Position numbers and translations under genes: made by a program
Part shown: positions 1 to 64,000 of the stretch, piece by piece
How the letters are laid out: every line of letters starts with the position of its first letter
Numbering within the stretch: the stretch's first letter is position 1
The notes under the pieces: model-generated
Told to the model about the DNA's origin: nothing
What the model saw: the letters and a program-made list of their open reading frames with translations, nothing else
The model's database searches: none
Origin: Kingdonia uniflora
Lineage: Eukaryota; Streptophyta; Magnoliopsida; Ranunculales; Circaeasteraceae
NCBI GenBank assembly: GCA_014058105.1
Contig: JACGCM010000440.1
Coordinates: forward strand, 124,001-188,000
Reading direction: 5' to 3'
Length of the DNA: 64,000 nt

Positions 1-900
1 ACCTCCCCAAATAGGTTTTGAGATCTTGAAAAATTGTTTTGTGATGTCCATTGGACCTCTGCATTTGGCCTAACTTTTCCTCATTTGGTACAACCGCAGA
101 GTATTAAAAACAACCAACGACAGCGGTTTAAAGATTTTGAAGCGAATCGGTTGATAACGACAATTTTGCCGACAAGTTTTTGAATGTCTTTTATCATTTT
201 TGGAGATGGCATGTTGAGGAGAGCTCGAATCTGATTCGGATCGGCCTCAATCCCTTTCTTGCTGATGAGGTGGCCAAGAAATCAACCTGAATGTACTCCA
301 AACTGACACTTCTCGAGATTGAGACGCATCCTGTAAGAGAAAAAAATATAGAATATGGTATTGTGATCTAAAATGTGGTTGGTGGATTGTATGCTCTTGC
401 ACAAGAGATCATCAATGTTGACTTCCACGACTTTCCTAAGATGTGCTTTGAGCATAATAGTTATCAACTATTTATAAGTTGTGCCTTCGTTTTTGAGTTC
501 GAAGGGCATGACTTTGTAGCAGTAAAGTCCTCTTTCAGTGATGAAAGTGGTCTTTCCTTGATCTTCTTCCAAGAGTGGAATTTGATTATAGCCGGAAGCA
601 GCGTCCATCATTGATAAAAGTTCGTGACCCGCTATGGAATCAGGGATCTGATGAATGTTGGAAAGAGGCAAACTATATTTTAGAGTACGTTTGTTTAGAT
701 CTGTAAAATCTACACAAACTCAAACTTTTCGATTCTTATTAGGGATAGCGACGATGTTGGATATCCAATCTGGATATTTGGCTTCTCGAATGAATCCCAC
801 TTTGATCAATTTCACGATCTCCATGTTAACTTCATCTCAAAGTTGAGGTAATAGTCATCGTAATTTCTGTTTAACCGTCGTAGCGTTGATGTTGATGGCC
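1..900 (-). pseudogene. Element A reverse transcriptase remnant, start of RNase H at the edge
   Basis: Ty3/gypsy reverse transcriptase read right to left. The minus strand gives the N-terminal stretch VGFIREAKYPDWIS around 760-800, then the palm region (about 468-671) with MMDAASGYNQIPL and CYKVMPF. Next comes the catalytic block at 282-467, where the usual YIDD reads NIDD, so the tyrosine is lost while both aspartates remain. Below 280 the sequence follows the connection region and RNase H start seen in elements D and E, then leaves the window. Stops and frame changes between the blocks show it is dead. It would have copied element RNA into cDNA in the virus-like particle. Confidence 0.88.
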
Positions 901-1120
901 AATTTGTGATATGCCTTGGTCGTATCGACCCTAGGCATCTCTTCGAAAGACTACGCAAAAATGTCTCGGTTTAGTCGCATGAACTGAATGAGAGCATTTT
1001 TTCATGCTAAACCAGCTTAGTACCGATAAAAGTACATTTGCTAGATCAATCAATGTTGATTTATTCGGTGGGCTCCTCCGTGGAAGGCTGATCATCGGGG
1101 TGTTCAGCTTTTTGTAATTA

Positions 1121-1641
1121 TTATGCTGCATATCTTTCAGAGGTATATAGAATACCAGAGACGGTATTTTCGCAAGCTCGAGAAAACTTTTGACTACCCC
1201 TGATCTCATAGATACCATCGTTATGTTTGAAGCGGAGTTCTTGATGATAGGTGGAAGCGATTGCTTCCATGTTATGAATCCAGCAGCGGCCCATAATACC
1301 GAGATAATGAAACTTGGCGTTGATCACATAGAAGATGTCGTCGATTGTGGCTGGCCTATGGTAATAGGTAAGAATATCTTGCCTATTCGCTCTTCTTTAG
1401 AACCATTGAATCCGCTGATATTGGTGTCGCTTTGAATAACTTGATCGGCCAATCCCATTTGGTCGATAGTGCTCTGAAAGAGAATCTCAATACCGCTGCC
1501 AGTATCGATCATCATTGTGTGCATGGAAAATTTCTTTATCTTAAGCATTATGATTAACGCATTATGATGTGGAAATTTGACATAGCTAGTATCGCAATCT
1601 TTGAATGAGATCCCAAGCCGGTGATTACTCGACCCAGGCAA
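1121..1641 (-). pseudogene. Element A aspartic protease remnant
   Basis: Retropepsin-like protease of the Pol polyprotein. The minus-strand frame 1324-1641 contains the active-site signature MIDTGSGIEILF followed by the flap-like region ISGFNGS; the C-terminal part continues in another frame at 1121-1327 (IMGRCWIHNMEAIAS). The active-site DTG is intact, but the frame break between the two parts makes the copy non-functional. The order protease then reverse transcriptase on the minus strand gives the orientation of element A. Confidence 0.85.
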
Positions 1642-1680
1642 AAGTTTGGCTTTTTTGTCTTGAGGTGTAAGATCGCAACA

Positions 1681-3430
1681 TTATGATAGCCTCTTACCCT
1701 TGAATATGTTCGAGTCAGTGATCTGATTGATTTTGATCATGTTGTTGTGGTACATATGGTAAAAATGCTTCTCCTCAGCTTGATCTTCGACCTGGACAAC
1801 TTCAAACAGCTTCTTATAGCTGCCATCCTTGTATGATTCCAAGTCGAAAATATATTCAAACATCCGTCCCTCTTTGAAAATGTATTCCAGTAACCTCTGT
1901 AAAGTATAGCAATTGTCAGTAGAATGATGGCTTACCTTATGATGCATGTAGTACGGTCGGTTCTATATTGGTTTCAATGGTTAAGAGAGACGGTAGAGCT
2001 TATCCTTTGAGAGGATTGGAAAAATTATGGAGATTCAAACATTTATCTTTGGGAGGACCGGTTTTATTTGCGAACCGCCTTTCTGAGGGTTGCCAGTTTT
2101 CCCCTTGGAGCACTTTTGGTCACCCTGATCCTCCGTTGGTTCAGTGCTTTAATCTGTAGATGGGCCTTTCGTGGTAAGGACAGATTTAGTGGATTTATGC
2201 CTTTTGGACATCTTCCTTTCCTGGTCGACGTAATTATTGACTTTGGTGATCATATCTTCCAAGGTCCCAAGTTTGTTGAGGAAGAGGTGTTCTTTGGATT
2301 TGCAGTCGAGCTGGAGCGTGTTGATGAAAGCAGTAACAACAGTTTTATGATTGACATTATCTACTTTACGCACGAGCTCCAAAAACTTTTTCGCAATGGT
2401 CTCGAGCTTCTCTCTGTGTGACTGTTTGAGACTGATAAGAGAATATTAATTTTCTTCTTTATCTCTGTTGTGAGCATATGTCTTGATGAATTATTTCTGC
2501 AGCTAGTCGAATTTATATATGGAGTCTTCAGGTAGAGAGTGGAACCATCAGAGTGATTCTTTCTACAGACATGTGGCGAATAGACAACAAATAATGTGGT
2601 TGAGATTGGAGTGCAACCCCAATAAATCACGGTATTGTTGAATGTGCTCCTTTGGGTCGGTACCATTATATTTGCAAATTTTTCGGAGTATGGAAACCTT
2701 TCGGTATTTCCATACCGAATATTTCTTTGGAAATTGGACTTCTTTGTAACTTGGTAAGGTCATCGATAGTGCCCAGAACTTGTACTTTGATCAAATCCTT
2801 AATACACTGATCCATATGATCTTGTGTGACATAATGACGTGTCTGTTGAGTAGCTAGACGAGGAGGTTACGAATTGTGAGTATTGGTACCTTCACTCAAA
2901 CGATATCATGCTGGAACTCAAGGTTGAGGTTGTTGTTCTTCCTCCTGACGCATAGATAATCGGTTACCCCAGCTGATCTCAGACTGAACTTTACCTCCCA
3001 AATAAATGGAAGGTTGAGGTTCGTGCTGAATATTCTTGGAAATAGCTTTACTGGTGGCACCTAGAGGTCTTAACCCTTCCCGTGCAGAGACCCAGGAGGC
3101 TTCTGGTAATTGATCGCGATCTCTTGTTTGAGGAGCCTAGTGAGTGTTTTGTAGAGCCTGCAAGGCAGTCTGTATTGTTGTCATTTGGTCCTCATGTCGT
3201 TTGAGCGCTGTCAAATGAGTTTATCGTTCGGCGTCGAGCTCCTTCTTACAGAGCTCTCGGTTAAGATTTAATTGATGTTTGAGCTCATTGCGTTTCTCTG
3301 TTTTAGTGTTGAGATTCGCCCGTAGCTCTGTAAGTTGTTCCGGCTCAACTGAAAGATCAAGCCGGATTCCGGTTGTTGATCATTTGGAAGTGACCATGAT
3401 TAAAATTTGTAGTAGAAGAAAAGTATGCCT
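1681..3430 (-). pseudogene. Element A gag remnant
   Basis: Capsid/nucleocapsid-like gag of a Tat-type element, broken over several frames. Recognisable blocks, each matching elements D and E: capsid segment at 2563-2763 (YNGTDPKEHIQQYRDLLG), capsid C-terminal segment at 2149-2382 (EDMITKVNNYVDQERKMS) and the histidine/cysteine segment before protease at 1681-1947 (HHKVSHHSTDNCYTLQRL). That last segment sits where related gag proteins have a CCHC-like knuckle. Many stops; not translatable as one protein. Confidence 0.8.
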
Positions 3431-3452
3431 TAGGATATCGTAGAAATGCAAT

Positions 3453-3474
3453 CTTTCCCACAGACGGTGCCAAA
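3453..3474 (-). other. Element A primer-binding site
   Basis: Directly next to the LTR end, the minus strand reads TTTGGCACCGTCTGTGGG. This is the same site as TGGCGCCGTCTGTG in element D with one change in the core. The first nine bases of the family site, TGGCGCCGT, fit the 3' end of plant tRNA-Asp; the rest does not, so the primer tRNA is left open. Confidence 0.75.
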
Positions 3475-4000
3475 TGTAATGGCCTATTTCTATAAGATCG
3501 AAGAGGCTTGGAAATAGCTCTTACACCAATGTATCAGTGACAAAAATCTGATAAAAAGCAAGAAATGACACAGGTGATTTAGCGTGGAAAACCTTTGAAT
3601 AGGTAAAAACACCACGACCTCGAGTTGAGGGTTTTTGTAATAGTAATTTTTATTGCTTGAGGCTGATATCTTATTACAAGTGATCTCTTGACTTAGAAAT
3701 GCTTAATCTTGTGAATGAGAAGTTTGAAGTTTTTTTAGAATCTTTGAAAATGTAGTTTTCTTGGTGATTTCTCGTGTATTTTTCTGGTTCTTGTATCTTT
3801 TGAAACTATTTCTTTAAATAGGCCTTCTCCGTAGTTCTTCATCGTGCTGAAGCACGTTCTCCGAACAATGTGGCTAGTGGCAGTTGACTGAGTAACTGTT
3901 AAGTTTGTGAGAGACAGGTAGCTTTAACTAGTTCATGTTTTTCTGTTTGAGCAAGTGGAGTAGGTGGCAATATCAGCGTTACAAATACATACCCAGAATG
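3475..4000 (-). repeat. Element A 5' LTR, truncated at its outer end
   Basis: Read on the minus strand this ends in GGCCATTACA, the LTR end seen in elements D and E, next to the primer-binding site. It contains a TATA-like CCTATTTAAAG and the GATATCAGCCTCAAG block. Full LTRs of this group are about 590-620 bases. This copy lacks its outer 60-100 bases and stops near 3990-4010, where sequence of the antisense gene of element C begins. Its detail (GATATCAGCC, CACGCTAAATCACCT) is closer to the C LTR at 24936-25522 than to the D or E LTRs. Confidence 0.75.
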
Positions 4001-7000
4001 ACACACAGTCATGCAAGGTATCCCTATCAAGCTCAAGCCTTTTTACTTCCTTCACAAAGTAGGCAATAATAGCCATTAGCTCCTGTGGGCGCGATATTTC
4101 TAGAATAGACGTATTTCAATCGAGCATAACTACCTTAAAAACACGTTTTTGTTACCTCTGGCGACTTTCTTTCAAGTGTTTGTATCTATCGTCTTTCCAC
4201 GCCATGCGTTTTGTTGCTCGCGTCATCACCACATTATGCTGCGTTATTGTTTCTACTGCTTTATTTAGCTCAGCCTTGTTCACCATCCTCAGGTTCTCCA
4301 ATTGAGCACGAATTTCTGCCAACTTCCAGTCATCCCCATCACGTCCCCCAACATGAGCCTTCTTCAACAACTCATACTTCCTCTTAATCTCCCCCTCTAA
4401 CTCTAGTTCTCTACGAAGAACAATATCTAATTTATGTTGGCTCTCCCTTAAACGTTCATTTCCTCTCTGAACGTGGGCCTGAACATGAGCTACATCCGCC
4501 TCCAGCTCTTTAATTTCAACTGATGAGTCAGCCATGTCCCCTTTAACGCTAAAGACCCCGGCAATATCTTTTCTCTTCTTCGACCACTTCCCATCCTCGG
4601 CCTTCCTGACACACAAATTGGCTATAGCCAAATCTGCCTTCAACTTGGCCACCCGCTCATTCAATTCATCACACTGTTTTTGAACCGTCCAAAAATCAAT
4701 TTCTTTAGCAGGAAAGGCATCACTCAATTGGTCAGGCACACTTTCGGAACGGGCCAGGTCAGCTTGAACTTTTTCAAGCTCGTTGTCTTTCCTAGTCATT
4801 TTACTCTTCATTTTCTCAAGAACACTTTTGGAACTCACCAAATAAGCTCGAACCTGCTCAACCTCGTTTGTTTTCCGGGTCATTTGACCCTTCAAACTGA
4901 CCACAAAGTCCCGTAACTCTTTTTCTGCCACTTTTAGCGACTTGATACGGTACTGAGCAACATCCGCCTCTTTACCTTTCCCCATCAGCAAATCTACCCT
5001 GCCTTTTAACTTTGACATCTCAGTCTACGCCTCCGCAAGCTCCCTTCGCGCATTTTCTATCTCAGCATCTTTACCTTTGACCTTCTGGGTCAGGTCATCA
5101 ACTATCGATGTCACCTTAGCGAACTGGAGCTGTAGTTTGACATATCAATCCTCCTAAACTTCAGATGACTATCTAATGTTATCAAACTTTGCCACAAACT
5201 CATGATTGCATTAAAGCGTCCGTTGTTCACTCAAGCGCGCAATCTCTAATTTGACCTATATCACAGATATAATATATCAAGCTCGATTCAATAAAATTTC
5301 ACAAATGCAATCAAACATAATACAGATGAATTTACAGACTTCTAACAAATTTCTATTTTCTAACATGCTATTATTATGAGATTGCTTCTTAACTTAAGGT
5401 CAAAGTATGGTCTCAATTCGTTGGCAACAATATCTAAATCCATTTTCAAGGCACACATTTTCTATGTTCTAATTATCTAATTTGCTAACACATTAGTGAT
5501 CTATGCTAATCTTCTAATTTTACTTTGTAGCTCTAAAGTAATGCAGCATACAAGTCAAATATTTCTTGCTCTTTTCTAACCTGTAGCTCCGATTGCGAAG
5601 TCAGCAGGGACGCTGAGGCATTTTTCTCCTTAGCTAGCTCTTTCTCTAATTCTTCATTTCAGAGGCACATGTCTATACGTTCCTACAAGTCAATATTTAC
5701 AAACATCCCTTAGATTATTCAAATTTATCCTATAAAATAATATTCAATACAAATACAGTTTCCACCCCACACAAAAAACACATAAAAAAACTATAATAAC
5801 TTAACTTTACCTCCTCATTATCTTCTCTCCCCGCAATTCTCTAGGTCAGTTCTGGGAGAGACCGAATCCAACCCTGTTACCACACCTCCATCAGTAGGGA
5901 CCTCCTCTTCCTCTTTATCCTTTTCAATGTATGCACCTGCCATAATGGCTTTGAGGTCAGCAACTGTGTACCCCACTACGTTGAGTTAGCACCCAAGTCT
6001 ATCATGATAAGTTGTAACATCATCTACATTCTTCTGTGCCTCCTCAGTGAGCTCGCTTATCAACAGCTTCTGCGATGCCTTCGCAGTAACCAAACGTTCC
6101 CTCTCAAGAGCCAAATCAGACTCCAGTCGAGCTACCTTCTTCTCGAGCTCGGTTCTCCCATTCTCGAGCTCAGTTCTTCTTTCCCCAAGTCTGAGGCAGA
6201 TTCCCTTCAACAGGTGACCAGCCTACAACAGGACAACACATTTTTAGCTAAAAACCAAGTACAAAGGTCAATTTAGCACAGTCATCAACTTACCATCCTG
6301 CTCAACTCTGACTGGGCAGAGGTAGCTAGCTCCTCCGTGCCTCTTCGAGCTGCCAACCTTAACAGGTTCTCCATAACCCACATCTTGTCTACCTCAGCAG
6401 GTCGGCTCTCCACGACTTTCGCCCCTATTAGAGGAGTAGGAAGATCAACCCTCCTCATTTTCATACTCCCCTCGACCTCACCACTAACCATGGTACTGGA
6501 GGCCGAGCAACCCTTTAAAGTTTTCTTCTTGAGGTACTTTAGAGCTAACTTGCTCGAAGTTATCCCCATAAAAATATCCTATAACGACATTTTTGAAGCC
6601 CTAGGCAACACCAGACTTACCTTCCCGTCCGCTCCTCTTTTCTTGCTTGCTTCCGCTCCTGTCATCTGTCTCTTGGCCTGAGACTTTTACACTTTCTCTA
6701 ATCTATTGTTCACTCTCTTGTTTCTGTTGATGCCGAGCTCTTTCAGAATTGTCTCGAGCTCAACACCTTCCCGAGCTACAGTATCCAGCAGTGATTCTTT
6801 TCTTGTCGCCTTAAACTGAGGACCTCCAATATGACACAACAAATTGTTAAACCGCATAACTACCTTATACTACAATAATTCGATATTATACATTATTACT
6901 TACTTTTCTTCAAAGTTCTATATACAAGTTTCATGGGTTCCTCGTCCATTCTCTGCAGACAGTCCCCTTTTACCCATATCACATTCTCATTCCACACACA

Positions 7001-7219
7001 ACTTGTTGAATTCATATCATAGAAAAGAGGTCGAGATGAGCTCGAACATAAATATGCACCCCAAGTTGCAGCATAATATTTCATGGCATAGTACTGCAAA
7101 ACATCCCAAGGATTTATTCTCCTCTCCACCTCATTCACCTCCCACAATCTATTTAGAGTCTTACAAACATTTATAACCTCCTACATGTTTCCATTCAATT
7201 GGGCAGGACAAGCACCTAT
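4000..7219 (-). pseudogene. Element C antisense gene, exons 6 to 2 (downstream part)
   Basis: Minus-strand spliced gene of the element 3' region, cut in two by element E; the upstream part continues at 21582-22762. Inferred exons: 6 (5255 to about 4000), 5 (5682-5581), 4 (6222-5811), 3 (6823-6294) and the 3' part of exon 2 (7219-6904). Introns 5256-5580, 5683-5810, 6223-6293 and 6824-6903 have GT..AG ends at the same places as in D and E. Exon 2 to 3 splicing joins the frames as KKS-PQFKATRKESLLDTV. Exon 6 keeps a 288-codon open frame (5018-4152) rich in K, E, L and heptads, a long coiled coil. The protein family resembles PF04195. No known cell function. Confidence 0.7.
7215..7219. repeat. 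Target site duplication of element E, left copy
   Basis: CCTAT stands immediately before the TG of the 5' LTR and is repeated exactly after the CA of the 3' LTR at 21582-21586. A 5-bp duplication is the normal footprint of Ty3/gypsy integrase. Confidence 0.9.
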
Positions 7220-7988
7220 TGTAGGGACTTATCCCTCGATCTCATTCAAAATTGAGCTCACCCAGGTCGAATTATCTCCATCTCAGGCTCACGCATTTGT
7301 AACACTCCAATCAACATTCCAGCCAGCCCCACGAACTGCTCAAGAACGTGGACCGAGCTAAACCCATAAAACATTACCCAGTCAAAGATACCTGTCTCCC
7401 ACAAACTCATTAGTTATTCAGTCAACTGCCACTAACTACATTATTCGGAAAATGTGCTCTAGCACGATGAAAAGCTGTGGGGAAAGCCTATATAAAGAAA
7501 AAGTTTCATAAGAGACAGGGACCAGAAAAATTGCACAAATTTCTTATTTACGAGATTCAAAGCATTTCTATATTTATAAATCACTTGTAATAAAGATATC
7601 CGCCTCAAACAATAAATATACTTTCACAAAAATCATCCATACGAGGTCGTGGTTTTTACCTATTCAGAGATTTTCCACGCTAAAAATACTTGTTTCCATT
7701 TCTTACTTTCTATTAGAGTATTGTTACAGGTTCATTGGTGTGATAGCAAATTCCTAACCATTTCGAGCTTACTGAATTTGGCCAATAATAAAGATATCCG
7801 CCTCAAGAAATAAATATACTTTCACAAAAATCCTCCATACGAGGTCGTGGTTTTTACCTATTCAGAGGTTTTCCACACCAGAAATACTTGTTTCTATTTC
7901 TTACTTTCCATTAGAGTATTTGTTACAGGTTTATTGGTGTGATAGCGAATTCCTAACCATTTCGGGCTTACAGAATTTGGTCATTACA
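7220..7988 (+). repeat. Element E 5' LTR with internal tandem duplication
   Basis: Begins TGTAGGGACTTATCC and ends TTGGTCATTACA. A TATA box, CCTATATAAAG, lies at about 7487-7497. It is 769 bases long against 569 for the 3' LTR. The extra 200 bases are a direct repeat of the segment from AATAAAGATATCCGCC (about 7591) to GAATTTGGCCA (about 7785), which starts again at about 7788. The 5' and 3' copies otherwise differ mostly by C/T and G/A changes. Confidence 0.92.
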
Positions 7989-8010
7989 TTTGGAGCCGTC
8001 TATGGGAAAG
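7989..8010 (+). other. Element E primer-binding site
   Basis: TTTGGAGCCGTCTATGGG directly after the LTR end. It differs from the D site TTTGGCGCCGTCTGTG by the changes GCG to GAG and GTG to ATG, consistent with decay after insertion. Confidence 0.82.
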
Positions 8011-9840
8011 ATTGCATTTCCACGATATCCTAAGGCTGTCTTTCACTACAACTTTCAATTATGGTTTCTTCCAGACGACCGGCCGAAAGAACTCAGCTCA
8101 AATTTTTTATGGATCAGGGACGGCTCACAGAGTTGCTGGCAAATCTCCACGCCGAGAGATAGAAACGCGCTGAACTCGAACTTCAAGCTAACAAATGATC
8201 GAGAGCTCCGGGAAAAAAAAACTTGATACAGAACGACAAGCTCGTTTGACAGTACTCAAATGGCACGAAAACCAGATAACAACAATACAGGCTGCCCTCG
8301 AGGCTCTGCAAAATACTCAACAAGCTCCTCCAGCCAGAGGTCACGATCAGCTTCCAGAAATCTCCCGCATTTCAGTAAGGGAAAGATTGGGACCTTGGAA
8401 AGTTGTCAGTAAAGCCATTTCCTGGAATCTATAGTACGGACTACAACCCTCCATCCATTTGGGGGGGGGGGGAAGTTCAATCAAAAGTCAGTCGAGGCCA
8501 TTAAATTTCCATTCGTCAGGTGGATGACCAGTGACATCTACATCAAGTTCTAGCACGAGATTGCTTGAGTGAAGGTACGGGAACTCATCATCCCCAGCCA
8601 ACACATCCAACGATTCAACTAGCGCGATATTTCGTCACAAAAAAACACATGGACCAATGGATTAAGGAGTCGATCAAGGCATAAGTTTTGGGTACTACCG
8701 GCGATACTACGAAGTTACAAGGAAGTCTGATTGCCAAAGAACTATTCGATATAGAGATACCGAAAGGTTTCCATACTCCCAAAATTTGCAAATACAAAGG
8801 TATTGACTCGAACGAACATATTCAATAGTACCGTGATTCATTGGGGTTGTACTCCAATCTCAGCCACATTCTCTATCGTCTGTTCGCTACAAGTCCACAG
8901 GAGGAACCATTCTTTCCCTGAAGAATCCATCTACACATTTGATCAACTACAGAAGCAGTTCATTAAGACATGCTCATAACAGAGACAAAAAGGAAAACTT
9001 GTATTCTCTTATCGGTCTTAAGCAGTAGCATAGAGAAATGCTCGAAGACTTCTCAAAGAAATTCTTAAAGCACACGAGAAAAGTAGATAACCTCGACCAA
9101 AAAATAATTGTTACCGCTTTCACCAATGCTCTCCGGCTCAACTGCAAGGCCAAAGAATACCTCTTTCTTAATAAACTTGCGACATTAGAGAAGATGATCA
9201 CCAAAGTCAATGGTTACGTCGACTTGGAGAGGATGATGTCTGAGCAACAAAAGTCTACTAAATCAGTCCTCTTCACCAAAATCCCATCTACAGATCGAAC
9301 CAGCGAACCCAAGGAGGAACAAGGAGATTAGAAACGCACCAAGGGGAACACTGGATACCTTCGGAAAAGCGGTCCACATAACAAACCCATCCTCCCAAAA
9401 CTGAACGTCCGAATCTCCACAATTTTTCTACTACTATTGAAGGATCCACTCTACTGCGTCTCTCAACCACTAGAGCCCATCGATAATCGACCATTCTGCC
9501 TACATCATAAGGTAAATCATCATACTACTGACAATTGCTATGCTTTACAACGATTGCACGAGTATATTTTTAAGGAGGGACGGATGCTCGAGTACATTGT
9601 CGGCCTGAAGTCATACAAAGATGGCAATTATAAGAAGGAGCTCGAAGTCATTCAGGCCAAAGATAGAGTTGTGGAAAAACATCTCTACTACTACCTCAGC
9701 AACATGATTGAAATCAATCAGATCAGCAATTCCAACAGATCAAAATGCATGAGGCTATCGGATTGCTGTGATCTTGCACCTCAAGACAAAGAAGTATAGC
9801 TTCTTCCCGAGTCGAGTAATCGCTGACTCAAAATCTCATT
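8011..9840 (+). pseudogene. Element E gag remnant
   Basis: Broken gag. Blocks in order: N-terminal segment at 8195-8434 (ALEALQNTQQAPPARG), capsid segment near 8790-8870 that aligns with the D capsid, capsid C-terminal segment at 9038-9331 (KMITKVNGYVDLERMMS), and His/Cys segment at 9437-9799 (LHHKVNHHTTDNCYALQ). Several frame changes and stops separate them. A run of about 12 G at 8460 interrupts the N-terminal part where D has only about six G. The intact ancestor would have formed the virus-like particle. Confidence 0.82.
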
Positions 9841-9889
9841 TGAAGATTGTGATACTAGCCATATCAAGTTTCCACATCATGATGCATTA

Positions 9890-10325
9890 GTCATAATGCT
9901 CAAAATGAAAAAAATTGTCATGCACACAATGTTGATCGATACTGGAAGCGGTATTAAAATTCTTTTTCAAAGTGCAATCGACCAGATGGGTTTGGCCGAC
10001 CAAGTTATTCAGAGCGATACTGAGATTAGTGGATTCAATGGCTCTAGGGAGGAACGAGTAGGCAAGATCATCTTATCTATTACCACATGACCAGCCACCA
10101 TCGACGTTGTTTTCCATGTTATTAATGTCAAATCTCGCTATCTCGGGATTATGGGCCGCTGGTGGTTACACAATATGGAAGCAATCGCTTCCGCCTATCA
10201 TCAAGCACTCCGATTCAAACACGACAGCGGTATTTACGAGATCAGAGGTAGTCAGAAACTCTCTCGAGCTTGTAAAAATACTGTATCCGCCATCTTAGAT
10301 ACTTCAGATAGATTGGCCGCATAGT
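9890..10325 (+). pseudogene. Element E aspartic protease remnant
   Basis: Retropepsin with intact active site: the frame 9896-10090 reads MLIDTGSGIKILF, then ISGFNGS. A stop (TGA after SITT at about 10090) breaks it before the C-terminal part, which continues in another frame to about 10322 (AAGGYTIWKQS is a shifted reading of the conserved MGRWWLHNMEAIAS). It would have cut the Gag-Pol polyprotein. Confidence 0.85.
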
Positions 10326-10329
10326 AATT

Positions 10330-11335
10330 ACAGAAAGTTGATCACCTCAACGATCAACCACCTACAGAGGAGCCCACAAAATATATTAGCCTTGATGGAC
10401 CTAACAGAGGTACTTTTACCGGAACTAAGCTGGCTCAACATGAAAATGATGCTCTCATTCAGTTCTTGCAACTCAATCAAAACGTTTTTGTATGGTCTTT
10501 CGAAGAAATACCCGGGGTCAATCCGACCATGGCTTGTCACAAGTTAGCCATCAATATCAATGCAACAATAGTCAAACAAAAACAATGATGACTTTCACCT
10601 CGTCTTCGAGATAAAGTTATCACCAAGATCGAGAAATTGATAAAAGTGGGATTCATTCGAGAAGCCAAGTATCTGGACTGGATATCCAGCATTGTCGTTG
10701 TCCCAAAGAAGAACGAAAAGGTTCGAGTTTATGTAGATTTCGCAGGTCTGAACAAACATACTCCAAAGGATAGTTTCCCTCTTCCCAACATTCATAATAT
10801 CTTCAATTCCACAGTAGGCCATGATCTCCTATCTATGATGGGCGCTGCTTCAGGGTATAATAAAATTCTACTTTTGGAAGAAGATCAAGAAAATACAACT
10901 TTTACTACTGAAAGAAGTCATTATTGCTACAAAGTCATGCCCTTCAGGTTCAAGAACGCAGGTGCCACATATCAACGATTGATGACTACTATGTTCAAAG
11001 TACACTTAGGAAAAATCGTTGAAGTCTACATCGATGATCTCTTGTGCAAAAACTTACAGTCAGACGATCACATCTTAGATCTCAAATCTATATTCAATAT
11101 CCTTTAATCTTACAGAATGCGTCTCAACCCTGATAAATGTCAATTTGGGGCACATTTTGGCTGCTTTCTAGGCTACCTTATCAGCAAGAAAGGGATTGAG
11201 GCCGATCCGGATCAAATTTGGGCTCTCCTCAACATGCCTTCTCCAAAAATAACAAAAGACGTTCAGAAACACACTGGCAAAATTGCCGTTGTCAACCGTT
11301 TCGTCTCTAAATCTTCAGACCATTGATGTTGGCTA
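10330..11335 (+). pseudogene. Element E reverse transcriptase remnant
   Basis: Best-kept reverse transcriptase of the window. The frame 10637-11107 has the N-terminal VGFIREAKYLDWISSIVVVP, palm DFAGLNKHTPKDSFPLPN, MMGAASGYNKI, YCYKVMPFRFKNAGATYQR and an intact catalytic VYIDDLL near 11020-11040. A TAA at about 11105 stands where D reads an arginine codon; the thumb/connection segment resumes at 11117 (MRLNPDKCQFG, YLISKKGIEADPDQI). Tat-type by its close match to D and A. Dead by nonsense mutations. Confidence 0.88.
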
Positions 11336-11339
11336 TTTA

Positions 11340-11880
11340 TGTTACTCCACGGATGTATCAAATGAGGAGAGGTTCAGCTAACTACAGAAGTCACATGGAT
11401 ACCAGAATGTGAAATAGCTTTTTAGGATTTTAAAATCTATTTGGGGAGGTCTCCATTAATGAGCACCCCATTAGGTAATGAGAAACTAATAATCTACAAA
11501 ATAGTCAAAGATACTTCCCTCAGCTCGGTTCTTATTCACCTGGAAGGGAAAATCGAGAAACCAGTCTTCTTCATCAGCAAAACCCTCATACCCGTAGTAA
11601 CACGGTACTCTAAAATTGAGAAACTTCTTTTCACCCTTATTTACACTTCCCAGAAACTCAAGCACTACTTCCAAGCACATTCTGTCAAAGTTATGACGAA
11701 CTACCCACTTCGGGAAGTTTTATCCAATAAAGAGAAATTCAGAAGAGTGTAATAGTGGTCAATCAGTTTGGGAGAACATGATATCAAGTTTGAGCAACGC
11801 CATTCTAAAAAAGGTTAAGGCGTTGCTGGTTTTCTCGCAGATTTGCCAGTGGAGGATCCCGAGTGGGAGGAGCACGACCG
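11340..11880 (+). pseudogene. Element E first RNase H remnant
   Basis: RNase H following the connection domain, as in all Ty3/gypsy Pol proteins. The frame 11441-11752 shows the conserved order LSSVLIHLEGKIEKPVFFIS, then RYSKIEKLLFTLIYTSQKLK and the strand YFQAHSVKVMTNYPLREVL. The N-terminal catalytic aspartate region (normally YLAVSD or similar) lies near 11485-11520. Its role is removal of the RNA strand during reverse transcription. Confidence 0.78.
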
Positions 11881-11934
11881 AGACCTTACCAAAGGCACAT
11901 TAGATAATTCACCCCCCCAAGCCATTCGACGAAC

Positions 11935-12240
11935 GAGCTGAATGGATCACAACCTCAGGGTGGAGGCTTTTTACAGATGGATCAGCAGGACCTGAAGGGT
12001 CAGGAATCGGGATCATTTTGATTACCCCTTCTAATGACAGAATTGAGAAATCAATCCGTTTGGATTTTGAGGCCTCAAAATGTCACCGAGTATGAAGCTC
12101 TCATTCACGGACTCGAACTCGCACCTGAGCTCAATATCCCCAAACTCTCAGTTTACGCAGATTCACTACTCAGAGCAATACAAGAAGAACGGAAAGATGA
12201 TTGAATATGCAACCCTAGTTACAGATAGGATGAGTAAGTT
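11935..12240 (+). pseudogene. Element E second (archaeal-type) RNase H remnant
   Basis: About 60 codons after the first RNase H a second RNase H fold begins. The frame from 11940 reads GWRLFTDGSAGPEGSGIG followed by IILITPSNDRIEKSIRLDF, with the catalytic D of TDGSA. The frame then breaks, but YEAL.HGL and VYADS-like motifs follow. A second RNase H of archaeal type after the normal one is a known hallmark of the plant Tat lineage. D has the same block at about 30220-30480, with the key TDGSA reading TDRSV there. Confidence 0.8.
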
Positions 12241-12279
12241 CACGAAAGCGACTCTCGATTATCTTTCTCGAGGTAAAAA

Positions 12280-13680
12280 TAGATACGCCGATTCCTTGGC
12301 ATATCTAGCTGGGGTCTTGGATACTGAAGCTCGATATCTACAGATTGAAATCATTTCAACCCCCAGCATTGATCGTATTTTGTATGCACGATCAACACTG
12401 GGGGAGATGAAAGGGGAGATGACGATTGGTGAAAGCCTTTCTTAGCCTACCTCGGTGTCGACAACAATCGTAACGGACCATTCCCAACAAATCCAAATGA
12501 ACGCCGACAACTGATCAACAACTCGAAGCGTTGCATTACTCAAAATGGTATGATATACCGCCTTTCCGTCACAGGGCCTTACATCAAGTGCCTCTCCAAA
12601 TCAAAAGTAGGTGAACTGCTCTGCGAATTACATGAAGGAACTTCTGGCTCTCATGCCGCAGGTAGATCATTAGCAAACATAGTTATCACTCAAGGAGTAT
12701 TCTGGCCCAGCATGCGCAAGCAAGCAGAAGAGTACTCCCGCAGATGCGATACCTGCCAGAGACATGGACATATGATACGCGCCCCTGCGCTTAAACTCTA
12801 TGCAAGCATGGTTTTCTGACCATTCAAAAGATAGGCCCTAGATCTCGTCGACGAATTCCCTAACTCTCCAGGTAACCGCCACCACCTACTCGTAGCTATC
12901 GATTAATTTACAAAATGGGTAGAAGCAATTCTGCTATGTCGAACAAGAGAAGAAAAGGTCATCTCTTTTATCTGGAACCACATAATCACTTGGTTTGGGT
13001 TCCCCCACATAATTTATATCGATAACGGGCCCCAATTTGTGGGAGATAAAGTCGTAACCTTCATAAACCACCACAATATCATTCACTTACCATCAAATTT
13101 GTACTGCCCACAAGGTAATGGCCAAGCCGAAATCACCAACAAAACCATCGTCGATGGACTCAAAAAGCGGTTTCATTCACAGAAAAAAGAGAATTGGGTT
13201 CGCAAACTGCCTCACGTCATGTGGGCATATCGAACCAATCCTCGATAATCCACTAGGTGTACCCTATTCCTCCTTGCTTATGGCACTGAGGCCATCATTC
13301 TTTTTGAATATCATCATCTAGTTCGGGATCACGAGCTGACTGACGAGGAAAATGAGTTTGAATTGGCTTGCGACCTCAATATGATAAATGAGACTAGGGA
13401 ACGCACCATCGCTAACCTAGGTCGATATCATCATATGCTTGCCATATCATATAATAAATAAGTCAGGAGCTGTACTTTCCAAATCAAAGATCTCGCTCTC
13501 AGAGAAATTCCTCAACATCGCAAAGAGCCTCACGCTGGAAAATTAGCCGACAATTGAGAGGGTCAATTCATTATCACAGGTCTCTCAGGCCTCGAATTAT
13601 ACTATCTCATGACAGAAGAGGGAATCCCCATTTCAAATCCTTGGAACACTAGGTGATTGAAACGGTACTATCGTTAAGCG
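12280..13680 (+). pseudogene. Element E integrase remnant
   Basis: Integrase with all three parts. The zinc-binding HHCC domain is in the frame 12550-12819: ELHEGTSGSHAAGRSLA then YSRRCDTCQRHGH. The DDE core: D of the DEF region near 12840, DNGPQF near 13020-13035, and the E in PQGNGQAEITNKTI in the frame 13039-13248. A C-terminal module follows (ERTIANLGRYHHML, LREIPQHRKEPHAGKLAD, GLSGLELYYLM) to about 13665. Stops at several places (for example at 12818 and 13248). It would have inserted the cDNA and made the 5-bp duplication. Confidence 0.85.
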
Positions 13681-13839
13681 TCTTACTACTTCATTTCTAT
13701 TTCTCGCTTTTGTCTTTTCAATTTCAAAAGTGAGATTCTCATCTCTATCCAATGTAAATTTTAAACTTATCAATAAAAGTTTTTTTACAATATCATTCTC
13801 CTCACGAAATTTAACCACATTCTATAGATTAAAGCATAG

Positions 13840-14510
13840 ATTATACTATCTTACAATCGATCTTATCCGAGTTAGATCAAGGATATCACTTGATTTGGCT
13901 TCCTCTACTAAATCTCTGCGATTGCAGCAAGTATAACAACTTGTTTCATATCAAAGACTCTACCAAACAAAAGATAGGTTGAAGATGATACTAGCCTTCA
14001 CCTACTTCAACTTGTTTGGGTCATTTATAACTGATGGATCAAGGATATCACTTGGTTTGGCTAACTCTACTAAATCTCAGTGATTATAGCAAGTGTAGCA
14101 ACTTGTTTCATATCAAAGACTCTGCCAATCAAAAGATAGGTCGAAGGTGATACTAGCCTTCACCTACTTCAACTTGTTCGAGTCATTTAAACAGTTGGAT
14201 CAAGGATATCACTTGGTTTGGCTGACTCTACTAAATCTCTGCGATTGTAGCAAGTGTAGAAACTTATTTCATATCAAAGACTCTACCAGGCATAAGACAA
14301 GACAAAGGTAATACTAGCCTTCATCTCTTTCAATATGTTTGCGACATTTCTATAGTTTAAATCAAGTTTCAAATTGGCTTAACTCAACCCATTTCTGAAC
14401 GAATGTAAAAAATTATTTTATATTAAAGACCCCACCAAACACAAGATAAGGCAAAGGTCATACTAGCTTTGATCTATTTCAATGTGTCTGCAACAAATAC
14501 AATTTATTTA
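13840..14510 (+). repeat. Element E 161-bp tandem repeats between integrase and antisense gene
   Basis: Four diverged copies in direct order. The marker ATCAAGGATATCACTTG starts at about 13876, 14038 and 14199, with a decayed fourth copy at 14361, so the unit is 161-162 bases. Each unit also has CTCTACTAAATCTCTGCG and AACTTGTTTCATATCAAAG. Element D has the same array with the same period. Arrays at this place are known from Ogre/Tat elements and can give rise to satellite DNA. Confidence 0.9.
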
Positions 14511-14519
14511 TTTAGGTCA

Positions 14520-15911
14520 AATTCATATTACAAGGAATTCTTTTCTACTGATGGAGTGTCAGCAGTGCTTCCCCCTTCATCAAGAGGTCAAACTTTCAGT
14601 TCACAGATTACAGCAGCTCTACCCGTCTCTATCAACTCAGCAGTTCGAGGACCCAAATAGGTTTCCATGACGCCCAGACAGTTCCCTCGATCTATTTCAA
14701 CTCCACAAATACATCCTTTATCTGACAATCTTTTGAATAAGGTATATCTCGTTCTGACTCAAGTCTTTTTACTTCTTTTACAAAATATGCAACAATCGCC
14801 TTTAGCAGGTCTAAGCGTGACGCATCAGGTATTACCATTATTGTAAATTTTTCTCTCACCTTCTCGAGGCGTGACTCTAACCTAGCATACGCATCCTTCT
14901 GTTCAATCATTTCCGCGTCGACCTTTACATAATATATCACATTTTTTCCAACTTTTTTATGTACTTAGCAGATTCAGCTAGGTTCATGGCTTCTAAGTCT
15001 ACTACACGAGCACGAAGTTTCTCGCTTTCAACGTTTAACTCTTCCCTGGCTGAAGTATCTTTTCATAATTCCTCTTTCCTCTTCATCAGCGATTCCTTTG
15101 CTTTAATTTACCCTTCTAAAACTTTCTCCCTGATAAGAGTAGCATCAAACTTCTGCTGGCATTCCCTCAAGTTTGCATTTCCTCTCTGAACATGCCTCTT
15201 AATACGAGACACATTACTATCTAGCTCTCTAATTTGACCTGAGAGACTAACTACATCCCCTCGAACTAGAGAAGCCTTAACATCAGTTCTACCTCCCCCA
15301 GAATTTTTTCTAGCCTCCGCTTTCTTAGCACGCGCGATAGCCGGCGCCAGCTCAGACTTAAGTCGGGCAACCCTCCCATTTAAATCGTTACAATTTCGTT
15401 GCATTTCTCGGAACTCCATGTCCTTGGTGGGTAGGGCTATTTGCAAGTGTTCAGCTGCAGCCTCCGAAGTTGATAGATTTTCTCGAACTACCATCAGCTC
15501 ATTGTCTTTTTCAATAATTTTTTGTCTCATTCACTCCAGCCCGTTCCTACACTTCTGGAGATTAGATCGAGATCGTTCCTTCAATCTGTCTAACGCCTGA
15601 ATACGGCATTGAGCCATGTCAGCCTGCTTACCCTTAACCGTTAATGCGTCAACCTGACTTTGAAGCTTCTCGGCGACTTCTGTTACCTCCGCTAGCTCTT
15701 TTAGCCCCTTACCTATTTCGACATTTTTTTCTTCGGTCTGAAGAGTGAGGTCGGAAGCGGCCTGGGTTACCTCCACAAGTTTAAAATGCGCCTTTACATA
15801 TTGATCTTCTCTATTCTCGTTCGCCTCCCTTATCCTATCAAACTTCTCTGCAAATTCCCGATTACACTTGAGTACGTTGTCCTTACGAGAGCGAGATGAA
15901 TCTAATTCGAC
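14520..15911 (-). pseudogene. Element E antisense gene, exon 6 (coiled-coil part)
   Basis: Last exon of the antisense gene. It begins after an AG at 15912-15913 and reads VELDSSRSRKDNVLKCNREF, then through 15108-15530 and 14692-14940. Composition is very rich in E, K, R, L with heptad spacing, so a long coiled coil is expected. In-frame stops after NGLE (about 15531) and after VLEG (about 15108) break it. The same exon in C keeps 288 open codons and in D is also broken. Confidence 0.65.
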
Positions 15912-16218
15912 CTGGGGAATATAACAATTTTTAGTACAGTTCGATTCAGGAAAACTTTTGAATATATACATACTTCATTTCTAAAGATTCTATACGATAT
16001 CTAACTCTTCATCTTTACTACTTTAGTGCGTTATTAGATAAATGCTTCGTGAGGTCTACTACGGAGTTAAAGGTACATACTTTCGATACGCTTCTTTATA
16101 TAAATAGTGTTGGATTTTTACCATGCACTATACTGAGGTTATCTGCATTTATATCCTACTTACGTGATAACTTAACATTGGTATAATATGCAAGTCAAAA
16201 GACCTGTTACATTCTAAC

Positions 16219-17494
16219 CTGCTGCTCCGCTTGAGCAGACAACAAAGCTGTAGAGATCTCTCTTTCCCTGGCAATCCTAGACTCTAGACCTTTTACTATG
16301 AGACTCATTTTTCTAAGTGCCTTCAAGAGGTTTATAAAACAAGTCAACCTATAGAAGTTTCTTCCCCACACACAATTCAACAATTTACAAATATTTATAC
16401 AAATGCACGTTTCTACCCTACCTTCTCACTATTACCCTCTGGGAGTTCGCCATCATCCCCTTGGTTGCCGAGCACCATCTGACGAGAGACACTATCCAGA
16501 ACGTCAACGATCCCCACCACTTCTGCTTCCTCCACATCTTCCTACTCAACATAGGTGTCTGCCTTAATGGCATCTACCTCCTCCTCAGAATAGCCCTTCA
16601 GCATCATGTGACACCCCAGTCTGTCACGCTCCTCGACCATCTCGTCTAGATTGGCTCTCATCTTCACCTGTAACTGACCAATCGCCACGGCATGAGAAGC
16701 CTTTAGCTGCCTAACTTCCTTCAGAGCATCAGTCCTCGCTCGAGTTAGTTCCTATTCCAGCTTGATCTTCGCCTTCTTCAGCTCAGATTTTTCTTCCTTA
16801 ATGTTGAGCCAAATCCCCTTAATAAGACGAGCAACCTGCAAAAAATTAAATTGATCTCAGCGATTAGCTCGAAGTGCATTAAACAACTCTTTCCTATAAT
16901 ATAAACTTACCATCTTGTTCAGGTCTTCCTCTCAATGGAGAATCGCAAACCTAGCCCTTTCCTTGACCTCTTTGAGGTCGTCCACCGCAGAAGATCGCCC
17001 CTCAATGGCCTTATCTCCTGAATCCCCCGAGGGTTTGACTCTCCTCCATTTTTCTTTTGCGACCTCATCACTTTCAGTGGTACTAGAGGCCGACAAAGCC
17101 TTTAACATCCATTTTTTCAGATATTTTTGAGCTATTTTGCTCGACGTATCGGGATTTGGTTGAGCCAAACTTCCTATTCCAGAAGTCTTGGACAAGTTGG
17201 TTCGAACCTCCCCACCACTCACTTGCCTCTTCCCTTCGTCAACACCCACCATCGACTTGGTCGACTGAGCTTTTTGGACATTTTTCGACCTGCTATCAAT
17301 CCTCTTCTTTCTACTCAGGCCGAGTCCCTTCAACATAAATTCAAGCTCAATCTCCTCCTCCGCAACTTCATCCAATATAGACTCTTTCCTCTCCACTTTA
17401 GACTTCACACCTACAATGAACAACATTTTTATTATCAACTACAGTTATCAGTGACATATAGCAATAATTCTATCTATGCATGTCTATACTTACT
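16219..17494 (-). pseudogene. Element E antisense gene, exons 5, 4, 3
   Basis: Exon 3 17410-16911, exon 4 16835-16422, exon 5 16320-16219, with introns 17411-17493, 16836-16910, 16321-16421 and 15912-16218, all GT..AG and matched in C and D. Exon 3 holds an open frame (SKVERKESILDEVAEEEIEL, then a basic, serine-rich linker with SRKKR that could be a nuclear signal). Exon 4 includes the acidic MLKGYSEEEVDAIKADTYVE. Only a few stops occur. The protein lies downstream of the globular domain and upstream of the coiled coil. Confidence 0.65.
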
Positions 17495-18298
17495 TTGTTT
17501 TATAGTTCTAAACCGAAGTTCCAAAGGTTCTTCGTCATCTCTTTGAAGACAATTACCCTTCACCCATATGACGTTGTCATTCCAGGATCGACCTGCGAAA
17601 TTCAGATCGAAGAAGCGACTCCGAGTTGCGCTCGCAAAGAAATATGACCCTTCACTGGCCTTATAATTCTTCACCCCATAAAAATGCAAAATTTCATCAG
17701 GGGTTATCCTCCTCACTTTTCCCCCCTTCTCCCATTTTTCATTTAGATGATCACACACGGTTATTACCTCCCACATATTCCCATTCAATTGAACAGGATA
17801 TGCCTCGATTGCATTCATAATCCCCTTCGCCAAATTAGTGAGGGGAAGACTCAACCCATACTCTAATTAAGATAGGTAACACAAAAAACCCTATGAGAGG
17901 TCACTCCGAACATCCCCATCGAAGTATTTTAAAGAGATCAATTTATCTCTACCCCTATCTCTTTTTTCCACTTCCAAATCAGCCAACAGATAAAAGTACT
18001 CTTCCCCCACCGCTACCGTACAACCCCAAAACTGCCTACAGATATATTCTACACAATTACCCCACTTCCCTCCTACGGCCGCCTTAGCTTAACAAAACCT
18101 TTTAAAGGCATCAGAACCAGGAGGATAAGATATCAATTGGCCAGGAAAACCCGAGAATTATTCCAATCCTACTTCCCCCTCACTATTAGACTCATTCGTC
18201 CGACCAGAGGTCGATATCTCATTAACAGACGAACTACCCATCTCAACAACAATTTCTACAGGCACGTTTTCGATTATAAAATGCCTCTCACGCTCGAC
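17494..18298 (-). pseudogene. Element E antisense gene, exon 2 (PF04195-like domain)
   Basis: Exon 2 starts after an AG at 18299-18300 and ends at a GTAAGT at 17493-17492. Its 3' half is an open frame of 126 codons (17854-17474 as read without splicing). It shows the pattern of the 'putative gypsy type transposon' family: LSLPLTNLAKGIMNAIEAYP, PVQLNGNMWEVI, GSYFFASATRSRFFDLNF, SWNDNVIWVKGNC. The 5' half has several stops. The family assignment is from the order of conserved W, G, F and Y residues as I remember the family, not from a search. Confidence 0.6.
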
Positions 18299-18328
18299 CT
18301 ACATACAGGTTAAGGTATCTATCATTCT

Positions 18329-18352
18329 TATATATATATATATATATATATA
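18329..18352. repeat. (TA)n microsatellite inside intron 1 of the E antisense gene
   Basis: A run of about 11 TA units within the 108-bp intron 18299-18406. The matching introns in C and D lack it. Confidence 0.9.
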
Positions 18353-18406
18353 TCTTTAACACATTCAGTATATACGGCAACATATATTGCATATATCTCT
18401 ACTAAC

Positions 18407-18835
18407 CTTCAGTATATGAATGAAAATCTGCAGTAGCACCAAGCCTTTCCCTCACGATGCTGTTGTATAGCCACCTATGAGATTCAGTGACTTTTACCCT
18501 CTTTAACAGTTGATCCTCTTCGGATAACTCCTTATCAAATCCCCTAATTTTTTGTCTCTCTCTCTCTGTGTGCTCTCTAAATTTTTAAAAGTTGAAAAAT
18601 GTTTGATTGGAGATGAAGAAGCACTATTTATCTTTTCTCTCTCAAGCGGCTGGCATTTATTGTGCCTCGCACGACCCGTCCTCGATTTCGGAACCGATGA
18701 ATCATTTCCATTCTCGATGTCAGACGTCTTGTACCTTTTCAATAAAACTACATTTCTATCATTACAACTCCCCTCATTTTTTAGCATATTTTTCTCTCCT
18801 ATTTCTATATCTTTTCCTGACCTTCCCATACTCAT
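18407..18835 (-). pseudogene. Element E antisense gene, exon 1
   Basis: First exon, opening with MSMGRSGKDIEIGEKNM at 18835. The same start is seen in D (MSVEKSDKDMETGDKN, 37280) and C (MSMGGSERNF, 22762). It ends at a GTTAGT splice site after a stretch reading RWLYNSIVRERLGATADFHS. The 5' frame (to 18503) and the 3' frame are out of register in all three elements. Either the real start lies in the second frame and the first is an upstream ORF, or a small intron is missed. Confidence 0.5.
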
Positions 18836-19157
18836 GATGACTCACTCTATACGATATCAGATTTTTACCTCCTTACATACAAAGCCAAACCAGAAGATTC
18901 TAGATTTTCAACTTTTTGTTTCCCTGTCTTTGTTTATCATACTTATAGTAATTGACGTCGTTTTCTAAACTATGCAAATTTTCAAAATTATTCAAATTAT
19001 TTGCTAAAACAGTCTCAAAATAGATTTGCACCTATAGAGGATCCGATTGACTTAGATAGTTTTTGTTACATTCAACAAAAATGTATTATTCATAATCAAA
19101 GCTTTATGCAACATCTATCGCAGCCCTAGTAAAACTGGACGATGTCATCCAATCACA

Positions 19158-19451
19158 TTATTCATCAGTTCTCAAATCTTCGAATTCGATCTCAACTTCA
19201 GCAATCAAACCAACCAACCTTTTTCGTTCTATCGCATCCCTAACCAATTCATGAAAGCACACCTCATAGAAATAACGAGCATACTTCAGTTCTCTGCTCC
19301 TTACATCTAATCCTTCAAGCTGACATTTCCTCACGGGTAGCTCAGCATCATAGCCAAACGAACCAAAAATCCTTTCCCGTACTTTAGCAATTTTTATGGC
19401 CAATCGTCCTTCCGCGGCATGACGAATCCCCTGAGATCGAGTCCGTACCAT
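19158..19451 (-). CDS. Element E small antisense ORF b
   Basis: An open frame of 97 codons starting MVRTRSQGIRHAAEGR and ending FEDLRTDE. A TATA box (TATAAATACG on the minus strand, about 19493-19502) lies some 45 bases upstream of the start codon. Homologous frames occur in C (start about 23365) and D (start about 37898), both broken by stops but alignable: RLAI.IA.VRE.IFG..YD..LP. The protein is basic at its start and acidic at its end. I do not recognise a known family. The MV.TR start resembles that of ORF a. Confidence 0.55.
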   Translation of the reverse strand: MVRTRSQGIRHAAEGRLAIKIAKVRERIFGSFGYDAELPVRKCQLEGLDVRSRELKYARYFYEVCFHELVRDAIERKRLVGLIAEVEIEFEDLRTDE

Positions 19452-20389
19452 CCAATTCCTTACTCAATATATTTTTTACAGATCATCTTACCCGTATTTA
19501 TACGTTTCTCACAATACTTTCCCTCAAAAACGTGATTTTTACCTTGTATCTCGTAACGGAATAAATTATTTGAACTTATCCCCTCACCAATACTTACATG
19601 ATTTATCATACTCGACCTCATGTTACCAAAATTGAACCTCTATCGACCGTTAGAAGCTTGAATTTCCACCATTACATATTTCCTATAATTTTTCTCCCTC
19701 ACTTGTTTAAAACACAAATCATACTTACATTACAACGACATTGTCAGTACGTACTCATATCAGTTTGAGCATCACAACAATAATGTTCTCATTTCTTATA
19801 AACTTTTATTCATTTTTCACACCTTGCACAATTCAGTTCGATTATGAATTTTTTTTTCTATATACAGATTATTAAATGACAAATTTTATTCATGTCGAAA
19901 ACATTACATACGATTTACAGATAACAAGTTTTTCAGTACATCGATCTCAGGAATAAAACAAAAATGTTATAGGTCCAGCACCAAACTCTAGGTACTTTTC
20001 AGATAATAAGTATTTCCCTATTTGTTCAAAGTCACAGGTCATTCAGGCACGCAGAGGCATCAACTTCTCTAGTTCTTCTTGCTTTAGTGATCTTTCACCC
20101 AAATGCAAAGTGGGCATTGGAGCCAACAAAGAGATTCCCTCGCATAAGTTTGGTTGAAGTCTAGTCGAAGTTTAAATGGAAACTATACAAGCAGTAAACT
20201 CAGTGCTAGAATAAAACTCTCGAACTAAGAGTCTTCTGAGCGCCAAAACGTGATGGAAATACAGAAACAGACTCCCACTAGTTGTCTCCCTCTTCCACTA
20301 CCATCACCCTCTCCTCTAAAACCGCCACCTCCGAAGAGTTGGTAAAGATTAAGAGGGCCCAACCTTAGAATCCATGGTGACACAAGAAA

Positions 20390-20692
20390 TCAGCATATCT
20401 GCCCTGCAGATACACCTATCCCTACATATGCAGCCCTAACCCTGTAATTTGCAAGAGTACGGAGACAGGCCCACCGGTCCTTGCCTGTCAAGACGGCGAC
20501 ATGAAACCTCCACTTATAGTAAAATTCCTCCACAGCTTCAACCGCTTCCTCTTTCGACATACCTTGATAAATCGGATGAATAGGAGCGGGTATCGACATC
20601 TCCAAGGATTGGTCACCAAAGTATTTCAACTTTAACCTCTGCGTTTCAGTCACTATCCTCTCTTCAAGGACTATCCTCCGAGTCTTCACCAT
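20390..20692 (-). CDS. Element E small antisense ORF a
   Basis: An open frame of 100 codons starting MVKTRRIVLEERI, with LKLKYFGDQSLEMSIP, YQGMSKEEAVEAVEEFYYKW and RFHVAVLTGKDRWACLRTLA. A TATA box (TATAAATAGT, 20770-20761 on the minus strand) lies about 70 bases upstream. The copy in C (24605-24267, 112 codons) is also fully open and alignable along its length. The copy in D is broken by a shift near 39115. No known family recognised. Function unknown; the position next to the 3' LTR puts its promoter in antisense to the element. Confidence 0.6.
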   Translation of the reverse strand: MVKTRRIVLEERIVTETQRLKLKYFGDQSLEMSIPAPIHPIYQGMSKEEAVEAVEEFYYKWRFHVAVLTGKDRWACLRTLANYRVRAAYVGIGVSAGQIC

Positions 20693-20760
20693 TTTAAAAA
20701 ATGTTCAAGTTTCAGAATAAGTTACGCACGCAGGCACTGTTTCAAAAATTTGCTACAGGT

Positions 20761-20770
20761 ACTATTTATA
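20761..20770 (-). promoter_or_regulatory. Antisense TATA box upstream of ORF a (element E)
   Basis: Minus strand TATAAATAGTACC, found at the same place in C (about 24668-24675) and D (about 39218-39227). Each time it lies 65-75 bases before the ORF a start codon. Confidence 0.55.
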
Positions 20771-20998
20771 AAACCCTACATTTATTGTGCAGGTACGTTT
20801 TCTCAAGTGTCATCATTTATTATAGACGTGAGTATTAAATAGCGACCGTCACATACATCCGCATCTACATCATCATTTACTATCCATCACTTCCCAATAT
20901 CGCATAACTTCCATCCAGTCAAACGCCATCATTACTCTGTTTCAAATGTTAAAGTTTTCACACATTTTTTCTTAACCAAAACCACTCATGACTTCGGT

Positions 20999-21012
20999 TG
21001 CGAGGGGGCGAT
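20999..21012 (+). other. Element E polypurine tract
   Basis: GCGAGGGGGCGAT ends directly at the TG of the 3' LTR. The same GAGGGGGC tract stands before the 3' LTRs of C and D. It primes plus-strand DNA synthesis. Confidence 0.8.
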
Positions 21013-21581
21013 TGTAGGGACTTATCCCTCAATCTCATTCAAAATTGAGCTCACCCAGGTTAAATTATCTCTATCTCAGGCTCACACATTTGTAACACTC
21101 TAATCAATATTCCAGCCAGCCCTACGAACTACTCAAGAAAGTGGACCGAGCTAAACCTATAAAACATTACCCAGTCAAAGACACCTATCTCTCACAAGCT
21201 CGTCAGTTATTCAGTCAATCGCCACTAACCACATTATTCGAAAAATGTCCTCTAGTACGATGAAAAGCTGTGGGGAAAGCCTATACAAAAAAAAGTTCCA
21301 TAAGAGACAGGGACCAAAAAAATTACACAAACTTCTTATTTGCGAGATTCAAAGCATTTATATATTTATAAATCACTTGTAACAAAGATATCTGCCTCAA
21401 ACAATAAAGATACTTTCACAAAAATCCTTCATACGAGGTCGTGGTTTTTACCTATTAAGAGATTTTCTACGCTAAAAATACATGTTTCCATTTCTTACTT
21501 TCCATTAGAGTATTATTACAGGTTCATTGGTGTGATAGCAAATTCCTAACCTTTTCGAGCTTACGGAATTTGGCCATTACA
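21013..21581 (+). repeat. Element E 3' LTR
   Basis: 569 bases from TGTAGGGACTTATCC to TGGCCATTACA. It matches the 5' LTR apart from the 200-base duplication there. The TATA box of the 5' LTR is decayed here (CCTATACAAAA). Confidence 0.93.
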
Positions 21582-21586
21582 CCTAT
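21582..21586. repeat. Target site duplication of element E, right copy
   Basis: CCTAT, identical to 7215-7219. Confidence 0.9.
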
Positions 21587-22762
21587 GGTATTTAGTATAC
21601 CTTTAGCAAGGTTGCTCAAAGGCAATCTTAGCCCATCTTCTAATTGGGACAGATAGCACAGAAACCCCTTGTACAAATCATTTTGAACGTTCTCATCAAA
21701 CTACTCTAGAGATATCGATTCTTTTACCTTCCTTTTCTTTCTCTCCTATTCTAAGTCAGGCAAAAAAAAAAAATATTTTTCCCCACTCTCCACAATATAT
21801 CCCCTAAACAACCTCCCGACATGTTTTACAACATTACCCCATTTTCTACCTACAATAACTTTGGATTTACATAACTTTTTGAATACATAAGAGTTCGGAG
21901 GATAAAAGCACAAACTACCAGGGAAATTTGGAAATTACAATTCATCCTCCCCCTTAGAGTCTATATTTACAGATCCTACATTCTCGGACACACCCGTACA
22001 ACCAGAAGTTGATGTCCCCACCTCAGGTAAAACCTCTATTACAGATGTAGGCTAAAGGATGAGGATTTATTTCTAAAACAGATTCTCCTCATGCCCCAAC
22101 CTACATACAGGTCTAGGTATTCTGCCAATTCACTCAATCATTATCTTTTGTTTGTATACATCCATACATGCATATACTATATCTCTATTATACATATGAA
22201 AACCATATCTTCATACATACATATCAAATAATCTTTTCAAACATTTACTATAAATAGCATAATTTTCTAAATTTTGAAAACCAACGCATAATTTCAAAAC
22301 TTAACACACATTAAAAACTCAATCACTAACCTTCAACGTCTGAGTATGAATCAGATGTAGCACCCAATCCTTTTTTCACCACGACACAATACAACCAACG
22401 TCTAGATTCTACTTCCACGGACTTCTCGTCCCTTATACAATGATCACCTTCGTTCATTCTCTCACGCGATTCTCTACAAGTGTTATCTTTTCTCTTACGC
22501 TGCTCTTTTGTTTTTTAGAACTTGATAAACGTTTGAATGAGAAAGAACTATTATTTATAATTTCTTTCTTAAACTGCTGGCAGTTATTGGGACTCGAACA
22601 AGCCATCATCGGTTTTAGAACCGAGGTGTCCCTTCCACAATTAATGTCAGATGTTTCATACCTTTTCGGTGAAATCACCTTCCTATCATTACCCCACCTT
22701 TTATATTTTAATATATTTTTATCTCACCCAACAAAATTTCTCTCAGACCCTCCCATACTCAT
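21582..22762 (-). pseudogene. Element C antisense gene, exon 1 and upstream part of exon 2
   Basis: Continuation of the C antisense gene across element E. Exon 1 22762-22331 starts MSMGGSERNF and has an early TGA; its later part reads KRYETSDINCGRD as in E (KRYKTSDIENGND). Intron 22101-22330 has GT..AG at the E and D positions. Exon 2 runs 22100 to 21582 and resumes at 7219 after the E insertion. Confidence 0.6.
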
Positions 22763-22999
22763 GATAACTTTATACTCACACGCAATCAAACTTTTCTACC
22801 CTTACTCAAAAGATAGAAAAATTAGAGCTCATATGTTTTTTTGATTTCTGTTGTCCTACTTATAAAAATACTAACGTCATTTTCAATATAACAACATTTT
22901 AAATTCAAATATTTTATTCACAACAGTTCCCAACCACATTTGCAGTAAAACAGGAGAAACATTCTACCTCTATTCTAATTATAGTTATTCGACCTAATT

Positions 23000-23365
23000 T
23001 AGTTCGCACCCTCAAATATAATAACACATAAAGCATCCCACATGCCCTGGAGAGCCACACCTGATTAGTTTGCCCCCAACAATCTTCACATCTTCATCAG
23101 TAATTTCTTTCATAATAATTTGCCTCACAACCATTTTTCGATATGTGGGCTGTAAAATCACTTCACAGAATATCTCCGAGTAAAAATGACGCCCAATCTC
23201 AAGTTCCCTCGCCCTCGAATCCAAGCATTCGAACTAGAATTCAAATTCAGGCAAGTCAGAATCATAATCTAAATACCCAAAGATCTTTTCCCTCACTTCT
23301 GCAATATTTATCGCTAGTCGTCACTATGCAGCATGACGAGCTCTTTCAGAACGAGTCCTCACCAT
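23000..23365 (-). pseudogene. Element C small antisense ORF b, broken
   Basis: Starts MVRTRSERARHAA and continues RRLAINIAEVREKIFGYLDY; stops follow, and the distal part is open at 23224-23012. A TATA box (TATAAATATAA, minus) lies near 23400-23410. Homologous to the intact frame at 19158-19451. Confidence 0.5.
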
Positions 23366-24266
23366 TTTGTCATTTCTTCCTCCTCTGTACATCACATTTC
23401 CATTATATTTATACACCTCTTCAAAATAATTTCAAATCACCCATATTTCACATATAATATATTCTATTTTTCCATAACTGGAAACCCTAAGATCGTGCAG
23501 CAGAGTTATTTGAACTTATCTTTCCAAATCAACATCATCATAATCCATCCATCCCCGTCTTGAACTAACGTTCACCATCTCCCCCCTCCCAGTAAAACGT
23601 TTCTAACATACATTCTTACCTCGATATTTCAATTCCTGTACACTCTAGTCTCTATAAGGACTTATCTTCTAGCACGAGTCTTACGATCTAACCAGTTCGA
23701 TACACAATTTTAAATTTATCAATATTTTTGCCTTCACGTTTATTTTTAATAGTTTGACTAATCAATTTCCATTTTTTAGTTCGCCTTCTAAAAATTACAT
23801 TTTTTTTACTCTTCAACATCAATATATTTCTTTCAGCTCAATTTAACAAAAAAATAGCTAATTAGTTATATTAACACAATTTTCACAAATAATCTTTTTC
23901 ATTAGCTCGAATATCAATTATATAATACTTTACAGATAACAAGTCTTCCCGATATTATTAAAGATCGTCTTGCAGGTTACATATCAGTTTTTAACACTGT
24001 ATTGAATTAGAGAATCTTCTAAAGTAAAGTAGGAACTGGAAATCACTGAGCTTGATCCCTCCTTCACATCATTTACTTCCACAAGAAACTGAGGAAGCAA
24101 AAGTGTCAGTGCTTGAACCAACCCTCAACGCGATAACCTTCTTCACGACCAGAGAAGATGATTGTGCAGAAGAAAGACTTTCAATCTCCGTCTTCCTCCT
24201 CCACCACCATCGTCTCCCCCTCCATAACCCCCACCAACTAAGAGTTGGTAGAGATTAAAGGGAGTC

Positions 24267-24605
24267 CTACCTTAGAACCCAGTCCCTCGCAGGATACTGG
24301 CAATAATGCCTCGCATGTACGCCAACCCCTACATTTGTCTCCTTAACCTTGTCCTCCGCCAAGATACGAAGGCACCTCCGATGCTGCTCCTCAGACAGAA
24401 CTACGTAATGAAATCTCCACATGTGGTAAAAGTCATTTTCAATTTTAGCCGCTTCATCTTCCGACATCCCATGGTAAGTTGATGGTACGGTCATAGGTGT
24501 GGGCATCTCCAACGTTTGGTCCCTAAAGTACCGCACCTTCAACCTCTGCATTTCAGCAGACACACTCTCTTTATAGACCAATCGCCAGGTCTTCACCATT
24601 ATCAA
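24267..24605 (-). CDS. Element C small antisense ORF a
   Basis: A fully open frame of 112 codons, MIMVKTWRLVYKESVSAEMQ at its start, then LKVRYFRDQTLEMPTPM and YHGMSEDEAAKIENDFYHMW. It aligns with the E copy over its whole length at clearly reduced identity, yet has no stop or shift, in the oldest-looking element of the nest. A TATA box lies about 65 bases upstream. Function unknown. Confidence 0.55.
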   Translation of the reverse strand: MIMVKTWRLVYKESVSAEMQRLKVRYFRDQTLEMPTPMTVPSTYHGMSEDEAAKIENDFYHMWRFHYVVLSEEQHRRCLRILAEDKVKETNVGVGVHARHYCQYPARDWVLR

Positions 24606-24935
24606 TCAGATTACACAAAGAATATTACCACAACATAGTACTTTGACAGAAGCTCCAGTATAGGTACTATTTATATCAAACTAATATTTAATATGCAGGT
24701 ACGTTTCCAAAGCAGTCATCATTCAAAGTAAAACCAATCTGGGAACCCCAAACGTCAAGTACATCAATCTTTTCCAGCCTTATAAATGCAGATACAGTCT
24801 TCAATGAATAAATACAGAGTACCCAACCATTCAAAGTACCCATCAATCATCAAATCTTTTCAACTTCCAACACCAACAGTCTTCAGATTCTTTCTCAACC
24901 AAAGCTACTCGTGTCTTCAGTTGTGAGGGGGCGAT

Positions 24936-25522
24936 TGTAGAGAACTATCCCTCGACCTAGTCTAAATTTAAACTACCTTAAATCAAACTCACACATTTCA
25001 CACGTGATATGCACAATCAGCATTGTCACCCAGACCATGAACTAATAAAGAACATGGTTCGAGTACTACATCAAAACATGAACAAGCAAAAAATACTTGT
25101 CCCCCACGAACTAAATAGTTACTCATTCAACCACCACTTACCTCATTATTCGGAGAACATGCTTCTACACGATAACGAGTTGTGGGTAAGGTCTATATAA
25201 AGAAATATTTTAAGAGGAGATAAGAACCAGAAAAACCAGATTTTCTAGACTTTAACAAAAGAATTTCTTGATTCAAAATACCACAAAACTTCTTAATGTA
25301 AGATCAAGAATTTCTAGTTTGAGAGATCACTTGAAATAAGATATCAGCCTCAAGAATAAAAGTTACAGTTACTAAACCCTCAACTTGAATTCGTGGTTTT
25401 TTACCTATTCAAAAGTTTTCCACGCTAAATCACCTCTGTCATTTTTTGTATTACTTTAATTTCTGTCACATGTACATTTGTTGTAAAGATCTAATTTCGA
25501 GTTATGGAATTAGGAAATTGCA
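24936..25522 (+). repeat. Element C 3' LTR
   Basis: Follows a GAGGGGGCGAT polypurine tract, starts TGTAGAGAACTATCC and ends TAGGAAATTGCA. It has a TATA box CTATATAAAG at about 25193. It belongs to the same family as D and E but is clearly more diverged, and shares GATATCAGCCTCAAG and CACGCTAAATCACCT with the LTR of A. Confidence 0.85.
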
Positions 25523-25649
25523 TGAATTCTATTGAAAGCATGACATGACTCCTTTCTATAGATCTGTACATCTCGGTCGTGATTACAGTTTGACTTTCGA
25601 CCCACAGTTATTTTTCATTGATCAAAAATTGAATAAACACCTTGACACC
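25523..25649 (+). repeat. 127-base spacer between C and D, repeated after D
   Basis: TGAATTCTATTGAAAGCATG to CTTGACACC. The same sequence with scattered differences follows the D 3' LTR at 40116-40243, where it runs on into unique DNA. It is not LTR or element-internal sequence. Confidence 0.9.
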
Positions 25650-26270
25650 TGTAGGGACCTATCCCTCGATCTCACCTAAAGTCGAGCTGTCGCCAGTTCG
25701 AATTACCTCAATTTCAGACTCACGCATTTTTAACATAACTTCCCTAGTCAATAGTCCAACCTACCCCACGAATTGGTTAAGAACGTAGGCCGAACTTAAA
25801 CCGGAAAGCCTTATCCAGTCAAATACACCTGTCTCTTATGAATTTGTTAGTTACTCAGTTAACTGCCACTAACCACATTATTTGGAAAACGTACTCCAAC
25901 ATGATGAAGAGCTGCAGATAAGGCCTATATAAAGGAAAATTTCCAGAATAGACAAGGACAAGAAAAATTACATAATAGATCATCAAGAGACTACTTATTC
26001 TTGATTTTCAGCAACATTCATACTTCTTAGTTACAAAGTTCAAGCATTTCTATATCTAGAGATAACTTGCAATAAGATATCCACCTCAAGCAATAAATAT
26101 ACTTTTACAAAAATCCTCCACTCGATGTTCTGGTTTTTTACCTATTTAAAGGTTTTCAATGCTAAAAACATCTGTGTCATTCCTTACTTTATATTAGAAT
26201 ATTGCTGCAGGTTTATTGGAATGATAGCGAAATCCAAGCCATTTCGAGCTTACAGAATTTGGCAATTACA
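25650..26270 (+). repeat. Element D 5' LTR
   Basis: 621 bases, TGTAGGGACCTATCC to TTGGCAATTACA, TATA box CCTATATAAAG at about 25924-25934. Confidence 0.92.
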
Positions 26271-26292
26271 TTTGGCGCCGTCTGTGAGAAAG
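26271..26292 (+). other. Element D primer-binding site
   Basis: TTTGGCGCCGTCTGTGAG follows the LTR directly and is the best-kept site of the window. TGGCGCCGT fits the end of tRNA-Asp; the remaining bases do not. Confidence 0.85.
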
Positions 26293-28070
26293 ATTGTATT
26301 TCCACGATATCCCAAGGTATTCTTTCGCTACAACTTTCAATCATGGTTACTTCCAAATGACTGGCTCCAAGGACCCAACTAGATATTTCAATGGAGCTGG
26401 GGTAACTTATAGAGTTACGAGCAAATCTCAATGCCAAAACAGATAAATGCTTTGAGCTCAAACTTTAGTTAACAAAGGATTGAGAGCTCCATGAGAAAGA
26501 GCTCGACATAGAACGACAAGCTCGTTTGACAGTGCTCAAACAATATAAAGACCAGATGACAACAATGCAGACTGCCCTAAAGGCTCTGCAAAATACTCAG
26601 CAGGCTCCTCCAGCTAAAGGTCACAATCAGTTGCCAGAGACCTCCCGTGTTTTTGTAAGGGAAAGATTAGGATCTCGAGGAGTCGCTAGTAAAGATATTT
26701 CCAGGAATCTACAATACTAACCACAGCCCTCCATACATTTGGGGGGTGAGGTTCAGTCCGAAGTCAGTCGAGGTCACCGAATTTCCGTCCGTTATGAGGA
26801 AGAATAATGACCTCAACATCAAGTTTTAGTATGAGATCGCCTGAGTGAAGGTATGGGCATTCATCATCCACAACCTGCTCGTCCAGCAATTCAACCAACA
26901 CGTCATTACGTCACGAAAGAGCATATGGACCAACGAATTAAGGAGTTGATCGAATCACAAGTTCTGGGTACTACCGGTGACATTACAAAATTACAAGGAA
27001 GTCTGATTACCAAAGAGATATTCGATATGGAGATACCAAAAAGTTTCCATACTCCAAAAATTCATAAATACAAAGGTACTGACCCGAAGGAGTACATTCA
27101 GCAGTACCGTGATTCATTGGGGTTATACTCCAATCTCAACCATATCCTCTGCCATCTGTTCGCCACAAGTCTATAGGAGGAACCACTCCGATGGTTCCAC
27201 TCTCTCCCTGAGGACTCCATATATACATTCGACCAGCTGCAAAAATAGTTCATCAAGACATATGCTCACAACAGTGATAAAGAGGAGAATTTATATTCTC
27301 TTATCAGTCTTAAATAGTCACACAGAGAGAAGCTCAAGGATTTTGTGAAGAAAATTTTAGAGCTCGCGCGTAAAGTGGATAACCTCGATCAGAAAGCAGT
27401 TGTTACTGCTTTCACCAACGCGTTCCAGCTCGACTGCAAGGCCAAAAAACACCTCTTCCTCAACAAACCTGTGACCTTGGAGGATATGATCACCAAGGTC
27501 AACAGTTACGTCGACTTAGAGAGGATGATGTCTGAGTAACAAAAATCTACTAAATCCGTACTTTCCACCAAAGGTCCATCTATAGATCGAACCACTGAAC
27601 CAAAGGAGGAACATGGAGATCAGAAGTGCACCAAGGGCAACACTGGCTACCCTCAGAAAGGTGATCCGCCGAACAAACCCATCCTTCTAAAGATGAACGT
27701 CCGAATCACCATAATTTTTCCACTGCTTTTGAAGGATAAGATCTACCGTGTCTCTCAACCACTGAAACCAATCGATAACTGACTATATTGCCTGCATCAC
27801 AAGGTAAACCATCATTCTATTGACAATTGTTATGCTTTACAGAGGTTGCTCGAGTACATTTTTAAAGAGGGACCGATGTTCGAATATATTGTCGACCTAG
27901 AATCATACAAAGATGGCAGCTATAAGAAGCAACTTGAAGTTATTCAGGTCAATGATCAAGCTGAGGAGAAACATCTTTACCATATGCACCACAACAACAT
28001 GATCAAAATCAATCAGATCACCAATTCCAATAGATCAAGCGTAGGAGACTATCGGAATGCTGCGATCTCA
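26293..28070 (+). pseudogene. Element D gag remnant
   Basis: The longest continuous gag readings of the window. 26526-26720 carries ALKALQNTQQAPPAKG. 26853-27176 carries VTKEHMDQRIKELIESQ and YKGTDPKEYIQQYRDSLGLY. 27345-27539 carries LEDMITKVNSYVDLERMMSE, and HHKVNHHSIDNCYALQRLLE lies near 27800. Single stops (after FATSL at 27174, after LQK, after MMSE) stand where E or A keeps a sense codon. The capsid-like segment places it with retrotransposon gag proteins of the Tat type. Confidence 0.84.
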
Positions 28071-28079
28071 CTCCTCAAG

Positions 28080-28618
28080 ACAAATAAGCCAAGCTTCTTC
28101 TTGAGTCGAGCAATCGCTGGCTCAGGATTTCCTTTAAAGATTGCGATACTAGCCATGTTAAATTTCCACATCATGATGCGTTAGTAATAATGCTCAAAAT
28201 GAAGAAGTTTGTCACACACACGATGATGATCAATACTAAAACCGGTATTAAGATTCTTTTTCAGAGCACTATTGACCAAATGGGTTTGGCCGGCCAAGTT
28301 ATTCAGAGCGACATCGATATCAGTGGGTTCAATGGTTCCAGAGAAGAACAAGTAGGCAAGATCATCTTACCTATTACCGTAGGACCATCCACCATTGACG
28401 TCATTTTCTATATCATCAACGCCAAATCCCATTATATCAGAATTATGGGCCGCTTTTGGATTCACAACATGGAAGTAATCGCTTCTACCTATCATCAGGC
28501 ACTCCGATTCAAACACAACAATGGTATCAATGAGATCAGGGGTTGTCAAAAGCTTTCTCGAGATTGTGAAAATATCGTCTCAACTATCCTCGATACTTCA
28601 GACAAATTTACTGCATAA
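28080..28618 (+). pseudogene. Element D protease remnant with lost active site
   Basis: A frame of 142 codons (28190-28618) covers almost the full protease, but the active-site DTGSG of A and E reads NTKTG, so the catalytic aspartate is gone. The C-terminal RIMGRFWIHNMEVIAS is intact. No stop occurs inside, which makes the missense loss the clearest defect. Confidence 0.85.
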
Positions 28619-28639
28619 CAATTACAGGAAGCTGATAAC

Positions 28640-29640
28640 CTCAACGATCAACCTTCAACGGAGGAACCTACCGAATATATTAATATTGATAGACCTAACA
28701 GATGTACTTTCATTGGTACTAAGCTAGTTCAGCATGAAAAAGATGCTCATTTTCAGTTCTTGCAACTAAATTGAGACATTTTTGCGTGACCTTTCGAAGA
28801 AATGCTTGGGGTCGATCCGGCCAAGGCATGCCACAAATTAGCCATTAACATCAACGCCACGACGGTCAAACAGAAATAGTGACGACTGTCATTTCATCAT
28901 CGAGATGAAGTTAACACCGAGATTGTAAAATTGATCAAAGTGGGATTCATTCAGGAAGCCAAATATCCAGACTGGATATCCAATATTGTCGTTGTCCCAA
29001 AGATGAACGGAAAAGTCTGAGTTTGAGTAGATTTAACCGATCTGAACAAATGTACTCCAAAGGACAGTTTCTCTCTTCCTAATATTTATCAGATACTCGA
29101 TTCTACAGCCGGCCATAACCTTCTATCTATGATGGATGCTGCTTCGTGGTACAATCAAATTCCACTTTTGGTAGAAGATCAAGAAAATACCACTTTCATC
29201 ATTGAAAGAGGTCTTTATTGCTAGAAAGTCATGCCCTTTGGACTCAAAAATGCGGGTGCCACATATCAACGGTTGATGACTGCTTTGTTCAAAATACATC
29301 TAGGGAAAGTCGTTGAAGTCTACATCGATGATCTCTTGTACAAGAGCATACAGTCAGCCAATCACATCTCAGATCTCAACACTATATTCAACATCCTTCG
29401 ATCATACAAGATGCCTCTCAACCTTGATAAGTACCAATTCAGGGTACATTCTGGCCGATTTCAAGGCTACCTCGTCAGCAAGAAGGGGATTGAGGCCGAC
29501 CCAGATCAGATTTGGGTTCTCCTCAACATGCCCCCTCCAAAAACAACAAAAGACATTCAAAAACTTGCCGGCAAGATTATCGCTATCAACTGTTTTGCTT
29601 TTTAATCTTCAGACCACTGTCGTTGGCCATTTCTATTACT
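28640..29640 (+). pseudogene. Element D reverse transcriptase remnant
   Basis: Blocks: VGFIQEAKYPDWISNIVVVP (about 28930-28995), LNKCTPKDSFSLPN, MMDAASWYNQIPLL (conserved G replaced by W), then the frame 29231-29605 with MPFGLKNAGATYQRL, catalytic VYIDDLLYKS and YLVSKKGIEADPDQIW. Stops at about 29020-29030 and 29222 break it. Active-site aspartates are intact. Confidence 0.87.
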
Positions 29641-30600
29641 CCGCAGTTAAACCAAACGAGAAAAAATTCAGCCAAATGCAGAGGTCACATGGACACCAGA
29701 ATGTGAAGTAGCTTTTCAAGATCTCAAAACCTATTTGTGGAGGTCTCCCATAATGAACACCCTAGTAGATGATGAGGAATTGATTATCTTCCTAGCAGTC
29801 ATAGATACTTCCCTCAGCTCGGTTCTCATTCGCCTTGAAGTGAAAATCGAGAATCTAGTCTACTTCATCAACAAAACCCACACTCCAATGGAAATGAGGT
29901 ACTCTAAAATTGAGAAACTTCTTCTCACTCTTGTTTACACTTCACAAAAACTCAAGCACTATTTCCAAGCTCATTCAGTCAAAGTCATGACGAACTACCC
30001 ACTTCGGGAAGTTTTATTTAAGAAAGAAAAATCAAGGAGAGTACAATAGTGGTAAGTTAGTTTGGGAGAATATGATATCAAGTTTGAACAACGCTATTTC
30101 GAAAAGGGTTAGGCCGTTGCAGATTTTCTCGTGGATTTTTTAGTGGAGGATCCCGAGTAGGAGGAGCACGACCCTGACCTTCCAGAAGAAGCTATCAAAG
30201 ATCCCCCCCAGACCATTTGACGAGCGAGATGAATGGATCACAACAATGGGTTGGAAACTTCTCACGGATAGATCAGTAGGACCCGCAAGGTCAAGAATCA
30301 TAATCGTTTTGATTACCCCTTTCAATAACAGAATTGAGAAATCAATCCGCTTGGATTTTGAGGCCTCAAATAATGTCACCTAGTATGAAACTCTCATTCA
30401 TAGACTCAACCTCGCTCTTGAGTACGATGTCCCCGAACTCTCAGTTTACACAGATTCACTACTCATTGTCTATCATTACTCTGAGCAATACAAGAAGAAT
30501 TAAAAGATGATCGAATATGCAGCCCTCATTGCAGATAGGATGAGAAAGTTCGCGAAAGCAACTCTCGATTATCTTCCTCGAGGTAAAAATAGACACGCTG
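29640..30600 (+). pseudogene. Element D RNase H and second RNase H remnants
   Basis: First RNase H in the frame 29735-30049 (SSVLIRLEVKIENLVYFINK, RYSKIEKLLLTLVYTSQK). A second, archaeal-type block begins near 30225 with GWKLLTDRSVGPARS, where E reads GWRLFTDGSAGPEGS, followed by IRLDFEAS and a YTDSLL-like motif near 30450. Both are broken by stops. The pair marks the Tat lineage. Confidence 0.75.
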
Positions 30601-31990
30601 ATTCCGTGGCATAACTAGCCGGGGTCTTGGGTACAAAAGCTCGATATCTTCAGATCGAAATAATTTCAACCCCCTGTATTGATAACATTTTTATATGTAC
30701 AATCAATACTGGGGGCGATAAAGGGGGAGACGAGGATTGGCGAAAGCCTTTCTTAGCCTACCTCGGTGTCGACAATAGTTGCAACAAACCTTTCCCATCA
30801 GATCCAAATGAGCGCCAACAGCTGATCAACAACTCGAAGTGCTACACTAATCAAAATGGTGTACTATATCGCCTTTCCTTCACGGGGCCTTACCTCAAGT
30901 GCCTCTCCAAACCAAAAACAGATGAAATGTTTTGCGAATTAAATGAAGGGACTTGTAGTTCCCATGCTGTAGGTCGATCACTAACAAACAAAGTTATTAC
31001 ACAAGGAGTATTCTGGACTGGCATAAGCAAGCAAGCAGATGTGTACTCAAGTAGATGTAATACCTGCCAAATGCATGGACATACGATACACACCCCTACG
31101 CTCGAACTCCATGTAAGCAAAGTGTTCTGGCCATTCAAAAGATGGGAACTTGATCTCATCGGCAAATTCTCTAACTCTCCAGGTAACAGCCATCACCTAC
31201 TCGTAGCTACCAATTATTTTACAAAATGAGTAGATGCAGTTCTACTGTGCTAAACTAGAGAAGAAGTGGTCATCTCTTTTATCTGGGAATACATCATCAC
31301 TCAGTTTGGGTGGCCCCACCTAATTTGTATCGATAACGGGCCCTAATTTGTGGGAGAAAAAATCGTAACCTTCCTCAACCAACACAATATCATCCACTCA
31401 CCATCCAATCCTTACTATCCTCAAGGCAATGGCCAAGCCGAAATCACCAACAAAACCATCGTGGATGGACTCAAAAAATGGCTTCACTCACAAAAAAGGG
31501 AATTGGATTCGAGAACTACCTCATGTTCTATGGGCATATCGTTCCACTCCCAGACAGTCAACAGGATGCACCCCATTCCTCCTTGCCTATGGCACTGAGG
31601 CCGTCATTCTTTCTTAATACCATCATCCAGTTTGAGATCACGAGCTAACTGACAAGGAAAATGAGTTTGAATTAGCTTGTAACCTTAATATGATCGATAA
31701 AACCAGGGAACGTGTCATCGCTAACCTAGGTCGATATTATCATATGCTAGTTAGGTTGTACAACAGCCGAGTCAAAAACTGTACCTTCCAAATCGACGAT
31801 CTCGTCCTCAAAGAGATTCCTCAACATCGCAAAGAGCCTCACGCTAGAAAATTAGCCAACAATTGGGAGGGTTCATTCATTATCACAGGACTCTCAGGCC
31901 TGAGATCATATTATCTTATGACAGAAGAATGAATCCCCATTTTAAATCCTTGAAACACTAGGCGACTGAAACGGTACTATCGTTAAATGT
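30600..31990 (+). pseudogene. Element D integrase remnant
   Basis: A 200-codon frame (30627-31229) spans the zinc-binding domain (CELNEGTCSSHAVGRSL, YSSRCNTCQMHGH) and the start of the core (RWELDLIGKF, NYFTK). The core continues with DNGP near 31340 and YPQGNGQAEITNKTI in 31350-31598. The C-terminal module is in 31690-31932 (RERVIANLGRYYHMLVRLYN, GLSGLRSYYLM). DDE residues are all visible; frame changes near 31230 and 31500 disable it. Confidence 0.86.
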
Positions 31991-32149
31991 CTTACTACTC
32001 CATTTCCATTTCTCGTTTTTGTTTTTTAAATTCCAAAAGTGAGATTTTCATCTCCATCCAATGTAAATTCTGAACTGATTAATGAACCTTCCAAGCTTTT
32101 TACAACATCTTTTTACTTACGTAGATTCAACCACATTCTGTAGATTAAA

Positions 32150-32830
32150 GCATATATAATACTAGCTTTCAATCGATCTTATACCAGTTAAATTAAGGAT
32201 AACACTTGGTTTGGCTGACTCTACTAAATCTTTGCGATTGAAACAAATGTAGAAACTTGTTTTATATCAAAGACTCTACCAAACATGAGATAAAGCAAAG
32301 GTAATACTAACCTTCATCTACTTCAACTTGTTTGGGACATTATACCAGTTAAATCAAGGATATTACTTGGTTTGGCTAACTCTACAAAATCTCTGAGATT
32401 GAAACAAATGTAGAAACTTGTTTCATATCAACAGCTCTAACTGGCATAAGATAAGGCAAATATAATACTAGCATTCATCTCTTTCAATATGTCTATAACA
32501 TTACAACAGTTAAATCAAGATTTACTTGGTTTGGCTAACTCTACTAAATCTCTGCGATTAAAACAAATGTAGAAACTTGTTTCATATCAACGACTCTGAC
32601 ATGCATAAGATAAGACAAAGGTAATACTAGCCTTCATCTCTTTCAATATGTCTACAACATTACTACAGTTAAATCAAGATTCACTTGGTTTGGCTAACTC
32701 AACCTATCTCTGCGATTATAATAAATATAAAAATTTGTTTTATATCAAAGACCCCACCAGACATAAGATAAGGCAAATGTTATACTAGCTTTCATCTATT
32801 TCAATATGTCTGCGACATATATTATTTATT
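32150..32830 (+). repeat. Element D 161-bp tandem repeats
   Basis: Copies of a 159-161 base unit with the marker A(T/C)TAAG or ATCAAGGATA starting at about 32192, 32353, 32514 and 32673. Each copy has ACTTGGTTTGGCTAACTC and GTAGAAACTTGTTTCATATC. The period is the same as in E, so the array existed before the two elements split. Confidence 0.9.
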
Positions 32831-32859
32831 TTCAGGTCACATTATAATGGATTCTTTTC

Positions 32860-35800
32860 TACTGCTGAGATGTCAATCATGCTTTACCCTTCAGCAGGAG
32901 GTCGATCAGAATTTAGTTCACGAGTTGTAGCAACCCTGCCCCTCTTTATCAGATCAGCAGGTCGAGGGCCTAAATTCGTTTCCATGAAAGCCATACAGTT
33001 CCCACGATCAATATTGAATCTACAAATGCATCCCTTGTCAGATAAACTCTTGAACAAGGTATATCGTTCAAACTCAAGTCTTTTTATTTCTTCTACAATA
33101 TACGTAACGGTCGACTATAACAGGTTTGCGCGTGGCGCATAAGCTACAACGATCCTTGAAAAGTGAGATCTCACCTTCTCGAGGCGTGACTCCAAAGTCG
33201 CATACAGTTTCTTATGATGTGCCATTTCCATTTATGTCCGAGCATCAAAAGTTATAGTCTCTTCCAATTTTTTTGACAAATTTTACTGATTCAGCCTGAT
33301 TAATGGCCTCTAGGTCCACCACCTGGGCTCGAAGTTTCTCAATTTCCACATTCAGCTCTTCCCTGGCCGAAGTATCCCTTAACAAATAATCTTTTTTCTT
33401 CATCAGAATTTCCTTCGCCCTAATTTCCCCTTCCAAAACCTTCTCCCTTACAAGAGCAACATCCAACTTGTGCTAGCATTCCCTTTCTACACATACCCCT
33501 GAATTCGAGTTATGTCACCTTCCAGTTCTCTAATTCGTCCTGACAAGCTAACTACATCCCCTTGGACTAGAGGAACTTTAACATTATTTATTCTCTCCCT
33601 CGAGCGCTCTCTAGCCTCGGCTTTCTTAATACGCGCGTTGGCTTGCGCCAATTCGGTTTTCAATCATGCCACCCTCTTATTTAACTCGTCACACCTCCAT
33701 TGCATCCCCTAAAATTCCATATCCTTGGCGGGTAGGGCTATATGCAAATGTTTAGCTACAACTTCCAAGGCTGATAGATTTTCTCCAGCTACTTCCAGCT
33801 CATTATCTTTTTTAATAATTTTCTATTTTAGTCGTTCCAATTCGCTTCTACAATTCTGAAGATCAGCTCGAGATTGTTCCTCCGATCTTTCTAGCGCCTG
33901 AATACGGTATTGAGCCATTTCAGCTTGCATACCCCTAACCATCAGCGTGTCAACCCGACTTTGAAGCTTCGTGGCGTGTTCTTTTACCTCCGCAAGCTCT
34001 TTTATCCTCTTGTCAATTTTGGTATCTTTCCCCTCGACCTTACGAGTGAGGTCAACAGCAGTCTGGGTTGCCTCAACAAATTTAAAATGCACATTTACAT
34101 GTTGATCTTCTCTGTTCTCATTTGTCTCCCTCACCCTATCCAACTCCTCCGCAAATTCTCGGTTATATTGGAGCGCCTCATCTTCGCACGAGCGAACTGA
34201 ATCCAATTCGACCTGCATAATAATAGATACATTATATACAGCTCGATTCAGAACATCCATCAACATGATATATATCTCATTTTTAAAAATAGATATCTGA
34301 TTTCTAACATCTACTGTGCACAACTACTTTTAGACTTAAAGGTCGAGGTACAATCTCAGATAGGTGTTCCATGACATGTATTTCGAAGTCTAAGGTACAT
34401 GTTTTCTATATTCTACTTTATCTACATACTTTAAATTTTCCTATGCACTATATTAGTATTATTTTCCTAAAACTGATAGAAAGTTTTTGGTCTGCCTCCA
34501 CGCTTTATGTTATCTTATTTACTTGATAGTTTTATGTCAATATAGCATACAAGTCAGAAGACCTATTCTGATCTAACCTGCAGCTCCACTTGCAAAGACA
34601 ACAAGGCTGTGGAGATCTCTATTTTCATGGCAAGCCCGGTCTCTAGATCTTTTATTCTGAGACTCATTTCTCTTAGGTGCCTACAAGATGGTTACAAAAA
34701 AAAGGCTCAACCTACAGAAGTCTATTTAATACACACAAATCCAAGAATTTACAAGACACTTCAAAATATTCATACAAAGTCATTTCTCTACCCTACCTTC
34801 TCATTCTCGCCCTCCGGGAGTTCGGTGTCATCCCCTTGATTATCTAGCACCGTCTGGCGGGAGGCACCATCTAGCCCATCAATAACTCCCACCACCACCT
34901 CTTCCACTTCTTCATCATCACCCTCCTCAACATAGGTGTCTGCCTTAATGGCCTCTACCTCATCCTTAGAATATCCTTTAAACATCAGGTGGCACCCAAG
35001 CCTTTCGCGCTCTGTCTCAACCTCCTCCAGATTTACCCTTACCTCCGCTTGTAGATAGCCAATCGCCACTGCATGAGAAGCCTTCAGGGCCTATAACTTC
35101 TTTGCTTCCTTGAGAGCATCAGCCTTCGCTCGAGCTACCTTCTTTTCAAGCTTGACTTTCACCTTTATCAGCTCGAATTTTTCTTCTTCTACTCCGAGCT
35201 AAATCCCATTCACCAAACGAGCAACCTGCACAAAAGAAATCGACCTCAGCGTAAGTTTGAAATGCAATAAATAAATATTTCACATGATCAAACATAAATG
35301 CATACCATCCTGCTCATGTCCACCTCTCTATGAAGAATCGCCAGCCTAGCCTTTTCCTCTACTGCTTTGAGAATATCCTCAGCAGCAGGTTGCTCTTCAG
35401 CGACCTTTTCCCCTGACCTCCCCGAAGGTTCGATCCTTCTCCTATTCTCTTTTCCGTCGATCTCACCACTTCCAGTGGTACCAGAGGCCGACGGACGCTT
35501 CAACTTCAATTTTTTTGGAAACGTTTGAACTAATTTGCTCGACGTAATAGACTGCAACTGAACCGAACTGTCTATTCTAGGGGTCTTGGTCACATTGGTT
35601 TGACCTTCTCCACCAGTTCCTCTCTTCTTCCCATCATCAGCACCCACCATCAGCCTGGTCGATTAAGATTTTTGAACCTTTTTTTACTTGTTCCCAACCC
35701 TCTTCTTTCTGCTAAAGCCTAGTCCTTCCAACACAAATTTAAGCTCAACCTCTTCCTCCGCAACTTTGTCCAACAATGAATCTTTCCTCTCCACTCTGGA

Positions 35801-37280
35801 CTTTGGGCCTGCCATGCACAATATTTGTTATTATCACCAAAAGATTATCAGTACATACATACCAATATTATATTATATGCATTATTATACTTACTTTGTT
35901 TTACAGTTCTAAACAGAAGATCCAAAGGTTCTTCATCATTTCTCTAAAAATAATTACCCTTCACCCATATTACGTTGTCATTTCAGGCTCGACCTGTTGA
36001 ATTAAGATTGAAGAAGTGACGCCGAGTTGCACTTGCACAGAAATATGCCCCACCATTGGCGTGATAATTTTTTACCCCATAAAAATGCAATACGTCCTCA
36101 GGGGATATCCTCCTCACTTTTCCCTTATTCTCTCATTTTTCATTCAGATAAATGCAAACAGTTATTACCTCCCACATGTTCTCATTCAATTGAACATGAC
36201 ATGCTCCAATCATATTCATAATCCCCTTCGCCAAATTGGTAAGGGGAAGACTCAACCCGTACTATAATTGAGACAGGTAACCAAGAAACCCTCTGAAAGG
36301 TCACTCTGAACACTTTCATCAAAATATTATAACGAAATCGATTCATCTATACCTCTATCTCGTTTTTCCTCCTCCAAGTCGGCCAACAAATAAAAATTTT
36401 CTTCCCCCATCGCTATAGTACACCCTCTAAACATCCTACCAACGTATTCTACGCTGTTATCCCATTTCCCTCCTACGGTAGCCTTGGCTTTGAAAAAAAA
36501 AATTAAACGCATCTGAACCAAGGGGATATACCACCAATTTTCCAGAGAAACTTGGAAATTGCTCCAATCCTACTTCAACCTCACTATCAGACTCTACCGT
36601 CCGACTAGAGGTCAAAACCTCGTTAATAGGCAAACTATCCATCTCAACTACAACTTTACAGGCAAAGTTTGATCCTACACAAATACCTCTCACGTTTGAC
36701 CTACATATAGGTTCAGGTATCTATCATTATTTCATGCACATCGATCATTCATTTGCAACATATCTTTCAAATATTCTGTCTATATGTCAAATTTCATAGG
36801 TTGCTATAAATAGTGATTTTTTAGAGATTTTCTTAAAATAGATTACGATTTGCAAAAAATACAGCACACGTCTCTACTAACCTTCTGTGTCAGAATGAGA
36901 ATCCACAGTAGCGCTAAGTCCTTCCCTCACAACGCTGCTATATATCCACCTACGTGATTCTGCGCCTGCAACTCTCTTCGACTGCTGATCACCCTCAGAT
37001 AAATCCTTACCAAATCCTCTGTAATTTTTTCGTGCTTCTCAGTCTGTGATCTCCAAATTTTTAGAAGTTGAAAAATGTTTGAATGATGAAGACGAAGCAC
37101 TATTTATTCTTTCTCTCTCTAACGGTTGGCAGTTATTGCGTCTCGTACGACCACATTATCCATGTTAGACGTCTTGTACCTTTTTAATAAAACCACATTT
37201 CCATCATTACCCATACCCTCATATTTTAATATATTTTTATCTCCTGTTTCCATATCTTTATCTGACTTTTCCACACTCAT
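32860..37280 (-). pseudogene. Element D antisense gene, six exons
   Basis: Inferred exons: 1 37280-36882, 2 36700-35895, 3 35808-35306, 4 35225-34797, 5 34680-34578, 6 34212 to about 32860. All five introns have GT..AG ends at the places used in C and E. Exon 1 starts MSVEKSDKDMETGDKN. Exon 2 holds the PF04195-like domain in decayed form. Splicing exon 2 to 3 gives KQS-PKSRVERKDSLLDKVAE in frame. Exons 4 to 6 give acidic and coiled-coil segments (HLMFKGYSKDEVEAIKADTY; VELDSVRSCEDEALQYNREF). Stops and shifts are present. Function unknown. Confidence 0.68.
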
Positions 37281-37579
37281 GATGACTCACACTCCACAAT
37301 ATCAGATTTTTACAATTTTACATAAAAAAACAAAATTAGAAGCTCCTACATTTTTTATGTTCTTGTTCCTTATACTTATAGTACTAGTGACGTCATTTTC
37401 AAAGCTAACAAAATTTTCAAAGTTATTCAAAATTTGTTTGTCAAAACAGTCTCAAACGGCATTTGCAACTATGGAGGATTAAATTGACTTCTAACTTTTA
37501 TGTTAAATTCAGCAACACTTACATTTATTTAGGATAACACTTTACATATAATTACATCTAAAATAGCCTTAATTACTTG

Positions 37580-37898
37580 AGTGACCACATCTGATCAAAT
37601 CTACTCCCTCGATCATCTCATCTTCAAATTCGATTTCCACCTCAGCAATCAATCCAATCATCTTTTCTCGATCTGCAGGATCCCACACCAATTCACGAAA
37701 GCATACCTTATAAAAATATCGGGTATACTCAAGTTCCCTACCCCTTACATCCAGTCATTCGAGCTAACGCTCCCTCACTGGTAACTAAGCATCATAACCA
37801 AACAATCCAAAAATCTTCTTCCGCACTTCAGCGATATTTATGGCCAATCGTCTTTCAGTGGCATAACGACTTCTCCGAGATTGAGTCCGCATCATCAT
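37580..37898 (-). pseudogene. Element D small antisense ORF b, broken
   Basis: Reads MMMRTQSRRSRYATERRLAI then NIAEVRKKIFGLFGYDA and a stop, continuing to IGLIAEVEIEFED. A TATA box (TATAAATAAG, minus) lies near 37935-37945. Homologous to 19158-19451. Confidence 0.5.
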
Positions 37899-38849
37899 AG
37901 TCTCTTCTTCATATTCAAAAATAAATTCTACTCTTATTTATACATTTGTGCAACACATTCCCCTCAAAACGTGATTTTAACATTTTATCTCGTAACAGTA
38001 ACCCAAAAATCTTGAGATAAACAATTTGAACTTATCCATTCCCTCGAACTCATACGTTACATTATTTTTCAAGTCGAGCTTATTCTTTCAAGGTTTATTC
38101 TTCTATCGATCTCTATTAGCTCGAATTTTCGCATTACAGATTTTCTGGAATTTTTATCTTCCACATTTCCAACACGCAGACATATCATACTTACATAACC
38201 ACACAAAATTTTGCACATATATATCTCAGTTCAAATGTTACAATAACAATACTTTCGGTATTCATAAATTTTAATTCATTTCAAACATCCTTCAATTATT
38301 TCAGTTCGATTCTAAGAGCTATTTTATATTTACATAAACCAAGTAATTGGATAACAAATTTTATTCCTGTAAATAAAATTACACTTGAATTTATAAATAA
38401 CAAGTCTTTTAGTAATCGATCTCAGGTATATTACAGAGACCTAATCTGTCCAGCACCCAACTTCAGGTATTTTACAAATAATAAGTTTTTTAGTGCTTTT
38501 GCAAGTAACAGGTCATTCAGGCACTCCGACACATTAAATCCTTCAGTTCGTCCTGTTTCAGTGATCTTTCACCCTGATGCAAAGAAGAAATTGGAACCAA
38601 CAAAAAGCTTCCCTCACATGAGTTTGGTCAAAGTCAAGTTGAACTTCAAATGGAAACTATACAAGCAGTAGACTCAGTGCTGGCACCAACTCTTCAAACT
38701 GAAGGACTTTTGAGCGCCAAAACGTGATAGAAATGCAAAAGCAGACTTCCACTAGTTGTCTCCCTCCTCCACTGCCATCACCTCCTCCTCTGAAATCGCC
38801 ACCTCCGAAGAGTTGGTAGAGATGAAGAGGGCCCGACCTTAGAATCCAT

Positions 38850-39153
38850 GGTGATACAAGAAATTAGCATATTCATATCCCTGCATCTAACCCCCCAACT
38901 TTGTACTCCTCCAAGGTACGAAGACAAGCCCAATGTTCCTCGTCTGTCAAGACGACGACATGAAACCTCCACTTACAATAAAATTCTTCCTCGGCTTCAA
39001 CCGCTTCGTCTTCCGACATCCCTTGATAAGTCGGATGAACAAGAGCGAGTATCGACATCTCCAAGGATTGGTCACCAAAATATTTTAACTTCAACCTCTG
39101 TATATTTTAGACGCAATCCTCTCTCCAAGGACCATCCTCCGAGTCTTCACCAT
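38850..39153 (-). pseudogene. Element D small antisense ORF a, frameshifted
   Basis: Starts MVKTRRMVLGERIASK at 39153, shifts frame near 39110, and continues as KLKYFGDQSLEMSILAL, YQGMSEDEAVEAEEEFYCKW (39094-38873). TATA box TATAAATAGT about 70 bases upstream. Confidence 0.55.
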
Positions 39154-39492
39154 TTTTAATATTTCAGTGAATTTTACAGATTACAAGCGTACTCTGCTTC
39201 AAGGATTTAATACAGGTACTATTTATATAACCCTACATTTATTGTGTAGGTACGTTTTACCAAGCGTCATCATTCATTACAGATGCAACTTTTCAAAATC
39301 ATAACCGTCACATACATCAACATCCAAATTCTCATTAAATACACGTCATTTCCCCATAACCCGCGTAACTTCTACACAGTCAAAAACATCATTACTCCAT
39401 TTCAATTATCAAGAACTTCAACCCAAATATCAATTACAAACAAATCATTTCTCAACCAAAGCCACTCGTGACTTCGGTTGCGAGGGGGCAAT

Positions 39493-40115
39493 TGTAAGGA
39501 CCTATTCCTCGATCTCACCTAAAGTCGAGTTGTCGCCAGTTCAAATCACCTCTATTTCAGACTCACGCATTTTTAAAATAACTTCCCCAGTCAACATTCC
39601 AACCTACCCCATAAACTAGTTAAGAACGTGGGCCGAACTTAAACCAAAAAGCCTTATCCAGTCAAAGACACTTGTCTCTCATGAATTCGTCAGTTACTCA
39701 GTCAACCACCACTAACCACATTATTCAGAAAACGTGCTCCAGTACGATGAAGAGCTGCGGAGAAGACCTATATAAAAGAAAAGTTTCAGAAGAGACAAGG
39801 ACCAGAAAAATTACACAAGAGATCATCAAGAAACTACTTATTCTAAATTTTCAGCAATATTCAAACTTCTTAGTTACAAGGTTCAAACATTTATATATCT
39901 AGAGATCACTTATAATAAGATATCCGCCTCAAGCAATAAAAATACTTTTACACAAATCCTCCACTCGAAGTCATGGTTTTTTTTACCTATTTAGAGGTTT
40001 TCCAAGCTAAAAACATCTGTGTCATTTCTTACTTTCTATTAGAATGTTATTGCAGGTTCATTTGTGTGATAGCGAATTCCAAGCCATTTCGAGCTTACGG
40101 AATTTGGCCATTACA
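39493..40115 (+). repeat. Element D 3' LTR
   Basis: 623 bases after a GCGAGGGGGCAAT polypurine tract, TGTAAGGACCTATTCC to TTGGCCATTACA. A close match to the D 5' LTR. Confidence 0.92.
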
Positions 40116-40420
40116 TGAATTCTATTGGAAGCATGACATGACTCCTTTCTACAAATCTATATATCTCGGTTGTGATTGCAGTTTGACTTTCGACCCACAG
40201 TTGTTTTTCATTGATACAAAATTGAATAAGCACCTTGACACCCTCAAAGCCATCAAACGTACGGTTCGGTTTTACATCTGGGGTATAAACGTCGAAGTTT
40301 GGGTAAATGACATCTTGAATGATAGTCACGGAGATTTCTTTGTCTTGGACTTGGAAGATAAGAAGAGAGTTTGATGAATTTTGTTTGTTTGTGCTTTAGT
40401 GTATTTATAGATGAGTTATG
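40116..40420 (-). other. Possible 5' end of a truncated minus-strand gene
   Basis: On the minus strand a TATA box (CTATAAATACAC, about 40397-40408) is followed by a leader-like stretch. After it a 72-codon open frame (NFDVYTPDVKPNRTFDGF, FCINEKQLWVESQTA) ends exactly at the D LTR. No clear ATG opens it, and the same DNA reads open on the plus strand too. It could be the cut-off start of a gene interrupted by the retrotransposons, or chance. Confidence 0.25.
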
Positions 40421-40780
40421 TGTTAGAGTAGAGTTGGAATTGGTATTGGAATTGGAATTGGACTTGAAATATTATCTTAATTGTGCTTAATAGAAAGTTT
40501 GTAAAAAGAGAGAAATTTGGACACCGTTATAAATCACAAATCACAAATCACAAATCACAAATCATGTAGCGTGATTCTCCAAAACTTCTCTGTATCTCTG
40601 AAAAAATTTAGTGAACATACAACACATACAACGGAGGTTCGATATGAAACGAAGAAAAAGAAAAGAAAAAAGAAACTCCCACCAGAGTCTAGTTAGCTAT
40701 TTACTAATTAAGAAACCCTAAAATATAAATATGCAAATACTTTTCCCCACCATTTTCTTTTCTTTTGTTGTATAGTTCGA
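40420..40780 (+). promoter_or_regulatory. Intergenic and upstream region of the helicase gene
   Basis: Contains simple repeats: three GGAATTGG units at 40437-40470 and a short array of five AATCACA units at 40533-40564. A telo-box-like AAACCCTA lies at about 40713, with AAATATAAATATGC just after it as the best TATA candidate (about 40720-40735). Telo-boxes are common near start sites of plant genes of RNA metabolism and translation. Confidence 0.4.
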
Positions 40781-41508
40781 GTGATAAACAAAAGAGATTC
40801 GAAACTCTCCTTTTTTTATTTTCTTTTTTCATTATCGTTCTTAGCTCTTCTCTCTACCTTGAAACTAGGGTTTTATTAATTCTTCCACCACAGCGACGGA
40901 GAGAGGTCTTTGCAAAACCCTAATTCCTGATCATCTTCAAAGAGGTAACAATTGAGCTTTCAAATGGTTGGTTCTTGGAATTGCTTATCTAAATTTACAT
41001 CATTTCATTAGTGTAAGAGCTTTAGAATTATGAAATATTGTTTTGTTTAATTGGAAAGTTGTGGGTTTTTGTTTGATTTAGTGTGTATTGGGGTTTAGGA
41101 AGTGAAGGATTGCATGTAATTTGGGTTTAGAAAATTTGACTAAGTTTTAGTTCTAAATGAATTTAGGGTAATGTTTTGGTTTTGGTTTTGTGAAATGTTA
41201 AAATAGAAAAGGGTTGAAATTTCTTGGACTTTTTTGTCTTAATTCGTGAAAATATGCGATTTGTAGTGGCCGATAATCTTGGTCAGATGTTCCCAGAATT
41301 TGTAGTCGAGATTGTTGATATTCGCAAAAATTAATGCCACACATTTCTTAAAACATAAGGTCCTTTATGACCCAATATTTTTTTTTTGTTACTTGGAGTT
41401 TAGCGTTTTTTTTTTTTGGAAGGTAAAGGGGGTTTTAGCGTTGCTATTCAGTAAGTATCATTGATATATTATTATTGGTTTTGATTTGACAGTGGGGAGT
41501 TTTTATAT
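40780..41508 (+). other. Helicase gene 5'UTR with leader intron
   Basis: Pyrimidine-rich leader with ACTAGGGTTTTATT and AAACCCTAATTCC. An intron runs from GTAACAATTG at 40945 to TTGATTTGACAG at 41492. The ATG at 41509 follows 16 bases later. Leader introns near the start codon often raise expression in plants. The transcription start is not determined. Confidence 0.65.
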
Positions 41509-55046
<13,538 letters not shown>

Positions 55047-55560
55047 TTCTTTTTATATATACGATGAACTCTTCTGTATTCTCCTGTAGGTCCATTTTGT
55101 TAAATTGTTGACAGGCAATGTTGAAGGCCTGTTCCAAATGCCTGTGTTCTAGGCTCAGAGTTGTTTACAGTAGACATTACTCCTGAGCGGTTTTGTTTCA
55201 AAGATACTGGGCAACGTTTATGTATACTCGTCTTAAAGGGTTAAACGGGGTGTTATCATCCTTCATGAAGTGGTAATTAAGAAGTATCAGACCTTCATTG
55301 ATTTTGATTTTAATTGTTCTTGATGCCCATGCTTTTTTTCTTCTTCTTCTGAGACAAGAATAACCGTGATCAAGTGTTTATTGTTGATTGATAATTTCCT
55401 CAATTTGAAAAAAGAAGATTGAATCACTACAGTTGATGAAGTCTGAATCTTGTGCTTGTAGTCATATTTTATTTTGTGCAGTAAGGTTTAGCAAAACAAT
55501 AAGAAGATAAATAATCGGGTATAAAGAAAACCCCGAGAAAGAAATAAAGTACTACGAGCT
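55047..55560 (+). other. Helicase 3'UTR and intergenic DNA
   Basis: Follows the TAG at 55044-55046. No canonical AATAAA is evident in the first 300 bases on the plus strand, so the polyadenylation site is not placed. A CTTCTTCTTCT tract lies at about 55340. No gene seen. Confidence 0.4.
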
Positions 55561-55579
55561 AGCCGAGTTCTAAATTAAT

Positions 55580-55935
55580 TCATGTGATGTTTTTATTCAA
55601 TGCATAAAGGTTGATGAATCTGTCATTCTTCACTGCCCAGAGCTACATGACCTCATTTAGAAGTTAAACGGTTGCTACATGCGAGCTCTTTCAGACAAAC
55701 CCAAAGCTGCAGCAGTTGAGTCCGAGAGCACAGTAGCACACATTGATTTATTTAACTGCTCTTTGAACATCAAAAGCAACCGATAAAACCATCAGACCAA
55801 ATTCTCCATAGCTTCAGGGAGAACATTTTCAGGCTCTAAAAACTTTTTAAAACATGCCATCTTGGGGGCATTTCCCCAGTTACCTAATGGTAGATACACA
55901 GCCCGGTCACCTGGACCATACCGTACATTTCGAGG
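55580..55935 (-). pseudogene. Last exon and 3'UTR of a minus-strand gene of unknown identity
   Basis: After a splice AG (55937-55936) the minus strand is open for 48 codons in one frame, PRNVRYGPGDRAVYLPLGNW at its start and EPENVLPEAMENLV at its end, then TGA at 55794-55792. A canonical AATAAA lies about 190 bases downstream (near 55595-55600). The composition looks like real protein, and the gene would converge on the helicase gene. I do not recognise the family. Typed as pseudogene because the likely upstream exons at 59.5-60.7 kb carry a nonsense codon; this exon itself is intact. Confidence 0.45.
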
Positions 55936-56139
55936 CTATCAACAGACTAGATTTAGATTGGAAAAAGTTATTGTTGCCATAAACATAGCAGAATCCGATT
56001 GAGGACGGAAATCAGTTAATAAACGAATCAATCTGACACGAAGTTGCCCCCCTCCCCCCTAAGCAACAAATTAGGTTGTATTATTATTATTACTAGTAGC
56101 AATCCGCTTGTGCTCACACGGGCGAAGCCACAATGAGAA

Positions 56140-56228
56140 GAATATTATTTCCTCCGTATTAGGATTCAGTTTACTGTTTAGTTATGTACATTTCCTCCTT
56201 ATTAGGATCCAGTTTATGGTTTAGTTAT
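56140..56228 (+). repeat. Short tandem duplication, about 43 bp
   Basis: Two copies of ATTTCCTCC.TATTAGGAT followed by CAGTTTA..GTTTAGTTAT. Possibly a remnant of a small inverted-repeat element, but no inverted ends are visible. Confidence 0.7.
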
Positions 56229-56589
56229 ACATGAGGGTCAAGCAAGATGATGATAGCCAAGGTTGCTTAATTAAGAAAGTATAAATTTATGTTTTCTGCT
56301 TTTGCCATTTAGGAAGTTCAATTACATCACAAATTTCACTGGACCTTTTTAAGAACTCAGACATGCCAACACCACATGAGATGCATTCCCACAATCACAT
56401 ACATGCTTTGGGAAACAACTCATCATCTTAGAGTGCATTCAAGCAAATGCAAATTGTTGTTCAATGGGGATTCCTTCAAATGCTGGTTGAATACCCGATG
56501 GATTGTAACTGATCGCATGACCCCTTCATCTGAATGAGGGACTAACAACGGGCCACGATCCCCAGTTATGCATGTTATGGTGTATAGGA

Positions 56590-56598
56590 AAAATTTAA
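56590..56598. repeat. 9-bp target site duplication, left
   Basis: AAAATTTAA, identical to 57643-57651 and flanking the inverted-repeat element on both sides. Confidence 0.88.
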
Positions 56599-57642
56599 GA
56601 GCAAATTTGCTCTTGCTCCCCATTATGATAAACGAATTCGCAATTGCCTCCCAGTATTGGCACTTATTGGCCTATGACCCCCATTTTTGCTCTGACCGGT
56701 CTTTCACTAGTTATTTATGTTAACTGTCAAAAATACCCTCACGTGCAACGCACATGAACCTGTAACCCAGGTAGCCGGTTGACTTTGGTTTTAAAAAAGG
56801 AAAAACTCTATCCACAAAAACAAACTTCTTTCTCTCTCCCAAAGAGTTCTAATGGGGTTTTAGGGTCTCAAAAACGATTTTATGAAAAACTGTATGGGTA
56901 AAAAATAACCAAACATTGTATGGGTAAAAAATAAATATTCACAATGTTTGGTTTCAGGATCCCAAAAACGAGTTCTACTGTTCACAAAGATCAGTTTTTC
57001 ATACAATTTGAGTTTGAGTTTAAATGTGAGTGAATCTCAGATCCGCCATGACCGATCTCACTGGCAAAATTGAAGCTCATGAGTTCAACAATAGTTGGAG
57101 TAGTAGTGGCAATGATGCATCTCCGGTGGCGATGTTACTGGCACAGTCGCAGCTGCATCAGTTTATGATGTCGGGATCGTTTAAAGAAGGGAAGGCGACG
57201 ATGAGGAGAGGTTCGATGAGGCTGAGTTTGGATTCGGAGGATTTTATGAACTTGTTTGGTTATTTTTTACCTCGTTTTTAGGTTTTGGGTAAAAAATAAC
57301 CAAACATTGTATGAAAAACTGATTTTAATCATATTTTCAAACTTGAGATCCTGAAGAGATAATTTGATTGGGTTCTCACTTGGGATGAAGAAATTATGAG
57401 ATTGAGGATTTGATCTTTTAGTAATTAGGGTTTCTAATTGGGGATTTGATTTTCCAGCAATTGGGGATTTGATTGGTACAGTTCAATGGCGGGGAGAGAG
57501 ACAGTTAAGATTTGAGAGTTGATTTGAGAGAGAATGATACCGGTTGGCTAAGATCACGTGGGGGTTATAGGCCAATAAATTTCAACGCTAGGGGCAATTG
57601 CAAATTCGTCTATCATAATGGGGGGCAAAAGCAAATTTGCTC
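56599..57642. mobile_element. Non-autonomous Mutator-like element carrying a gene fragment (Pack-MULE)
   Basis: 1044 bases. The left end GAGCAAATTTGCTCTTGC and the inverted right end GAGCAAATTTGCTTTTGC begin imperfect terminal inverted repeats of about 85 bases. These go on through CCCCATTATGATA, ACGAATT and GCAATTGCC to ATTGGCCTAT.ACCCCCA. A perfect 9-bp duplication AAAATTTAA flanks it, as expected for Mutator transposases. It has no transposase; inside is a short ORF with gene-like 5' sequence. It lies between two groups of minus-strand exons. Confidence 0.88.
57048..57281 (+). pseudogene. Captured gene fragment resembling the N-terminus of MAP70
   Basis: ORF of 77 codons from ATG 57048 (context GCCATGA), MTDLTGKIEAHEFNNSWS to LFGYFLPRF. 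The part SGSFKEGKATMRRGSMRLSL then DSEDFMNL matches, as I know the family, the start of plant MAP70 microtubule-associated proteins. Those go on with a L-H-G-S-D-P type segment and a long coiled coil. The similarity stops abruptly after FMNL, and unrelated sequence leads to a stop, as expected for a captured first exon. A 5'UTR-like stretch precedes it. Possibly transcribed, but not a full MAP70. Confidence 0.5.
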
Positions 57643-57651
57643 AAAATTTAA
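57643..57651. repeat. 9-bp target site duplication, right
   Basis: AAAATTTAA, matching 56590-56598. Confidence 0.88.
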
Positions 57652-59470
57652 TTAAGAATACGAGATGGTGGCGCCCTACAAAGCCCGTGCAAAATGGAGG
57701 TTAACAAACGTGGAGGGTAACTGTGAATGACAGACAAATTGTAGGAAATACTACACACCATGAAGGTTTTGGAGGTTAAATAAGTTTGAGTTGTTTAACA
57801 TGTTTGATGTCCATGAAGAGGTTAACTCCATTTCCTAAGCATAAATTGCACCATGAGAATACTTTAGTGATGTATCATTATAAACACATTGGTAAATTTA
57901 AATAATCATGTCTAACTTCAGTTTTAGTGTGCTGATAATCATCCCTCTGCTAGAATTTGAGCAAGCATACGATGTTGAAACAAATTACAAACCTCACATA
58001 TGATTTAATGTGTGCATCGATATTCCTTAAGTTGTTGGCAAGTCATTTGTACCCCTTCAACGCCTTCATTAATGCATGGCTGCAAAAAAAATTATAATTT
58101 CCTCCACAAAGCCTTCCAACAATCTGAAACAACTACAGAAATACATCAACAATTTTTTACAGGATCTTCAGCATGAAATCCAGCTTGTCGTTTGATCTCA
58201 CTTAATTAAATATTCCAACACTTAAAAATCCTTGAATAAATAAGTAATCTTATTAGAGTTGCTTAAAAGAGTTAGTCTTTAAGGAGACTTATTCAGGAGA
58301 AGACTTGCAATTATGTCTATAGAGCAAGGGGGTCTACTTTCAACCCCAGCTTACTCCTAAAAAAACAAAAACAAAAACCTTGCCTCTTGAAAGTCACTTG
58401 CAGTATCAAATGAGCCAACATGTATTATTTACTTCTTATTCTTGCTTCCTTATTCAATAATATTCCAACCTATGTCTTTTAGAAAATACTCTTCCTCCTT
58501 TTTGTAAACCTCAAAAGCAGAGAGAGAAAAATGAAGAATTGATGAAACTTAAGTGAACAATCAAAGAAACTAAGTTTAAATTGAACTGCACACTAAATGA
58601 ATCTGAAGATCAAAGCTCCAACATAAAACGATTTGAGAAATTCATGAGCCATGCAGAGTGGGCATAGGAAAAAACTACTTGTTCCAGGGGGTACATACTT
58701 TTTGAACATTTTTCATTATGTTGGAGATCCCCTATTTATTTTTCATGAAAATATTTTTCTTCCTATAAGCTTTGGTTGGTCTACTCGACAACATATGAAG
58801 GCTTTGTTTATTTTTATGAATCATATGAAGGCTTCATTGGGATCCAATATGGCCCATTGATATAATCGAAAAATTTTGCTTCCTAAAATACCTTCTCTCA
58901 AGATACCATCATAGCTGGTTGTTTGGAATGAATTAATCTCTGAATCCAACATCCACAACTAACTTGATGTTGCTGGCCTCCTTTAAGTTTGTAACTACAA
59001 TATTGATCATGAGGAACATGTCATGAAAAAAAAAACCACCTAATCCCAACTTATGAATCCCAAATGTTATTCTTCGAAGAAGGATTGAAGGTCTTTGAAT
59101 ACCATCCTTAACAACTATGAAATGTCGTTATCCAATTGAATAATTATGCCAAGAGTTAAAAGGTACAGATTGTGTACATGTAATGTTCAATATAAGGTAT
59201 GTGGTTACTTTATTTCAAAAAAGCTTCTATACACGTGAAGTAAAATTTATAAATGGCCATAAATACAATAAACCTTTTACATATTAAGTGTAACAACTAG
59301 AGGAAGTTTAAAATTTAATATATCAGTATTGGTGCAACCTAGTTTCAAGTGATTTAAGTTACATTAATCACTTTCCATGGTTATCCATGAACTTTCTAAT
59401 TTAGTGCATTTGGACTTAGAGTATATACATGGATTTGAAAAAAATGTAAAAGTGACATGTATCCATAAGA
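57652..59470. other. AT-rich DNA without recognised gene
   Basis: Short chance ORFs only. One possible AG-flanked stretch on the minus strand near 58020-58085 is broken by stops in the frames that would fit its neighbours. Nothing else supported. Confidence 0.5.
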
Positions 59471-59479
59471 CATACTTAC

Positions 59480-60721
59480 AATTGGATGAGGCACATCGTC
59501 TTGTTTGAACATTAACTCCAGTTTTCCGAGACCCACAACCATTTTCCATTGTAAGTTTAGAATAAGCCTGATCAGGAGGGCCAATATCACACTTCACAGA
59601 CCCATGCTAATTCTCTTTTTGTATAGATTTAACATCAATTTGTTGGTAGATTCAGTAGAAAAATAACCTTAGTTTAAGTGAAAGATTTGAGAAACATTAT
59701 TGAAAAACATCAACAAATGAATAATACAGGAATTACTTTATCAATCAGTTTGCCTTACCCGAGATAGAATTATTGGACCTCCCCCAGATTCTAACAGTTT
59801 ATCATTCTTTATATTTCCAATAATCGCTTCATCTAACCTATTACGTAATCATTCATGATAATTAAGTACGATACGGGTAATGTCTTGAGGTAGAACTTTG
59901 CTTCGTTCCATATCTCCATATCGTTTAGTCGGCTGAAGTTTAAATAAATTAAAATTAACAAATTTAATATTTAAAAGTTCAACGACTAAAGAAGACTTTA
60001 GATAGTCTGCGCTTCTAGTAAGCTTCTTACAAAAACCTGTTGTAAGATTTTTTGGAATCTAATATAGTTCTGAATTTTAATGTGTTTGACTGGGTGATAA
60101 TTGTCTGAATGGGTTGAGGCTCGCCAAAGTAGTAATAACTTGTCGTTGTCTAACTCGCACTTAAGAATGTCTATTACTAATGAGGCTAAGGATTAAATAC
60201 TTTTTGTTTTCAAACAAATATGTTCATACATAATTTCTATTTACTCGAAACTGATTTACAGGGTTATCATTCACATGTTTCACATGTAAATGGAGCAATT
60301 GATTTCTCCCTCTCGGAAGAATTTAACAAAATTGAATGTGGGTAACGCAGTCGCCATTCAAAATAGTTATTTTTGATTTTTTTTGGCTCGTAGTACTTTA
60401 GGATTTATATTTCTGTCTACTACCAACCCTACCTTTAGTTCAATGTAGGGTACACCAAAGTTATTTGAATCTACTTATAGTACAAAATTTTAGTTAGAAT
60501 TTTACTTACTTGATTTGGCTTCATTTATCGTGGTGTTATCTGTTTTACGGATCACAAACTTCTTCCGCTCCATGAGAATTGTGTGGATCAACTATTCTAA
60601 ATTACAAACCCGGCTAATGTTTTTATATATTTTGGTAGCTCTGAGAGTCTGAACATTATCTTACTTTCCCTTAAATGCAAAGAATTCTTCATGGAGTTTA
60701 TTATTCCTCTTCAACAGCAAC
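59480..60721 (-). pseudogene. Exon-like pieces of a minus-strand gene with a nonsense codon
   Basis: Pieces with splice signals: 60721-60665 (LLLKRNNKLHEEFFAFKG), about 60590-60513 (ERKKFVIRKTDNTTINEAKS), 59932-59759 (RYGDMERSKVLPQDITRIVL, later EAIIGNIKNDKLLESGGGP) and 59606-59480 (GSVKCDIGPPDQAYSKLTME). The last two join in phase 0. In 59932-59759 a TGA follows YHE where a CGA would keep the frame open, so this copy looks dead by one C-to-T change. I do not recognise the protein. The terminal exon at 55792-55935 may belong to it, with the Mutator-like element inserted in an intron. Confidence 0.4.
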
Positions 60722-60729
60722 CTGCAAAA

Positions 60730-62480
60730 CGAATTGAGTTTTATGCAGTGGGTGCAAAACATACATAGAGAAAAGAAAAGTAAAATATGAGGAAATCATT
60801 ACTTGTTCATCTTTTCATATCCTTCTAGCATTACAGTAGTTACTTTTACACTTATATTAAACACTCTTTCCAAATGAAAATTTTCATTACATTCACATTA
60901 TCGAACACATTTGAAAGTACCATGGAATGTGATTTACAATAGGTGATAAGAAACCCAACACTACTATTTAATATGTACAATGGTCGTTTGAAGAGCTGTC
61001 ATTCAGAGAATAAAAAAAACCCAACATATATGCTCTGATTTGACATGAAAGTATATGTCCACAGAATGCTCTCAATTTCCATCTAAACTCCATAATTTAT
61101 ATGCAGTAAAATCATATCATTTCTTTACCCAAAAAATTATTTACTGTTTGAATCAAAGATAAGTAAAATCTAGACAACCAAACCCTACAAAAGGAGATAT
61201 GGTCGTCATAATTACCATCTGAAAATTAAAATATAAGAAAACAACTTTACTTTCGCGCATTGAAGGTCGTCATTATTGCTTTCTATCTTTCCATAAGCGA
61301 ATGTGACGTTCTCAATCCATTGGCCAGAAATATTGTGGTTATTTATTTTTCCATAAATTAATAAGGCTAAAAGTTCAAAATTACCTCAATGGTTATGGAT
61401 GTCAATCAATAGTTATGGGCACGGGGACTAATGGCTGTGGAAAGAATCAAGACTTTAGGTAAATAGCCACATTCCGAAAAACTAAACGTAAAGTTGAAAA
61501 AGATCCCACTGTGCTTGGCATGAAATTCATCCCATAATGTCTTCTAAAATGCCTGACATGAGACCAAATAAAGAAGCTCACTAAGAAATGATATTTGAAA
61601 GAATCTAATGATTACATGCATACGTAAGATGCTTTGTTTTCTTGTGATCTCCCAATATTTGCATCCTTAATAGTTCCCATGAAAGAGAAAAAATTGAAAG
61701 AATAGCCACTGATGTTTAAACCATCTAGAACCTTACAAATTAACAAAAACAGGACTTTAAGAGCAAATTTAGTAAGAAAATGAATAGACCCTAGAGGCAA
61801 ACTCAATAGTTCTCCTTTGCCTTGATTTATTACCAAATAAACTTTTAAACCATTGGATACTCAAACCATTTGATTTATTATCAAACTTCTTGCAAAATAT
61901 TTCAATTAAGAAGAATGGGAGCATAGTTTCATCTCTACAATGCACATTTTATAGAAATTGCAACGACAAAAATTTTTATCGAAAGAAAAAATTCTTATAT
62001 ACGTTTCATAAGTAATCTTGGTGCATTGAAAAGATTTTTAATACTTAATTATTTATTAGCATAACTATTACAACTTTGTGGGTTTTCACTTTAGACCACA
62101 TTTCTTAAATATGTGTGATGAGAATCGAGGTTGCTAATCTCTCTTCTACGACAAGAATAATACGCAGAATATGCCAATCAATCAAACTAAGAAACACAAA
62201 ACAATAAAGAACACAAGGTTTCCTAGAAGAGGGAAGTGGAATACCCTTTCGGATAAAAATGACTCCCCGACCAATTCACTAAGATGATTAAACAGGTTAC
62301 AACGATCTCTCCAAGCTTCTCAAGCTTTAATGGAGTCTATCAAATTCTAGGTCTAGAATTAAACTCGCATATGAAAGATAGATAAACTAACTAACCTAAG
62401 TCCTCTTTATATACTAGAGGACTAAATACAAGTGGAACGAATCTCAAGGCAAAACTTAACGTCTTGGAAGAACTTACAAA
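60730..62480. other. AT-rich intergenic DNA
   Basis: No gene, RNA gene or clear repeat seen. A 74-codon minus-strand frame at 61612-61836 has the hydrophobic, low-complexity look of a chance ORF. Confidence 0.5.
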
Positions 62481-62960
62481 GGCAACCTGGCAAAACTCGT
62501 TCGAACGAAGCACAAAGTCGATCGAACGACTTTAGCGATTAGAGGTTCCAACCCTAGAAAGTATACAGGTCGTTCGAACAAAATCCAATCTCGTTCAAAC
62601 GACATCTTCAGTCTTTAACTCCAAAATGTAAAATCAAACAATCTCGTTCGAACGAGCTCCATTCTTGTTAGAAGGACTTCGACCTACTTTGAGTTCATCT
62701 TTAGCAATTCGAACAGAACCAGATCGAGTCTTTAGGTAACATAAGCAGTTTGATCTTCATGCAACTTAACCAGCTCAAATCTTTAGGTAACTTAACCAGC
62801 TTGAACTTCTGTCGATCATAACCAGTTCGAATCTGAACATTAAAAATATCATTTTCAATCCGGCTTCAATTCTTGAATTGAAATCATTCGAACTAAAATG
62901 ACCTCGAACATAATTTGAGTTCATATCTTAACAATGTGTGCTACTTAGCGATCAATCTGT
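62480..62960. repeat. Cluster of TCGTTCGAACGA-type palindromes, likely repeat remnant
   Basis: TTCGAA-centred palindromes or near-palindromes at about 62500, 62520, 62572, 62594 and 62645, spaced alternately by about 20-27 and 50 bases. A looser set of GTTCGAA and CATTCGAAC sites runs to 62900, with a repeated ATCTTTAGGTAAC..AACCAGCT unit at about 62728-62810. Resembles a decayed transposable-element segment; family unknown. Confidence 0.5.
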
Positions 62961-63790
62961 AGAAGATGACTGCATAATATGATAAAGTTCTACTTTTTTT
63001 CGTAAATTGGTTACAGCCAAGTCAATCATAGAGAGGTTTAACTCTTACAAACTAATCCAAAGCAATTGATAGATTATACGAAAATCTCCAAATAATAACA
63101 AAAATATACGTTATTCAAAGACAATTAAGTAATTTTAATCATTAGGAACCAATTAAGCCTCACAATACAAATAACTACAAAAGGTCTTAGGTACCCACCA
63201 AATACCATAAAGAAAAAAAAATTTGGGTTACCTATAGCGGAGACTTGCAAGCTATCATTTAAGAGACTCAAGACTCCAATCAAATATCTTTAGACTTGCA
63301 ATAGATACCTCTTACAAATCATTTTCTATCTCTTCTTCTCCTCTCTATAATTGAAAATCTAAACTAATAATTATGTTCAATATACTGATAAAAATCATTG
63401 GCAAGGTAAGGATTAAAAATAAAGAAATAACTAAATTGACAATATAATAAAATAAGAAGACAAAATTAGAGTATCCAAGAACAACTGACTAAATAAATTC
63501 AATTGAAGTTACATATCTTATATTTGCAGAATCTGTAATAAATTGACATTGGTTATTGAAAATTGACAATTGCGGCAACCCGTTGGAGGATTACATTTAA
63601 TGCGATTGAGACCAAAAGAAAAGCATAATTGATGCATGATGAGTTCAAAGATAGCAACAACTTGAATCATAAGAAGATACTCTAAATCACCAGAAAAGAG
63701 TAGAAGAAGATTAACACTACAATACGCAATCATCACATCATAAAAATTCTTTAATCTATGTGTAAAGGAGTCGCAACCCATAGGATACGT
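62960..63790. other. AT-rich DNA without recognised gene
   Basis: Only a chance-like minus-strand frame of 87 codons (63518-63781). Nothing else seen. Confidence 0.45.
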
Positions 63791-63828
63791 ATTGTTTCAT
63801 AGATGCGCTACTTCCGCCAAAAACATGT

Positions 63829-63965
63829 TTACGTGGCGAAATATTATGCATAGAGAGAAGCGTACGTGGCGAGATTTCATAAAGTAACAGAAGGTGACGT
63901 GGCAGTACCACAACCAATTCTATAGATGAGTAAGATGGATTATATAGAGATCTAAACCCTAAAGA
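63829..63965 (+). promoter_or_regulatory. Promoter-like block at the right edge: three ACGTGGC boxes, CCAAT, TATA, telo-box
   Basis: ACGTGGC at 63831-63837, 63864-63870 and 63897-63903, all on the plus strand about 33 bases apart. Then CCAATTC at about 63914, ATTATATAGAG at 63939-63949 and TAAACCCTAAAG at about 63952-63963. ACGTGGC is the core of ABA-response and G-box elements bound by bZIP factors. The order suggests a plus-strand gene starting at or just beyond the window end. Confidence 0.5.
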
Positions 63966-64000
63966 GAATAACGTATTCCATATTTGTATATTCTAGAAAA

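Follow-up and report, generated by a model that had tools for sequence, protein, structure and literature searches.

A conserved, probably spliced antisense gene in Retand-like LTR retrotransposons of Kingdonia uniflora

Antisense TRP28 (PF04195) ORFs are known between pol and the 3′ LTR of Retand elements, where Smc and similar extra domains occur in several clusters and a DNA-related role has been proposed (PMC11963269). In maize, gene23 of the Grande element is an antisense gene with its own upstream promoter and a nuclear protein as product (PMC7264820). HBZ of HTLV-1 and APH of HTLV-2/3/4 are antisense genes with spliced transcripts, driven from the 3′ LTR, which encode mostly nuclear regulators (PMC10186651), and Ogre elements contain one sense intron between GAG-PROT and RT that is spliced in a subset of transcripts (PMC6317226). 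The antisense TRP28 ORFs of Retand are thus already published; introns in them were not described in the literature examined.

Here, a window of 64,000 nucleotides of the Kingdonia uniflora genome (assembly GCA_014058105.1, contig JACGCM010000440.1, positions 124,001 to 188,000) was analysed, in which three element copies, designated E, D and C, share an antisense gene, located on the minus strand in the interval from integrase to the 3′ LTR. Element E has plus-strand LTRs at 7220-7787 (5′) and 21013-21581 (3′), delimited by self-BLAST and by the flanks, with the target duplication CCTAT just before (7215-7219) and after (21582-21586) the element and a purine-rich tract directly before the 3′ LTR. 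The LTRs of D, likewise on the plus strand and located by self-BLAST, lie at 25650-26271 (5′) and 39493-40116 (3′). C is a truncated copy, and E was inserted within its exon 2 with the CCTAT duplication. The left part of C (3952-7217, minus strand) holds the end of exon 2 and exons 3-6, and its far end adjoins the LTR of a further element, A; the right part (21582-25649, minus strand) holds the start of exon 2, exon 1 (ATG 22762) and two additional segments described below, B (ATG 23365) and A (ATG 24599), with LTR-like sequence from about 25014.

In D, a match to RVT_3 (27.7 bits, cut-off 21.6) is located between RT_RNaseH and rve, which is the position of aRH, an RNase H-like domain between RH and integrase characteristic of Ogre and Retand (PMC6317226). 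The rve match of D (31.9 bits) is slightly below the cut-off of 32.6, and in E no RVT_3 was found at an E-value of 0.01 in the domain search that detected it in D. Two traits of the Retand lineage are present in both elements, namely the antisense coding region between pol and the 3′ LTR and a tandem repeat array in the same interval, which in E consists of ~160 nt units at 13870-14495 (no strand) between pol and the antisense gene and in D occupies the equivalent position, 32179-32818 (no strand). Such arrays are common in Retand and were present in about half of the elements in a 2025 survey, in which LTRs ranged over 315-1,194 and the interval from pol to the 3′ LTR over 2,933 to about 6,560 bp (PMC11963269). 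The LTR lengths of ~570 (E) and ~624 nt (D) are inside this range. Measured from where the rve match ends, the interval before the 3′ LTR is ~7.9 kb in E and ~8.1 kb in D, beyond the surveyed maximum. The E/D lineage is classed as Retand-like (Tat clade, Ty3/gypsy) on the basis of domain order in D, antisense region and tandem array.

As in the Retand elements with TRP28 ORFs, an antisense protein gene is situated between pol and the 3′ LTR with tandem repeats close by. The differences are a sub-threshold PF04195 resemblance, an interval of ~8 kb in E and D versus a maximum of ~6.56 kb, and the fact that the Retand paper tallies ORFs (in its main text 'intron' is absent and 'splic' occurs twice), whereas the ORFs of E, D and C look like exons of one gene. 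Grande gene23 is likewise an antisense gene in a plant LTR element, and own TATA promoters are predicted here as well, but gene23 is presented without intron structure in PMC7264820, and the two were set side by side by description. With HBZ and APH, also compared by description, the locus shares the combination of retroelement, antisense gene and splicing, which is read here from genomic sequence; the viral genes start in the 3′ LTR; here there are four or more introns, and the conserved TATA boxes sit outside the LTR, although an additional LTR start may exist. Ogre offers the likeness of an intron within a Tat-clade element, but its single intron is on the sense strand and the several introns here are on the opposite one.

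On the minus strand of E, exon 1 as first drawn covers 18407-18835 (ATG 18835, with a TATA-like TATAAGTA at 18947), exon 2 with the TRP28-like stretch 17494-18298, exon 3 with a basic SRKKR-type stretch 16911-17410, exon 4 16422-16835, exon 5 16219-16320 and exon 6 14528-15911, with the end of the stop codon at 14528 and a shift of the frame near 14940. They are separated by intron 1 (18299-18406 with the first-drawn acceptor, 18256-18406 with an in-frame acceptor) and introns 2-5 at 17411-17493, 16836-16910, 16321-16421 and 15912-16218. In D, exon 1 (36882-37280, with a 31-nt gap relative to E) and exon 2 (35895-36700) are followed by introns 2-5 at 35809-35894, 35226-35305, 34681-34796 and 34213-34577, all on the minus strand. 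Exons 2-6 of E can be read as a single 913-codon frame, interrupted by 11 stops, up to the frameshift; frameshifts occur in exons 1 and 6 of E, and indels in exon 5 of D and exon 4 of C. The antisense coding region extends past 18835, up to 20692 in E.

The initial annotation had proposed a multi-exon minus-strand gene with five introns at matching places in the three copies, and the existence of such a gene between integrase and the 3′ LTR of E, C and D was confirmed by splice sites, reading frame and dN/dS. A minus-strand GT start and AG end are intact in 15/15 introns, and the join of exons 2 and 3 is in frame in all three copies (phase 1 in E, D and C), both as annotated. The matching placement holds for introns 2-5 (GT/AG in 12/12), while the acceptor of intron 1 breaks the frame from exon 1 to exon 2. 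Inside the introns, the three copies are identical in 196 of 498 columns, and at that rate 16 invariant GT/AG positions would arise with P ~3e-7. Further copies were sampled from the E-like group (40 scored of 4988 candidates). In 39 of these, splice dinucleotides, counted with the first-drawn acceptor for intron 1, are retained in 352/384 cases, versus 68.6% at 91 interior GT/AG sites (P ~1e-4). Indels in multiples of 3 account for 30/106 in exons and 6/93 in introns (Fisher p 7e-5, a value that is too small because related copies share indels).

The antisense frame is under purifying selection across the diverged copies E, D and C. Its dN/dS is 0.34 (0.28-0.42) for E-D over exons 2-6, 0.27 for E-C over exons 3-6 and 0.30 for D-C over exons 3, 4 and 6, versus 0.71-1.03 in the off-frames of the three copies and 0.78-1.03 in introns 2-5 of E-D; for pol, the E-D pair gives 0.27. 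Between E and D no constraint is seen in exon 5 (1.29, 34 codons), and that in exon 3 is modest (0.50). Sense-strand coding was considered as a source of the signal and rejected: several sense frames are low as well (0.37-0.40 in exons 2, 4 and 6), yet the lowest values belong to an antisense frame (0.26-0.30), which in addition has few stops. The locus therefore displays what is expected of a spliced protein-coding gene, conserved GT-AG introns together with constraint on the frame. It might still be argued that the introns and the open frames arose by chance in a diverged repeat and have been over-read, given that single GT/AG pairs are common and the copies decayed, but the frame-specific dN/dS rules out chance open frames, the agreement of the introns among three copies and the control at interior sites contradict this explanation further, and we regard it as extremely improbable.

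In the 39 further copies, in-frame dN/dS is 0.47, compared with 0.66 and 0.73 in the off-frames and 0.64-0.73 in introns. A dN/dS comparison of family members had been suggested as a check on the gene, and its outcome is divided, as the deeper pairs (0.27-0.34) indicate purifying selection and the two closest pairs (dS < 0.1) give a pooled value of 0.62, near that of the control frames and introns. Because the deeper pairs are so low, the near-neutral closest pairs are read as dead copies drifting after insertion. Decay is evident in E, in D and in 39/39 further copies, the latter with 5-24 stops per 910 codons, and the insertions of E and D are old because their own LTRs differ by 7.6% and 11.7%. 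These observations, the stops, the near-neutral closest pairs and the insertion ages, would fit a gene that was functional in ancestral elements only, is now carried by dead or non-autonomous copies and yields no such protein from the present genome. Since the sample comprises the E-like group alone and matching annotated models reach 1194 aa (P0064, with an NPH3 label), although models can skip broken parts, we consider it rather unlikely that the gene is such a fossil.

The join of exon 1 to exon 2 at E 18299, as originally drawn, was not upheld. With its phase-1 end, exon 1 stays in frame in E only if exon 2 starts at 18255; use of the acceptor at 18299 leads to a stop three codons later in E and D. 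An alternative in-frame AG is found 43 nt (E), 47 nt (D) and 65 nt (C) downstream, but the first-drawn AG is the better kept of the two (36/38 versus 23/38 aligned copies), and its distance to the ATG of exon 2 is a multiple of 3 in 34/38 copies. Due to this conservation and spacing, the first-drawn AG is probably a true acceptor used by a different first exon. The ATG of exon 1 itself is retained in 33/37 copies.

Closer to the 3′ LTR than exon 1, two segments with further antisense coding capacity were identified, each with a conserved TATA box upstream. On the minus strand of E, segment A (20387-20692, 101 codons, open) is preceded by TATAAATA at 20770 and segment B (19158-19451, 97 codons, open) by TATAAATA at 19502. 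In D, also on the minus strand, segment A (38850-39153; TATA at 39227) is frameshifted and segment B (37585-37895; TATA at 37942) contains stops. The TATA-to-ATG distances in E, D and C are 74-78 nt (A), 47-51 nt (B) and 100-112 nt (exon 1), with 78, 51 and 112 nt in E itself, and the TATA match is retained in 31/38, 32/36 and 34/38 aligned copies, respectively; all three boxes sit outside the LTR, and the TATA-like box of exon 1 is unexceptional (rank 26 of 298 8-mers). dN/dS is 0.14-0.26 for segment B and 0.41-0.69 for segment A, where for E-D the correct frame (0.46) is matched by one wrong frame (0.45).

A single eight-exon gene A-B-1-6 is weakened by the joins in annotated protein models, which vary at A and B, unlike those of exons 2-6: mapped on E, A-to-B joins (4 proteins) have their three commonest joins once each, and B-to-exon 1 joins (8 proteins) have a commonest join seen 3 times. 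This inconsistency, the conserved spacing of TATA and ATG and the coding constraint on each segment would suit A and B as small antisense genes with own promoters, separate from the spliced gene and not 5′ exons of it, a reading to which we give a little under an even chance. Both segments, however, contain a donor-like GT whose phase fits the conserved exon 2 acceptor, as expected of alternative first exons. It is kept in 31/37 copies in A, where other GTs reach 0.64, and in 33/36 in B, where conservation barely exceeds background because other GTs reach 0.82.

With regard to the product, 180 matching Kingdonia protein models were found, many of which share the joins of exons 2-6; among 120 listed proteins, exact crossings number at least 56 (2-3), 66 (3-4), 68 (4-5) and 46 (5-6), counts that partly repeat the same genomic signals because these proteins are gene predictions with uncertain support. 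An SRKKRV-like motif occurs in 75/180. The PF04195-like domain that had been suggested is retained as a resemblance: the Transposase_28 profile scored 13.9 (E), 17.6 (D) and 14.2 bits (protein P0079), with alignments covering profile positions 2-50 or 5-50, below the gathering cut-off of 26.2, and no match was obtained in the C piece or 9 other proteins tried. The proposed coiled coil agrees with the predicted structure, in which the C-terminal part is coiled-coil-like. A first structure model had a mean pLDDT of 50 and a second one of 60.8. The second shows confident helices mostly in its later part, with long ones in the regions encoded by exons 4 and 6 (block pLDDT mostly 73-89), and mostly low confidence in the exon 2 part. 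A PDB sequence search gave nothing significant (best E 0.47), Rfam gave nothing at the gathering threshold in 14000-21600, and none of 17 IMG/VR pattern matches was confirmed. No relatives outside Kingdonia were seen among 120 listed of 178, 55/55 and 46/46 matches in word-sharing searches, which reflects the reach of such searches and is not proof of absence.

Taken together, the locus is probably a conserved, spliced antisense accessory gene encoding a coiled-coil, perhaps nuclear protein. Such a gene, antisense to gag-pol, would comprise at least five common exons (2-6) and one or more 5′ exons and would probably be driven by TATA promoters of its own, located between exon 2 and the 3′ LTR. 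RNA polymerase II would transcribe it from these internal promoters, and the antisense pre-mRNA would be spliced. The product, whose N-terminal part resembles TRP28 and which combines a basic stretch, possibly a nuclear signal, with long coiled-coil helices, may influence in trans the expression or chromatin of the element itself. Alternatively, the antisense RNA itself could matter by pairing with sense genomic RNA and feeding siRNA silencing or self-limitation, which has been considered possible for plant elements with antisense ORFs (PMC7264820), and the antisense unit would cover several kb of sense RNA. As such a role alone leaves the codon-level constraint and the conserved splice sites unexplained, we hold it to be improbable as the sole explanation; it may act additionally.

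For an antisense accessory gene, the persistence of introns can be explained by the copying of sense RNA alone, as originally proposed. Introns 2-5 were found in 39/39 further copies, and among 48 partly overlapping records exon 2 boundaries were joined in 0 and unspliced in 48, which supports the proposal. During replication the introns would be spared, as it is sense RNA that is copied and in this strand they do not act as introns; by this logic, only in antisense orientation could an LTR element stably carry a multi-intron gene.

Antisense placement would cleanly explain the retention of introns by a retroelement. Antisense ORFs have been recorded in plant LTR elements, though each was counted as a single ORF; if they are spliced exons, surveys of ORF length overlook most of the protein, and the overlooked parts, the long coiled coil and the conserved C-terminus, would be open to study. 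Splicing is directly testable in the existing stranded (dUTP) Kingdonia RNA-seq set PRJNA971146, which comprises 18 samples (PMC10298588). The results also caution that many 'hypothetical proteins' of the Kingdonia annotation correspond to a transposon gene. More broadly, and tentatively, since we place it somewhat short of evenly balanced, one LTR lineage may have kept, over very many copying rounds, an antisense locus rich in introns, in which a shared five-exon body is reached from alternative first exons (A, B and exon 1) with several TATA promoters; antisense would then be the route for an RNA-copied element to ordinary eukaryotic gene structure, and the separate antisense ORFs reported for Retand may be exons of genes of this kind.

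The antisense gene lying on the minus strand between integrase and 3′ LTR combines coding constraint, conserved introns and conserved TATA boxes. It is carried by Retand-like Ty3/gypsy elements, which lie nested in the window. Element D is bounded by LTRs at 25650-26271 and 39493-40116 (11.7% divergence), and element E by LTRs at 7220-7787 and 21013-21581 (7.6% divergence); E was inserted in the older copy C, present as a truncated 3′ part, with CCTAT on both sides. Element A occupies positions 1-3951 on the minus strand. After the 5′ LTR of E comes a second, incomplete copy of the final 200 bases of this LTR (7786-7989, 92% identical). The end of element D lies about 1.4 kb upstream of a plus-strand ORF with a WW domain (41509-42774); this ORF and a second plus-strand ORF at 53697-55043, in which a Gly/Arg-rich tail comes after the final part of a helicase C domain, look like the first and the last coding exon of a gene for a WW-type DEAD-box RNA helicase. 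The domain order of D is gag, RT, RNase H, RVT_3 and integrase core (the latter at 31.9 bits, slightly below the cut-off of 32.6), and its placement of RVT_3 between RNase H and integrase is the one described for Ogre and Retand in PMC6317226. RVT_3 was not found in E by the domain search that detected it in D. Tandem repeats separate pol from the antisense gene both in E and in D.

The initial annotation had placed five introns in each of the three copies, and GT and AG were confirmed for all of them on the minus strand (15/15). For introns 2-5, all 16 splice-site bases are unchanged across E, D and C, with a three-way identity in the intron interiors of 0.39 (196/498 columns; P ~3e-7 for the invariant splice-site bases). 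Exons 2-6 of E can be read in a single frame, which spans 913 codons and contains 11 stops. In the antisense frame, the E-D comparison of exons 2-6 gave a dN/dS of 0.34 (0.28-0.42), the E-C comparison of exons 3-6 one of 0.27 (0.17-0.37) and the D-C comparison of exons 3, 4 and 6 one of 0.30 (0.20-0.39), the ratios for the pairs with C being rough because synonymous sites are near saturation. The wrong frames of the same comparisons gave 0.71-1.03, and introns 2-5 treated as coding gave 0.78-1.03 for E-D. Resolved by exon, the E-D ratio was 0.29 (exon 2), 0.50 (exon 3), 0.26 (exon 4) and 0.30 (first part of exon 6), while no constraint was seen in exon 5 (1.29; 34 codons only). The in-frame ratio of RT-RNase H for this pair was 0.27.

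A genome search with a 600-base piece scored 40 places among 4988 first-look candidates, and the antisense region was retrieved and compared for the 39 places other than E, which are the best matches to E rather than a random sample and are related to one another. Each of the 39 copies physically contains introns 2-5, with a shortened intron 3 in one of them. All five donor-acceptor pairs, as originally placed, are intact in 15 copies, four in 15, three in 8 and two in 1. Splice dinucleotides were retained in 352/384 cases versus 68.6% at 91 other intron-interior GT/AG sites (P ~1e-4 by resampling; intron 1 scored with the acceptor at E 18299). Pooled dN/dS was 0.47 in frame, 0.66 and 0.73 off frame and 0.64-0.73 in introns; control values below 1 are taken to reflect mutation bias ignored by the method. 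Two observations count against the reading of a constrained gene: stops occur in every one of these copies (5-24 per 910 codons), and the two pairs with dS <0.1 gave a pooled dN/dS of 0.62. The copies are dead, and the constraint records the time before insertion.

Three pooled protein searches returned at least 180 different annotated Kingdonia proteins matching the antisense gene, and only Kingdonia records were found among the matches listed (120 of 178, 55 of 55 and 46 of 46). Within the first 120 proteins, exact crossings numbered 56 for the exon 2-3 join, 66 for 3-4, 68 for 4-5 and 46 for 5-6. When the 180 proteins were mapped on E the joins coincided, one place accounting for 67 of 93 abutting exon 2-3 pairs and, likewise, one for 44 of 54 exon 5-6 pairs. 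These gene models show the recurrence of open frames and splice signals across many copies, not RNA production. Several of the proteins also bear host domain labels (NPH3, pentatricopeptide, kinase, beta-amylase); in such models either the fusion is an error or exons have been captured by host genes.

Exon 1 looks coding, with an E-D dN/dS of 0.22 in its last and 0.58 in its first part and a start ATG conserved in 33/37 copies; it ends in phase 1. Splicing to the originally placed acceptor (E 18299) leads into a stop in both E and D. The frame stays open across exons 1 and 2 if an AG lying 43 nt beyond is used, and among 36 annotated joins of these two exons 14 lie at about this AG. The acceptor at E 18299 is conserved in 36/38 copies versus 23/38 for the in-frame AG, and its distance to the exon 2 ATG is a multiple of three in 34/38, features that make it look like a real phase 0 acceptor, used by a different first exon. 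Two further minus-strand coding segments lie upstream of exon 1, segment A (E 20692-20387; distinct from element A) and segment B (E 19451-19158). The dN/dS values of B are 0.26, 0.14 and 0.23, and those of A are 0.46 (E-D), 0.41 (E-C) and 0.69 (D-C; D frameshifted); the coding case is weaker for A because one wrong frame is equally low in E-D (0.45). A donor-like GT in phase 0 is kept in 31/37 copies for A and 33/36 for B, versus means of 0.64 and 0.82 for the other GTs of the respective segment. The distance from TATA box to ATG in E, D and C is 78, 74 and 76 nt for segment A, 51, 47 and 48 nt for B, and 112, 100 and 102 nt for exon 1. By conservation among the 8-mers of its own stretch the TATA box ranks 1/129 for A and 7/330 for B, and that of exon 1 is not outstanding (26/298). 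Segments A and B and exon 1 may serve as alternative first exons or may each be a small gene of its own. Immediately downstream of segment A, a glycine-rich coding-like stretch (20230-20386 in E) is strongly conserved in E, D and C. A possible control site upstream of segment B is GATAAGTTCAAAT, which in E precedes the TATA box of that segment by about 65-80 nt; it is the same in all three copies and, with 13 bases, the longest identical run of their alignment there.

Concerning the predicted protein, a stretch of exon 2, where a PF04195-like domain would lie, matches PF04195 at scores below the cut-off (13.9, 17.6 and 14.2 versus 26.2 bits). Exon 3 encodes a basic SRKKR-type stretch, possibly a nuclear signal, with an SRKKRV-like motif in 75 of the 180 proteins. 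In a structure model of one annotated protein, P0025 (second model), long helices span residues 300-358, 382-427, 435-492 and 498-569, with block pLDDT mostly 73-89, and are encoded by the final part of exon 3, by exon 4 and by exon 6; these modelled helices fit the coiled coil predicted initially. Confidence is low over most of the exon 2 portion of this model. A C-terminus past the coiled coil is common to E and several annotated proteins.

In the literature, 97% of recent Retand clusters are reported to carry antisense TRP28 ORFs, for which a regulatory role is suggested (Vicient 2025, PMC11963269), Grande gene23 is described as having its own promoter and a search for spliced antisense transcripts is urged (Vicient and Casacuberta 2020, PMC7264820), and the antisense genes of HTLV yield spliced transcripts (PMC10186651). 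The word "intron" is absent from the main text of the first of these papers and occurs 0 times in the second. No description of introns in such antisense genes was found in the accessible open-licence literature; therefore, the antisense gene is of a known kind, and its multi-intron structure appears new within that literature. The gene would be transcribed from internal promoters and its transcript spliced, and its introns would persist because of the antisense orientation, the RNA that gets copied being the sense RNA. The product would be a coiled-coil, perhaps nuclear protein that may act on the expression or the chromatin of the element itself.
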